From Treponema sp. (GTDB taxonomy: Bacteria > Spirochaetota > Spirochaetia > Treponematales > Treponemataceae), in the NCBI GenBank assembly GCA_024690865.1, contig JAILON010000071.1:1-45979 (forward strand): 45,979 nt of DNA. The letters are read 5' to 3'. Of the stretch, positions 1 through 45,979 are shown piece by piece. Both the position numbers and the translations under genes were made by a program. Position 1 is the stretch's first letter. Each line of letters begins with the position of its first letter. The notes under the pieces are model-generated. The model was given only the letters and a program-made list of their open reading frames with translations, ran no database searches and was not told the DNA's origin.

Positions 1-545
1 GGAGCGGAGCCCGTGCCATCGAGCGCGGGGGGAACCGGGAGGTTTCGCAGGACGGTTCCTGACGTGCCCCTGCGGCGCGGGCGGGGACAAGCCCAGACGG
101 GGCGGGATTCCCCTCCCACACGTCCCGCCGGGGGCAATGGAAAGACCAAGTGGCCGCGGGCGGTACCTCTCCTGCGGGCGGGTTCGATTCCCGCTCTTCC
201 CAAGCTTATCCTGTCCGGCTCCGTTGGAGAAAGGCAGGGCAGCATCAGGCCCGGATGCACAGACCGGGCCGAATGGAAATATTTTGGGAATGTCTTGGTT
301 CCTGAGGTATTTTTCCATCATGCACGCTTCGCCCGGCAGCCGTGCCGGGGGCGCACTTGACCGCCCTGGAAGTCTTTTTGCCTCCAGGTAACAGCTTCAT
401 GAATTCTCCATATAGATGGGGCGGCAAGCGAAGGGCGCGACCAAACACGGCACACTGACGGCTTCCGTTCCTACTGTCCGGGCGGGGGCGTGGCAACAGG
501 TATTTTCGCTTTTTCTGATTTGCCTCCGAGAGAGCGATTATATAT
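1..545. other. Left-edge non-coding stretch
   Basis: No open frame here has a good ribosome site together with the codon pattern of neighbouring genes. The first 200 bases are rich in stable stems: GGAACCG/CGGTTCC at 31-37 and 53-59; GACGTG/CACGTC at 61-66 and 119-124 enclosing GGGC/GCCC (79-82, 91-94) and GGGG/CCCC (99-102, 110-113); then a T-arm-like hairpin at 178-194. The layout suggests eroded or phage-type tRNA-like elements. From 203 to 545 I see no gene, only a CCTGGA/TCCAGG hairpin around 365-390. Confidence 0.4.
139..202 (+). tRNA. tRNA-like element, degenerate
   Basis: A textbook T-arm (GCGGG-TTCGATT-CCCGC, 178-194) is followed by TCTTCCC and a discriminator A. That 3' strand pairs with GGAAAGA at 139-145 with a single mismatch, as an acceptor stem would. 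At only about 64 nt, without a clear D-arm or a seven-base anticodon loop, it is either a decayed tRNA or a tRNA-like phage RNA. A covariance-model scan would decide. Confidence 0.3.
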
Positions 546-590
546 GGCGGCTGACCAGTAGGACAGACTGGGAGGCCGCCTTTCTTTTTT
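546..590 (+). terminator. Intrinsic terminator
   Basis: GGCGGC near 546 pairs with GCCGCC just before a run of T residues ending at 590. It sits directly upstream of the first clear gene and ends transcription from the structured region to its left. Confidence 0.55.
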
Positions 591-600
591 GGAGGAAGAG

Positions 601-846
601 ATGGAAGAAGAGAAGAAGGAATTTGCGGAGGTCCGCATCATCCTGGACAAGAACGGCAGGCTGGAGCTGGCGATGAAGGGCAGCGGGCTTTCCATTCCTG
701 CATCATGGATATATATCAATGACGCGGCTATCAGAAAGATTGCCGGAGCCATAGGCGAGGACCCCGCCGTGGTCGAAAAAAAGTTCCATAAGGCGATGAA
801 GAAAGCCCTGCTGCACGAGGCGCAGCACGAGGCGGAAGAGGAGTAG
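601..846 (+). CDS. Small phage protein of unknown function
   Basis: The ATG at 601 was chosen because GGAGG lies 5-10 bases upstream; an in-frame TTG at 589 overlaps that site and is unlikely. The 81-residue product is very acidic at both ends (E-rich N-terminus and a C-terminus of mixed E/H/A), with a predicted helical second half (residues about 45-81). No known domain is recognised. It heads a tightly packed plus-strand early block, with only 3 bases to the next gene. Confidence 0.7.
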   Translation: MEEEKKEFAEVRIILDKNGRLELAMKGSGLSIPASWIYINDAAIRKIAGAIGEDPAVVEKKFHKAMKKALLHEAQHEAEEE

Positions 847-849
847 CAC

Positions 850-1128
850 ATGGAGCAGAAGCTGTTCGACAAGCGCTTCGTCCATTTCATGTGGGACGAG
901 CAGCTGAGGGGCAGGCGGTGCTTCTACGCGGACAACATCGGGCTGCTGATATACCGGGTGGAGAGCCGCGACGAGGAGCACCGTGCCGTGGTGGAGGAGG
1001 GGCAGTCCGAGGACCTTCCCTTCCTCCTGAAGGGCGAGGGCTACCACGCCTTCGCGAGGTTCGCCTACTACGACCCCCGCTACGACGAGCGGGTCGCGCT
1101 GATTGACGCGCGGGAGGGACAGGAATGA
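850..1128 (+). CDS. Small phage protein of unknown function
   Basis: The 92-residue product has mixed charge and is rich in aromatic residues and arginine, with no signal peptide or membrane segment. Codon use (GC-rich third positions, frequent CTT and ATA) matches the surrounding genes, supporting it as real. Its stop overlaps the next start as ATGA at 1125-1128, indicating translational coupling. Function is unknown. Confidence 0.7.
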   Translation: MEQKLFDKRFVHFMWDEQLRGRRCFYADNIGLLIYRVESRDEEHRAVVEEGQSEDLPFLLKGEGYHAFARFAYYDPRYDERVALIDAREGQE

Positions 1129-1406
1129 AGAACAAGATGGCGGATTTGCACAACGCCCTCTTCATGGAGCTGGAGACCCTTCAGGACGAGGACAGCTTCA
1201 GGGGCGAGGACGGCAAGATTGACCAGGCGAAGGTGGAGCTTGCCATAAAGCGGGCGGACGCGGTGAGCGGGGTCGCGGGGAAAATCATGGAGCTCCAGCG
1301 GCTCCAGCTGGACGCGGTGAAGACGGCGTTCGACCACGGGATTGCCGTGAGGATGCCGGAGACGCTCGGAATCGAGGACGCGCGGCCTGTCGGCGGGAAG
1401 CCGTGA
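1125..1406 (+). CDS. Small phage protein, possibly cut short by an in-frame TGA
   Basis: The 93-residue product is mostly helical (E/K/A-rich) without a recognised domain. The start overlaps the previous stop (ATGA). After the TGA at 1404-1406 the same frame stays open to about 1671 and keeps the codon style of genuine genes here up to about 1540, where the next gene starts. No start codon lies just after the stop. The annotated gene may therefore be the 5' part of a longer ancestral gene of about 138 codons, now truncated, or a readthrough product. Confidence 0.6.
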   Translation: MKNKMADLHNALFMELETLQDEDSFRGEDGKIDQAKVELAIKRADAVSGVAGKIMELQRLQLDAVKTAFDHGIAVRMPETLGIEDARPVGGKP

Positions 1407-1539
1407 AGGGAGCCGGACTGCTCCTCCCCGCTGCCGCCGAAGCTTGCGGCGATACGGGAGAAGTACAGGCACGGCATACCGCCGGGGGCCATAGAGGACG
1501 TGGCGGGAAAGCTCGCCGTGATGATGACGGAGGTGACCT

Positions 1540-2355
1540 GTGACGAAGACAAGGGACTGGAAGCGGAAATACAAGGTCCGCAAGGACATCAAGTGGACGG
1601 AGGAAATCTCGGAGTGGATCCGCGCCCTCTGCCCGCTCAGGGAGCACGGCTACCAGAACCGGCAGGAGCTCCTTGACGACCTGAACAAGGCGTTCGGCAC
1701 GTCGTTCAGCGTGAGGGCCCTCTGCACGCACTGCTACGAGAGCGGCATCCAGCTGGGGCTGGCCAAGAGCGAGTCCGGCATCGTGCGGGGCGAGAGGCAC
1801 TGGCGGCACAGGCCCGTCGGCAGCCTCCAGACCAAGAAAGGCTACGTCCGCATCAAGGTGGCGGAGCCCAACGAGTGGATGCAGTACCAGCGGTACGTAT
1901 GGGAGCAGGCGCACCCGGGCGAGAGCGCGGCGGGGATGACGGTCATCTTCATGGACGGCGACAACAGGAACTTCGACCCGTCCAACCTGGAGCGGGTCAC
2001 GCGGGGCGAGCTGTCCGTGATGGCGGAGCTGGGGCACACGGCGGACATGACCCGCGGGGAGCGTGAGGCCGTCCTGCTCAGGGCGCGGATTGCGATCGCC
2101 ATGACGAGGCTCGCCGGTAAGAAAAAGGCCGTGTCCATAAAGCACAAGGCGGCCTACGAGCGGGTGAAGGACAGCCCGGAGCACAAGGAAAAAGCCCGGG
2201 CTGCTTGGGAGCGGCGGTACGCGGCGATAAAGGCAGACCCCGCCCGCTACGCGGAGATGCTTGCGAAGCAGCGGGCGTACCGTGCCGCCAACAGGGAGCG
2301 GTGCAACGCCTGGGCGCGGGAGTACCACCGGCGGAAGAGGAAGGAGGGGAAATGA
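1540..2355 (+). CDS. HNH endonuclease
   Basis: The 271-residue product has an HNH_3-like core: the segment at residues 137-152 reads F-M-D-G-D-N-R-N-F-D-P-S-N-L, the typical second and third elements of phage and homing HNH nucleases. The N-terminal third resembles a helix-turn-helix DNA-binding region. The C-terminal 100 residues are a basic helical tail with repeated aromatic/arginine spacing, as in DNA-binding tails of such enzymes. The GTG start at 1540 follows GGAGG at 1529-1533. It may be a free-standing mobile nuclease gene or assist packaging. The first catalytic histidine is not certain by eye. Confidence 0.7.
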   Translation: MTKTRDWKRKYKVRKDIKWTEEISEWIRALCPLREHGYQNRQELLDDLNKAFGTSFSVRALCTHCYESGIQLGLAKSESGIVRGERHWRHRPVGSLQTKKGYVRIKVAEPNEWMQYQRYVWEQAHPGESAAGMTVIFMDGDNRNFDPSNLERVTRGELSVMAELGHTADMTRGEREAVLLRARIAIAMTRLAGKKKAVSIKHKAAYERVKDSPEHKEKARAAWERRYAAIKADPARYAEMLAKQRAYRAANRERCNAWAREYHRRKRKEGK

Positions 2356-2555
2356 TGGCGATGAGCGCTGACGATTTTGACAGGGACCGGTGCCTTGCCA
2401 TGATAGCCGCTGCCGGGAGCGAGGGAATCACGCAGGCACGGCTTGCCCGCAGGACGGGGAGGCTTGGATGTGAGATTGCCCGTCTGGTGGGTGACTGCCA
2501 CCGGGTGACTGAGCAATACATATTGGGTCGGGGCATAACCTACTACTGGCGCTGA
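2352..2555 (+). CDS. Small winged-helix/HTH-like protein
   Basis: The ATG at 2352 overlaps the previous stop (ATGA) and has AAGGAGGGG just upstream; in-frame ATGs at 2355 and 2361 are alternatives. The 67-residue protein has a helix-turn-helix pattern (residues about 20-50: alternating helices around GITQARLARRTG) and then a short beta-like end, as in small winged-helix regulators. A DNA-binding role in early regulation or replication is an inference. Confidence 0.65.
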   Translation: MMAMSADDFDRDRCLAMIAAAGSEGITQARLARRTGRLGCEIARLVGDCHRVTEQYILGRGITYYWR

Positions 2556-2573
2556 CCCATGGAGGATTAGAGA

Positions 2574-2924
2574 ATGAGGGAGATAACCCTTGGGACGCTC
2601 CAGAACGGGATAGTGACCGACCTGTTCGACGAGGAGCTGCGGAAGGTCATGGACAACATCGCGGACGAGAACACGGTTCCGGACGCGACGCGCAAGATAA
2701 AGATCGTGCTTGCCATAAAGCCGGACAAGACGCGCTCCATCGCCACGACGAAGGTCACGGTGACGAGCGAGCTCCCGGCGGTGCGCCCGATGGACGGCAT
2801 GTGCTTCCTCGCCCACGGAGAGGGCGGGCGGCTGACCGCCTGCGAGGACGACTACCGGCAGAAGGAGCTGGAGGACGGCGAGGGCAACACGATATACCAG
2901 CTGCCGAGGGCAAAGGAGAACTAG
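2574..2924 (+). CDS. Phage protein of the 'replication terminator protein' type
   Basis: The 116-residue product matches the pattern, from memory, of a short phage family annotated as replication terminator protein in Firmicutes phages: an amphipathic N-terminus, a V-M-D-N-I-A-D-x-N-T motif near residue 25, then R-K-I-K-I-V-L and a strand-rich middle. The usual genomic neighbour is a DUF2303-type gene, as found here immediately downstream. That name is inherited and the true function is unsettled. Confidence 0.6.
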   Translation: MREITLGTLQNGIVTDLFDEELRKVMDNIADENTVPDATRKIKIVLAIKPDKTRSIATTKVTVTSELPAVRPMDGMCFLAHGEGGRLTACEDDYRQKELEDGEGNTIYQLPRAKEN

Positions 2925-2925
2925 C

Positions 2926-3660
2926 ATGGACACAGGAAAGGATTTCGTCGAGAAAATCGAGGAGCTCGTCAACGCCGCGAGGACGGTGAAGGTCGGCGGG
3001 CTGGAGTACAGCGCGGCATCGCTCCGCCCCGTCCTGAACGAGCCGGAGGCCGCCGGGCTTGAGGTGTTCTCTCTGGACTCGCTCTGCGAGTTCTACAACA
3101 AGGGGCTCGCGGATGAGCCGAAGGAGGAGCTTTCCGCCGTCGTGACGGGCCCTGCGTGCGTCAGCCTGATGGGCGGGCTTGCGGGGATGCTCCGGAAACG
3201 GTCCTGCTTCGTCAAGGCGACCATCGGCGGCGTGAAGGAATTCAGCTTCGGGCGTTTCCTTGACCAGGAGAGCTTCGCCATAGAATTCCGCTCCCTCATG
3301 CAGCCGAAGGACGGCGACGACTCCGCCTACGTGCTCTCGTACACGGGCAGGCTCCGTGGCGGCACGACCGTCACCACCGAGGACGACGGCATCACCCAGA
3401 CGGGCACGGTCTCGCGGGGCGTTTCCGGAAAGCTCCTTGACAAGGAGACCGTGAAGCCCATCGTGCGGCTGTCGCCCTACAGGACATTCCGCGAGCTGGA
3501 GCAGCCGGAGAGCGAGTTCCTGTTCCGCGTGAAGCTGGACGGGGATGGCGGCCCCAAGGCGGCCCTCTTCGAGGCTGACGGCGGGGCGTGGCGGCTTGAG
3601 GCGATGAGGCGCATCAAGGAATACATAGCCGGGAAATGTCCCGGCCTCACGGTCCTGTAA
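2926..3660 (+). CDS. DUF2303 (YfdQ)-like phage protein
   Basis: The 244-residue soluble protein has the family's general layout: an N-terminal substrate/ligand-like strand region, a central variable part, and a conserved stretch around residues 185-205 reading S-P-Y-R-T-F-R-E-L-E-Q-P-E-S-E-F. Members are found beside recombination and SSB genes in many temperate phages but have no proven activity. Only one base separates it from the previous gene and an SSB-like gene follows, so a role in DNA replication or recombination is likely. Confidence 0.65.
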   Translation: MDTGKDFVEKIEELVNAARTVKVGGLEYSAASLRPVLNEPEAAGLEVFSLDSLCEFYNKGLADEPKEELSAVVTGPACVSLMGGLAGMLRKRSCFVKATIGGVKEFSFGRFLDQESFAIEFRSLMQPKDGDDSAYVLSYTGRLRGGTTVTTEDDGITQTGTVSRGVSGKLLDKETVKPIVRLSPYRTFRELEQPESEFLFRVKLDGDGGPKAALFEADGGAWRLEAMRRIKEYIAGKCPGLTVL

Positions 3661-3670
3661 GGAGGGCATC

Positions 3671-4156
3671 ATGGGATTCGGAAACGGATATGTGCCCAGG
3701 GAGAGCGAGAAGCTGCCCCCGGGCGAGTATGAGGCACGCATCCTTGGGGCGAGGCCGGAGCAGACCAAGAACGGCACTCCCTACCTTGCCGTGTACGTGC
3801 AGGTGAAGGGGCATCCGCACTGCCGCCCCAACAGCATGACCTTCTACGACCGCCCCTATGTGGGCGAGAAGGAGCAGGTGCGCTGGGACGAGAAGATGAC
3901 GGAGTTCCTTGATGCCTTCCACATGCCGAGGGACACGCCGCTCGGCGGCCCCTACGAAAGCTGGAAGGGGGCGACGGGCTGGGTGAGGTGCGTCCCCCAG
4001 AAGTCCGCCCCGGAATACTCCAACCTGTACCCGCTCAAGAAGGCGGCGCAGGGGCAGGGCATGCCGCCCGCACCGGCACAGCAGGGCGGCTACATGCCTC
4101 CGCCTCCCCAGCAGGGGCAGGGCGGGGACGCGTTCCCCGAGGACGTGCCCTTCTAG
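3671..4156 (+). CDS. Single-stranded DNA-binding-like protein
   Basis: The 161-residue product has a strand-rich N-terminal domain (residues 15-110), a flexible G/P/Q/M-rich linker (about 128-150) and a C-terminal tip ending E-D-V-P-F. This is the layout of bacterial and phage SSB proteins, whose acidic tip with terminal Pro-Phe recruits replication and repair partners. It would coat single-stranded phage DNA in the cytoplasm. The OB domain is divergent (DUF669-like families share this layout). GGAGG lies just upstream of ATG 3671. Confidence 0.7.
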   Translation: MGFGNGYVPRESEKLPPGEYEARILGARPEQTKNGTPYLAVYVQVKGHPHCRPNSMTFYDRPYVGEKEQVRWDEKMTEFLDAFHMPRDTPLGGPYESWKGATGWVRCVPQKSAPEYSNLYPLKKAAQGQGMPPAPAQQGGYMPPPPQQGQGGDAFPEDVPF

Positions 4157-4174
4157 GGCGGGGAGGAAAAGGCG

Positions 4175-4561
4175 ATGGGATGCAGCGTTGACGATGTGAC
4201 CCCCGCGTTCCTGACGCGGGACCAGGTGGCGAAGCTTTTGGGCGTGGGGAAGCACACCATAGACAGGAGTTCCCTTCCCCGCACCAAGCTGAGCGAGAAC
4301 GGGCGGGTGCTGTTCCGCAAGTCGGACGTCATGGCATACATGAGGCAGAACATGATCGGGCAGGCGTTCCCGGACGAGCCGGAGCAGTCCGCCCCGAAAA
4401 CTCCGGGCGAGGCCGTTTCCATCTATGCCCCATCCGAGAAGCTTGCGGCGGGGCTCATGTTCGGCAGCATCGTGACGGAAGTCTTCTACCACAACGGGAA
4501 GATTACCAAGGTCACCCGCCAGCGGAGGGAGAACTACCTTGAAAGGGAGGACGGGCAGTGA
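4175..4561 (+). CDS. MerR/excisionase-like helix-turn-helix protein
   Basis: Residues 9-55 show a winged HTH of the excisionase/MerR sort: F-L-T-R-D-Q-V-A-K-L-L-G-V followed by a recognition helix and R-V-L-F-R-K-S-D-V, the usual wing of helix_turn_helix_17 domains. The rest of the 128-residue protein is unassigned. The start at 4175 follows GGGGAGGA. Its place between SSB-like and nuclease genes suggests regulation of, or DNA binding in, the replication block rather than excision. Confidence 0.7.
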   Translation: MGCSVDDVTPAFLTRDQVAKLLGVGKHTIDRSSLPRTKLSENGRVLFRKSDVMAYMRQNMIGQAFPDEPEQSAPKTPGEAVSIYAPSEKLAAGLMFGSIVTEVFYHNGKITKVTRQRRENYLEREDGQ

Positions 4562-4779
4562 GCGTTGCGGGGCTTATGTCGCACGAGGAATACGTGCTTG
4601 TGGAGATGGTGCGGACGGCGAATGCCCGGCTTCTGGAGCTGGGATGCCCCGCAAACCAGCTGGCGGTCGCCCGTCCCCGTCCGAACAGGGGCAGCGACTG
4701 GAACATGTGGGCGAACGTGCGGGAGGGTGCGCTGCTTAAGCTTGCCCGGCTCCGTGACGTTCCGCTGGGGGCGGTATGA
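4558..4779 (+). CDS. Small phage protein of unknown function
   Basis: The GTG start overlaps the stop of the previous gene (GTGA, 4558-4561) and the stop overlaps the next start (ATGA), so the gene is held in a coupled chain. The 73-residue protein is mainly helical, without a recognised domain. Confidence 0.65.
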   Translation: MSVAGLMSHEEYVLVEMVRTANARLLELGCPANQLAVARPRPNRGSDWNMWANVREGALLKLARLRDVPLGAV

Positions 4780-5108
4780 GCATGAGCAAGTACCGCAACC
4801 GCCGTGTCACCGTGGACGGGATTGCCTTCGACAGCATGGGCGAGGCGGCCTACTGGAACCAGCTTTGCCTTATGGAACGGTCCGGGCTCATTGCGGGGCT
4901 TGAGCGGCAGGTTCCGTTCGTCCTTGTGGAGGGAGAGGTAGGGCCGGACGGCAGGAAGCTCCGCCCCGTAAAGTATGTGGCGGACTTCGTGTATGTGGAC
5001 CCGGACGGCAGGCACGTCGTTGACTTCAAGGGCGTGAAGACTGCGGTCTACAGGCTCAAGAAGCGCCTGATGTGGCACGTGCACGGGATTGAGATAGAGG
5101 AAGTTTAG
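4776..5108 (+). CDS. DUF1064-type nuclease
   Basis: The 110-residue protein has the hallmarks of the PD-(D/E)XK-like DUF1064 family of phage nucleases: N-terminal S-M-G-E-A-A-Y-W near residues 18-25 (the acidic residue of motif I), then Y-V-A-D-F-V-Y around 70, and H-V-V-D-F-K-G-V-K around 83-91, the D-x-K catalytic core. Such proteins are proposed Holliday-junction or branched-DNA nucleases. The neighbours support a replication/recombination role. Activity has not been shown here. Confidence 0.72.
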   Translation: MSMSKYRNRRVTVDGIAFDSMGEAAYWNQLCLMERSGLIAGLERQVPFVLVEGEVGPDGRKLRPVKYVADFVYVDPDGRHVVDFKGVKTAVYRLKKRLMWHVHGIEIEEV

Positions 5109-5118
5109 GAGGGGACGG

Positions 5119-6117
5119 ATGGCCAGCATTTCAAAGCTTGCGTATTACAGGAGCTATCTTGACAACGCCGACATTCTGGAGCCCGCCCAGTTCGGGCGGC
5201 TGATGAAGGCAATCGGCGACTACGGATTCAAGGGCATCGAGCCGGACCTCTCGGACGACAAGATGCTCCTGCTGGCATGGGTGAACATCCGCCCGAGCCT
5301 TGAGGTCGATATGGCCAACAAGGATTCCGGGGCCCGTGGAGGGAGGGGCAGGAAGCCGGAACAGCCGTCCCCTGTCCCAACCCTTGCCCGTGAGGCTTCG
5401 GAGGATGCCCCGGAAACTTCCTCGCAGGAACAGGAGTATGACTTTGATTTCATTGAAAACAACCAATCGTTAGTTTTGGAAACGGGGGTTTCTGAAAGTC
5501 CAAAGGGGGGTTTTAAACTAACGAAAAGCGATGTTGATGATGATGTTGATGTAGATGAGGATGTAGAAGGAGATGTTGATGTTCCGCCATCCGGCCCGAC
5601 GCCGCCCGGACAGCCCGTGCCCGTGACCGTTGCATCCGTAGGCAACTTCCTCTGGGACCATGGCCTTGCCCTGGACAACGACGGCATGAAGCGGCTGACC
5701 ACATCCCTTGCATCCCGGCTCCTTGGCATGGACTACCTGGACTATGCCTTTGACTACCTGTCCAAGAAGCCTTACGGGGCACCGGGCGGGGGGAAGCGCA
5801 GCTGGCAGTCGATGAGCGAGGCCGAGCGCAACAACCTTTTCTTCAAGGCCGTAACCACATGGACTGACATGGAGCAGGGTTACAGCGATTCGCTGAAAAA
5901 AAAGCAGGCTTGCGGGGCTTCTTCTTCGGATCCCCCGCCGCTCAGTGCTCCGACCTGCCATTTCTGCGGGGGGAAGCTGCAGGTAGGCGGCGGGCTGCTT
6001 GCGTGCAGGAAGTGCGGGGGCTACGTCATCCACGACGCCAGCGGCTGGAGGCTTGAACCGTTTCCCGATGTGTCGCTGTCGCAGGGATTTCGCGACAGCA
6101 TGAGGAAAGGGGCGTAG
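5119..6117 (+). CDS. Replication organizer-like protein with C-terminal zinc ribbon
   Basis: The N-terminal 70 residues (starting M-A-S-I-S-K-L-A-Y-Y-R-S) resemble DUF6291-type proteins that occupy the replisome-organizer slot in many phages. A low-complexity D/V linker follows (residues about 135-155), encoded by an AT-richer GAT/GTT-repeat stretch at 5520-5585. The C-terminal part (about 175-260) is a helical domain, and C280/C283 with C296/C299 form a four-cysteine zinc ribbon. It probably binds origin DNA and loads host helicase; this is inferred from position and layout. Confidence 0.6.
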   Translation: MASISKLAYYRSYLDNADILEPAQFGRLMKAIGDYGFKGIEPDLSDDKMLLLAWVNIRPSLEVDMANKDSGARGGRGRKPEQPSPVPTLAREASEDAPETSSQEQEYDFDFIENNQSLVLETGVSESPKGGFKLTKSDVDDDVDVDEDVEGDVDVPPSGPTPPGQPVPVTVASVGNFLWDHGLALDNDGMKRLTTSLASRLLGMDYLDYAFDYLSKKPYGAPGGGKRSWQSMSEAERNNLFFKAVTTWTDMEQGYSDSLKKKQACGASSSDPPPLSAPTCHFCGGKLQVGGGLLACRKCGGYVIHDASGWRLEPFPDVSLSQGFRDSMRKGA

Positions 6118-6120
6118 CCG

Positions 6121-6636
6121 GTGGGAAGCCGCGTCCGGGGGGCAGACCAGCCGGAGCTAGAGCTTTTCCCCCGTGCGAGGCTTCCCCGGTTTGACAATCC
6201 TGCCACGGACAACGAGCGGCTTCTGACCTACCAGGCACGCTGGCTTGAGGACGGGGACGAGGGTGCGCGGTCTTCCTTGTGGGAGCTTGCGCTCGTAGTG
6301 GCCGCACGATGTGCGAGGGGGGAGTATTTCAAGCGCAGGGTGAGGCATGGCGAGGAGGACGTGGAGGACTGCGCGATGGAGGCGGTACTGTACGTGATGG
6401 GCAGGTATGCCAGCCCGGCGACGATGGTGAGGGCGAAGGGCGGGAAGCCTGCGAGGTTCCGGGACGTGTACGGCTGGAACTACTGCGTGATGAAGGATTA
6501 CGTGTCGGTCATAGCGCACGGCGTGAGGCACGCGATGGATTACAGGACCAAGGCCGACGGCCTTGTGGATTTTATACCCGGCGAGGAGCTGGAGCTGATT
6601 GCGGGAGGACAGCGTGAAGACTACGGTGTGCCATAA
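6121..6636 (+). CDS. Phage protein resembling sigma factor region 2
   Basis: The 171-residue product starts with GTG four bases after the previous stop. Its middle (residues about 55-135) has a helical pattern like sigma-70 region 2: a hydrophobic helix, D-V-E-D-C-A-M-E-A-V, then an aromatic-rich segment (Y-G-W-N-Y). It could be a late-gene regulator, which would suit its position just before the packaging genes. Similarity is by eye only; it could instead be an unrelated helical protein. Confidence 0.5.
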   Translation: MGSRVRGADQPELELFPRARLPRFDNPATDNERLLTYQARWLEDGDEGARSSLWELALVVAARCARGEYFKRRVRHGEEDVEDCAMEAVLYVMGRYASPATMVRAKGGKPARFRDVYGWNYCVMKDYVSVIAHGVRHAMDYRTKADGLVDFIPGEELELIAGGQREDYGVP

Positions 6637-7063
6637 GGGCGGCTGCTATGCCACGGCATTGCCCGGACTCCATTTCTGCGAGGCGCACAAGGAGCTTGAG
6701 GCGACGTGGGGAAAGCGTCCCGCCCCCAAGAGGGGGAAGAGCACGGCGTGGCACCACCTGTATGCGAGCGCAAGGTGGAAGAGGGAAAGCAGGGCGTTCC
6801 TTGAGGAATACCCAGACTGCGTTCTGTGCGGTCAGCCTGCGAAGGTCGTGGATCACATCACGCCGCACAGGGGCGACGAGGCTTTGTTCTGGGACAGGGG
6901 CAACTGGCAGCCGCTTTGCTGGAAGCATCACAGCGCGAAGACGCTGGCGGAAAACGATTTTTTCCGCGAAGGGGGTAGGGGGGTGAAAAATATTTCACAG
7001 CCCGCCGATGACCAACGCGCGCCGTCTTTTGTGCGCACATGCAAAAAAACGGGGAGGGGGTAG
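6614..7063 (+). CDS. HNH endonuclease next to terminase
   Basis: The GTG at 6614 is preferred over an in-frame TTG at 6599 because GGGAGGA ends six bases upstream. The 149-residue protein carries C69-x-x-C72, D80-H81 and C102-W-K-H105-H106, the classic HNH fold with a structural zinc site. In cos-type phages an HNH protein encoded beside the terminase takes part in cos cleavage during packaging, and this gene directly precedes the small terminase gene. Overlap with the previous gene is 23 bases. Confidence 0.82.
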   Translation: MKTTVCHKGGCYATALPGLHFCEAHKELEATWGKRPAPKRGKSTAWHHLYASARWKRESRAFLEEYPDCVLCGQPAKVVDHITPHRGDEALFWDRGNWQPLCWKHHSAKTLAENDFFREGGRGVKNISQPADDQRAPSFVRTCKKTGRG

Positions 7064-7065
7064 CC

Positions 7066-7539
7066 GTGGGCAGACCGCCGAAGACAGTCGAGCAGCACAA
7101 GCAGGACGGCACCTACCAGCCCTGCCGCCACGCAGACCGGGGGGTGAGCCTAGAGCCCCTTCCCGGCGTTGACTGCCCTTCCAGCATTACCGGCGAGGCG
7201 CGGGAGCTGTGGGACTCGCTCGTCCCCGCCCTCTGCAAGGCGCGGATGGTGACCCCCGCGACCCTCCCCACGCTGGAGCACGCCTTTTTCTGGTGGCAGA
7301 AGGCGCGGGAGTGCCGGAAGCTCGTGGAGGACGCGGGAGGCGTGGCCAAGTACCTGCTGACCCTCGGCCCGAACTCCAAGAACGCCCTTGACCTTGCGCT
7401 CAAGTACGAGCAGGAGTACCAGAAGATCATGGGGCAGTTCGGGGACACGCCCGTGAACGCCGCCCGCGTCAGGGGCAACGTGTCCGAGAAGAAGCCGGAC
7501 GGCACCGACGCGATCCTGCGCATCGTGGGGAACGGCTGA
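7066..7539 (+). CDS. Terminase small subunit, P27 family
   Basis: The 157-residue protein begins V-G-R-P-P-K-T, the usual phage_terS P27 opening, and has an aromatic central region (A-F-F-W-W-Q-K-A) followed by a helical end. It recognises the packaging site and feeds DNA to the large subunit. The GTG start at 7066 is preceded by GGGAGGGGG; an upstream ATG at 7039 lacks a site. The stop overlaps the next gene by one base. Confidence 0.78.
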   Translation: MGRPPKTVEQHKQDGTYQPCRHADRGVSLEPLPGVDCPSSITGEARELWDSLVPALCKARMVTPATLPTLEHAFFWWQKARECRKLVEDAGGVAKYLLTLGPNSKNALDLALKYEQEYQKIMGQFGDTPVNAARVRGNVSEKKPDGTDAILRIVGNG

Positions 7540-7775
7540 TGCTGCGCTGGAGGAGCATACGGGACGACCCGCCGCCGGAGGGCGAGCGGGTCTGGGTGAC
7601 CAACGGGCGGGCGTTCTGCCTCGCCACCCGCATGATGATCGGGCGGGGTAAGAAGAAGGAGAGCCAGTGGAACTTCGGCACGTATCTCATGCACGATGCC
7701 GACCGCTGGTGCGGGAGAAAGGAGTTCGAGGAGGCCGTCGGTGGCGGTGGACTACAGCTACAACCAGTACGCTGA
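7539..7775 (+). CDS. Small phage protein (DUF551-like)
   Basis: The 78-residue product has an opening pattern W-R-S-I-R-D-D-P-P-P-E-G-E-R-V-W-V-T like short DUF551-type phage proteins (a W...D..P..G..V.V.. signature). It begins at the last base of the small terminase gene and runs 35 bases into the large terminase gene. Function is unknown. Confidence 0.55.
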   Translation: MLRWRSIRDDPPPEGERVWVTNGRAFCLATRMMIGRGKKKESQWNFGTYLMHDADRWCGRKEFEEAVGGGGLQLQPVR

Positions 7776-9417
7776 CGACATCCTCACGGGGAAGATAGCC
7801 GCCTGCCGCATGATAAAGCTTGCGGTCAGGCGAAACCAGGCAGACCTGAAGGCGCAGGAAGGGAGCTTTCCCTACCGCTTCGACGATGCCCATGCACGGG
7901 CGGCCATCGACTTCTTCCGCGAGCAGGTCCACACCAAGGGCAAGCTCGCGAGGCAGAGGCTTGAGCCCCAGCCCTGGCAGCAGTGGGTTATCGCCGTGCT
8001 TTACGGATGGAGGCGCAAGGACAACGGCAAGCGTCGCTTCCGGCGCGTGTACCTTCAGGTCGCCCGCAAGAACGGCAAGACCTTCTTCGCCTCCGGCGTG
8101 GGCCTGTACGACCTTGTGAGCGAGCCGGGCGCGGAAGTGTATTCCGCCGCCACCAAGCGCGACCAGGCAAAGATAGCCTTCACGAACGCGAAGAATACCG
8201 TGCGCTACAGCGCGACGCTCTCCCAGTTCGTCAAGGTTCACGCCCAGAACCTTACGAGCGGTGATGGCAAGTTCGAGGCACTGAGCTCCGACAGCAAGGT
8301 ACAGGACGGACTCAACCCGTCCTGCGCCATCATCGACGAGTACCACGCCCACAAGACAGACGAGCTTTTGAACGTCATCGAGTCCGGCATGGGAGCGCGG
8401 GAGCAGCCGCTGATATTCATAATTACCACGGCGGGGCATGAGCTTGCCGCCCCCTGCCATGAGGAATATGAGCGCGTCTGCAAGATGCTGGAGGGGGCGC
8501 GGGGCTACGAGAACGACAATTACCTCGCCGTGGTGTACGAGCTGGACAAAGGCGACGACCCGGAGAACGAGCGCAACTGGATAAAGGCCAACCCCAACCT
8601 CGGCGTGGACGGGGCGATAAGCACGGACGAGCTGAGGAAGGCGCTGACCAACGCCCGGCAGAAAAGCACGGGCATGGCGGAGTTCCTGACCAAGCGCATG
8701 GACGTGTGGGTGAACAACGCCGACTGCTGGATTGACGACTCCCACTGGAGGCGGTGCATCAAGCGCTTCAGCGAGAAGAAGCTTGCCGGGCTGAAATGCT
8801 GGGGAGCCCTGGATCTGTCCAAGACGACGGACTTCACGGCGTTCACGCTCTACTTCCTGCTGCCGGACGGGAGGAGGTACGCGAGGCACCGCTTCTACAT
8901 CCCGCAGGACATGATAGCCGTTCGCATGAAGACGGACAGCTACCTTGTGGAGAAGTGGATAAAGGACGGCTGGATAACGGCGACGCCGGGCGAGACCGTG
9001 GACTACTCCTACATGTTCGAGGACATCCGGCGCGACGCGCAGGGGTACGACATACAGGAGATCGCCTACGACCGCAACCTGTCCAGCCTAATCATCGCCC
9101 CGCTCTCGGACAGCTTCACGATGGTCGAGTTCAACCAGGGCATCGCGTACATGTCCGAGCCGTCCAAGGCGTGGGAGAAGGCCGTCAGCGAGAGGCGCAT
9201 CATCGACAACAACCCGGTCATGCGCTGGATGGTGTCGTGCGCCACCATACGCACCGACCCGAACGACAACATAAAGGTCGTCAAGCCGCAGTTCACCAAG
9301 ACCGGCAAGCGGATTGACGGCGTGATTACGAGCATTATGGCGATGAACCGCCTTGACGTGGCAACGGCAGAGCAGGCGCGCCAGCAGTCGCTGGACGTGT
9401 CCAAGATGATATTTTAG
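7741..9417 (+). CDS. Terminase large subunit (HK97 type)
   Basis: The GTG at 7741 follows GAGGAGG at 7727-7733. The 558-residue ATPase-nuclease packages DNA into the prohead. Walker A is at residues 107-114 (V-A-R-K-N-G-K-T), Walker B at 197-200 (I-I-D-E), and the RNase H-like nuclease starts with G-A-L-D358-L-S-K-T. The length is typical of the Terminase_1 family. It works with the small subunit and HNH gene upstream and docks on the portal. Confidence 0.95.
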   Translation: MAVDYSYNQYADDILTGKIAACRMIKLAVRRNQADLKAQEGSFPYRFDDAHARAAIDFFREQVHTKGKLARQRLEPQPWQQWVIAVLYGWRRKDNGKRRFRRVYLQVARKNGKTFFASGVGLYDLVSEPGAEVYSAATKRDQAKIAFTNAKNTVRYSATLSQFVKVHAQNLTSGDGKFEALSSDSKVQDGLNPSCAIIDEYHAHKTDELLNVIESGMGAREQPLIFIITTAGHELAAPCHEEYERVCKMLEGARGYENDNYLAVVYELDKGDDPENERNWIKANPNLGVDGAISTDELRKALTNARQKSTGMAEFLTKRMDVWVNNADCWIDDSHWRRCIKRFSEKKLAGLKCWGALDLSKTTDFTAFTLYFLLPDGRRYARHRFYIPQDMIAVRMKTDSYLVEKWIKDGWITATPGETVDYSYMFEDIRRDAQGYDIQEIAYDRNLSSLIIAPLSDSFTMVEFNQGIAYMSEPSKAWEKAVSERRIIDNNPVMRWMVSCATIRTDPNDNIKVVKPQFTKTGKRIDGVITSIMAMNRLDVATAEQARQQSLDVSKMIF

Positions 9418-9427
9418 GAGGAATAGG

Positions 9428-10078
9428 ATGGGAAGGGTATCAAAAGGCTTCGTGAGCCTGAGGCAGCTCTCCGCGAGGACGGGGATAAGGCGCGAGACCC
9501 TGAGCGGGTATGCCAGGCAGATGGGCCTGTCCGGAGGCGTGCCTCCCGAGAGGGCGGATGCCGTGTGCGCTGAATTCCGCCGGATGCTGGCGGAGTCCCT
9601 TCAGGACCGGGGGCTGAGGGCCCGGAAGGGCTTCCGCGCCGCAAAGCTGAACTTGGCATCCACGAACGACATAGGAAACGCCGCAGGCTGCAACGGCCCT
9701 GCCGCAAGGTATATCCTGAACAAAGCCGGATGGCCCCGCGACATACCCGCCTGCCGCCTGGATGAGGCTGTCTCCGTTGTAAAGGAAGCCCTTGCCAACC
9801 GCCAGAAAAGGCATGTGGATGCCGTGGAAAAAGAACGGGAATACAAGAACAGGTGGAGGCGGGAGCACCGGAAGGCGAAAAAAAGCCCCTCTGCTCCTGA
9901 AAAGACTCCTGTCCCGTCCAAGCCCTGCGACTGGCGCGTCTCCATGCTGGGGCGGAAGGGCTGGCTTGTCGTAAGGTGCGGTACGCAGGAGGAGATGGTC
10001 GCATGGGCGCGTATGCTCCGTGACAACGGCTTCACCGCCGAGGCCATGCAGAATAGCTACGCGCCGGGGGTACTGTGA
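9428..10078 (+). CDS. Phage protein with N-terminal HTH-like segment
   Basis: The 216-residue protein has two DNA-binding-like halves: residues 8-40 (V-S-L-R-Q-L-S-A-R-T-G-I-R) and 75-110, each with a helix-turn-helix look. A highly basic region follows (about 120-160), then a small alpha/beta end with W-L-V-V-R-C-G-T. It lies just after the large terminase gene. It may be a regulator or a DNA-binding accessory; no family is named with confidence. Confidence 0.6.
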   Translation: MGRVSKGFVSLRQLSARTGIRRETLSGYARQMGLSGGVPPERADAVCAEFRRMLAESLQDRGLRARKGFRAAKLNLASTNDIGNAAGCNGPAARYILNKAGWPRDIPACRLDEAVSVVKEALANRQKRHVDAVEKEREYKNRWRREHRKAKKSPSAPEKTPVPSKPCDWRVSMLGRKGWLVVRCGTQEEMVAWARMLRDNGFTAEAMQNSYAPGVL

Positions 10079-10350
10079 TGGTGGAGGTGGACATCAACAA
10101 CGGGGTGTTCAGGCAGGTGGATCTTTCCTGCCCCGTGTTCTGTGCGAAATGCGGGAAGGAAATCATACGGGACAGGAACAAGGCTGATTTCGTTGTCCCT
10201 GTCCATTCCTGCGGCTATGCCTTCTGCTTTACGTGCAAGAAGGCATTGTATGAGTTTGCCGGACCAAAGCTCGCCGACTACGAGGCGGCTCTTGTCCGGC
10301 AGTTCGTGGGGGTACAGCGTGGGCGGCATAATGGAAGGAAAGAATATTGA
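10078..10350 (+). CDS. Small zinc-ribbon protein
   Basis: The 90-residue product has C-A-K-C near residue 22 and C...C-F-T-C-K-K near 47-55, giving a four-cysteine zinc ribbon between two strand-rich segments. The start is ATG 10078 (GTG 10075 is an alternative); both overlap the previous stop. It could bind nucleic acid; the target is unknown. Confidence 0.6.
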   Translation: MVEVDINNGVFRQVDLSCPVFCAKCGKEIIRDRNKADFVVPVHSCGYAFCFTCKKALYEFAGPKLADYEAALVRQFVGVQRGRHNGRKEY

Positions 10351-10510
10351 TGATAAAGTCCGGGAGGCGTGGAAGAACCTTCCCGTAGCGGCACGGGATT
10401 CGATGGTGAACTCGTATGCCGTGCACGACTGCGAGGGGATTGCGCAGACCGCATACAGGCAGGGCTTTGAGGACGGGTACAAGGAGGGCCAGAAGGATGG
10501 CAAAAAATAA
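10331..10510 (+). CDS. Small charged phage protein
   Basis: The ATG at 10331 lies inside the end of the previous gene in another frame. The 59-residue product is hydrophilic, with a terminal run of G/Y/K/E/D. It overlaps the next gene by 14 bases. Function is unknown, and it is accepted because the codon pattern and tight packing match the neighbours. Confidence 0.5.
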   Translation: MEGKNIDDKVREAWKNLPVAARDSMVNSYAVHDCEGIAQTAYRQGFEDGYKEGQKDGKK

Positions 10511-10694
10511 AGAGCTTGCAATGGACGGAGCGAAGGAAGAGGATTCGAAGTTCGAGAAAATCTACGATTATCTGAATGCGATAATCGCTCTTGCGGAAAA
10601 GGGACGCGGCTTCCAGACGCAGGAAGAGCACGCGATAAAGACGCTGGCAATCGACTGCAGCAATATGCTGACAAGGCTGGAGGAAAAGGAATGA
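10497..10694 (+). CDS. Small helical phage protein
   Basis: The start at ATG 10497 is supported by AGGAGGGCC shortly upstream. The 65-residue product is an amphipathic helical protein rich in K and E. It overlaps both neighbours (ATGA with the next at 10691). Function is unknown. Confidence 0.55.
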   Translation: MAKNKELAMDGAKEEDSKFEKIYDYLNAIIALAEKGRGFQTQEEHAIKTLAIDCSNMLTRLEEKE

Positions 10695-10957
10695 CGGATG
10701 AAAAGGTTCGCAGGATGGGGGATTTTCTGGAGAAAGTTTATAAAACGAGGGAAACGGCGCGAGAGCTGGACTTCAATATAGACAAATTAAAGCGCATGGA
10801 AAAAGAGAAAAAGGTGTATATTGGGCCTACCGGCCCTCTATCCGTTGAGCTCCCAGAGAATATAGCCCGTCCTGCGATACAACAGGCAATAGAATGGTAT
10901 CAGCATCAGTATGATGCTGAAATGGCAATTTTCGATAAAATGGAGTTTGAGGGATGA
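10691..10957 (+). CDS. Small helical phage protein
   Basis: The 88-residue soluble product has helical N- and C-termini around a short P/G-rich loop (residues about 48-58). It starts in the previous stop (ATGA) and is the last gene of the early block; AT content rises sharply after it. Function is unknown. Confidence 0.6.
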   Translation: MTDEKVRRMGDFLEKVYKTRETARELDFNIDKLKRMEKEKKVYIGPTGPLSVELPENIARPAIQQAIEWYQHQYDAEMAIFDKMEFEG

Positions 10958-11008
10958 CGGGAACATTGTCACTTTTTCAGTCCAAATGACAAACTTTCGG
11001 GCAAAATA

Positions 11009-11026
11009 TTATCACTACGGTGATAA
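11009..11026. promoter_or_regulatory. Inverted repeat upstream of a promoter
   Basis: TTATCAC-TACG-GTGATAA is a perfect 7-bp inverted repeat lying 26 bases before the -35 box at 11052. The position fits an operator or activator site for the downstream small-peptide transcript; the nearby ribbon-helix-helix protein (11413-11616) is a candidate binder, by inference only. Confidence 0.45.
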
Positions 11027-11051
11027 ATAATGTATTAGAATAATAAAAAGC

Positions 11052-11080
11052 GTTGACAAAATAATTAAAGCATGATATAT
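11052..11080 (+). promoter_or_regulatory. Sigma-70-type promoter
   Basis: TTGACA (11052-11057) and TATATT (11075-11080) are separated by exactly 17 bases in an AT-rich patch. It should drive the micro-peptide genes at 11136 and 11315 and perhaps the portal block. The leader contains a GGGGC/GCCCC hairpin at about 11091-11105. Confidence 0.75.
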
Positions 11081-11135
11081 TATAACCATCAGGGGCGTTG
11101 CCCCGTTGGTTATCTTGATTAAAGGGGGAAAGACT

Positions 11136-11246
11136 ATGAAGGCTGAAACAAAAAAAGCCTTGCAGACGGTCGCAAAAGAAGTCTACAAGGCAGTTTCAGA
11201 AATCCTGATAGGTGTCCTGCTGATTTACATCAGTAAGTACATCTAG
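11136..11246 (+). CDS. 36-residue single-pass membrane peptide
   Basis: ATG 11136 is preceded by AAAGGGGGAAAG. The product has a charged, Lys-rich amphipathic first half and a hydrophobic helix near the C-terminus (E-I-L-I-G-V-L-L-I-Y-I-S-K-Y-I). It is the first gene after a consensus promoter. The size and shape fit a small phage membrane modulator, antiholin-like peptide or superinfection-exclusion peptide; none of these is shown. Confidence 0.55.
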   Translation: MKAETKKALQTVAKEVYKAVSEILIGVLLIYISKYI

Positions 11247-11314
11247 CGGGGGTGGGCGGGGGAAAGCTCGAAGTACCCCGCCCTTCCTTCAAGTCTACCC
11301 CCAAGGGGGCTTTT
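11247..11314 (+). other. Hairpin-rich spacer between two micro-ORFs
   Basis: GGGCGGGG pairs with CCCCGCCC across a 14-base loop (about 11255-11284), followed by CCCCC-AA-GGGGG and CTTTT just before the next start. The second element sits where the ribosome site of the 11315 gene should be, so it could attenuate transcription or translation. Confidence 0.4.
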
Positions 11315-11422
11315 ATGTCAACTGGTATGAAGGAATTCATTAAGATTACGGTCGATGCCGTCGTTCACGGTGTCATTCTTGCACTTGTTATAATCATCGC
11401 CAGGCGCACGGGATGGCTGTAA
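11315..11422 (+). CDS. 35-residue single-pass membrane peptide
   Basis: The ORF runs from ATG 11315 to TAA 11422 and overlaps the start of the next gene. The product has a short basic N-terminus and one hydrophobic helix (H-G-V-I-L-A-L-V-I-I-I-A) followed by R-R-T-G-W-L. It resembles its upstream neighbour in layout (amphipathic head, C-terminal membrane helix) but not in sequence. Confidence 0.5.
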   Translation: MSTGMKEFIKITVDAVVHGVILALVIIIARRTGWL

Positions 11423-11616
11423 TGGCGGATGAAAAGAAACGCCGGGGGGCTGGACGCCCCTTCGGTTCGACCGGTGCCTACAAGAAGCCGGAGGAAGTCC
11501 TTTCCGTGCAGGTCGCCGTCCGCCTTACCCAGGGCGAAAAGGCCGTTCTGGAGAAACGGGCAGCCGCCGAGGGACTGACCGTAAGCAAGTATATCCACAA
11601 GGTTCTGTTCGGCTGA
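11413..11616 (+). CDS. Ribbon-helix-helix (MobC/CopG-like) protein
   Basis: The 67-residue protein has a basic, flexible N-terminus (R-R-G-A-G-R-P-F-G-S-T-G) and then a ribbon (S-V-Q-V-A-V-R-L-T) and two helices ending V-S-K-Y-I-H-K-V-L, the fold of dimeric RHH repressors. ATG 11413 or ATG 11422 (TAATG overlap with the peptide gene) can start it. It probably controls its own transcription unit. A second RHH-like protein lies at 34418. Confidence 0.65.
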   Translation: MAVMADEKKRRGAGRPFGSTGAYKKPEEVLSVQVAVRLTQGEKAVLEKRAAAEGLTVSKYIHKVLFG

Positions 11617-11663
11617 TGCCGTGGCCGCCCCTTCCGGGCGGTCTTTTTTTTCAAACTGACTGT

Positions 11664-12938
11664 ATGGGTATGAGGATATTCGGACTTGAAATAAGGCGGG
11701 CTCCCAAGCGGCTTCCCGTCTCGCAGAACCCATACAACACGACCGGCGCGCTCCGCTGGCACAGCCGGATGACCGTCTCCGAGATTCTGGAGAACGCCAC
11801 GGCAAACGCCTGCACCGGCATCATCTCGGATGCGGTCGCCTCCCTTCCCGTCGGGGTCTACCGCCGCAAAGACGACGGCGGGCGCGTCCTTGAAGCATCC
11901 GCGCCGCTCTACCGCCTCCTCAAGCTCCGTCCCAATCCCGGCCAGCACACCTTCACCCTGCTCAAGCAGCTGATGATGCACCTGCTCCTGCGGGGGAACG
12001 CCTTCCTTTTCAAGGACTGGGACGGCACGGAGCTTGCGGGCCTCCATGCGCTCAACCCGGAGCGGATGGAAATATTCAGGATGGAGGGGCGGAACGAGTA
12101 CGCCTACCGCTACCGCCTTGACGGGCAGGTCTTCGAGCTGACGCGCGACAGCATTCTGCACGTCCCCGCGATGGTCTGGGACGGCGTGTGGGGACTTTCC
12201 CCCATAGAGTATGCCAACAAGGCAGCCCGCCTTGGCAACAACATGGACGACTATGCCGAGCACGTCTTTGACGGCGGCATCCACTCCAAGCTCAAGGTGA
12301 CTGTCCCCCTGTCCGAGAAGAACTTCGGGGCGGACGACGCGAAGAAGCTCAAGGAGCGCCTTGTCCAGGCATACGGCGGAATCGAGCACGCGGGCGACCC
12401 CTTCATACTCACGCAGGGCATGACCGCCGACGCGCTCAACCTGCCCGACAACAACGGCTCCCAGCTGGTGGAGAACCGCACCTATTCTTCCCGCGAGGTC
12501 GCCAAGATATTCCGCGTCCCCCTGTCCATGCTCGGCGAGAGCGACGCGAAGTACAACAACAACGAGCAGCAGGCCCGCAACTTCCTCCAGAACACGCTCA
12601 ACCCATGGCTGCGCCTTCTGGAGCAGTATTTCTCCGACCTGCTCCCCGTCTACGACCGTGCAGACTGCTATGTCGAGTTCGACCGCAACGCCATGCTCCA
12701 GGCGGATTCCCAGATTCGCATCGACAACTACGTCAAGCAGCTGTCCAACGGGATGCTGACGATGAACGACGTGAACCGCATGGAGAACCGCCCGCTCATC
12801 GACCCCGCGATAGGCGACGTGCGCTTCATGCCCGCCAACCTCGCACCGCTCACGCCGGACTACGTTGCCGCCTACATGGCCAACCAGAAGCAGCTCATCA
12901 AGGGCTCCGGGGACGACAGTAAAAAAAAAGAGAGCTAG
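11664..12938 (+). CDS. Portal protein (HK97 family)
   Basis: The 424-residue product has the HK97-gp3-type layout: N-terminal S-Q-N-P-Y-N-T-T-G-A-L-R-W, a central region with D-G-V-W-G-L-S-P-I-E-Y, and a helical stem and crown region ending in a D/S/K tail. It forms the dodecameric DNA entry channel and docks the terminase. No clear ribosome site precedes ATG 11664; ATG 11670 is an alternative. The 3' end reads AGT-A9-GAGAGC-TAG: the nine A residues form an A-AAA-AAA-G slippery run, and the -1 frame continues into a conserved-looking extension (see next entry). Confidence 0.93.
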   Translation: MGMRIFGLEIRRAPKRLPVSQNPYNTTGALRWHSRMTVSEILENATANACTGIISDAVASLPVGVYRRKDDGGRVLEASAPLYRLLKLRPNPGQHTFTLLKQLMMHLLLRGNAFLFKDWDGTELAGLHALNPERMEIFRMEGRNEYAYRYRLDGQVFELTRDSILHVPAMVWDGVWGLSPIEYANKAARLGNNMDDYAEHVFDGGIHSKLKVTVPLSEKNFGADDAKKLKERLVQAYGGIEHAGDPFILTQGMTADALNLPDNNGSQLVENRTYSSREVAKIFRVPLSMLGESDAKYNNNEQQARNFLQNTLNPWLRLLEQYFSDLLPVYDRADCYVEFDRNAMLQADSQIRIDNYVKQLSNGMLTMNDVNRMENRPLIDPAIGDVRFMPANLAPLTPDYVAAYMANQKQLIKGSGDDSKKKES

Positions 12939-13435
12939 ACGGCCTCCCGGAGTTCCGCTGGGACGAAGGCGACCATCCGCGCGATGAGCACGGGCGGTTT
13001 GTCTGCAAGGGAGGTTTTGCCGCCCGTTTGAGGCGTGGTTTCGACAGTAGGACGAAGAAATATATTGGCAAAGAAATAAAAAACAAGAACGGGAAATCTG
13101 CTGTTTTCACGAAGGTCAGCCAGCGGGAAATAAAAAGCAACTTGAAACATTCAAAGGAAAACGGTTTTTCTGTGAAAGAACATTTTGAGATAGCGAACAA
13201 AGTTGTCAGTGTTTACAAGGGCTCTGATTTTATAAAGAGGCATGGAGATAAAAAGAACGGAACAAAGGATGTTTTCATGGAGCGTTTCTTGTCTAAGGAG
13301 ATTCCCTTGTCTACCGGGAACAAGACCAGGGTATGTACGACAATAAAGGATGCCTTTGGGAAAAAGTCAATTTATTCAATTGAGCTTATGAAACCGAATA
13401 CGGCTATGGAACAGACAAAAAAGAAAGGGACATAA
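12923..13435 (+). CDS. -1-frame extension of portal with LPD3-like domain
   Basis: After a TAA at 12920-12922 this frame is open for 170 codons but has no ATG, GTG or TTG until TTG 13028. Yet coding signs begin at once: R-W-D-E-G-D-H-P-R-D-E-H-G-R-F is the well-known junction motif before accessory domains in phage head proteins. Residues about 55-160 resemble LPD3 of phage polyvalent proteins (N-G-K-S-A-V-F-T, H-F-E-I-A-N-K-V-V, S-I-Y-S-I-E-L). The simplest reading is a portal fusion made by -1 slippage on the A9 run. A one-base length variant or assembly error in the run is the main alternative. The region from about 13050 is AT-richer than the portal gene. Confidence 0.6.
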   Translation, partial: KKRELDGLPEFRWDEGDHPRDEHGRFVCKGGFAARLRRGFDSRTKKYIGKEIKNKNGKSAVFTKVSQREIKSNLKHSKENGFSVKEHFEIANKVVSVYKGSDFIKRHGDKKNGTKDVFMERFLSKEIPLSTGNKTRVCTTIKDAFGKKSIYSIELMKPNTAMEQTKKKGT

Positions 13436-13558
13436 AAAAAACCGTCCCATAAGGAACGGTTGCCATGCGATCGCCATGGAAGGACTTACTTTGCATGGGA
13501 TTCTGACTGCTAAGGTCAGTGAATCGGCAGCTGTCTTTTTATGGATCGAACTGCTGAC
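13432..13558 (-). ncRNA. Candidate small RNA
   Basis: On the reverse strand a promoter (TTGACA, 17-base spacer, GACAAT; 13593-13565) points into about 125 bases without a convincing reading frame. This ends at a hairpin (AACCGT...ACGGTT, 13461-13440) followed by eight U residues, a strong intrinsic terminator. An internal stem (CTGAC/GTCAG flanked by GATT/AATC, around 13500-13525) is present. The same terminator would also end transcripts from the deaminase-like gene upstream. Confidence 0.45.
13440..13461 (-). terminator. Intrinsic terminator, reverse strand
   Basis: AACCGT-CCCATAAGGA-ACGGTT folds into a stem with an inner C/G pairing and is followed, on the reverse strand, by a run of U (plus-strand A residues 13433-13439). 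It closes the reverse-strand moron unit. Confidence 0.7.
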
Positions 13559-13564
13559 ATATTC

Positions 13565-13593
13565 ATTGTCGCTCTTTATGCTAGTTTTGTCAA
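13565..13593 (-). promoter_or_regulatory. Promoter for the candidate small RNA
   Basis: Reverse-strand TTGACA (13593-13588) and GACAAT (13570-13565) are 17 bases apart. The promoter overlaps the last codon of the deaminase-like gene. Confidence 0.5.
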
Positions 13594-14414
13594 GCACCTG
13601 GACAGAACATCGCAAAGGCGAATGTTGCAGCGGCAAGTACCGTTATCAGAATGAAGTATGCAAGCCCTGTCCGTTTTCCCTTCCTCCGTCCGTTTACGAA
13701 GAAAAGAACGATGCCCATCAGGATGGAAATAGAGAGGGCAAGTGAAAGGTTTACCACTACTACCGATTTGATTGACTCGGCAGATTTTGCCAGAATGTTA
13801 AAGTCAATCGTTATGAACGAGAACACGGCGACGAGTATCCCCATAAGCGTGAGGACGTTTCCGTAGATTCTTTCGGTCAAGGAATCGAGGTTTTCCCGCT
13901 CTTCCTTTATGTCCTTCATCAGCTTCGTATATTCGCCCGTGTATCCGCCCAGCCCCTTGTAGTTCGTCTCCTCAGCGAAAGATGCCCCTGTCTGCTTGTC
14001 ATAGGTCTGGGACGGCACGGAGGAAAGCTTTTCGAACATAATCTGGGCAATAGGGAAGCCCTTGTGCAGGGAAAAGACTTTGTCCGATATGTTCTGGACG
14101 CGGAGAAAGGTTTTCGTTGTGTGTCCGGGGATGTAGACTGGAGCGTCAACAGAAAGTCCCGCCCTCATCACGGAATTGCGCTGGATAACCTTTCCGCAAA
14201 GATTGTTGGGGATTGAAATCGTCTCCTCGCCCTTCACGTAGACGGTCTGCCCTGGCTCAAGCTCAAGGCTGGCACACTCTTTGCCGTCTGCGTTGATAAC
14301 ACTGTCAATCGTAAGCTCGTAGGCTATGCCTTTAAGGCTCTCTGCCCTGTAGTTCTCGGTGATGAGCTTGCCCTCTGAGACGAGCTTCCTGATTTCGTTA
14401 TCCGTCAGAATCAT
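13590..14414 (-). CDS. dCTP-deaminase/dUTPase-like domain fused to membrane helices
   Basis: The 274-residue product has two parts. Residues 1-160 match the Dcd/dUTPase fold: M-I-L-T-D-N-E-I opening, R79-N-S-V-M-R-A-G-L-S-V-D at the position of the R-S-S-x-R-x-G nucleotide/catalytic motif, and F-P-I-A-Q-I-M-F near 120. At the usual catalytic L-E-L-x-N motif it reads L104-R-V-Q-N, so the general-base glutamate appears replaced by arginine. Residues 161-183 are a charged helical linker, and 186-205, 216-240 and about 253-271 are hydrophobic membrane segments. It has its own promoter, AGGAG site and terminator on the strand opposite to the phage operon, the layout of a lysogeny-expressed moron. 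A nucleotide sensor coupled to the membrane is inferred, perhaps defensive; deaminase activity is doubtful. Confidence 0.75.
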   Translation of the reverse strand: MILTDNEIRKLVSEGKLITENYRAESLKGIAYELTIDSVINADGKECASLELEPGQTVYVKGEETISIPNNLCGKVIQRNSVMRAGLSVDAPVYIPGHTTKTFLRVQNISDKVFSLHKGFPIAQIMFEKLSSVPSQTYDKQTGASFAEETNYKGLGGYTGEYTKLMKDIKEERENLDSLTERIYGNVLTLMGILVAVFSFITIDFNILAKSAESIKSVVVVNLSLALSISILMGIVLFFVNGRRKGKRTGLAYFILITVLAAATFAFAMFCPGA

Positions 14415-14435
14415 TCTATGCTCCTATGACCGCCT

Positions 14436-14464
14436 ATTATATCACGGCAGGGAAGGGCTTGCAA
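14436..14464 (-). promoter_or_regulatory. Promoter of the membrane deaminase-like gene
   Basis: Reverse-strand TTGCAA (14464-14459), a 17-base spacer and a perfect TATAAT (14441-14436) lie about 20 bases before ATG 14414. It is a near-consensus constitutive promoter, consistent with expression in the lysogen. Confidence 0.75.
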
Positions 14465-14508
14465 GTCCTAAAACCGCAAAGTGACTGTACAGGCAGGAGG
14501 AAACAACC

Positions 14509-14706
14509 ATGTACAGCATACTCATCAGGAACGGCGACAAAAGCTACATCTACCACATGAACGCGGACGGCTCCGTCTTTGCGGGCGACTCGGAGGCCAC
14601 GACGGCCAAGGTCAGGGAACTTCTCGCGACCTATCCCATCGGCAAGCTGGTGGTGGTCCACAACGTGACCATGACCAGCGACGTGACGCTGACGGACGTG
14701 GTGTAA
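14509..14706 (+). CDS. Small phage protein of unknown function
   Basis: ATG 14509 has GGAGG 8-12 bases upstream. The 65-residue product looks like a small beta-rich protein (Y-S-I-L-I-R-N-G-D opening; L-V-V-V-H-N-V-T-M-T near the end). The last base of its stop starts the next gene (TAATGG). It lies at the start of the lysis/late cassette. Function is unknown. Confidence 0.65.
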   Translation: MYSILIRNGDKSYIYHMNADGSVFAGDSEATTAKVRELLATYPIGKLVVVHNVTMTSDVTLTDVV

Positions 14707-15209
14707 TGGAGTGGATTACAGGGCTGCTTAACAGCCCGAATGCGCCATTGGCATTATGTATCGCCCTCCTGGTGTTCTTCGTCTGCGTGACGCTTTCCCG
14801 GCGTGGATTACTTGGGATCCACACCAAGTACGTCACCATCGGGGCGACGAGTAGGGAGGATATGATCAAGCTGCACCAGAAGGAGGCCGCGTACCTGTTC
14901 ATCATGTCGCTGGCCTCCAAGGTGGATGCTGATGGCAAGTTCAACGGGTACAAGACCAAGTACATACTCGAACTCGTCTATGACGAAGTGATTGACTGGA
15001 TTTTCCAGAATCACATGAGTAGCGATGGCGAGTACGTCAGGATCAAGCAGGACAAGCTGCGTTCGGTCGTGTACAACGTGCCGGACTTGCAGGAGCAGTT
15101 CAAGACACGGGAATTCGCCGAGCGGATGGACAAGTGGACGGCGGAGCTTATCGACAGGCTTGTCAGGATTCGCAGCGTCTACTCCGGCAAGAAGTGGGAT
15201 GTCGTATGA
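14706..15209 (+). CDS. Phage protein with N-terminal membrane helix
   Basis: The 167-residue protein has a hydrophobic segment at residues about 12-30 (A-P-L-A-L-C-I-A-L-L-V-F-F-V-C-V), then a basic R-R and a long soluble helical domain. The topology is probably one membrane pass with a cytoplasmic domain. It sits upstream of the candidate endolysin and holin and may belong to the lysis cassette; no family is recognised. Confidence 0.65.
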   Translation: MEWITGLLNSPNAPLALCIALLVFFVCVTLSRRGLLGIHTKYVTIGATSREDMIKLHQKEAAYLFIMSLASKVDADGKFNGYKTKYILELVYDEVIDWIFQNHMSSDGEYVRIKQDKLRSVVYNVPDLQEQFKTREFAERMDKWTAELIDRLVRIRSVYSGKKWDVV

Positions 15210-15253
15210 CCTGCCCGCTATGAGTTTTAGCAAAATAAACACAGGGGGAGTAA

Positions 15254-15457
15254 ATGTATTTTATTTTGGAATCGGCTGTGGCAAACGGGGCGCGGGCCTC
15301 GGCTGTTACGGCAAAAGAAAATTTCAACGATGCCCGGATGCTGTTCCATCAGGTCCGTGCGAGCGCGTTGGCAAACAAGGACGTGACGGAGGCTATAGCC
15401 GTCGTCCTGGATGATGCCGGCACCGTCATTGAACGTGACAGCCATAGGGCGGGATAA
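15254..15457 (+). CDS. Small phage protein of unknown function
   Basis: The 67-residue product follows GGGGGAG. It is an amphipathic helix-rich protein (residues 20-45) with a small strand end (A-V-V-L-D-D-A-G-T-V-I-E). Similar-looking short proteins occur in late clusters of temperate phages, but no function is known to me. Confidence 0.6.
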   Translation: MYFILESAVANGARASAVTAKENFNDARMLFHQVRASALANKDVTEAIAVVLDDAGTVIERDSHRAG

Positions 15458-15479
15458 AGCTTCTTTCGGAGGTTTTGAA

Positions 15480-15896
15480 ATGACTTCTCGCTATGAGAAT
15501 TCTCAGCGGCTGCTCTGGAACATGAAGTACGCCTGCTTCTTCCTTTCGCTCCTGTCCATAGCGGAGGAGGAGCGGGAGCGGCTGGGACTTGCCGGCACGA
15601 AGGTTGACCTTCTGGACGCGGTGAGGCACTGCCGGGAGAAGGGCTGGATTGACGGCGAGTTTGAGGTCCTGTACGACTGCAAAATACTTGCATGGCTGAC
15701 CGGGAGGAAAGTCACGAAGGCTGTCCTGCAGGCCCCGGGGGTCATCCACGGCAACCAGTACACAATCGAGAAATGGCTGGCGAAGGACGGGGCGTCAAAC
15801 CATTTCCGCCGTCGCTACTTTGACGTGTACAACGGAAGCCGGACGGTCAAAGAGGGAACGAGGATGTGCTACTACGTGTACACCTTCAAGGAGTAG
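15480..15896 (+). CDS. Candidate papain-fold cysteine peptidase (possible endolysin)
   Basis: ATG 15480 follows CGGAGG. The 138-residue protein has C19 at the start of a hydrophobic helix (Y-A-C-F-F-L-S-L-L), H108 in S-N-H-F and D115/N118 in Y-F-D-V-Y-N-G-S, in the order and spacing of C39/papain-like peptidases (Cys helix, His on a strand, Asp/Asn after it). From memory it also resembles spirochaete DUF261-type proteins. It lies immediately before the holin-like gene and no lysozyme, amidase or transglycosylase is visible elsewhere in the window, so a wall-cleaving role is inferred. It could instead be an unrelated protein with a chance triad. Confidence 0.5.
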   Translation: MTSRYENSQRLLWNMKYACFFLSLLSIAEEERERLGLAGTKVDLLDAVRHCREKGWIDGEFEVLYDCKILAWLTGRKVTKAVLQAPGVIHGNQYTIEKWLAKDGASNHFRRRYFDVYNGSRTVKEGTRMCYYVYTFKE

Positions 15897-15904
15897 GTGA
15901 CAGA

Positions 15905-16177
15905 ATGGATATTGAAAGCTTCATAGACGTCAAGGCAATCATCCAGATTGCGCTGTTTATGGTCGGGTTTACGCAGATGGTCAAGCAGCTGTTTTCGGTG
16001 AAGCACCCGAAGCTGAAAATCCTGCTGACCATCGCGGTCGGAATCGGGGGCGGGCTGCTGCTCCAGTTCCTGCCGACGTGGATTTTCACGACGCTTCTGG
16101 GCGTGTCCGTTGGCGTGATCTTCTACGACAACGTGCTCAAGCTCTTGGAAAAACTTGTCCGGGGGCTTGAGCAGTGA
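15905..16177 (+). CDS. Holin-like membrane protein
   Basis: The 90-residue protein has three hydrophobic stretches (about residues 10-26, 38-58 and 60-77) and a charged C-terminal tail (K-L-L-E-K-L-V-R-G-L-E-Q), a typical small holin. ATG 15905 is chosen over an upstream TTG because GGAGTAGGTGA precedes it. It would make the inner-membrane holes that release or activate the lysis enzyme. Its stop overlaps the first of a chain of micro-ORFs. Confidence 0.7.
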   Translation: MDIESFIDVKAIIQIALFMVGFTQMVKQLFSVKHPKLKILLTIAVGIGGGLLLQFLPTWIFTTLLGVSVGVIFYDNVLKLLEKLVRGLEQ

Positions 16178-16251
16178 GCATTGAAGAGATAATCGTCGTG
16201 CTAGTGGTAGTTTCAGTCCACTATATACTAAGCAGGGGGACGGAGCAATGA
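16174..16251 (+). CDS. Micro-ORF 1 (25 aa) of a coupled chain, membrane peptide
   Basis: GTG 16174 overlaps the holin-like stop (GTGA). The peptide is mostly hydrophobic (I-I-V-V-L-V-V-V-S-V) with a polar end. Its own stop overlaps the next ATG (ATGA). It is too short for automatic calling and is accepted because it starts a run of six ORFs, most of them joined by the same 4-base overlap. Confidence 0.45.
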   Translation: MSIEEIIVVLVVVSVHYILSRGTEQ

Positions 16252-16322
16252 GTACTGTAATATTTATAGGCAAGCTGATAGGCATACCTGTGATGTGCTT
16301 CGGTGCTTATGAAGTATGCTGA
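16248..16322 (+). CDS. Micro-ORF 2 (24 aa), hydrophobic peptide
   Basis: It starts in the stop of micro-ORF 1, with GGGGACGGAG upstream. The hydrophobic peptide (V-I-F-I-G-K-L-I-G-I-P-V-M-C-F-G) ends in a cysteine. It overlaps micro-ORF 3 by 14 bases. Confidence 0.45.
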   Translation: MSTVIFIGKLIGIPVMCFGAYEVC

Positions 16323-16356
16323 GTGGCTGTACAGGGATTTCTGGAGCGACGTATGA
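16309..16356 (+). CDS. Micro-ORF 3 (15 aa)
   Basis: The ORF encodes only 15 residues, aromatic and charged (M-K-Y-A-E-W-L-Y-R-D-F-W-S-D-V), and overlaps micro-ORF 4 as ATGA. It may act mainly as a translational link. It is the least certain member of the chain. Confidence 0.3.
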   Translation: MKYAEWLYRDFWSDV

Positions 16357-16436
16357 TTCTGGCAATTCTTGGAACAATACTTGTTGCCTGTGTTGTATCT
16401 GGGTTCTACATATTCATTGACGAGGTGCTGGGATGA
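16353..16436 (+). CDS. Micro-ORF 4 (27 aa), single-pass membrane peptide
   Basis: The peptide is almost entirely hydrophobic with an acidic end (I-D-E-V-L-G). It shares the pattern A-x-L-G-T-x-x-x-x-x-x-V-V with micro-ORF 5, so the two look like duplicates. ATGA overlaps on both sides. Confidence 0.5.
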   Translation: MILAILGTILVACVVSGFYIFIDEVLG

Positions 16437-16519
16437 TTTGGGCTGTTCTTGGAACACTCTGCATAGGCCTTGGATGCGTCGTATTGGGGTATATGATTAC
16501 GGAAGGAGCATTTGAATGA
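16433..16519 (+). CDS. Micro-ORF 5 (28 aa), single-pass membrane peptide
   Basis: Similar to micro-ORF 4 (A-V-L-G-T-L-C-I-G-L-G-C-V-V-L-G), with an acidic end (T-E-G-A-F-E). It begins and ends with 4-base ATGA overlaps. GGAAGGAG near its end is an excellent ribosome site for micro-ORF 6. Confidence 0.5.
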   Translation: MIWAVLGTLCIGLGCVVLGYMITEGAFE

Positions 16520-16596
16520 TTTGGTGTCATAAATGTAAAACGTACTACACGCACAAGTGGAACGAGCTTCGTGTGTGTCCGAGGGGCAGGCCATAA
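16516..16596 (+). CDS. Micro-ORF 6 (26 aa), zinc-knuckle peptide
   Basis: ATG 16516 follows GGAAGGAG by 7 bases. The peptide contains C-H-K-C and a later V-C-P, a half zinc ribbon, in a basic and aromatic context. It ends the chain; the structured RNA stretch follows directly. Confidence 0.45.
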   Translation: MIWCHKCKTYYTHKWNELRVCPRGRP

Positions 16597-16694
16597 CCGT
16601 CCGTTGGACGGGGCACATATAAACCTAACCGTATCGGGTAAGTATACGGGTGTCAAAAACATTAAGCACCTAAGTGCGCCGGGTAAGAGCGCAC
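16597..16694 (+). ncRNA. Structured RNA stretch with twin hairpins
   Basis: Three perfect 6-bp hairpins follow one another: CCGTCC-GTT-GGACGG (16597-16611), CCGTAT-CGGGTAAGT-ATACGG (16629-16649) and GTGCGC-CGGGTAAGA-GCGCAC (16674-16694). The last two share the loop CGGGTAAG(T/A) while their stems differ completely, which is what a conserved structured RNA would show. They could be D-arms of eroded tRNAs or a protein-binding motif. No protein-coding frame is evident here. Confidence 0.45.
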
Positions 16695-16698
16695 CCTT

Positions 16699-16769
16699 GC
16701 CTTTGTAGCACAACGGTAGTGCGGGCGGTCCGTAACCGTCTGGTGGGCGTTCGATTCGCTCCGGGGGCT
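16699..16769 (+). tRNA. tRNA-like gene with anticodon loop TCCGTAA
   Basis: A full cloverleaf can be drawn: acceptor GCCTTTG (16699-16705) with CGGGGGC (16762-16768, three G-U pairs); D-arm GCAC-AACGGTA-GTGC (16708-16722); anticodon arm GGCGG-TCCGTAA-CCGTC (16724-16740); T-arm GGGCG-TTCGATT-CGCTC (16745-16761). The loop would give anticodon CGT (Thr), but position 33 is C instead of the near-invariant U, and no CCA is encoded. It may be a modified phage tRNA, a decoy or a decayed gene. Confidence 0.55.
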
Positions 16770-16773
16770 TGAA

Positions 16774-16926
16774 ATGGATGGATGGGACAATCTTGCATGG
16801 TATCAGGAGGGGTGGGTCCCCGTCGTGGGGGCGGCATTCCTTACGGTGGCCGTCGTAGCTGCGGTGGCGTGGTTTATCGACGGCATAGTCAAATATGCCT
16901 ACTGGTGGCACAAGGAGGAGGAATGA
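16774..16926 (+). CDS. Small membrane protein of the lysis cassette
   Basis: The 50-residue product has one hydrophobic helix (V-V-G-A-A-F-L-T-V-A-V-V-A-A-V-A-W-F-I) between a W/D/E-rich N-terminus and a Y/W/H/E-rich C-terminus. It overlaps the start of the lipoprotein gene (ATG 16923). Holin, antiholin or pinholin roles are possible by position. Confidence 0.55.
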   Translation: MDGWDNLAWYQEGWVPVVGAAFLTVAVVAAVAWFIDGIVKYAYWWHKEEE

Positions 16927-17339
16927 GAAATGGGAAGGTTCATTGTCTGCTGTCTGCTTTCGCTGCTCTTGCCGCTCTTTTTCTTTGCGCAGGACTCACA
17001 GCCTGCCAGTCCGCCCAGCTACAGGGAGACGATGCAGGGATTGTCGCAGCAAATTCACGGGCAGCTGGAAGACTTGAGGCGACAGTCCGAGACCTTGACG
17101 ACACAATTGGCGATAGCCGAGAACGACTTGCGATTGTCGCAAGGGCAGGTGAGCGAATTAAAGACGGAGTTGACCGACTTGAATACCTGTTTGGAGAATA
17201 CGAACAGGAAGTTGGCCGACTACTCGACGAAATTGACCGAATACGAGCAGAAGCTGAAAGCGAGGGCGCGTCTGATACGGGCGGGGGTTATGCTGATAAT
17301 CCTCTTCGTGCTGGTGCGGGTGGCACTCGCCCTCCTTAA
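16923..17339 (+). CDS. Outer-membrane spanin-like lipoprotein (nested gene)
   Basis: The 138-residue product starts with a basic N-terminus and a hydrophobic stretch, ending in lipobox L-T-A-C28, so a lipidated outer-membrane protein is predicted. The mature part is helical and heptad-like (residues about 45-115: L-E-x-x-V-x-x-L-D-D pattern) and ends in a G/P-rich tail (G-G-T-R-P-P). Almost the whole gene is read in another frame by the next entry, as Rz1 is nested in Rz of lambda. It should pair with that protein to fuse the membranes in the last step of lysis. Confidence 0.65.
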   Translation: MRNGKVHCLLSAFAALAALFLCAGLTACQSAQLQGDDAGIVAANSRAAGRLEATVRDLDDTIGDSRERLAIVARAGERIKDGVDRLEYLFGEYEQEVGRLLDEIDRIRAEAESEGASDTGGGYADNPLRAGAGGTRPP

Positions 17340-17388
17340 GCTCAAGTTCGGAATCAAGATACCCTACTGGATAAACCTAATCCTATAA
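16930..17388 (+). CDS. Inner-membrane spanin-like coiled-coil protein
   Basis: The 152-residue product has a signal-like hydrophobic N-terminus (residues 5-20, then A-Q), a long coiled coil (about 30-105) with many Q/L/E heptads, and a membrane helix at about 111-132. Ordinary i-spanins have only the N-terminal anchor, so the C-terminal anchor is unusual. The gene shares 410 bases with the lipoprotein gene in a different frame. Leu is written TTG about ten times, unlike neighbouring genes, apparently because the other frame needs CTT-G there, which argues that both frames are selected. Confidence 0.65.
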   Translation: MGRFIVCCLLSLLLPLFFFAQDSQPASPPSYRETMQGLSQQIHGQLEDLRRQSETLTTQLAIAENDLRLSQGQVSELKTELTDLNTCLENTNRKLADYSTKLTEYEQKLKARARLIRAGVMLIILFVLVRVALALLKLKFGIKIPYWINLIL

Positions 17389-17400
17389 AAGGAGGATTGC

Positions 17401-18138
17401 ATGGACGGCAATAACGGAAAGCTCGTCCTCCGCTCCCTCCCTGCGTCCGTCGAGACCAGGGAGAAGGAGGGCGGCGGGAAGTGCATAGCGGGGGTAATTC
17501 CCTATGACAAGAACTCGGAAGACCTGGGAGGATTCTTCGAGGTAATCAGGAACGGCGCGTTCGACCGCTCGCTCAAGCAGGGCGACGTGCGCTGCCTGTG
17601 GGGGCACAACACCCAGTACGTGCTCGGACGCTCCGGTGCGAAGACGCTGACGCTGGAAAGCCGTGACGACGGGCTCCACTTCGAGTGCAGCCTGCCGGAC
17701 GCGGGCTGGGCGAGCGACCTCTACGGGAGCGTCAAACGCGGCGACGTGCCGGGCGTGAGCTTCGGCTTCTACGTTGTCCGCGACGCCTGGAAGCGGACGC
17801 GGGGCGAGCCTGCCCTGCGCGAGCTGCTTGACGTTGACCTCCTTGAGGTCAGCGTCGGCGTGGCGTTCCCGGCATACCCGGACGCTTCGGCGGGGACCCG
17901 CGCCCTCTTCGAGAGCAAGGGCATAAACCTTGACGGGCTCGGTGACGTGCTGAAAAAGCAAAGTGACTGTATGAGCGAGGAGGACGTTTCCGCTATCAGG
18001 GGCGTGATAACGTCGCTCGAAAAACTGATACCCGCGACCAAACAGGAGCCGGATGCCCTTGCTGCCTTTGACAGCAGGCGGCGCGAGCTGGACATACTGG
18101 ACGCGGAGGAAAAAGGAGAAAACGACTATGGATTTTGA
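17401..18138 (+). CDS. Prohead protease (HK97 family, S78)
   Basis: The 245-residue protein has the caudovirus prohead serine protease core: G-H-N-T-Q-Y-V-L-G-R near residue 61-70 carries the catalytic His, and L-L-E-V-S-V-G-V-A-F-P-A-Y near 145-158 carries the Ser. It cleaves the scaffold part of the capsid protein during head maturation. AAGGAGG precedes ATG 17401. The C-terminus overlaps the capsid gene by 11 bases. A copy of the 12-base motif AAAGTGACTGTA (17960) falls in its linker. Confidence 0.9.
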   Translation: MDGNNGKLVLRSLPASVETREKEGGGKCIAGVIPYDKNSEDLGGFFEVIRNGAFDRSLKQGDVRCLWGHNTQYVLGRSGAKTLTLESRDDGLHFECSLPDAGWASDLYGSVKRGDVPGVSFGFYVVRDAWKRTRGEPALRELLDVDLLEVSVGVAFPAYPDASAGTRALFESKGINLDGLGDVLKKQSDCMSEEDVSAIRGVITSLEKLIPATKQEPDALAAFDSRRRELDILDAEEKGENDYGF

Positions 18139-19336
18139 CAAGCTTTCCCTCCGGGAGAAGATTGACACCCGCGAGAACATCATCAAGCAGATGCGCTCCC
18201 TGAACGACGGCTGCAAGGACGAGAAGGGCGAGGTCCGCTCGTTCACCGCCGAGGAGGAGGGCAAGTACAAGGGCATGTCCGAGGACGTGCGCAGGCTTAC
18301 CGACCTCATCTCCAAGGAGAAGCGCGAGCTGGAGCTGAAGGGCTTCACCGATACCCTGCCCGCTCCCGAGCCGGAGGCGAGGAAGCAGGACGGCAGGATG
18401 GCCGCCTTCCGCGACTACCTCCGCGCCGGTGTTGCGGGAATGTCCGCGGAGGCGCGTGCCGCCCTGGTCGTGGACGGGGACGGAGCTTCCGCCGCAGCCC
18501 TTGCCCCGCAGGAGCTGGTCAACCAGATCCTGACTCCTGCCCGCAGCGACCTTTCCCTGCTCTCCAAGGTCTACACCGTCCACCTCTCCAAGGCTGCCGG
18601 AATCGGAGTCCCCTATGAGGCCGCCGATGCCGACGACGCAGCATGGACGACCGAGGTTCCCGTCAGCATCGCCGACGAGTCCTCCCTGTCCTACGGCAAG
18701 CGCGAGCTGGGAGCCCACGCCTTGGTCAAGCTGGTCACCATCTCCGACAAGGCCCTCAAGACGAACGCCTTCAACCTTGAGTCCATCATCGGCGACAAGA
18801 TCCGCTACAAGATGCAGGCCGCCCTTGAGAACGCCATCATCAACGGCTCGGGCGCCGGCCAGCCGCTCGGCCTCTTCACGGCTTCCGCAAACGGAATCCC
18901 CGCGTCCGCCGACTTCGAGGCGGCGAGCGCGACGGCCCTTGCAGCCGACGACATCATCAAGGCCAAGCGGTCTCTCAAGTCCGCATACCGCTCCAGGGCA
19001 AGCTGGCTCTTCCACCCGGACACGGTGACCAAGCTCCTGCTCCTGAAGGACAAGAACGACCAGTACCTGTGGCGGAGCGGCCTCACGGTCTCCGACCCGG
19101 ACATTCTGGACGGTGCGCCGGTCATCGAGAGCGACTTCGTTCCGAACACGATGACCACCGGCCTCTACGTCGGCATGTTCGGCGACTTCTCCCGCTACTG
19201 GATGACGATGGTCGATTCCATCGCAATCACCCGCCTGACCGAGAAGTATTACCCCTCCGTGGGTTTCTCGGCCCTTGCCTACGCGGACGGCCAGCCGGTC
19301 ATGGCAGAGGCCTTCACGCGCATCAAGATGGCGTAA
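18128..19336 (+). CDS. Major capsid protein (HK97 fold)
   Basis: ATG 18128 follows AAAAAGGAGAAAA. The 402-residue product has an N-terminal helical delta domain (residues 1-100, heptad-rich, scaffold-like, removed by the protease in HK97-type phages) and a shell domain with P-Q-E-L-V-N-Q-I-L near 130, L-V-K-L-V-T-I-S near 200, and a C-terminal P-V-M-A-E-A-F-T. It forms the icosahedral head. Confidence 0.93.
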   Translation: MDFDKLSLREKIDTRENIIKQMRSLNDGCKDEKGEVRSFTAEEEGKYKGMSEDVRRLTDLISKEKRELELKGFTDTLPAPEPEARKQDGRMAAFRDYLRAGVAGMSAEARAALVVDGDGASAAALAPQELVNQILTPARSDLSLLSKVYTVHLSKAAGIGVPYEAADADDAAWTTEVPVSIADESSLSYGKRELGAHALVKLVTISDKALKTNAFNLESIIGDKIRYKMQAALENAIINGSGAGQPLGLFTASANGIPASADFEAASATALAADDIIKAKRSLKSAYRSRASWLFHPDTVTKLLLLKDKNDQYLWRSGLTVSDPDILDGAPVIESDFVPNTMTTGLYVGMFGDFSRYWMTMVDSIAITRLTEKYYPSVGFSALAYADGQPVMAEAFTRIKMA

Positions 19337-19348
19337 GGAGGTCGGCTC

Positions 19349-19585
19349 ATGGCAGAGAAGAAGCTCGTGAGGGCAACCATGAAGGAAACCCTCATGTCCG
19401 ACCTGGGCCGCCTTGAGCGGGGCAGGTCATACGAGATACCGGAGGACAGGCTCGCCGCCTGGGAGAAGGCGGGGCTTGCCGCGAAAGACGACGGGAAATC
19501 CGCGGCTGCCGGGGAGGCGGATGCCTCCAAGGGTTCCAAGGGTTCCAAGAAGGAAAAGAAATCCGCCGAGGGCGGGAAGGAATAG
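19349..19585 (+). CDS. Small head protein, unknown
   Basis: The 78-residue product has a basic N-terminal half ending in a helix and a low-complexity K/G/S/A tail with a KGSKGSK repeat. It sits between capsid and head-tail connector genes, where small decoration or head-completion proteins lie. GGAGG lies near 19337. Function is not recognised. Confidence 0.6.
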   Translation: MAEKKLVRATMKETLMSDLGRLERGRSYEIPEDRLAAWEKAGLAAKDDGKSAAAGEADASKGSKGSKKEKKSAEGGKE

Positions 19586-19591
19586 CGGAAG

Positions 19592-20128
19592 ATGGCGTAC
19601 ATAACCGAGAAGCTGCTTGAGGAGTTTGCGGGGAAGTACCCCGAGGCCGAATCGGGGCTGCCCGCCGTGTACGCCGAGGCCGCCCTGAGCCGCATAGCCC
19701 GCTACCTGCGCTACGACCCGGAGCTGAAGGAGTACTCGGTCAAGGTTTGGGGCGACGGCACGGACAGCGTCGTCCTCCCTGCCCCCGTTTTCTCCATCAT
19801 ATCCGTCTCCGTGGACGGCAGGCCGCAGGAGAACGACGGCTGGGAATGGAGCAAGAACTACCTTTCCCGCCGCCTTGCGAACGGACAGAAGGAGATCTTC
19901 TCTTCCGGCACGCGGCTGGAAATTTCCTTCATGGGCGGCCATGACCCCGTTCCGAGGGACATTCTGGAAGCCGCGCTCAAGCTTGCAACGCTCAGCTGGG
20001 AAGCCGCCGGGGGAAATATTGCCGTTACCAGCACATCCTTCGCGGACACGGGGACGAGGAGCTTCAACAACTTCAGCCCTGACCGCATCCTGAACGAGAT
20101 AAACGGCTGGAGGATTTACCATGTCTAG
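19592..20128 (+). CDS. Head-tail connector (gp6-like adaptor)
   Basis: The 178-residue protein is helical at both ends with a strand-rich insertion (residues about 65-125), the layout of phage gp6/connector adaptors that bind below the portal. The position after the capsid and before a gp10-like gene matches HK97-type synteny. It overlaps the next gene by 8 bases. Confidence 0.65.
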   Translation: MAYITEKLLEEFAGKYPEAESGLPAVYAEAALSRIARYLRYDPELKEYSVKVWGDGTDSVVLPAPVFSIISVSVDGRPQENDGWEWSKNYLSRRLANGQKEIFSSGTRLEISFMGGHDPVPRDILEAALKLATLSWEAAGGNIAVTSTSFADTGTRSFNNFSPDRILNEINGWRIYHV

Positions 20129-20567
20129 CGTCCAGATGGTCAGCATCAAGGCGGACGTTGACGAGGTTCAGAAAGCCCTCAAAGGCACGGCCAAGAGCCT
20201 GAAATCCATCAGGAAGCAGGCCCTCGGAATCGTGGGGCGGGTGGAATCAAAGGCGGTACGCCAGGCAATCACCGCAAGCACCGGGAAGAGGACGGGCGAC
20301 CTCCGCAAGGCGTTCAGCTACAAGGTCGCGAAGGACGGCTCCACCGTCACGGTCTGGCCCCGCCCGAAGGACAAGATGGAGGAGGGGCGCAAGGTGTTCC
20401 TGAAATCCGTAATCCTGTCCTACGGTTACGATGCCGGGCACAGGAAAGGCCCGCACGTCGCGGCGCGGAACTTCGTGCAGAAGGGGCGCGAGGCCATAGA
20501 CAGGGGCGACTACGTCGCTGAGCTCCAGAAGATGGTCGACAAAGAGCTGAAGAAATACTGGGGGTAG
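20121..20567 (+). CDS. HK97 gp10-like head-tail/tail component
   Basis: The 148-residue product starts with two helices (K-A-D-V-D-E-V-Q-K-A-L) followed by a small beta domain and A-R-N-F-V-Q-K-G near residue 113, the pattern of the HK97-gp10-like family, which completes the neck. It lies in the expected place between adaptor and tail-terminator genes. Confidence 0.7.
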   Translation: MSSVQMVSIKADVDEVQKALKGTAKSLKSIRKQALGIVGRVESKAVRQAITASTGKRTGDLRKAFSYKVAKDGSTVTVWPRPKDKMEEGRKVFLKSVILSYGYDAGHRKGPHVAARNFVQKGREAIDRGDYVAELQKMVDKELKKYWG

Positions 20568-20570
20568 GAT

Positions 20571-21047
20571 TTGGAAGAGGCATTCGACGCGCTGAAAAAA
20601 TTCATCGGGGAAAAGCTGCCGGAACGGCTCGCGGAGTTTTCCGACGGCGATACACCCCTGCTTCCCCCGGCGAAAATCGTGTTCGGGGTCGTGGACGTTT
20701 CCCGCTCCGACGCGAAATGCACCTGCGCAATCCTGCCCGGCAAGACCGAGGAGGAGGAGCCGACGCTGACGGCGGGAGTCACGTCCAACACGCTGACCGT
20801 CGGTTTCATCCACAGGGGCGCGGACTACCAGACCCTGCTCAGGCAGATGGTGCGGACGGCAAAGGCCTTCCGCGTCGCCGTGCGGAGCGACTGGACGCTC
20901 GGCGGCCTTGTGGACAAGGCTGAGCTGGGCGGGACGGAATTCTACCCGGACGCGGGGGCGACAAGCGGCAGCTGCTGCATATCCGAGACGGAGATAACGG
21001 TGCAGGTTCCGGAGGCGAATGCCCCGGAGCTTGACCCGTTCGACTGA
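20571..21047 (+). CDS. Tail terminator/completion-like protein
   Basis: TTG 20571 starts three bases after the previous stop, with only GGGGTAGGA as ribosome site. The 158-residue alpha/beta product (central strands and R-Q-M-V-R-T-A-K-A-F) sits where the tail terminator that caps the tail tube is normally encoded. Assignment rests on order and fold impression. Confidence 0.55.
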   Translation: MEEAFDALKKFIGEKLPERLAEFSDGDTPLLPPAKIVFGVVDVSRSDAKCTCAILPGKTEEEEPTLTAGVTSNTLTVGFIHRGADYQTLLRQMVRTAKAFRVAVRSDWTLGGLVDKAELGGTEFYPDAGATSGSCCISETEITVQVPEANAPELDPFD

Positions 21048-21075
21048 TAAAAGAAACTGACAAGGAGGCCTGACA

Positions 21076-21735
21076 ATGGCACCGGAACTTGTAAAGAAGT
21101 ACAAGATAGGGCTGTGGATTTACGACGAGGCGGGCGAGATGCCTGTCCGCGTGGAGAAGTCCACGGCATTGGACATCTCGCTGAACCCCACGGTGAACAC
21201 GCGGGATTACATCGTTGACCAGCATCCGACCAACGAGATTGACGACTACGCGCCGACGCTCAACCAGTTAATCACGATGTACAAGGGCAACCCGGACTAC
21301 GAGCTGCTCTTCCCCCATGCCTACGACCTGCCCACCGGCGGCAAGGCAAAGCGCAAAGTCCTCATCGTGTTCATGCAGGAGCCGGTCATGCGCGACCGCT
21401 ACACGCTCCAGACCGCATGGCAGGATGGGGCTGTGTACTACACCAAGTCCGGCGACGAGTACACGGCAGCCGGGGAGGTCGCGGAGAACGAGTTCACCGA
21501 GGACACCTACTATACCAAGGAGACCGAGCTTGCGGGCTACAAGGCGTGGAAGATGCCCGAATCGACGCTTTCCTTCACGAACATCAACGGGGGCGAGTCT
21601 TCCCTCACCTTCGACATCAACTTCGGCGGCGTGATAATGAAGGGCTATGCGAGCCCCGACCCGCAGGACAAGCACCCCGTCTTCACCCGGTCGGACAACG
21701 CCGCGGAAGAGTGGGTGGATCCCTTCAAGGCCTAG
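21076..21735 (+). CDS. Major tail tube protein
   Basis: The 219-residue protein has a beta-rich core in two parts, split by a Y/T/E-rich loop with two similar units (A-V-Y-Y-T-K-S-G-D-E-Y near 117 and D-T-Y-Y-T-K-E-T-E near 144). Tube proteins of siphophages lie here, just before the tail chaperone. AAGGAGG is present before ATG 21076. Confidence 0.7.
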   Translation: MAPELVKKYKIGLWIYDEAGEMPVRVEKSTALDISLNPTVNTRDYIVDQHPTNEIDDYAPTLNQLITMYKGNPDYELLFPHAYDLPTGGKAKRKVLIVFMQEPVMRDRYTLQTAWQDGAVYYTKSGDEYTAAGEVAENEFTEDTYYTKETELAGYKAWKMPESTLSFTNINGGESSLTFDINFGGVIMKGYASPDPQDKHPVFTRSDNAAEEWVDPFKA

Positions 21736-21745
21736 GAGCGCGGGG

Positions 21746-22288
21746 ATGGTGAGGCTCGACAAGGCTTTCTGGCCGTCCACCGTCTCCGTCCACGGGGAGG
21801 ACTTCCCCGTCCACACGGAGCACTGGTTCTGGCTGACGTTCTCCCGCCGCCTGCGGGAGAATGCCCCGCTCAAGGAATTCGACTTCCTCTATGACGGAGA
21901 CTCGCCCGGGGACCGCGAGGCGGGATTCCTCGCCCTGATGGGCTTCTACGCCCCGCCCCAGTCCCTTCCCCGCGACATCGGCGGAGGGGACGGCGGGCCG
22001 GTCGTGGACTTCACGCAGGACGAGGACCTGATTTATTCGGCCTTCCTGCAATGCTACGGAATCGACCTGAAGGCAGAGGCCTGCCACTGGCACAAGTTCC
22101 TTGCTTTGTTCCGTGGACTGCGCGAGACCAAGCTGAACGACGTGATGGGCTACCGCTCCTGGGAAGAGGGCGACAAGGGCGGCTACGAGAAATTCATGCG
22201 CGACATGAAGAACGCCTGGCGGCTGGAAGAGCCGGAGACGGCAGAGGACAAGGCCGCAAAGGAAAAGTTCGAGGAGACCTTCGGCTAG
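21746..22288 (+). CDS. Tail assembly chaperone, Gp15 family
   Basis: ATG 21746 is chosen with GGAGCGCGGGG upstream. In the 180-residue product, residues about 95-145 (L-I-Y-S-A-F-L-Q-C-Y-G-I-D then C-H-W-H-K-F-L-A-L-F-R-G-L) match the Gp15 family of tail chaperones. It would escort the tape measure protein. No slippery site with a second downstream plus-strand frame was found, so a G/GT-type frameshift is not supported. The stop overlaps the end of a reverse-strand micro-gene. Confidence 0.75.
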   Translation: MVRLDKAFWPSTVSVHGEDFPVHTEHWFWLTFSRRLRENAPLKEFDFLYDGDSPGDREAGFLALMGFYAPPQSLPRDIGGGDGGPVVDFTQDEDLIYSAFLQCYGIDLKAEACHWHKFLALFRGLRETKLNDVMGYRSWEEGDKGGYEKFMRDMKNAWRLEEPETAEDKAAKEKFEETFG

Positions 22289-22419
22289 TCAGAAACGGGG
22301 GCTTCGGCCTCCGTCTCCTCATTTTCAAGGGATGCCTTGCCAAGCTTCCAGACTACGAAAACAGCGAGGAAGAACAGAACCGGAGAACTGCACGAAAAAA
22401 GAAGTCCCAGGCCTATCAT
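22285..22419 (-). CDS. Antisense membrane micro-protein A (44 aa)
   Basis: It starts at 22419 with AGGAGGTGCTTT upstream and is coupled to micro-protein B (ATGA). A hydrophobic first half (G-L-L-F-S-C-S-S-P-V-L-F-F-L-A-V-F-V-V-W) is followed by a K/E-rich tail. It is the last of five reverse-strand micro-genes and ends exactly at the stop of the tail chaperone gene. Confidence 0.6.
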   Translation of the reverse strand: MIGLGLLFSCSSPVLFFLAVFVVWKLGKASLENEETEAEAPVSD

Positions 22420-22556
22420 AAAGCACCTCCTAAACTTTCTTCGTTGGACGGCTTTTCCCCTTCAACCGGGATGTTCTTGAATACCCAGCGAAAGAATACT
22501 GCTAGGACGACAAGGAAAAGAAAAGCTGAGAATCCCGATGTAAACAAAACAATCAT
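22416..22556 (-). CDS. Antisense membrane micro-protein B (46 aa)
   Basis: GGGAGGTTCTTT precedes its ATG. One membrane helix (F-S-A-F-L-F-L-V-V-L-A-V-F-F) is followed by R-W, K and an acidic tail, like micro-protein A. A and B form a two-gene unit with a degenerate copy of the shared promoter region at about 22593. Confidence 0.6.
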   Translation of the reverse strand: MIVLFTSGFSAFLFLVVLAVFFRWVFKNIPVEGEKPSNEESLGGAL

Positions 22557-22614
22557 AAAGAACCTCCCGTTTCCCTCAAAGTGACTGTGTATATGACAGC
22601 ACGTTCCTACGAGG

Positions 22615-22704
22615 CTAATCTTCTTTGTTCGGCTTTTCCTTCCTAAGAACCCAGAGGATAAAAGCTACCGCAAGAAAAACGCTGAGGGGCGAAAGGCATA
22701 TCAT
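22615..22704 (-). CDS. Antisense membrane micro-protein C (29 aa)
   Basis: ATG 22704 has AGGAGGTGCTTACT upstream. The peptide starts with C-L-S-P-L-S-V-F-L-A-V-A-F-I-L-W and ends R-K-E-K-P-N-K-E-D: a single helix with a charged cytoplasmic-like tail. TATCAT (22745-22740) is a good -10, but the -35 is poor. Confidence 0.6.
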   Translation of the reverse strand: MICLSPLSVFLAVAFILWVLRKEKPNKED

Positions 22705-22772
22705 AGTAAGCACCTCCTGTCTTATGGGCTTCTGTGTATATGATAGCACGTTTCTGAGGGGAAACGGGTATG

Positions 22773-22892
22773 TCATTTGGGATTGCCTTCTTCGTCTATG
22801 AACAAATCCTTGTGCTTAATGCACCAAACGAGGCCCACAACGGCTGTAATCGTGAAACAAATCGGTGAAACACACAGGCAAAGTGCAGCCAT
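22773..22892 (-). CDS. Antisense membrane micro-protein D (39 aa)
   Basis: AAAGGAGGTTGCC precedes the ATG. The helix begins C-L-C-V-S-P-I-C-F-T-I and carries four cysteines; the tail is H-K-D-L-F-I-D-E-E-G-N. It shares the S-P at the helix start with C and E. It has a near-consensus promoter (22956-22929). Confidence 0.65.
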   Translation of the reverse strand: MAALCLCVSPICFTITAVVGLVWCIKHKDLFIDEEGNPK

Positions 22893-22928
22893 GGCAACCT
22901 CCTTTAAAAGCTGAAACTGACTATATAT

Positions 22929-22956
22929 ATGATAGCACGTATTTGAGGTTTGTCAA
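22929..22956 (-). promoter_or_regulatory. Promoter of antisense micro-protein D
   Basis: Reverse-strand TTGACA (22956-22951), a 16-base spacer and TATCAT (22934-22929). The -35 box overlaps the start codon of the duplicated tape-measure remnant. Confidence 0.65.
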
Positions 22957-23048
22957 TGGCAAAGAAAGCGGAAGTCGTAACTAAATTCGGTGCAGATACA
23001 AAAGAAGCCGCTAAAAAGCGGCTTCTTTTTTCTCTTTTCGAAAGGTGA
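22956..23048 (+). pseudogene. Duplicated tape-measure 5' end (remnant)
   Basis: The 30-codon frame begins M-A-K-K-A-E-V-V-T-K-F-G-A-D-T-K-E-A, clearly similar to the tape-measure start M-A-S-K-A-K-G-E-V-A-L-K-A-T-A-D-T-K-N-A. The sequence upstream (TTTGAGGTTTGTCAATGGCA) matches that before the true gene. The copy then runs into a terminator hairpin and stops. It marks a duplication that carried a micro-protein unit with it. Confidence 0.6.
23001..23033 (+). terminator. Intrinsic terminator inside the tail operon
   Basis: GAAGCCGC-TAAAAA-GCGGCTTC (23004-23025) is a perfect 8-bp stem followed by TTTTTT. It faces the plus-strand late operon between tail chaperone and tape measure, and on the reverse strand is followed by UUUU, so it may act in both directions. 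Confidence 0.8.
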
Positions 23049-23078
23049 CTATATGTGTGGTGGTGCAGGCAGGGAGAG

Positions 23079-23192
23079 TCAGTCGTCGTCATCGGAATTC
23101 TTTTCGGGAGTATTAAAGATACCGAGTTTTCCCATGATAATCAACGTGACAATGGCAAGGATAATGCAGAACGGTGATACAACTACAAACAT
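23079..23192 (-). CDS. Antisense membrane micro-protein E (37 aa)
   Basis: AAGGAGGGGTTGTC precedes the ATG. A hydrophobic helix (V-V-V-S-P-F-C-I-I-L-A-I-V-T-L-I-I-M) is followed by G-K-L-G-I-F-N-T-P and a terminal D-D-D-D. It has the best promoter of the cluster (23257-23230). The reverse transcript would end at the bidirectional hairpin at 23004-23025. Confidence 0.65.
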   Translation of the reverse strand: MFVVVSPFCIILAIVTLIIMGKLGIFNTPEKNSDDDD

Positions 23193-23229
23193 GACAACCC
23201 CTCCTTAATTGTTCAATGTGACTATATGT

Positions 23230-23257
23230 ATAATAACACATATTTGGGGATTGTCAA
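23230..23257 (-). promoter_or_regulatory. Promoter of antisense micro-protein E
   Basis: Reverse-strand TTGACA (23257-23252), a 16-base spacer and TATTAT (23235-23230). The -35 overlaps the A of the tape-measure start codon, so RNA polymerase here would compete with plus-strand transcription or translation initiation signals. Confidence 0.7.
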
Positions 23258-25983
23258 TGGCAAGCAAAGCGAAGGGCGAAGTTGCCCTAAAGGCGACTGC
23301 TGACACAAAAAATGCTGAACAGGGATTTAGCAAGTTAGCTTCGAAAGTTAATTCGTTTTCAAAGACACTTCAAGGACTTGGCAAGTCTGGTGGCCCAATG
23401 CAGGGACTTGCAAATCTTGGCAGTGCTGTATCTGGTCTCGGCATGGCTTTTTCCGGTGTAACAAAGGCCATTGGCTTTACCGTTGAAAAACTGAAGGAGT
23501 GTGAAGGGGCTTGGAATGTCCAGCATGATGCGGAGGTAGCCCTTGAGGTCGCCGCAAAGAACAATCCGTTCCTGAACGGACAGTCCGTCAAGGGGCTCAA
23601 AGAATTTGCCGGGCAGCTCCAGGCGGTCTCCAATTTCGGTGATGAGGAACTGCTCCCCATGATGAGCCAGCTGGCGGCTTCGGGCCGTACCCAGTCCGAG
23701 ATAATGGACATTATGTCCGCCGCCGTTGATGTTGCGGCATCCGGTACGATGAGCCTTGAGTCGGCCGTAAAGGGACTTAATCAGACGTATTCAGGAAGCG
23801 TCGGTGAGATGGGCAAGACGCTCCCCGCCCTGAAATGTCTGACCGATGAACAGCTGAAAAACGGCGAGGCCGTCAAGATGGTTGCCCAGGCCTACAAGGG
23901 GCAGGCGGAGGCAGCCGCTGATGCGGCAAAGCAGCGGGCAAACGCCTTTGGCGACATAAAGGAGGTCATTGGGGCTTGGGTAACAGATGTGTTTGAACCC
24001 TTGCGGAAGGCCGAGGCAAAGGTCTTTGGCGATATGGCCACCCACCTGCGGGAAAATTACGACCATGCAAAGAACCTCAAGGAAGCCTTGAAGGAGGCCA
24101 AGGACGTCCTGAAAAACGGGGCGGGGGATGCCTCCGCAGACAACTTTGAGTCTCTCAAGGCAAAGCGGCAGGCCATCAAGGAGGGCATAAAGGAGGCAAA
24201 AAGCAAGCTCAGTGAGAAGCAGATAGCGCAGGTCTACAGCGGCGAGGGCTTCTGGAACAAGACCCAGACGGAGCTGGGGAACCTGGAAACCGCGCTCAGG
24301 GAGATTGAGCCGCTGTACAGGGTTGCCCTTGAGAACCACACCAAGGCAGAGCTGGCCGCCCGTGCGTCTGCCGATGCCGCCAAACTTGCGGCTGATAAGG
24401 AGAAAGCGCGGGCGGAAGCGGCTGCCGCCGCTGCCGATGCCGCAGCGAAAGACAGCGAGACCCGCGCCCGCCTGCGCAAGTCCTACGAGGACAGCGTGGC
24501 CGCCGTCCTGAAGGAAATAGAGGCCCGCCGTCAGCTGGGGGAGGCCGTTTCGCAGGAAGAGGAAGACCGCGCCGAATACGAGGCCCGCTACAAGGGCTAC
24601 CTGAACCTGATAAAGAGCGCGAACGGCCTCATTTCCGGCAACTACGAGACCGAGGTCGCCTACCGCGAGAAGATAGCGGAGCTCGCCAAAAAGGTCGCCG
24701 AGTACGACAAGGCCTCCGGCAACGACGGCAAGGATGCCGCCGAAAAGTGGAAGGACTACCAGAAGGCGCTGGAAGACGTCAACAAGGAGTTCGGCAAGGA
24801 AAGCCCCGCGAAGAAGGAGAGCGAGCGCATCCTTGAGCTCAAGAGCAACCTCGCCGCCATGTACGTGGAGCTGGAGTCAATTTTTGACGGCGACACGGAC
24901 AAGATCAAGGAGGCGGCCGACGCCTATGACGTGGCCGCCAAACAGCTGAACGAAGCACACAGGCGTGCCGTCGAGGCCGAGGAAGAGGCTACCAGGAAGG
25001 CCGTTCAGGACGCGAAGGACAAGGTCCATGCCGCCGGAGCCTTCACGGAAAAAGAAGAAAAGTCCAGCACTCCCCTGCAGGATGCCGTCGCCCAGAGGCA
25101 GGAGGCCATGCGGGCGGAGATGAAGGCCCTGATCAAGTCCGTGGAATGGGAGCAGATGACCGCCGACCAGAAGAGGGAAATCTGGGACAGCTACTACGTC
25201 GACCTTGCCCGGATGAGCGACGACATGTATGAGGCGTGGAACATGGACGCGATAAACAACATGGAGTCGGTCTCCGAGACCCTTGTCGCCGCCACGTCCA
25301 AAATTTCCTCCGCATTGCAGAGCGCGGGCGACAGCGCTATACAGAGGGCGGAAGACCAGAAGAACCGTGAGATTGCCATCTGGGAGGAGAAATACCGGGC
25401 GGGGGAAATTTCCGAGCAGGAGTACCAGGACAAGAAGACTGAGCTGGAGAAGGATGCCGCCAAGAAGGAATACCAGATAAAGAACTGGCAGTGGGCCGCA
25501 CAGGTCGCCGAGGCGACGGCGAACATTGCCGTGGGCGTCACAAAGGCAATCGCGGAGAATGGCTGGCCCGCCGGTGCGGTCATGGCGGCGATGGCTGCCG
25601 CCGCCGGTGCCATCCAGCTTGCCACCGTCGTGTCCAATAAGCCCCAGCCTCCCGCCTTTGAGAAGGGCGGTATCGTCCCCGGTACGAGCTGGTCCGGCGA
25701 CAAGGTGCAGATACGCGCCAACTCCGGCGAAGGCGTGTTCACTCGCGGGCAGATGAAGGCCCTTGGACTCATGGCCCGTGGCGAGGGCCGCAAGGAGGGC
25801 GGTACGCAGGTGAACGTGGAGAACAACGCCTCCAACCTGGTCGGGGTATCCCCGCAGGTGGACGGAAACAGGATAAAGCTTCTCATCGATGCGCGGGTGA
25901 ACGAGTCCATGCGCAAGGGACGGTACAGCCAGTCGCTGGCTCAGGCGAGCGACAGCATGACCGGGAAATACTATGGGATATAA
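23257..25983 (+). CDS. Tape measure protein
   Basis: The 908-residue protein sets tail length and helps DNA entry. It has long A/K/E-rich coiled-coil stretches (about residues 270-480 and 500-690) and hydrophobic segments near the ends (about 60-85 and 765-800). The typical C-terminal block G-G-I-V-P-G-T-S-W-S-G-D-K-V near 808 leads to a short globular end. ATG 23257 with TTTGGGGATTGTCA upstream was chosen because the remnant copy at 22956 conserves exactly this start. The first 700 bases are less GC-rich than the rest. Confidence 0.92.
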   Translation: MASKAKGEVALKATADTKNAEQGFSKLASKVNSFSKTLQGLGKSGGPMQGLANLGSAVSGLGMAFSGVTKAIGFTVEKLKECEGAWNVQHDAEVALEVAAKNNPFLNGQSVKGLKEFAGQLQAVSNFGDEELLPMMSQLAASGRTQSEIMDIMSAAVDVAASGTMSLESAVKGLNQTYSGSVGEMGKTLPALKCLTDEQLKNGEAVKMVAQAYKGQAEAAADAAKQRANAFGDIKEVIGAWVTDVFEPLRKAEAKVFGDMATHLRENYDHAKNLKEALKEAKDVLKNGAGDASADNFESLKAKRQAIKEGIKEAKSKLSEKQIAQVYSGEGFWNKTQTELGNLETALREIEPLYRVALENHTKAELAARASADAAKLAADKEKARAEAAAAAADAAAKDSETRARLRKSYEDSVAAVLKEIEARRQLGEAVSQEEEDRAEYEARYKGYLNLIKSANGLISGNYETEVAYREKIAELAKKVAEYDKASGNDGKDAAEKWKDYQKALEDVNKEFGKESPAKKESERILELKSNLAAMYVELESIFDGDTDKIKEAADAYDVAAKQLNEAHRRAVEAEEEATRKAVQDAKDKVHAAGAFTEKEEKSSTPLQDAVAQRQEAMRAEMKALIKSVEWEQMTADQKREIWDSYYVDLARMSDDMYEAWNMDAINNMESVSETLVAATSKISSALQSAGDSAIQRAEDQKNREIAIWEEKYRAGEISEQEYQDKKTELEKDAAKKEYQIKNWQWAAQVAEATANIAVGVTKAIAENGWPAGAVMAAMAAAAGAIQLATVVSNKPQPPAFEKGGIVPGTSWSGDKVQIRANSGEGVFTRGQMKALGLMARGEGRKEGGTQVNVENNASNLVGVSPQVDGNRIKLLIDARVNESMRKGRYSQSLAQASDSMTGKYYGI

Positions 25984-25992
25984 GGGGGCGTT

Positions 25993-26367
25993 ATGGTACC
26001 TGCGGACTGGCCGGAAGGCGTGAACAAGAAGGCGTACGGGCAGGATTCCTCCTATGACGAGAACCGGGTGGAGGTGAAGTACAAGAGCGGGCGCAGGATT
26101 TACTACCGCAGGAACTCGACGGAGCGGCAGACCCATGCCGTCAACATGAGCATGGATGACAGGAAGCCGGTCTCCGGAACAAAGACGGAGTTCCGCGTCT
26201 TTTTGTCCTGGTTCGAGAAGACCCTGCACGGCGGGACCGTCCCCTTCTACTTCCCGGACGTGACCGTCCGCGACGGAAAGACCGAACGCCTGTACTACAT
26301 GAAGGAAACGCCGACATGGAACGGGCAGGGGAAGAAAGAAGTCTCTTTCACGCTGGAGGAGGCATAA
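25993..26367 (+). CDS. Minor tail protein, lambda gpM-like
   Basis: The 124-residue beta-rich protein opens P-A-D-W-P-E-G-V-N and has W-F-E-K-T-L-H-G-G near residue 75 and F-Y-F-P-D. Such short proteins lie between tape measure and gpL-like genes and belong to the tail-tip complex. It is translated directly before the next gene (ends 26367, next starts 26368). Confidence 0.65.
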   Translation: MVPADWPEGVNKKAYGQDSSYDENRVEVKYKSGRRIYYRRNSTERQTHAVNMSMDDRKPVSGTKTEFRVFLSWFEKTLHGGTVPFYFPDVTVRDGKTERLYYMKETPTWNGQGKKEVSFTLEEA

Positions 26368-26820
26368 ATGGACCCCTTGTATGAAAAGCTCCTTTATGGC
26401 GGCGGCTACAGCCTCCCCTACCTCGTGCACCTGTATGACGGCGCGAGGGACGGGAGCACGGCGACCACGCACATCCGGCTCATAAACGACAACCGGGACC
26501 TTTTGTGGGACGGAGAGACCTGGCTTGCGTCCGCCTTTGACTTCACGCCGTCCGACGACGGGGAATCCAGCCTCAGGATAACCGTGGCGGGCAACGGGCT
26601 GAAATCCCTGCTCGATTCCGAGTACGTGTTCAATGCCGAATTCACGGGCATCCTCCTTGAGGACGGGACGGTGACGCCCATCCGGGGCTACCGCAGGAGT
26701 TACGGGACGGCCATCTGGAACGGCAAGGAGGCGGAAATTACCTTCGACGCGGACGACCGCATGGAGATGACATTCCCCGCCCTCATATTCAACGTAAGCA
26801 ACAACAGGGGGAACTCATGA
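26368..26820 (+). CDS. Minor tail protein, lambda gpL/DUF1833-like
   Basis: The 150-residue product has the DUF1833 pattern: Y-L-V-H-L-Y-D-G near residue 19, W-D-G-E-T-W-L-A-S-A-F-D-F near 47-58 and repeated strands. It is part of the tail tip. It overlaps the next gene by 4 bases (ATGA). Confidence 0.68.
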   Translation: MDPLYEKLLYGGGYSLPYLVHLYDGARDGSTATTHIRLINDNRDLLWDGETWLASAFDFTPSDDGESSLRITVAGNGLKSLLDSEYVFNAEFTGILLEDGTVTPIRGYRRSYGTAIWNGKEAEITFDADDRMEMTFPALIFNVSNNRGNS

Positions 26821-27182
26821 CATTTACGGATCTCATCGGAACGCCGTACAAGGCGCACGGGCGCAGCATGGAGGAAGGCTTCGACTGCTATGGCCTCGTC
26901 CTGGAATGCAGCAGGAGGTCGGGGACGCCGCTGGCCGACCTGGACTACCGCAGCCCGTCGTTCTCCCTGGCGGAGGCGGACGGCATGAAGGTCGGGCTGA
27001 ACGTCCTCGGGGTCCCCGGCCCCAAGCCCGGACGGATTGTCGAGATGGACTACAACGGCAAGGTGCATATAGGCTGGATGGTTGACTACAACAACGTGCT
27101 CCATGCGACCGAGCGGGGCGTGCGGCTTTCGGCCCTCGCAGCCCTGAAGGTCCGTGGCTATTATGAGGTGGTTCCAGAATGA
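26817..27182 (+). CDS. NlpC/P60 tail peptidase, lambda gpK-like
   Basis: The 121-residue protein carries the papain-like NlpC/P60 core: G-F-D-C24-Y-G-L-V at the active-site helix and H84-I-G-W as the catalytic His strand, with N-V-L-H-A-T after it. In phage tail tips such domains cleave peptidoglycan during DNA injection. It is small compared with gpK, which has an extra JAB domain. ATGA overlaps join it to both neighbours. Confidence 0.78.
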   Translation: MTFTDLIGTPYKAHGRSMEEGFDCYGLVLECSRRSGTPLADLDYRSPSFSLAEADGMKVGLNVLGVPGPKPGRIVEMDYNGKVHIGWMVDYNNVLHATERGVRLSALAALKVRGYYEVVPE

Positions 27183-30100
27183 GGCTCACCGTATTCACGG
27201 GCATAGGCGACACGCACGAAACGAGGCTCGTCCCCGACGGCCTGTCCTACCGTGCCGCCTGCCCCGACATCGACTTCGAGCACGCCGTCGTAGTCTCCGG
27301 AGGCCGCCTTGCACGGTCCGACGATGCCGTGGCGGAAGGCTCCTTTGTCCGCGTCCTGCCGGAGGCCCCCGCCGTCGTTGCCGCCGGAGTGATGATTGCC
27401 GCCGCCGTCGTCGCCGGAGTGGGCGTCGGCGTCGCGATGTACAAGCTGAAAAAGGCGCAGGCCGCCCAGACCCCCGCCGCCCAGGCGGACAAGCAGAAGG
27501 AGGTCCTGAACAGCGACAGCGCGAACCTCCCGTTCCAGCGGGGGGCGACGAACGCCATTGCCACCGGCAAGACCCAGCCCTACGTGATGGGGAGGCACGG
27601 CTTTACGCCCTACCTCCTTACCGGCAAGTGGTATGAGCTTTCGGGGCCGGGCGGACGCGACCAGTATGTGACCCAGGCCCTGGAATGCGGCTTCGGCAAG
27701 CTTGTGTTCGAGGAGCTGAGGGCGGACGAGGTCATGCTCAGGAAGTTCACGGAGGGGGTGCCGCAGGACGGCCACTGGAACTTCCTTGACACGCCCTTTT
27801 CACAGGGAGGATCCTGCGAGGCTGCCCAGGACGGACAGCCTTTCTCCGTACTTACCCAGGTCAACACGCGCATTGCGAGCGCGACCAGCAGCCAGAGCAT
27901 ACCCTACCGCTCGGAGATTGACTCCGGCTCGTCCACGGAGCTCATTGTCACGCTCGACCCGTATGCGCGGGACGTGACCCTTGCAATCAGCTTCCCGATG
28001 GGCCTGTACGCGACCAACAAGGAGGACGGCAGCCACCATTCCACGACAGCCCGCATAGGGGCCTACTTCTCCGTGGACGGCGGAAGCAGCTGGACGACGA
28101 TGCCGTTCACCGTGACCGTCCCCTCCGGCAACAGCACGACCTACGTGGACAGGCAGACGGTGAAGGCCGTCAAGGGCATAATGGGGCAGGCGCTCTTGGG
28201 TAAAGCCGGAAGCCAGTTCCCCGACTACGGGCTGTTCCCCGTGGTCTGGTCCCAGCACGTCATAAAGGGCTACGAGCTGGAAAGCGAGACGCCAATCCCA
28301 ACCTCGGAGTTCCCGACAGGAGATGCCGTCCTGCTCACCTTCCAAAAGACCTGCACTGTCGAGCCTCCGGACTCCAGCTTCGGCAACGAGTTCAGCCTGT
28401 GTTGTACAGATGAGGTGCGCTACGAGGCTTCCCGCCAGTTCAGCTGGGCGGAGATAAGCGCGAACAAGGCGGCGGGCAACCGCTGCATCTACGTGAAGCT
28501 GGTCAACGAGTCCACCAAGGACAGCTACATAACCAACTCGGCCTGCCTGCTCTATTACGAAAGCCACTGCTACGACCCGGAGAAGTCCGAGGCCGCCGGG
28601 GCTGTCGTGGACTGCCCCATACTGGAGCCCAAGGAGATGGCCCTGTCCGCCATGCTGGCCGTCCGCATAAAGGCGAGCGCGGCCAACGAGGACAAGCTGC
28701 GCAAGATAAACGTCGTGGTCCGCTCCGTTGCCCGCACCTGGACGGGCGAGGCCTGGACCGTGGAAAAGACGACCACGTCCAATCCCGCCGCCATCCTGCT
28801 TGAAATACTGACGTCCGACATTCACCCCATGTCCCGCTTTGCCGACACGGAGCTGGACCTCAATTCCTTCGGCGGCCTGTACGAGTTCTGCGAGGCCCAG
28901 CGAATAAGCTTCAACGCCGTCCAGACCGCCAAGGCCACCAAGAAGTCGCTGGTCGAGACCGTGTGCGGGGTGTGCCATGCCTCCCTCTACTGGAACATGG
29001 CGGGCATCCTGTCCGTCGCCTGGGACTGCCAGCAGGGAGGTCCGCTCGCCGTCCTGGACGCCGACTCCGTGATTGACGTGAAGGTCAAGAAGGAATACGA
29101 ACGCCGTGTTGATGCTATGCGGCTGACCTACACGGAGGCGGACACCTGGGAGCAGAAGACCGCGCTGGTGAAGCGGAATTCTTCCCTTGTGCTTGACGCC
29201 GATTCCGTAATCCAGGAGCTGACCGTGACGGGCCCGGAGTACCTGCCCGAGGTCCAGAAATACGCCCGCTACATCATGGCCTGCCAGAACCTCCGCCCCA
29301 AGGTCGTGACGGTGACGCTGGGACGGGAGGGCATGTTCTTCACGCCCTGGACGCGCATACGGCTGACGGACGATGCGCTGGGCGACGAGCCGCAGGACCT
29401 CATCATAACCGCAGTCCGTGGCAACGGGGACGGCTGGGAGCTGGACTGCGCCGACTACAACGACAACGTGTACGACTCCGGCGAGATTGCCGACTACGAG
29501 AGCAACGTCCGAGAATGGGCCGACCCTGCCGACGGGCTCCCAAGTCCGTTTGTCCGGCAGGGCGAGCTTGAGGAGCAGCTTGCCAAGCTGAACTCAAGCG
29601 GAAGCGTGATAGCCGCAGACCCCGACGTTCCTCTCATAACCGTAAAGGCCAGCATGGAGGGACTTTCCCTTGCGATGGTGGCCGGGGGCGACGGGCTCAA
29701 GAACGTCCCGAAGTCCGTGACATGGCTCATAACCCGCCCGGACGGGACGGAGGCGGTCGTTGAGGATGATGCGTCCGCTGGCTATGCCTTTGACCGTATC
29801 CTTGACGGGTACCCCGAGGCGGGCGACCTTGCCCGCTACCGTGTCAAGGGAATATTGACGAACGTCTATGGCAGGACGGCACAGAGTGCGACAGCTTCCG
29901 TTGACTCGTCCGGTTATGGCACGTGGATTCCCCTTGTCGCCGAGCTGACCGCCCAGAGGATTACGGGGCGGACCGCGACGCTCAGCTTCGGCCAGCAGCA
30001 GGGCCGTATGCTCTATGGTCAGACAAGGTACAAGATTGAGATACGCAAGAAGGGGGAGACCCCGTGGTACAAGCCTGACCTGACGCGCGACCCGTATGCG

Positions 30101-31894
30101 AACGTTGACAACTACAAGGCCGAGGAGTCCACGCCTGACGTGACCGCCGGGCTGAACACCACCCATACCTTCACGCAGACGCTGCCGCTTGACGGACAGA
30201 ACGACGTCATCTACTACGAGAGCTGGTGGTACACGTCCCGCGACAAGAAGGATGCCTACGGCAATCCCGTCCAGCAGTCCGCCCGCACCGAGGCCTTCCG
30301 CGTCGCTCCTCCCCACGTTGTCGATGCCGGGGAGGCCTACGGCGGAAGCGATGCATCTGGAATAAGGGACGAGTTGCCCGGAGCCGTCGGAAGCGGCGTA
30401 ATGCTGCTTGGCGACAGCGACTTCCGTCCCTTCGGAGTCAACAGGGGCCTGTCGTGGGAGGTCTATGGAGAGATAGGAGGCGAGGGGAGCGGGGAAGAAA
30501 CCGTCTGCGTCGTCAGGTATGAGGGGCAGATTTTTGAGCTTACCCCTGAGGTGACCATAGGCGGCGTGTCGTATGAGATTTCCCGCGGTATTGTCACCAT
30601 AGACGGCCAGACGATTCCGGTCGACGTGTGGAACAGCAAGGTCACGATAAACGGAGTTGAATACCCGGTTACGGGGACCGTCTGGATAGGCGGTGTCGCG
30701 TTCAACGCCGACGACGTGTGCGACGACAACGGAATTTTCATGGCCACGCGCCACTCCAAGTTTTTTACGGAGGACGGTGCGAATCCGCGCGACACGCTCT
30801 ACGAGTACAGGGCGACCGCATACGTTGTTGATCCCGCCACCGGAGCCCTTGTGCATCGGGCTGACGGCCTGTCCGTGTTTGTGACCGCCCTTGCCACCAG
30901 CGCGGCGGACGTGGTGAATTCAGCAATCACGCACAACAAGATTGCTCCCGGAGCCGTGCAGGTGGACAACCTTGCCGCCGGCTGCATAACGGCGGAAAAG
31001 ATGGCCGTCCGCGACCTGTTCGCAATCTGTGGCGTGTTCGGGCGCATCCAGAACAACGAGATAACGGACGCGGCGACGAACTTCTGGAACCTTGAGACTG
31101 GGCAGTTCCTCTTGAGCAACGGCATCAAGGACGCCGACGGCAACCTGACCGACCCCGCCTCGGAGTATTTTGCCTATACTCCGGCGGGTTACACCCAGCC
31201 GGACGGGACCGTTGCTCAGGTCGGAAGCTTCTGGTTCAAGATAGCAAACTTTGTCGTTGCCGCCGTGGGATCTATCATCAAGGGCGTGTTCCGTGTCCAG
31301 CGGACGACGAACCCCGCCGACAGCAGCCCGCTCCTTGTCGCCAATCCGAACGCGACCGCAGACCAGACGACGGGAACGCCTGCGAACACGGTGAAGGTCA
31401 ACGGGAATGCCTCCGTGTTCGGCACATTTGATGCGAGTGCCGTCGGAATCGGCATCATAAACGCCGTCTACCCGGTCGGCTCCACCTACACGACGCTTGG
31501 GGCCGTGCATCCGAACACCCTTTTCCCCGGGACGACATGGGTAAAGATAGAGGGCTGCTTCCTGCTCGCAAGCTCGGCCACGGTTGCCGCCGGTGCCACA
31601 GGAGGCGAGGCGACCCATGTGCTCACCGAGCAGGAGATGCCGTCTCATACGCATACGATGGCGGATGCTGGAGGCCACAGCCATACGTACAGCTATGGAT
31701 ACGGCTATTCGAACGACAAGGATATGTCGTGGAGCAACAGCGGCATAAAGACCATAGCCAATGTGGATCATGAGGGCAGGGCGACTTCGGCGGACGGCGC
31801 CCACTCGCATACAATCGTGGCCGACGGAGGCGGGCAGGCTCACAACAATATGCCCCCGTATCTGTCAGTGAATATATATAGAAGGACTGCATAG
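27179..31894 (+). CDS. Tail tip attachment protein (gpI-gpJ-like) with collar-like C-terminus
   Basis: The 1571-residue protein combines several tail-tip parts. Residues 1-60 are ubiquitin-like and 61-90 a hydrophobic segment (A-V-V-A-A-G-V-M-I-A-A-A-V-V), as in lambda gpI. Residues about 120-790 form the J-type hub (phage_tail_3/TipJ), followed by fibronectin-like strand repeats (about 800-1080) and a central-fibre region. The C-terminal 120 residues resemble T4 gp10/collar-type fibre ends: W-V-K-I-E-G-C-F, then His pairs P-S-H-T-H-T and G-G-H-S-H-T and A-H-S-H, ending M-P-P-Y-L-S-V-N-I-Y-R-R. The H-x-H motifs suggest bound metal along the trimer axis. It probably makes first host contact. 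Confidence 0.82.
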   Translation: MRLTVFTGIGDTHETRLVPDGLSYRAACPDIDFEHAVVVSGGRLARSDDAVAEGSFVRVLPEAPAVVAAGVMIAAAVVAGVGVGVAMYKLKKAQAAQTPAAQADKQKEVLNSDSANLPFQRGATNAIATGKTQPYVMGRHGFTPYLLTGKWYELSGPGGRDQYVTQALECGFGKLVFEELRADEVMLRKFTEGVPQDGHWNFLDTPFSQGGSCEAAQDGQPFSVLTQVNTRIASATSSQSIPYRSEIDSGSSTELIVTLDPYARDVTLAISFPMGLYATNKEDGSHHSTTARIGAYFSVDGGSSWTTMPFTVTVPSGNSTTYVDRQTVKAVKGIMGQALLGKAGSQFPDYGLFPVVWSQHVIKGYELESETPIPTSEFPTGDAVLLTFQKTCTVEPPDSSFGNEFSLCCTDEVRYEASRQFSWAEISANKAAGNRCIYVKLVNESTKDSYITNSACLLYYESHCYDPEKSEAAGAVVDCPILEPKEMALSAMLAVRIKASAANEDKLRKINVVVRSVARTWTGEAWTVEKTTTSNPAAILLEILTSDIHPMSRFADTELDLNSFGGLYEFCEAQRISFNAVQTAKATKKSLVETVCGVCHASLYWNMAGILSVAWDCQQGGPLAVLDADSVIDVKVKKEYERRVDAMRLTYTEADTWEQKTALVKRNSSLVLDADSVIQELTVTGPEYLPEVQKYARYIMACQNLRPKVVTVTLGREGMFFTPWTRIRLTDDALGDEPQDLIITAVRGNGDGWELDCADYNDNVYDSGEIADYESNVREWADPADGLPSPFVRQGELEEQLAKLNSSGSVIAADPDVPLITVKASMEGLSLAMVAGGDGLKNVPKSVTWLITRPDGTEAVVEDDASAGYAFDRILDGYPEAGDLARYRVKGILTNVYGRTAQSATASVDSSGYGTWIPLVAELTAQRITGRTATLSFGQQQGRMLYGQTRYKIEIRKKGETPWYKPDLTRDPYANVDNYKAEESTPDVTAGLNTTHTFTQTLPLDGQNDVIYYESWWYTSRDKKDAYGNPVQQSARTEAFRVAPPHVVDAGEAYGGSDASGIRDELPGAVGSGVMLLGDSDFRPFGVNRGLSWEVYGEIGGEGSGEETVCVVRYEGQIFELTPEVTIGGVSYEISRGIVTIDGQTIPVDVWNSKVTINGVEYPVTGTVWIGGVAFNADDVCDDNGIFMATRHSKFFTEDGANPRDTLYEYRATAYVVDPATGALVHRADGLSVFVTALATSAADVVNSAITHNKIAPGAVQVDNLAAGCITAEKMAVRDLFAICGVFGRIQNNEITDAATNFWNLETGQFLLSNGIKDADGNLTDPASEYFAYTPAGYTQPDGTVAQVGSFWFKIANFVVAAVGSIIKGVFRVQRTTNPADSSPLLVANPNATADQTTGTPANTVKVNGNASVFGTFDASAVGIGIINAVYPVGSTYTTLGAVHPNTLFPGTTWVKIEGCFLLASSATVAAGATGGEATHVLTEQEMPSHTHTMADAGGHSHTYSYGYGYSNDKDMSWSNSGIKTIANVDHEGRATSADGAHSHTIVADGGGQAHNNMPPYLSVNIYRRTA

Positions 31895-31903
31895 GAGGAA
31901 AAT

Positions 31904-33568
31904 ATGGCGACGCTTACCACATGCGACATCAAGACCATCGACGAGCTTGCGGAGATAAGCAAGGACGAGCTGTCCAACGAGGACAGCCTGCTTACCTTCG
32001 ACAAGGACATGAACTGCCACAAAAAGTTCAAGGTGACGGCATTGCGGGCCTTCGTCAACGAGAATGCCCATGATGCGGCTGCTCAGGCTGCGGCCGCCGC
32101 CGCGTCCGCATCAGATGCCGCATCATCCGCCACGGCTGCCGCTGGTTCGGCAACGTCGGCTGCATCGTCGGCAACGTCCGCCGACGGGAATGCCACTCTT
32201 GCGGAAAGCTGGGCCGTCGGGCATACCGGGACGAGGACGGGGGAGGATACGGACAACGCGAAATACTACGCCGAAACCGCCGCATCCGCCGCCACCTCTG
32301 CCACGGCCTCCGAGTCTGCTGCCTCCGCTTCCGCCACCGGGGCCGAGACGGCAGCCGAAAGCGCGGCCGGGTCCGCCGCCGACGCGTCGGACAGCGCGGA
32401 TGCCGCCGCTGAGTCCGCGAGGATAGCGAGGGAGTCCGAGCCGGGGCAGGCCGTTGACGCGGCCAGAACCTACGCCACTCAGGCCGAGAGCTGGGCCGTC
32501 GGAGGTACTGGAACGCGGCTGGGCGAAGACACCGACAATGCGATGTACTACGCAAGGCTTGTCGCAGGGCGAGGCACGGTTCCTGCCGACGTGTCCATTG
32601 ATGCCATGGTGGGGGAGGCCTATGCGGGCACGTGGCTCCTTCCTTCCACACACAGTGTTACAGGTGAGCACAAGCCGACCATCAACGGGTCCGCTCTTGC
32701 CGTCGATACCCTGCTTACCGTGCGGACTTCGGAGGGCGTGACCCATCAGGAGCTGTCGCCAAAGGACAACCCCGGGAACTGGACCAGCAGGCGGGCGTAC
32801 AGGAACAATGCGTGGATAAACGTCAACACCAACGGAGGCTGGACCACGCAGTATCCTGAGTACAGGGGGGTAGTTCCCACGGGAATCAGTATCGACGACA
32901 TGATCGGTCCAGAATGGGTGGGAACGTGGTTTTTTTGGGGATATGGATATACTGGCCATAAACCGTATGTGGCAGGGGCAATCACCCAAGAGAATGGGAC
33001 TCTTTTTGTCCGTTACTCGCACACCCCCTCTAATAGTGGTGGTGAAAGTTTTACGATCCAGACAATAACTCCAACTGGAAACAACTGGAGGGCTGACAGG
33101 ACGTATTACCATAAAAGCGGCTGGCTGAACGCCTCCGACACCCCCGTTGTAGGCACGTCCTACGGAGGATGGGTTGTAGACTATCTATCAGGGTTCATAA
33201 TAAACGGGTCGTCTTTTCCTTACGCAAACAATGGTATACATGTCCGCTATTCTATATATCACGGTATACCGGTTGTGGAAATGTACGGTAACGACAAGGA
33301 CTTTTACTACCGCACGAACTATCTAATAGCATCCCGTGCCGAGATGGAAAAATATTGGTGGTACTTCTCGCTACGGAACACGTTTGTATGGTTTGAATAC
33401 AAGTACGCCATCTACAACTCCGGCAATGCATTCCATACCGTCGTCCTGCACGAAAATTTTGGCGACGGCTACGTGTATATGATCCTTGAAAGTGTAGGGA
33501 CGGCACCAACACAGGTGGCCTATGCAGTTAACACCTTCCCTCTCGTCAGGATTGCCGCAAGCTCTTAG
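31904..33568 (+). CDS. Tail fibre protein with Ala-rich shaft and duplicated modules
   Basis: The 554-residue protein has a conserved N-terminal anchor (1-50), then an A/S/T-rich collagen-less shaft (about 52-215). The shaft contains the unit E-S-W-A-V-G-x-T-G-T-R-x-G-E-D-T-D-N-A twice (about 103 and 194). Two ~100-residue modules follow (starting near 226 and 324), each with V-P-x-x-x-S-I-D and G-T-W, then a distal domain rich in Y, W and N. The distal third is AT-richer than the shaft, as expected for a receptor-binding tip exchanged between phages. Confidence 0.78.
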   Translation: MATLTTCDIKTIDELAEISKDELSNEDSLLTFDKDMNCHKKFKVTALRAFVNENAHDAAAQAAAAAASASDAASSATAAAGSATSAASSATSADGNATLAESWAVGHTGTRTGEDTDNAKYYAETAASAATSATASESAASASATGAETAAESAAGSAADASDSADAAAESARIARESEPGQAVDAARTYATQAESWAVGGTGTRLGEDTDNAMYYARLVAGRGTVPADVSIDAMVGEAYAGTWLLPSTHSVTGEHKPTINGSALAVDTLLTVRTSEGVTHQELSPKDNPGNWTSRRAYRNNAWINVNTNGGWTTQYPEYRGVVPTGISIDDMIGPEWVGTWFFWGYGYTGHKPYVAGAITQENGTLFVRYSHTPSNSGGESFTIQTITPTGNNWRADRTYYHKSGWLNASDTPVVGTSYGGWVVDYLSGFIINGSSFPYANNGIHVRYSIYHGIPVVEMYGNDKDFYYRTNYLIASRAEMEKYWWYFSLRNTFVWFEYKYAIYNSGNAFHTVVLHENFGDGYVYMILESVGTAPTQVAYAVNTFPLVRIAASS

Positions 33569-33610
33569 TAACATTTTAACTTAATAGATTAATAGGAGGA
33601 ATAGAGGATT

Positions 33611-34039
33611 ATGATGGGATATGAGAAGGACCACGTGTGGTACATGTGGGCACGTGACGGTCAGCTTATCATCGGGGACGATGTGGAGAAGGTGAAGAAG
33701 GACTATTTCCTTGGGGACCGCGAGCCCGACTTGCAGATGACGGAGCAGGAGCTTGACGACTGCGGCCGCATGGTGCGGGTTATCGACGGTGGAATCGTCG
33801 TCGGCAAGACGGAGAAGGAGAAGGAGGAAGAGGACAGGAAGCGTGCGGAGATGATGCCCTTTTCACAGCCGAAGGGGCTCCAGCTCGAAGAGGCTGTAGA
33901 GGGGTACAAGGCCAAGCTGGCCGAGACGGATTATGTCGTGATAAAGATAGCCGAGGGGGCGGCGGACCGCTCCGAGTACGAGGACGTGCTTGCCCAGCGG
34001 GCCGAGTGGCGGCGCAGGATAGAGGAGCTGGAAGTATAG
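33611..34039 (+). CDS. Tail fibre-associated protein, possible fibre chaperone
   Basis: The 142-residue acidic protein follows the fibre gene after an AT-rich gap with TAGGAGGAA. Residues 1-60 are strand-rich (H-V-W-Y-M-W-A-R-D-G), 68-85 a K/E run, and 90-140 a helical end (A-E-W-R-R-R-I-E-E-L-E). Position and size fit fibre assembly proteins; no family is certain. ATG 33611 or 33614 may start it. Confidence 0.6.
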   Translation: MMGYEKDHVWYMWARDGQLIIGDDVEKVKKDYFLGDREPDLQMTEQELDDCGRMVRVIDGGIVVGKTEKEKEEEDRKRAEMMPFSQPKGLQLEEAVEGYKAKLAETDYVVIKIAEGAADRSEYEDVLAQRAEWRRRIEELEV

Positions 34040-34041
34040 AG

Positions 34042-34085
34042 AGGATGCCGTTTCCCCGGAGGTGCGATTCCGCGGGGCATCTTTC
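34042..34085 (+). terminator. Likely terminator of the tail operon
   Basis: GATGCC pairs with GGCATC around a GC-rich loop, followed by TTTCC. The U-run is short, so efficiency is uncertain; it lies just after the last structural gene. Confidence 0.4.
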
Positions 34086-34150
34086 CTGTTCAGCCGGCTA
34101 CGCCGCTCCTTTTGGGGCTGCGTTGTTGTGCGATTTATGAAAAAAGTAAT

Positions 34151-34179
34151 TGGCAGAAATCTAAAAATGCAGTATCATG
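34151..34179 (+). promoter_or_regulatory. Promoter at the right end of the prophage
   Basis: TTGGCA (34151-34156), a 17-base spacer and TATCAT (34174-34179) in an AT-rich patch, about 60 bases before the membrane-protein gene at 34237. This makes the two last phage genes an independent, lysogeny-type unit. Confidence 0.6.
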
Positions 34180-34236
34180 AAACTGTCAGCGAGAGCTGGC
34201 GACGATGTTCTGCAGCGATTTTCTGGGGGTGTCAAC

Positions 34237-34428
34237 ATGAAAAGCGTTCTGTCCAAATCGTGGCCCATGTTCGTAGGGGCTGGTGTATTCTTTGCACTGA
34301 GGGCTTTCTTCCCAGGAGCGTCTGCCCGCGAGGTCGCCGTCAAGTGTGCGGCATCCGCCGTCCTTTTGGTTCTTGCCGTTGTCCTTTTTGTCCTTCACGG
34401 GAAGCGGGGTCGGGCCGATGGACGCTGA
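34237..34428 (+). CDS. Small two-helix membrane protein
   Basis: The 63-residue product has two hydrophobic stretches (M-F-V-G-A-G-V-F-F-A-L-R-A-F-F and A-S-A-V-L-L-V-L-A-V-V-L-F-V-L) separated by P-G-A-S-A-R-E, and a basic tail. It lies behind its own promoter beside attR, where lysogenic-conversion genes gather. Superinfection exclusion is a possibility only. Confidence 0.6.
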   Translation: MKSVLSKSWPMFVGAGVFFALRAFFPGASAREVAVKCAASAVLLVLAVVLFVLHGKRGRADGR

Positions 34429-34612
34429 GAAGAAGGACGGCAGGGGAGGCGCAAGGCCTGGCGCGGGCCGCCCTGCCACCGGGCGCAAGGTCATCTTCTC
34501 TTCTACTACCATAAGCGGGAGCCCGGAGGAAATCGCCCTGCTCAAGCAGAAAGCGAAGGACGCGGGCAAAAGCGTCTCCCGTTACGTGCTGGACTGGGTG
34601 GGGAAGAGCTAA
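34418..34612 (+). CDS. Small ribbon-helix-helix-like protein
   Basis: The 64-residue protein has a flexible basic N-terminus (G-G-A-R-P-G-A-G-R-P-A-T-G-R-K) and then a strand (V-I-F-S-S-T-T-I-S-G) and two helices with K-S-V-S-R-Y-V-L-D, the RHH/MobC-like pattern. It overlaps the membrane protein gene by 11 bases. It is probably the repressor of this small operon. Confidence 0.55.
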   Translation: MDAEKKDGRGGARPGAGRPATGRKVIFSSTTISGSPEEIALLKQKAKDAGKSVSRYVLDWVGKS

Positions 34613-34785
34613 GGGAGAAACGCCCCTCACTGTTCCTGCCCAAGGCCCCTGCTGGGGTGTCAAATGGAACTGTCAAGCGTCAGGAGGCAAAATAAGGAAA
34701 CAGAAAGCTTTACAAGGAAATGTTTTTACTATATACTTGTATCAGATTCAAGGGAAAATGAGCATGTAGGTACAACCCAATTGGG

Positions 34786-34828
34786 CCTTCTAAGCAGTGG
34801 GTCGGCGGTTCGAATCCGCCATGCGTCA
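34786..34828 (+). repeat. attR: 3' half of a tRNA-Arg(TCT) gene
   Basis: The sequence reads as tRNA from the anticodon loop on: CTTCTAA (34787-34793), stem GCAG, a T-arm GGCGG-TTCGAAT-CCGCC (34804-34820), acceptor strand ATGCGTC and discriminator A (34828). The 5' part does not form a proper acceptor, D-arm or anticodon stem, so only the 3' half is present. A terminator that would suit a tRNA gene follows. This is the usual result of tyrosine-integrase insertion into an anticodon loop; the complete gene should lie at the other prophage end. Confidence 0.7.
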
Positions 34829-34859
34829 ACGGGGCATTTCGTTGTGTTGCAACAGTTTG

Positions 34860-34892
34860 CCCCTCCCTTTACCACGGGAGAGGGGATTTTTT
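34860..34892 (+). terminator. Intrinsic terminator after the tRNA remnant
   Basis: CCCCTCCC (34860-34867) pairs with GGGAGAGGGG (34876-34885), followed by TTTTTT (34887-34892). It probably ended the original tRNA-Arg transcript and now isolates the prophage from the genes beyond. Confidence 0.75.
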
Positions 34893-34903
34893 ATCTGGTC
34901 GGC

Positions 34904-35200
34904 TCAGGCGAACACGGGCCGTTTCTTTTCCTCCGCGCACTGGAGCAGGTACAGGTTTATCAGCACCTGGTAGGCCGTGCCCGTCTCCGCGGCGAGCCCC
35001 TTGAAATAGGATATTACCCGCCCGTCAAGGTTTATGGTGACGGGCTTCTTTTCCTGCCGTGCGGCGATGTTCCGTGAGGCAGCCTCCATAAGCTGCCGCC
35101 TCTGCTCTTCCTGATTCTCGCTGGGCGTGAAATCCTCAAGATGATCCTCTATCCACTGCTCCTCGTCGTCCAGCACGATGTTCGCCGGGTCAAACGCCAT
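34904..35200 (-). CDS. BrnA-like antitoxin
   Basis: The 98-residue acidic protein ends with a ribbon-helix-helix-like domain (P-V-T-I-N-L-D-G-R-V-I-S-Y-F-K-G then T-A-Y-Q-V-L-I-N-L-Y), the BrnA/CopG-type pattern. It is downstream of and overlaps the toxin gene by 11 bases (toxin first, as in brnTA). It should bind the toxin and repress the shared promoter. The first 60 residues are a longer acidic extension than usual. Confidence 0.65.
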   Translation of the reverse strand: MAFDPANIVLDDEEQWIEDHLEDFTPSENQEEQRRQLMEAASRNIAARQEKKPVTINLDGRVISYFKGLAAETGTAYQVLINLYLLQCAEEKKRPVFA

Positions 35201-35456
35201 TTTCCAACCTCCTCTTTTCTTTCCTTGACTGAAAAATCGTCTTCAGGAACCAGCCGCCGTCCTCTTCCTCGACAAAAGGAACTATGCAGGGGTATCCGTC
35301 CAGAATGATGGTAAGGATTTTCTGTCCCTTCCTCGCAGGATTGTCCCGGGGGCCAAGAAACGCGCCCCGTGCGACCGCATCCTCGACCTGCTCGAAGCTG
35401 ACGTGCCGTGTCTTTTTCAGAAGTTCGTTCTTTCCCGGGTTCCAGCTGATTTTCAT
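35190..35456 (-). CDS. BrnT-like toxin
   Basis: The 88-residue protein opens M-K-I-S-W-N-P-G-K-N and has H-V-S-F-E-Q-V-E-D-A near residue 18, as in BrnT ribonuclease toxins (a W-D-x-x-K-x-x-x-N-x-x-K-H-x-V-S-F-E pattern). A strand core follows (K-I-L-T-I-I-L-D-G; W-F-L-K-T-I-F) and a basic end. BrnT cleaves RNA under stress until neutralised by BrnA. The toxin-antitoxin order and overlap support the call; the conserved C-terminal Arg region is only partly recognisable. Confidence 0.62.
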   Translation of the reverse strand: MKISWNPGKNELLKKTRHVSFEQVEDAVARGAFLGPRDNPARKGQKILTIILDGYPCIVPFVEEEDGGWFLKTIFQSRKEKRRLENGV

Positions 35457-35462
35457 ATTTTT

Positions 35463-35491
35463 ATTGTAAATATATTATACATATTTGTCAA
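35463..35491 (-). promoter_or_regulatory. BrnTA-like promoter with palindromic operator
   Basis: Reverse-strand TTGACA (35491-35486), a 17-base spacer and TACAAT (35468-35463). The spacer is itself nearly palindromic (AAATATGTATAATATATTT), a natural binding site for the RHH antitoxin and so for autoregulation. Confidence 0.65.
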
Positions 35492-35511
35492 TGTGATTTT
35501 TTCAGGGCAGT

Positions 35512-35540
35512 TTGATTTTTCCTTCGTGATGTGCTATATT
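35512..35540 (+). promoter_or_regulatory. Promoter of candidate small RNA
   Basis: TTGATT (35512-35517), a 17-base spacer and TATATT (35535-35540), plus strand, pointing away from the toxin gene. Confidence 0.55.
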
Positions 35541-35546
35541 TACGGA

Positions 35547-35628
35547 GGTTTTCATTTTCCCATCTTTTGAGACACAATCTCCTTAAAAGATTTTTCCCTC
35601 CCTGTACCAGCGGGAAGGGATTTTTATT
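35547..35628 (+). ncRNA. Candidate small RNA of about 80 nt
   Basis: Between a promoter (35512-35540) and a strong terminator (stem 35595-35620, then TTTTT) lies a short region without a reading frame. It folds into a stem-loop: ATCTTTT-GAGA-CACAA-TCTC with AAAAGAT returning after CTT. The 3' end faces the 3' end of a reverse-strand 31-codon membrane peptide gene (stop at 35631), as in type I toxin-antitoxin pairs with convergent, 3'-overlapping RNAs. Confidence 0.5.
35595..35625 (+). terminator. Intrinsic terminator of the candidate small RNA
   Basis: TCCCTCCCTG pairs with CGGGAAGGGA (one mismatch) around TACCAG, followed by TTTTT at 35621-35625. Confidence 0.75.
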
Positions 35629-35630
35629 TG

Positions 35631-35726
35631 TCAGGCTTTCTTTCCTGCATTTTTCTTCCTCATGTAAATGAATGCCCCGGCTATGACAGCTGCAACGAAA
35701 ATGACCGCATACTTTAAAATTGACAT
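35631..35726 (-). CDS. 31-residue membrane peptide
   Basis: ATG 35726 has GGAGGGCTGAT upstream. The peptide has a hydrophobic helix (A-V-I-F-V-A-A-V-I-A-G-A-F-I-Y) and a strongly basic tail (R-K-K-N-A-G-K-K-A), like toxins of type I systems or small membrane regulators. It ends two bases from the presumed 3' end of the plus-strand small RNA. Confidence 0.55.
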   Translation of the reverse strand: MSILKYAVIFVAAVIAGAFIYMRKKNAGKKA

Positions 35727-35747
35727 ATCAGCCCTCCGGCAATATAA

Positions 35748-35974
35748 TTAGTAAGGAAGGGGAATCCCGTGCACAGGCTTGGCTGGGATTCCCACCGACT
35801 GGTGGTTGTTCCTGCCGTCAAGCCATTTCGTGATGTAGTGATGTAATATCCGACTATTACACCCAGCATGGCGAGCAGGAATCCAAACTCCTTGTCGGCA
35901 AAGTAAATTTGAACCAAAAATGCAGGTGTCAAGTTCCAGATGATGCCGAAACAGGACGGAAATGCTGAGGCCAT
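35748..35974 (-). pseudogene. Small membrane protein broken by an 8-bp tandem duplication
   Basis: From ATG 35974 the frame encodes two hydrophobic stretches (F-G-I-I-W-N-L-T-P-A-F-L-V and F-G-F-L-L-A-M-L-G-V-I-V-G-Y-Y-I-T). It then meets GTGATGTA repeated in tandem at 35830-35845, which shifts the frame. Removing one copy restores K-W-L-D-G-R-N-N-H-Q-S-V-G-I-P and a stop at 35748, a natural hydrophilic tail. The start overlaps the cas3 start in the opposite direction. The protein is unidentified; holin-like two-helix proteins with a K-W-L-D tail look similar. Confidence 0.55.
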
Positions 35975-38676
35975 CAAAACGAGCTGAAACGTGCAACGAC
36001 TGGGACGTTGACCTGTCTGATTTTGTCTTTTTGAGCAAGACTGTTCAGGGGGCGGGCGACGAAAAGCTACCGGGGCTTGATGTCGAAACCCATTGCCGCA
36101 TAACGGGTTACGTTGCCTCCTCTATCATTTTGCGTATCCCCGAAAAACTCCGCAGAATCCTGTTTGTCAGAAGCTCCCCGCTTGCAGCCGCAGTCCACGA
36201 CATAGGTAAGATAAATCCTGATTTTCAGAAAATGATTTATGAGGCCTGCTCTCCCGGCTCAGACGGCAAGGTCAGTATGGCCTTGTCGCGGCTTTCGGGC
36301 ATCGGGGCAAATTCCGCAAATGCGAAGCGGGCGGGATGTTCCTTCCATGCGAAAGTGACACAGGTTTCGCTTGCGGCTGCCCGGGCGCACTTAAAGAAGT
36401 ATATTGCACTGATAGAAGGAATGCATCATGGGTTCAGGCCGGTGGATTCCATAGCCTATCCTGAAGAACGCTACGGAGGAGACGGCTGGACGCAGGCACG
36501 GCATGCGCTCTTGGAGAAGTTGGAATCCGAATTCAGCACTGGGGCGGCAGACTGGCAGGATGTGCAGAGTTGGGATGAGGCCTGTGTCCTTGGTGGTCTG
36601 GTCATAGTCGCGGACTGGATAGCTTCGGGCGGGTGTTTTGCGGGACTGAAGGATTCGGACATGCTTGGCAGGGACGAAATCGTCACGATGGCGGACAGGG
36701 CCGTCCGTGATGCCGGATTCCACAGGCTTTCCGTGATGCAGGGGCTGTCGTTCAGGGACATATTCGGCTTTGCTCCCCGGGATGTGCAGAAATCGTTCTT
36801 TGATTCGGTGAGCGGTCCCGGCGTGTACGTGCTTGAAGCTCCCATGGGATTGGGAAAGACGGAGGCTGCCTTGTATGCGGCGTACCGGGTTTTGAGCCGG
36901 GGACTTGCGACTGGACTTTACTTCGCGCTGCCGACGCAGCTCACGTCAAACAGGATATACGAGCGCGTCGAGCTTTTCCTGAAAAAAATACTTTCATCCC
37001 AGAATGAAGATGATTCGCTCCGCCTGCTCCATGGAGCTGCCTGGATGGAGCGGACGTTCGGAGAGGACGGCGGCATGGGAAAAAGCTGGTTTGACGCAAA
37101 AAAACGCGGTATCCTCGCCCCGTTTGCGGTGGGGACCGTTGACCAGGCCCTGATGTCCGTGATGGACGTGAAGCATAGTATGGTGCGTTCGTTCGGCCTT
37201 GCGGGGAGAGTCGTCATCCTTGATGAGATTCACAGTTATGATGCCTATACCGGCACAATCCTCAATGCGCTTGTTGAGAGCCTGAGAAAAAGCGCATGCA
37301 CCGTTATCCTGCTCAGTGCGACCCTCACCGCACGGCAGAAGGAAGAAATCCTGCAGCTTCCTGCCGGGCGGGACCTTAATCAGGCCTATCCGCTGGTGAC
37401 GGCACAGGCTTCCGCCGTGGTGGATTCGGAGGACCCCTGCCGGACAGACCGCATAGAAAGCGACCCCCTGCAGGAGACGGCTTGCGAGGCCGGGCGGGGA
37501 AATACGGTTGCCGTCAGCTTTTGTGACGACCGGGGAAAGGCATGTGAGACGGCGCTGGATAAGGCTTTTTCCGGCCAGCAGGTCCTGTGGATTGAAAATA
37601 CGGTGCAGGATGCGCAGGATGTTTTCAAGCTTATCGCCGGAAGATGCGGTACGGACGTAGAATGCGGACTGGTGCACTCCCGTTATGAGAAGGCCTGCAG
37701 GTCAGAGAATGAGGCGTACTGGGTGGGTCTGTATGGCTCTGACGGCAAGGCCCGCCGCAGCGAGAAGGGGAGGATTCTTGTGGGAACGCAGGTCCTGGAG
37801 CAGTCGCTCGACATAGACGCGGACTTCCTGCTGACGGCTGTCTGCCCGACGGATATGCTGCTGCAGCGTATGGGACGCTTGTGGCGGCATGCCTCCAACG
37901 CCTCTGTACGTCCTTCCGGTTCGGAATGTGCCTGTTTGATTATCGCCCCCCGCTTTGAGTCCGTCTGCAATGAAAAGAATGTCTTTGGCGCGAGCGGGGC
38001 CGTCTACAGCGAGTATGTCTTGTGCCGGACCTGCGAGCAGTGGAAAGAGCTCCGCTCAGTCTCTTTGCCGGGCGACATCCGACGGCTGCTGGAGGACACG
38101 TATTCCGACCGCGAGGAAAGCGGCCTGTGGAAATCATACAAAGATGAGATGGAAAAAAAGAAAAAGCTGCTCGAAGGCTTTGCTAGGCTTACCCGGTCAA
38201 AGGAGATTGCGTTTGACAATACGAAAACCGAATCCCAGGTTCAGACACGCTATTCAGAGCTGGAGAGCGTCTCTGTCCTTTTGCTCAGGTCCTTTGAAAA
38301 GGAAGGTGCTGGTCATAGGCTGCGCTTTTGTTCCGGGGAGTCCATACTTATGCCTGGAACAAGCCGTGATATTCCTGAACGGGAACGCATGAGAATCAGC
38401 AAGGTCCTGATGGAGCATTGCGTGAGCGTCGCCGAGAAGAACGCCCCCGAATATGAAAAAAATATTGAAGTGTTCTCGGATTACTTGTATACTGGTCGTG
38501 ATGACGATGAGCATCCGCTGCGATGCGCGATTGTGGGAGACGATTCCATGCTGTATACGATGCAAAAGCTTCCGTGCGGCGGTGAGAACGATGACGGGAG
38601 CAGAAGCCGCTTTTATTACAACCTGCTGCTCGGCTATCAGGTAGGAAGGGAGGGTATTCATGGAAAACAGATATAA
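35962..38676 (+). CDS. cas3: CRISPR-associated helicase-nuclease Cas3 (type I-E)
   Basis: The 904-residue protein is the target-degrading nuclease-helicase recruited by Cascade. The N-terminal HD nuclease has H79-D80 in A-V-H-D-I-G-K and further His/Asp (M-H-H-G-F, V-A-D-W-I-A-S). The SF2 helicase has G-L-G-K299-T (motif I), D421-E-I-H (motif II), L-L-S-A-T-L-T (III) and Q-R-M-G-R-L-W-R-H (VI). The C-terminal accessory domain follows. The N-terminus up to about residue 20 is uncertain, since it overlaps a divergent small gene and no strong ribosome site is present; a later start is possible. It overlaps cse1 by 17 bases. Confidence 0.95.
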   Translation: MLRPSKRAETCNDWDVDLSDFVFLSKTVQGAGDEKLPGLDVETHCRITGYVASSIILRIPEKLRRILFVRSSPLAAAVHDIGKINPDFQKMIYEACSPGSDGKVSMALSRLSGIGANSANAKRAGCSFHAKVTQVSLAAARAHLKKYIALIEGMHHGFRPVDSIAYPEERYGGDGWTQARHALLEKLESEFSTGAADWQDVQSWDEACVLGGLVIVADWIASGGCFAGLKDSDMLGRDEIVTMADRAVRDAGFHRLSVMQGLSFRDIFGFAPRDVQKSFFDSVSGPGVYVLEAPMGLGKTEAALYAAYRVLSRGLATGLYFALPTQLTSNRIYERVELFLKKILSSQNEDDSLRLLHGAAWMERTFGEDGGMGKSWFDAKKRGILAPFAVGTVDQALMSVMDVKHSMVRSFGLAGRVVILDEIHSYDAYTGTILNALVESLRKSACTVILLSATLTARQKEEILQLPAGRDLNQAYPLVTAQASAVVDSEDPCRTDRIESDPLQETACEAGRGNTVAVSFCDDRGKACETALDKAFSGQQVLWIENTVQDAQDVFKLIAGRCGTDVECGLVHSRYEKACRSENEAYWVGLYGSDGKARRSEKGRILVGTQVLEQSLDIDADFLLTAVCPTDMLLQRMGRLWRHASNASVRPSGSECACLIIAPRFESVCNEKNVFGASGAVYSEYVLCRTCEQWKELRSVSLPGDIRRLLEDTYSDREESGLWKSYKDEMEKKKKLLEGFARLTRSKEIAFDNTKTESQVQTRYSELESVSVLLLRSFEKEGAGHRLRFCSGESILMPGTSRDIPERERMRISKVLMEHCVSVAEKNAPEYEKNIEVFSDYLYTGRDDDEHPLRCAIVGDDSMLYTMQKLPCGGENDDGSRSRFYYNLLLGYQVGREGIHGKQI

Positions 38677-40147
38677 CCTGCTCGACGAGCAGTGGATTCC
38701 TGTCGTTGGGGAAGGAAAGGTTGGGCTGAGGCGGATTTTCACGGACGCGGGCCTTACCGCCCTTGGCGGGAATCCCATAGAGAAAATAGCCATGTTCAAG
38801 CTGCTCCTTGCCATAGCCCAAACCGCATGTACGCCGGAGGACGAGGACGGATGGAAGGCCCTTGGCTGTGACGGTATGAGAAAAGCCGTGCTTGACTACC
38901 TTGACAGACACCGGGACTGCTTCTGGCTCTACGGTGAAAGGCCGTTCCTGCAGATGCCGGAGATTCAAAAGGCGAACAAGCAACATTACGGAGCCTTGAA
39001 AATGGAGGTCGCCGTTGGAAATACTACGGTCGTGACGCAGATTCAGTTAGAGACTCCTTTGGACGATGCGGAAAAGGCCTTGCTCCTGATAGTACAGATG
39101 AATTTTGCATTTGGTGGAAAGAAAGTCGATAACTCTATCGTCCTTTCAGATGGATATGAAAAGTCAAAGACCGGGAAGCCTGGGACTTCATTGGGGTTCA
39201 TGGGGTTCCTTCATTCATTTGTTATGCTGCCGACGCTGCTGGAATCAATTTACGTGAATCTCTTCCCGAAAGAAAGTATTTTAGGGTTTGGCGGGATGTT
39301 TCCTGCCGGAGTTGGTACAGCTCCATGGAAAAAAATGCCAGCAGGGGAAAAAGATAGCGTTGCGGACATGTATAAGAAGTCCTATATGAGCCGGTTGATT
39401 TCCCTGAACCGTTTCTTATATCTTTCAGAGGATGGAGCGCATTACTCTGAGGGCCTGCAATTACCGGATTATGCAGAATCTTATTGTGACGCATCTATAG
39501 CCGTTGATTTTTACGCAAAACCAAAACCGAAGGTTATATGGACTAATCCGGAACGAAGACCCTGGAGGCAGCTGACTGCTTTGCTTGCTTTCCTGGACGG
39601 AAAAAACTCTTCATCCTTTATATGCTATCAGCTGAAAGCCGTGTTTTCGTCAGCCAGGTTAAACGCATACCCATCTTTTATAATCTGGTCGGCAGGAGTG
39701 AAGGTCAGCAGCAATGCCGGAGAACAATATCTGACAGGTACTGATGATTTTGTTGAGTCCGAAATCCAATTTCAGGATTATTTCCGCTGTGATTCGCAAA
39801 ATTTCTATGAGTCACTTGAATCTGCTATGGCGGAATTGGAAAGAATGAATAAGGTTTTATATGCTTGCGTCAGCTCATATTATAAGAATTTGAAGGTTGA
39901 CGGAAAAAGCTTTGCCTCCAATGCAACCAGCGTGTTCTGGCAGCTCTGCGAGCATGAATTCCAACATGTGGTCGATATATGCTCCGGTCCGGATGCGCAG
40001 GAAGGACTTCAGCCGCTGTACCGGAAGTTCTGGTCTTTTGTCAACCGGATTTATGACGAGAGCTGTTCCAGGGATACCGCAAGGCAGATGGAGGCATGGG
40101 CAAAGAACAGGCCGGGGATAAAAAACGTGAACAAGGAGGAGAGATAG
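38660..40147 (+). CDS. cse1: Cascade large subunit Cse1/Cas8e
   Basis: The 495-residue protein matches the CasA/Cse1 pattern: N-L-L-D-E-Q-W-I-P-V near residue 5, W-L-Y-G-E-R-P-F-L-Q near 92 and an N-terminal core with the long loop, then a C-terminal four-helix bundle. It recognises the PAM and recruits Cas3. The middle part (about 39000-39900) has lower GC than the flanking cas genes. Confidence 0.92.
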   Translation: MENRYNLLDEQWIPVVGEGKVGLRRIFTDAGLTALGGNPIEKIAMFKLLLAIAQTACTPEDEDGWKALGCDGMRKAVLDYLDRHRDCFWLYGERPFLQMPEIQKANKQHYGALKMEVAVGNTTVVTQIQLETPLDDAEKALLLIVQMNFAFGGKKVDNSIVLSDGYEKSKTGKPGTSLGFMGFLHSFVMLPTLLESIYVNLFPKESILGFGGMFPAGVGTAPWKKMPAGEKDSVADMYKKSYMSRLISLNRFLYLSEDGAHYSEGLQLPDYAESYCDASIAVDFYAKPKPKVIWTNPERRPWRQLTALLAFLDGKNSSSFICYQLKAVFSSARLNAYPSFIIWSAGVKVSSNAGEQYLTGTDDFVESEIQFQDYFRCDSQNFYESLESAMAELERMNKVLYACVSSYYKNLKVDGKSFASNATSVFWQLCEHEFQHVVDICSGPDAQEGLQPLYRKFWSFVNRIYDESCSRDTARQMEAWAKNRPGIKNVNKEER

Positions 40148-40663
40148 ATGGAATCTGAGCAGAAGGAAACGCTCGCGAAACGCGTATTTGCGAGGCTTAA
40201 AAACGACTCCGCTTTCCGGGCTGCCCTTAAGCGGGCGGACAATCCCGCTACGGAATACCAGTGCTGGGAATACCTGGCGGATTACGGTGTTCATCTGGAC
40301 AGAAACTGGGAACGGCTTCCTTACGCAACAGTTCTTGCCGCCATTGCAAAGAGCGGGCGTGAAAGCGACGGATCTCTTGGACTGGGAGCGGCTTTGTGTG
40401 CGGCATATGAGTGGAAAAGGGAAAGTGATCCTGCCCGCTCAAAGCTCCGACGGATTCTTGCCTGTTCTGACGTGCCGGAGCTTTGCTCGGTTTTGCGGCC
40501 TGTCCTGCAGTTCATCGCCGGTAAGAACGTTGCTGTCAGCTATCAGTCCCTGCTGGATGACCTGCGCTATTTTGGTGACGGGGAGAGAGTCAAGTCAAAG
40601 TGGGCGCAGCAGTTTTACGGAACTTCAACCGATGCGGTAAATGCGGAGGAGGAAAATGCATGA
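40148..40663 (+). CDS. cse2: Cascade small subunit Cse2/Cas11e
   Basis: The 171-residue helical, basic protein follows cse1 immediately. The pattern (F-A-R-L; A-D-Y-G; G-L-G-A-A-L; L-R-R-I-L-A-C; L-L-D-D-L-R-Y-F-G) fits Cse2, which lines the belly of Cascade and holds the displaced strand. The stop overlaps cas6e (ATGA). Confidence 0.88.
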   Translation: MESEQKETLAKRVFARLKNDSAFRAALKRADNPATEYQCWEYLADYGVHLDRNWERLPYATVLAAIAKSGRESDGSLGLGAALCAAYEWKRESDPARSKLRRILACSDVPELCSVLRPVLQFIAGKNVAVSYQSLLDDLRYFGDGERVKSKWAQQFYGTSTDAVNAEEENA

Positions 40664-41274
40664 AAGCGACCCTTTTGCGAATCTCAAGAAAGCAGTACAT
40701 GGAGCTGCGCAGGCAGAACAAGGACTTCTTCGATGCCTATTCGCTTCATAAAAAGATATACGACCTGTTCCCAAAGAAAGAAGGCGTGACCCGGGACTTC
40801 CTGTACCGCGTTCTGGATGCGGACGCGGAGGAGAAGCGAATCCTGATTTTTTCCGAGGATGCCCCGCAGTCCTGTGACTTTGCCGAAATGGAGGTCCGGG
40901 ATATACCTGAGGCCTTTCTTGAAGCTGACTATTACGGCTTTGACGTGCAGATAAACCCCGTTAAGCGCTCGAAGGAAACGGGGAAGATTGTACCCGTAAA
41001 GGGGAGGGATGCCCTTGCGGAATGGTTTACGGCAAAGGCTCCGTCTTACGGCTTTGAGGTGATTCCGGGGTCTCTTGCCGTAGGCGATACGAACATCGTG
41101 CAGTTCAACAAGGACGGAAAGCCGGTCACGCTTGCAAAGGCTGTCTTTACCGGAAGGATGAAGGTGACCGACCGGGAGCAGTTCAAAAAGTCCGTGAACG
41201 AGGGAATAGGCAAGGGAAAGGCGTTCGGCTTTGGCCTCCTGCAGGTCATGCCTCTTCAGAACGGGCTTATATGA
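40660..41274 (+). CDS. cas6e: CRISPR RNA endonuclease Cas6e
   Basis: The 204-residue protein cuts the repeat hairpin in pre-crRNA. It has the tandem-ferredoxin layout, D-A-Y-S-L-H30-K-K (candidate catalytic His in the Y-x-L-H motif) and the C-terminal glycine-rich loop G-K-G-K-A-F-G-F-G-L-L. ATG 40660 (4-base overlap with cse2) is chosen for M-K-A-T-L-L-R-I-S. Its place before cas7 differs from the E. coli order, where it follows cas5. Confidence 0.92.
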   Translation: MKATLLRISRKQYMELRRQNKDFFDAYSLHKKIYDLFPKKEGVTRDFLYRVLDADAEEKRILIFSEDAPQSCDFAEMEVRDIPEAFLEADYYGFDVQINPVKRSKETGKIVPVKGRDALAEWFTAKAPSYGFEVIPGSLAVGDTNIVQFNKDGKPVTLAKAVFTGRMKVTDREQFKKSVNEGIGKGKAFGFGLLQVMPLQNGLI

Positions 41275-41313
41275 TGCTAATAAACGAGAAAATTTTTTGT
41301 AGGAGATAGAATT

Positions 41314-42489
41314 ATGAAAGAGAAGAACAAGTACACAAATAAGAGAATCGAATTCCACATCTTGCAGTCATTTCCGGTGACCTGCCTGAACCGCGACGAT
41401 GTCGGCGTACCAAAGACTGCCGTTGTCGGCGGCGTGACCCGTGCCCGCGTCTCAAGCCAGTGCTGGAAGAGGGCGGTGCGGATGGCGATGCAGGATGTCG
41501 GGGGCGTGCAGCTTGCCAAACGAACAAAGCTCATTGGGAACCTGATAGGAGATGCCTGCAAGAAACTTGGCGCGGATGATATATCTGCGAGAAAGTGCGG
41601 GCTTTCCGTAGAATCCATTTTCAGCAAGGAAGCACGGAAGAAGTTTGAGTCTGCACAGAAAAATGGAGAATTCTTGTTTGATGAGTCAGATGCTCCTTCT
41701 TCCGATGATTCTGAGGACTCAAAATCCGACACCCTGATTTTTATGGGGCAGAAAGAGATAGAAGCTTTGGCCCATAAATTTGAGGAGAACGCTTTTGATT
41801 ATGAAAAGGTCTTTCCTCTTTCTGAGAAAAAACCAGAGAAAATTCTGGAAAAGCTGATAGGAAAAGCACAGTTTGCGCTCACTGATGAGCTTGACGGCTT
41901 GGACATCGCTCTGTTCGGCCGCATGATTGCACAGGCTCCTACCTTGGACGTTGAGGCCGCCGCTTCGTTCAGCCATGCCATCTCTACCCACAAAGTGACC
42001 AACCAGATTGAGTTTTTCACGGCCCTCGATGATTTTTCAGAGGCCCAGGGATCAGCCCACATGGGAACGCTTGAGTTTAACGCCGCGACTTATTACCGCT
42101 ACATCACCCTTGATTTGGGACAGCTGTATGAGACAATGGGGAACAATGATGAGTTTTTTCCCCAGGCAATAGAAGCCTTTATCAAGGCCCTCTTCATTGC
42201 CGTTCCCAGTGCCAGGCAGACCTCTCAGGCAGGATTCTGCACCTGGGATTATGCCAAAGTGCTCGTCAGAGAGGGGCAAGGGGTGCAGCTTTCTTTTGAG
42301 ACTCCGGTAAAGGCCCGGGACGGCGGTTACCTGCAGCCCAGCATTGAGGAAGTGAAGAATCAGCTTGCTAAAAAAGAAAAACTTTCCGGCAGCCTGTTCG
42401 GGAAAATCAAAGAATTTGAGTTTGGTATCAACGAGGATTTCAGCATTGACCATCTGATTGAAGGCGTAAAAAGCGCGGTGAAGGCCTAG
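41314..42489 (+). CDS. cas7: Cascade backbone Cas7e (Cse4/CasC)
   Basis: The 391-residue protein has F-H-I-L-Q-S-F-P-V-T-C-L-N-R-D-D near residue 11, G-V-T-R-A-R-V-S-S-Q-C-W-K-R (the RNA-binding signature) near 42, and the G-T-L-E-F-N-A-A-T-Y block near 250. It forms the filament along the crRNA. It is longer than many Cas7e proteins because of a charged D/S/E insert (about 110-145). A 39-base gap with TAGGAG precedes it. Confidence 0.93.
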   Translation: MKEKNKYTNKRIEFHILQSFPVTCLNRDDVGVPKTAVVGGVTRARVSSQCWKRAVRMAMQDVGGVQLAKRTKLIGNLIGDACKKLGADDISARKCGLSVESIFSKEARKKFESAQKNGEFLFDESDAPSSDDSEDSKSDTLIFMGQKEIEALAHKFEENAFDYEKVFPLSEKKPEKILEKLIGKAQFALTDELDGLDIALFGRMIAQAPTLDVEAAASFSHAISTHKVTNQIEFFTALDDFSEAQGSAHMGTLEFNAATYYRYITLDLGQLYETMGNNDEFFPQAIEAFIKALFIAVPSARQTSQAGFCTWDYAKVLVREGQGVQLSFETPVKARDGGYLQPSIEEVKNQLAKKEKLSGSLFGKIKEFEFGINEDFSIDHLIEGVKSAVKA

Positions 42490-42492
42490 CGG

Positions 42493-43218
42493 ATGGAAAC
42501 CAAGTTCTTGCTCCTGTGGTTGGAGGCTCCCCTTCAGTCATGGGGTTTTGATTCAAAATTCGGACGGCGCGACACACTGGGTTTTCCGACAAAATCCGGA
42601 GTGCTCGGACTTCTTCTGTGCGCGCTCGGTGCCGGTGGCGAGCAGAGGGAGCTTTTGGCGCGTTTTGCGGGCTTGCGGCAGACAGTGATTTCATTCCGCG
42701 ACAAGGACAGGGCCCGGCCTCTTGTCCTGCACGACTTTCAGATGATTGGCGCGGGGTATGATGACAAGGACAAGTGGGAGAAGCATCATATTCCCAAAAC
42801 CTCCGAAGGAAAAGCCGCTGTCGGCGGAGGCACGAAGATGACTCACCGCTACTACCTGCAGGATGCCGTCTTTGCCGTCATCCTTGAGATTCCCGCCGAT
42901 ATTGCGGATGCGTGTGCCGGAGCACTGAAAAATCCCGTGTGGCCCCTTTTCCTTGGCCGGAGGTGCTGTGTGCCAAGCGACTTTGTATATCAGGGAACTT
43001 TCGGGACGGAATCCGATGCGGAAGCGGCCGCGATGCAGAAGGCCCTGTCCCATGAGTCACGGAAGCTTCTTGCGGATTTCCGCGTGGTTGACGGCGAGTC
43101 TGAGGACGGGGATGCCTTCACGCTCAACGATGTGCCCGTTCAGTTTGGCAGGGTCAAGAAATATCAGGACAGGCGCGTCACGAAAATTCTGCTGAACATG
43201 CCGGATGGTGAACCGTAA
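42493..43218 (+). CDS. cas5: Cascade subunit Cas5e (CasD)
   Basis: The 241-residue protein opens F-L-L-L-W-L-E-A-P-L-Q-S-W-G, with F-G-R-R-D-T then P-T-K-S-G-V-L-G-L-L, the Cas5 RAMP signature. It caps the 5' handle of the crRNA. A Y-Y-L-Q-D-A-V-F motif near 119 is also typical. It shares one base with cas1 (TAATG). Confidence 0.93.
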   Translation: METKFLLLWLEAPLQSWGFDSKFGRRDTLGFPTKSGVLGLLLCALGAGGEQRELLARFAGLRQTVISFRDKDRARPLVLHDFQMIGAGYDDKDKWEKHHIPKTSEGKAAVGGGTKMTHRYYLQDAVFAVILEIPADIADACAGALKNPVWPLFLGRRCCVPSDFVYQGTFGTESDAEAAAMQKALSHESRKLLADFRVVDGESEDGDAFTLNDVPVQFGRVKKYQDRRVTKILLNMPDGEP

Positions 43219-44078
43219 TGGCAGGGGAGTCGCACGGAAGGCTTCTGATACAGGTCACGCATGATACGCTTCCTCAGATAAAGGACAGGTATCCGTTCCT
43301 GTATCTTGAGCGTGGCAGGCTCGAGATTGATGATTCGAGCGTGAAATGGATTGACAGCGAGGGGCATGTTGTCCGGCTTCCTGTTGCGACAATCGCTACC
43401 GTGCTGCTTGGGCCGGGAACGAGTCTCACCCATGAGGCCGTGAAAGTCATGGCGGCCGCGAACTGCACGATCTGCTGGGTCGGTGAGGATTCCCTGCTTT
43501 TTTATGCGGTGGGGAAAACTCCTACTGCCAATACCCGCAATTATCGGAGACAAATGAAGATTGCCGCCGATTCCAAAAAGTCTCTTGAAGTTGCCCGGCG
43601 GATGTATGCCCGCCGTTTCCCTGAAGCAGAGCTTGCCGGAAAAAAGCTGAAGGAAATGATGGGGATGGAAGGCTATCGCGTCAGGCAACTGTATGAGGCA
43701 AAGGCCGTGCAGTACGGCGTGGGATGGAAAGGACGGAGCTATGTTCCCGGCAAGATGGAGCTGAGCGATTTGACGAATCAGATCCTGACAGCCTACAATG
43801 CCGCGTTGTATGCGATTATCACTTCATGCGTGTATGCGATGGGTTATTCTCCGCATATAGGGTTCATTCATTCTGGAAGTCCGCTCCCGTTTGTGTATGA
43901 CCTTGCGGATTTGTACAAAGAGGAGCTGTGCATTGATTTGGCTTTCAAGATGACCTTTGAGATGGCTGGCGTTTACAACAAGTATCAGGTAATGACAGAA
44001 TTCCGGGATCGGGTCATCAACACAAGGCTCCTTGAAAAAATCAATCCGGACATCGAGGAGATGCTGGGGAAAGACTGA
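43218..44078 (+). CDS. cas1: CRISPR adaptation integrase Cas1 (I-E)
   Basis: The 286-residue product has the metal-binding residues E151 (M-E-G-Y), H218 (F-I-H-S-G-S) and D231 (D-L-A-D-L-Y-K). Their spacing (67 and 13 residues) equals that of the E. coli enzyme (E141, H208, D221). With Cas2 it inserts new spacers at the leader end. No disabling change is visible. Confidence 0.95.
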   Translation: MAGESHGRLLIQVTHDTLPQIKDRYPFLYLERGRLEIDDSSVKWIDSEGHVVRLPVATIATVLLGPGTSLTHEAVKVMAAANCTICWVGEDSLLFYAVGKTPTANTRNYRRQMKIAADSKKSLEVARRMYARRFPEAELAGKKLKEMMGMEGYRVRQLYEAKAVQYGVGWKGRSYVPGKMELSDLTNQILTAYNAALYAIITSCVYAMGYSPHIGFIHSGSPLPFVYDLADLYKEELCIDLAFKMTFEMAGVYNKYQVMTEFRDRVINTRLLEKINPDIEEMLGKD

Positions 44079-44374
44079 TGGTCGTGGTGATTGCGAATGA
44101 TTTGCCCCCTGCCGTACGGGGGCGGATGAAGCTCTGGTTCGTTGAGCCGAGGACAAATATTTTTGTCTCAGGCATAAAGGACTCCGTTGCGGATGACGTG
44201 ATAGACTATTTGATGAAATCCTGTCCCCCTTCATCCGGCCTGCTTGTGTTCCAACGGATTAACAAGGCTCCGGGATATAAGATATGGGGAAGCGGGGATC
44301 CTGATAAAGAAATCGGTGAGATTTCTGGCCTCCAGCTTATCATAGAAAAAACTATGGCGATTGCCAGCTCTTGA
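44078..44374 (+). CDS. cas2: CRISPR adaptation protein Cas2 (I-E)
   Basis: The 98-residue protein starts M-V-V-V-I-A-N-D-L-P and has V-R-G-R-M-K-L-W-F-V-E, the Cas2e (CT1978-type) signature. It forms the dimer core of the Cas1-Cas2 complex. It overlaps cas1 by one base and is the last gene before the leader and array. Confidence 0.93.
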   Translation: MVVVIANDLPPAVRGRMKLWFVEPRTNIFVSGIKDSVADDVIDYLMKSCPPSSGLLVFQRINKAPGYKIWGSGDPDKEIGEISGLQLIIEKTMAIASS

Positions 44375-44492
44375 CCATATCATTCTTTATAAGGTAGGAT
44401 ACGGCATCTAAAAAACTATTTGCTTTTCAAAAGTGATAGGGTGATACGCTATATATGGTGTATTATAACGACTCTATACACGATATCTTGGT
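44375..44492 (+). promoter_or_regulatory. CRISPR leader
   Basis: This AT-rich, non-coding 118-base stretch lies between cas2 and the first repeat. The most perfect repeats are at this end and the degenerate ones at the other, which marks it as the leader. TATATA and TATTAT stretches at 44450-44466 may include the array promoter; I cannot fix a -35 box. Confidence 0.75.
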
Positions 44493-45374
44493 GTTTTCTC
44501 CACGCACGTGGAGGTGTTTCCTGTTTACTGTAAAGGCGATAAACTGGAAAACAGTTTTCTCCACGCACGTGGAGGTGTTTCCAGGCGTGTTTCGTCGTTG
44601 CTGACGCACCGGTAGTTTTCTCCACGCACGTGGAGGTGTTTCCCGCGCTAGCTTCTCCGACATAACGGACGAGGAGTTTTCTCCACGCACGTGGAGGTGT
44701 TTCTACTTTAAGCCTAGTCTAAGCCCTCTAGTCTAAGTTTTCTCCACGCACGTGGAGGTGTTTCCTAGTCTAAGCCCTAGGCAAGTCTGCCTTGTAAGTT
44801 TTCTCCACGCACGTGGAGGTGTTTCTCATGGTGTATAGTAGTAATCATGGAAAGCACAGTTTTCTCCACGCACGTGGAGGTGTTTCTACCCTTGAACACA
44901 ATCAGCGGGTCAAGGTCGTGTTTTCTCCACGCACGTGGAGGTGTTTCTCACGTCCTCCAGCTCAAGTCCCGCTGTCAGCGGTTTTCTCCACGAACGTGGA
45001 GGTGTTTCCGGACGTTCCTTTGATGAAATCGAGGGGATGGAGTTTTCTCCACGCACGTGGAGGTGTTTCTCAACCTGTACCATCTGGGTGTTGATACAGG
45101 CTGTTTTCTCCACGCACGTGGAGGTGTTTCCGTGATTGCGAGCGGTACTACGATGGGCCGATGGTTTTCTCCACGCACGTGGAGGTGTTTCTCTTCATCC
45201 TTTGCCTCGTACTTGGTAATTTCAGTTTTCTCCACGTCCGTGGAGGTGTTTCCAACATGCCGCCGTACTTGGCGGTGAACCTATAGTTTTCTCCACGCCT
45301 GTGGATGTGTTTCCTGAGTTATCTGGTAATCGATGGCGACCTGCGGGGTTTCTCCACGCAAGTGGAGGTGTTTC
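44493..45374 (+). CRISPR. Type I-E CRISPR array, 15 repeats and 14 spacers
   Basis: Repeats of 28 bases start with GTTTTCTCCACGC and end with GTGGAGGTGTTTC; CTCCACG...CGTGGAG forms the hairpin cut by Cas6e. They begin at 44493 and recur every 61 bases to 45347, with every spacer 33 bases by this cut. Changes pile up at the right end (repeat 9 has one, repeats 13-15 several), so the left end is newest. The base after each repeat is always C or T, so the functional repeat is better seen as 29 bases with a PAM-derived last base and 32-base spacers. No spacer matches this window over its full length by eye. Confidence 0.98.
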
Positions 45375-45534
45375 CCGTTCATCCCTACGAGAAAGGAATC
45401 AGGAGTGAACGCTGGTGGTTGTAAACCCCGTGTTCTCATTCGCAATCATGGGGGGAACGTCCTCATGCTGCATTATGGCGTACGGCGGGCGGCGAGAAAC
45501 GCCGGGGGACCGTCCGCTCCGGGCGGCATTTGGC
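45375..45534. other. Array-flanking non-coding stretch
   Basis: After the last repeat there is no further repeat-like unit. A GC-rich CCGTCCGCTCCGGGCGG stem lies near 45509-45526. No gene is seen. Confidence 0.4.
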
Positions 45535-45813
45535 CTACATCGTGTTCACGAAGCCCTTGAATTCCTCGATGTCCTTTTCCTTCAGGACAATCTCAAAGTA
45601 GCAGTACTCTTTGTTTCTTATGATTCGCCAAATTCGCTTGATTTTCTCCCCCAGCCGGAAGAAAAAGCCTTCTTGCTCTGAATAGAATCTGTCTGACACA
45701 AGGGACAGGAATGCCATCTTCCCGTCGGTATCCCTGTCAATCTTCAGGACGACTCCGTCATGGCATCCGCACGAGCAGAACAAGGCTGCCTCGTCTTTGT
45801 TTTTATTTGTCAT
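45535..45813 (-). CDS. Small cysteine-rich protein of unknown function
   Basis: The 92-residue product has C-S-C-G-C-H-D-G near residue 13-20, a cluster fit for metal binding, then strands (F-Y-S-E-Q-E-G-F-F-F) and a helical end. A promoter lies so close to the ATG that the transcript may be leaderless, and no ribosome site is seen. It lies beyond the array, running towards it. Family unknown. Confidence 0.65.
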   Translation of the reverse strand: MTNKNKDEAALFCSCGCHDGVVLKIDRDTDGKMAFLSLVSDRFYSEQEGFFFRLGEKIKRIWRIIRNKEYCYFEIVLKEKDIEEFKGFVNTM

Positions 45814-45819
45814 GTGATA

Positions 45820-45849
45820 ATTCTATCATTCCCTGTTCTACCGTTGCAA
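45820..45849 (-). promoter_or_regulatory. Promoter of the cysteine-rich protein gene
   Basis: Reverse-strand TTGCAA (45849-45844), an 18-base spacer and TAGAAT (45825-45820). The expected start of transcription falls at about 45813, the A of the start codon. Confidence 0.55.
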
Positions 45850-45942
45850 GGGGCAAACTGATTCCTGTCAGCTGTGCAAGCTCGGCAAGATTGACCTTTT
45901 CAAAAATGGACTGCTATTGATAGGAGGACAGGAGTTGGGCGG

Positions 45943-45979
45943 AATGGCGGTGCAGGATAGAGGAGCTGAAAGGATAGCG
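45943..45979 (+). CDS. Start of an unidentified gene, cut by the window end
   Basis: ATG 45943 follows AGGAGGACAGGAG and stays open to the edge. Only 12 codons are visible, too few for any assignment. Confidence 0.35.

What the first reader, a model, noticed from the sequence alone, without database searches (positions are those of the whole stretch)
22285..23257. Cluster of five antisense membrane micro-proteins inside the tail operon
Five reverse-strand ORFs of 29-46 codons lie between tail chaperone and tape measure genes. Every one has a near-perfect AGGAGG-type ribosome site, one membrane helix (often starting with C/S-P) and a charged tail. Two have consensus promoters and two have decayed ones. 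All are missed by length cut-offs. The arrangement suggests repeated gain of lysogeny-expressed membrane peptides: exclusion factors, toxins or lysis regulators. I know of no described system with this layout, but the function is inference.
Basis: partly seen in the sequence, partly recalled or inferred. Interest (0 to 1): 0.82.

Follow-up and report, generated by a model that had tools for sequence, protein, structure and literature searches.

The report
Antisense membrane-peptide array in Treponema phages
Viruses living dormant in Treponema bacteria carry, backwards between two tail genes, a row of tiny membrane-protein genes that recurs in dozens of relatives and most likely helps the host cell shut out competing viruses.

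Summary
Window 22285-23192 holds five reverse-strand ORFs of 29-46 codons, all ATG starts with strong Shine-Dalgarno sites, between a Gp15-type (PF06854) tail protein and the tape measure gene (TMP). The phage is from Treponema. The same slot in 32 curated spirochaete-type loci carries 54 intact antisense single-TM peptides, one to five per phage. They share a layout (short uncharged N-terminus, one TM helix, K/R, usually an acidic tail), a vegetative-type promoter squeezed into the TMP start, and purifying selection (pooled pN/pS 0.31). Strict matches are 42 in 13.7 kb of slot and 2 in 308 kb elsewhere. Three of the four largest arrays retain a fossil TMP start, so cassettes accrete by recombination at the TMP 5' end. 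In three host genomes, prophage remnants (two beside ssrA) have lost their tail genes yet keep intact peptides. Phage HK97's superinfection-exclusion moron gp15 (62 aa, one TM) sits in this exact slot, but sense and single.

Best reading: lysogen-expressed inner-membrane superinfection-exclusion peptides, stacked as an array. The anatomy is established; exclusion is inferred by analogy, not shown. Toxin, lysis-regulator and spurious-ORF readings are less likely.

The parts
21746..22288 (+). Gp15-family (PF06854) tail protein, in the tail assembly chaperone position; left border of the slot
   Evidence: Pfam PF06854 E 2e-19; PHROG 706
22285..22419 (-). P1, 44-aa single-TM peptide; start overlaps the P2 stop (ATGA)
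   Evidence: homolog in L002 42/44 identical with only 2.5 nonsynonymous differences
22416..22556 (-). P2, 46-aa single-TM peptide
   Evidence: tail DNA repeat shared with P3 (D3)
22593..22598 (-). decayed -10-like element (TGTCAT) of the P2 promoter copy
   Evidence: repeat family D1
22615..22704 (-). P3, 29-aa single-TM peptide
   Evidence: homolog next to the TMP start in L002
22740..22745 (-). extended -10 (TATCAT) of P3; its -35 is lost, because in L002 that -35 lies at the TMP start
22773..22892 (-). P4, 39-aa single-TM peptide
22929..22956 (-). P4 promoter TTGACA-16-TATCAT, extended -10; the -35 overlaps the fossil TMP start codon
22956..23009 (+). fossil tape-measure start (MAKKAEVVTKFGADTKEA...)
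   Evidence: tblastn E 1e-4, 83% identity to a TMP N-terminus; 84% DNA identity to the L002 TMP start region; repeat D2
23000..23029 (-). terminator hairpin after P5 (readable in both directions)
   Evidence: plus strand; minus-strand RNA fold -28.1 kcal/mol, z -5.1
23079..23192 (-). P5, 37-aa single-TM peptide, TMP-proximal
23230..23257 (-). P5 promoter TTGACA-16-TATTAT, extended -10, -35 overlapping the TMP start
23257..25983 (+). tape measure protein gene, right border of the slot
   Evidence: PHROG 3336 tail length tape measure, E 2e-9

Best explanation
The cluster is an array of antisense moron cassettes in a temperate Treponema siphophage. Each cassette is promoter, ribosome site and a 25-103 aa bitopic membrane peptide (N-out/C-in by the positive-inside rule). 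The promoter points against the late operon, with its -35 placed at the TMP start, so it should be on in the quiet lysogen. Late sense transcription would be expected to read over it during lytic growth (inferred). The peptides sit in the inner membrane and most likely block genome entry of superinfecting siphophages by acting on the incoming tape measure/conduit or on the host inner-membrane protein it uses, as proposed for HK97 gp15. New cassettes arrive with a new TMP 5' end by recombination at the TMP start; older cassettes stay behind, some with a fossil TMP start that still supplies their -35, so several peptides accumulate. Shown: anatomy, recurrence, slot specificity, selection, fossils, swaps, remnants. 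Inferred: expression, membrane insertion, exclusion, target.
For: Same slot filled by antisense TM peptides in 32 curated loci plus leaderless ones in L125 and L204, the L125 locus matching the one in T. ruminis. Slot-specific: 42 strict matches in 13.7 kb of gap against 2 in 308 kb outside. Uniform topology. Antisense promoters scoring 9 or more in 29 of 32 spacers, plus strand 3 of 32. Purifying selection, p 3e-11. HK97 gp15, a known exclusion moron, lies in this exact slot, and HK022, whose tail tube/TMP genes let HK97 hybrids escape gp15, lacks it (PMC10883804). Fossil TMP starts in 3 of the 4 largest arrays. L113 and L055 differ by replacement of one peptide ORF body between 97.5% and 91.6% identical flanks. 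Intact peptides kept in tail-less remnants, two beside ssrA, in three host genomes. Integrase or recombinase within 11-26 kb of the gp15 locus in six of seven other hosts tested. The slot also hosts a lipoprotein and a membrane dCTP-deaminase-like protein.
Against: No sequence similarity to HK97 gp15 or any named exclusion family was found. Genome G062 carries two prophages with near-identical slots and identical peptide sequences in one chromosome, which strong homotypic exclusion should have prevented, unless they arose by duplication. No overall correlation of peptide and TMP similarity; the link to TMP residues 1-80 may be physical linkage only. No expression data. The window contig itself carries no detected integrase.
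Confidence: 0.55

Rival explanations
1. Other lysogenic conversion: the peptides bind and tune host inner-membrane proteins or the envelope for host fitness, with any phage resistance a side effect.
For: Single-TM micropeptides commonly modulate larger membrane proteins (general knowledge); promoters are vegetative-type and remnants keep the genes.
Against: Strict tie to the tape-measure slot and rapid turnover of peptide sequences within that slot look like phage-phage conflict rather than a constant host function.
Confidence: 0.17
2. Tail-assembly interference: the peptides act in the lysogen on newly made tape measure protein of invading phages, as Tab does, and are silenced during the own lytic cycle.
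For: Tab (83 aa moron) targets the TMP (PMC10884400); Tai is antisense in the late operon and reduced when Q drives late transcription (PMC11364771); peptides travel with TMP residues 1-80.
Against: All the peptides are membrane-anchored with little outside the helix, whereas assembly occurs in the cytoplasm. No candidate anti-factor was looked for or found.
Confidence: 0.1
3. Hydrophobic toxins (type I toxin-antitoxin-like), with late sense RNA as antitoxin.
For: Size and single TM resemble TisB/Ldr-type toxins (general knowledge); sense late RNA is complementary.
Against: Antisense promoters near consensus and strong ribosome sites with no plus-strand promoter in most spacers (plus strand 9 or more in only 3 of 32): toxin would be on in the lysogen. 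Up to five stacked copies.
Confidence: 0.06
4. Lysis regulators (antiholin or pinholin-like).
For: Small single-TM proteins of a phage.
Against: Wrong strand and promoter class for late lysis genes; a separate holin-like ORF (15866-16177, judged by eye) lies elsewhere in the late region; peptides kept in remnants without tail genes.
Confidence: 0.04
5. Spurious ORFs on antisense promoters that only dampen tail-gene transcription.
For: Promoters face the late operon; transcriptional interference is plausible.
Against: pN/pS 0.31 with no indels in 13 comparisons; 31 against 0.14 in shuffles; uniform topology.
Confidence: 0.02

Closest known systems
HK97 gp15 superinfection-exclusion moron
   Same: Identical slot (between tail chaperone gp13/14 and TMP gp16), 62 aa, one N-terminal TM then basic residues; own terminator; absent in sister phage HK022. 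Proposed to block DNA injection (PMC10883804).
   Different: Sense orientation, single copy, E. coli; no detectable sequence similarity; no arrays or fossil TMP starts.
phi80 TaiEcA and its antisense (noncontiguous) late-operon moron
   Same: Defence gene antisense within a Q-dependent late operon, expressed in the lysogen, reduced by late transcription (PMC11364771).
   Different: 26-kDa protein upstream of packaging genes; targets the tail fibre J protein; single gene with a counter-defence partner.
Tab (P. aeruginosa phage JBD26)
   Same: Small prophage moron in the late region whose target is the tape measure protein (PMC10884400).
   Different: 83 aa, between terminase genes; blocks tail assembly; has anti-Tab.
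P22 SieA and TP-J34 Ltp
   Same: [quoted passage not shown] Ltp is overcome by changes in the tape measure protein (PMC10883804).
   Different: Larger, different genome location, unrelated sequence.
Tandem immunity-gene arrays (T7SS EsaG/TsaI strings)
   Same: Tandem non-identical small genes turned over by recombination (PMC9484751, listed, abstract only).
   Different: Bacterial antagonism, not phage; analogy only for how arrays grow.

Membership tests
Phage moron | autonomous transcription unit (own promoter and terminator) inserted between conserved late genes, absent in some relatives | tested here: met
   promoters in 29 of 32 spacers, terminator after P5; gap of 55 nt or less without peptides in other Treponema phages such as L006, L014
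Phage moron | base composition unlike the flanking genes | tested here: met
   GC lower than upstream sequence in 32 of 32 gaps; window gap 0.44 against 0.57 for the whole window
Phage moron | expressed from the prophage | not testable with these tools
   no RNA data; sigma-70-type promoters only
HK97 gp15-type exclusion protein | located between tail chaperone and TMP | tested here: met
HK97 gp15-type exclusion protein | small inner-membrane protein with N-terminal TM | tested here: met
   by hydropathy and charge only
HK97 gp15-type exclusion protein | sequence homology to gp15 (PHROG 5031) | tested here: not met
   gp15 hits PHROG 5031 at 5e-29, none of the peptides tested does
HK97 gp15-type exclusion protein | blocks superinfecting phage DNA entry | not testable with these tools
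   needs phage assays
Type I toxin-antitoxin toxin | dedicated antisense RNA promoter overlapping the toxin gene | tested here: not met
   plus-strand promoter score of 9 or more in only 3 of 32 TMP-proximal spacers
Type I toxin-antitoxin toxin | toxic on expression | not testable with these tools
   needs expression
Tab/Tai tail-assembly blockers | homology to a known defence model | tested here: not met
   no PADLOC match for P4, P5 and three other antisense proteins at E 0.01; Tab and Tai themselves were not compared

The most novel reading that the evidence does not exclude
A heritable exclusion memory: each peptide excludes phages with the tape-measure type it arrived with, and recombination at the TMP start leaves old peptides behind, so the array records past TMP types and gives the lysogen stacked exclusion specificities, like orphan immunity arrays.
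Probability: 0.25. Interest if true: 0.87.

Novelty: new variant of a known kind. Interest (0 to 1): 0.7.

Why it matters
No characterised exclusion system of spirochaete phages turned up in the literature searched, and these genes fall below usual annotation cut-offs. If the reading holds, one slot in siphophage genomes, next to the tape measure gene, is a recurrent site for membrane exclusion peptides across very distant hosts (HK97 in E. coli, these in Treponema). The antisense placement gives a simple on-in-lysogen, off-in-lysis switch, and the fossil TMP starts give a readable record of tape-measure replacement.

Tried and rejected
Pfam, PHROG and PADLOC searches gave no family for the peptides. 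Global Mantel test of peptide against TMP similarity was not significant; only the homolog-pair test on TMP residues 1-80 was, and it may reflect linkage. A TGACTRTA motif near the antisense promoters was first taken for their operator, but it is a late-strand element also present in phages without peptides, so it was set aside. The first automatic gene calls missed peptides with weak or no ribosome site (L055, L210, L345, L125); curated by eye. L215 looked like a fossil TMP but is a mis-called TMP start. One SD-poor GTG ORF in L122 was discarded as overlapping the fossil. L130's antisense lipoprotein was kept out of the peptide counts. INPHARED had no DNA match. Clostridial relatives with the same Gp15 family mostly have short gaps and no convincing antisense peptides.

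Full report
What is there. The five reverse-strand ORFs are present at the stated coordinates: 44, 46, 29, 39 and 37 aa, all starting with ATG behind ribosome sites of 6-8 matching bases. The left neighbour is a Gp15-family tail protein in the tail assembly chaperone position (PF06854); the right neighbour is the tape measure protein. P4 and P5 have near-consensus promoters with extended -10 elements. P3 and P2 carry diverged copies of the same promoter block, and P1 starts inside the P2 stop. A strong hairpin lies after P5. In 1000 dinucleotide shuffles of the gap no sequence gave four such ORFs, against four observed under a strict rule.

It is a general feature of spirochaete phages. The window belongs to a genome in the same family as Treponema MAGs from ruminants and horses. 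Of 274 genomes in the family 24 carry the Gp15 protein, and many of their Gp15/TMP gaps hold antisense peptides. With IMG/VR and GTDB loci added there were 198 distinct Gp15 loci, and 32 of spirochaete type were curated with 54 antisense ATG-start peptides besides one lipoprotein. At least two further loci, matching the one in T. ruminis RU1, have a leaderless one. Relatives with the same Gp15 family in Clostridia have mostly short gaps and no convincing antisense peptides. Strict antisense peptides occur 42 times in 13.7 kb of gap and twice in 308 kb of flanking phage DNA on both strands together.

They are genes. Thirteen homologous comparisons gave pooled pN/pS 0.31 without indels (binomial p 3e-11). 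All 54 have the helix within the first 8 residues, 98% have no K/R before it, 91% have K/R just after it and 72% an acidic tail, which predicts N-out/C-in insertion. Twenty-nine of 32 spacers between the TMP start and the nearest peptide contain an antisense promoter scoring 9 or more, against 3 of 32 on the sense strand; the -35 lies at the TMP start or ribosome site. GC is lower than upstream sequence in all 32 gaps.

How the array grows. The window and phage L002 share Gp15 DNA at 93%; L002 has only P1 and P3, with P3 beside the TMP start. The window carries a broken second TMP start at 22956, 84% identical to the L002 TMP start and detected as a TMP N-terminus. Similar fossils lie in L122 and L111, so three of the four arrays with four or more peptides have one. 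The fossil in the window supplies the -35 of P4; that of L122 appears to do the same for its second peptide, which would explain why these fragments persist and why P3, having lost its TMP start, has a decayed promoter. L113 and L055 are nearly identical through Gp15 and the distal peptide and again from the promoter into TMP, but the body of the proximal peptide is replaced. Distant phages that share a homologous peptide have more similar TMP residues 1-80 (permutation p 0.0002) but not more similar Gp15 or TMP 80-330. This fits transfer as a peptide plus TMP 5' end module; it does not by itself show a functional pairing, and the overall correlation was not significant.

What it does. The phages are temperate: the loci lie in bacterial chromosomes, with integrase or recombinase genes within 11-26 kb in six of seven other hosts tested. 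In three host genomes a prophage remnant (two beside the tmRNA gene) has lost the TMP and most of Gp15 but keeps one to three intact peptides, so the benefit is likely to the lysogen. [quoted passage not shown] Antisense placement in a late operon is known for the phi80 defence gene taiEcA, whose level falls when late transcription is driven (PMC11364771). I therefore favour superinfection exclusion at the inner membrane (0.55). Expression, insertion and exclusion are inferred. Against it: no sequence link to gp15, and genome G062 holds two prophages with identical peptides.

Verdict. Observation confirmed. Interpretation partly supported: exclusion factor likely, toxin or lysis regulator unlikely. 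New variant of a known kind, because the slot and peptide type are known from HK97 while the antisense, accreting array is not described in the literature searched. A survey of 38 Treponema prophages did not mention it in the passages found (PMC11144348).

Noticed in passing
window 13590-14414 (-): Antisense 274-aa dCTP-deaminase-like protein (Pfam DCD, E 4e-15) with C-terminal membrane helices and an extended -10 promoter, inside the head-gene operon; a homolog lies antisense in the Gp15/TMP slot of L026/L129. No PADLOC match.
   Followed up: partly
window 11656, 14481, 17963, 22917, 23045, 23218 (+): TGACTRTA motif, almost only on the late-gene strand (160 against 14 in about 830 kb of related phages), concentrated before the TMP and sometimes just before ribosome sites of late genes; possible late promoter, processing or regulator site.
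   Followed up: partly
L030, L198/L419, L201: Prophage remnants with a degenerate Gp15 fragment, intact antisense peptides and no TMP; in L030 and L198 directly beside the tmRNA gene, and in L419 also HigBA-like and ImmA/repressor-like genes.
   Followed up: partly
L116 vs L231 vs L244, TMP residues about 240-500: Middle part of the TMP is hypervariable between phages that are otherwise about 87-95% identical, as if exchanged to change the inner-membrane entry partner.
   Followed up: no
L130 (L022) Gp15/TMP slot: Antisense 119-aa lipoprotein in the same slot.
   Followed up: no
window 35962-45094: Type I-E CRISPR-cas locus directly beside the phage late region on the same contig.
   Followed up: no
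window 16699-16769 (+): tRNA-Thr (CGT) inside the phage late region.
   Followed up: no
window 34904-35456 (-): BrnT/BrnA-like toxin-antitoxin pair (weak BrnA match) beside the phage.
   Followed up: no
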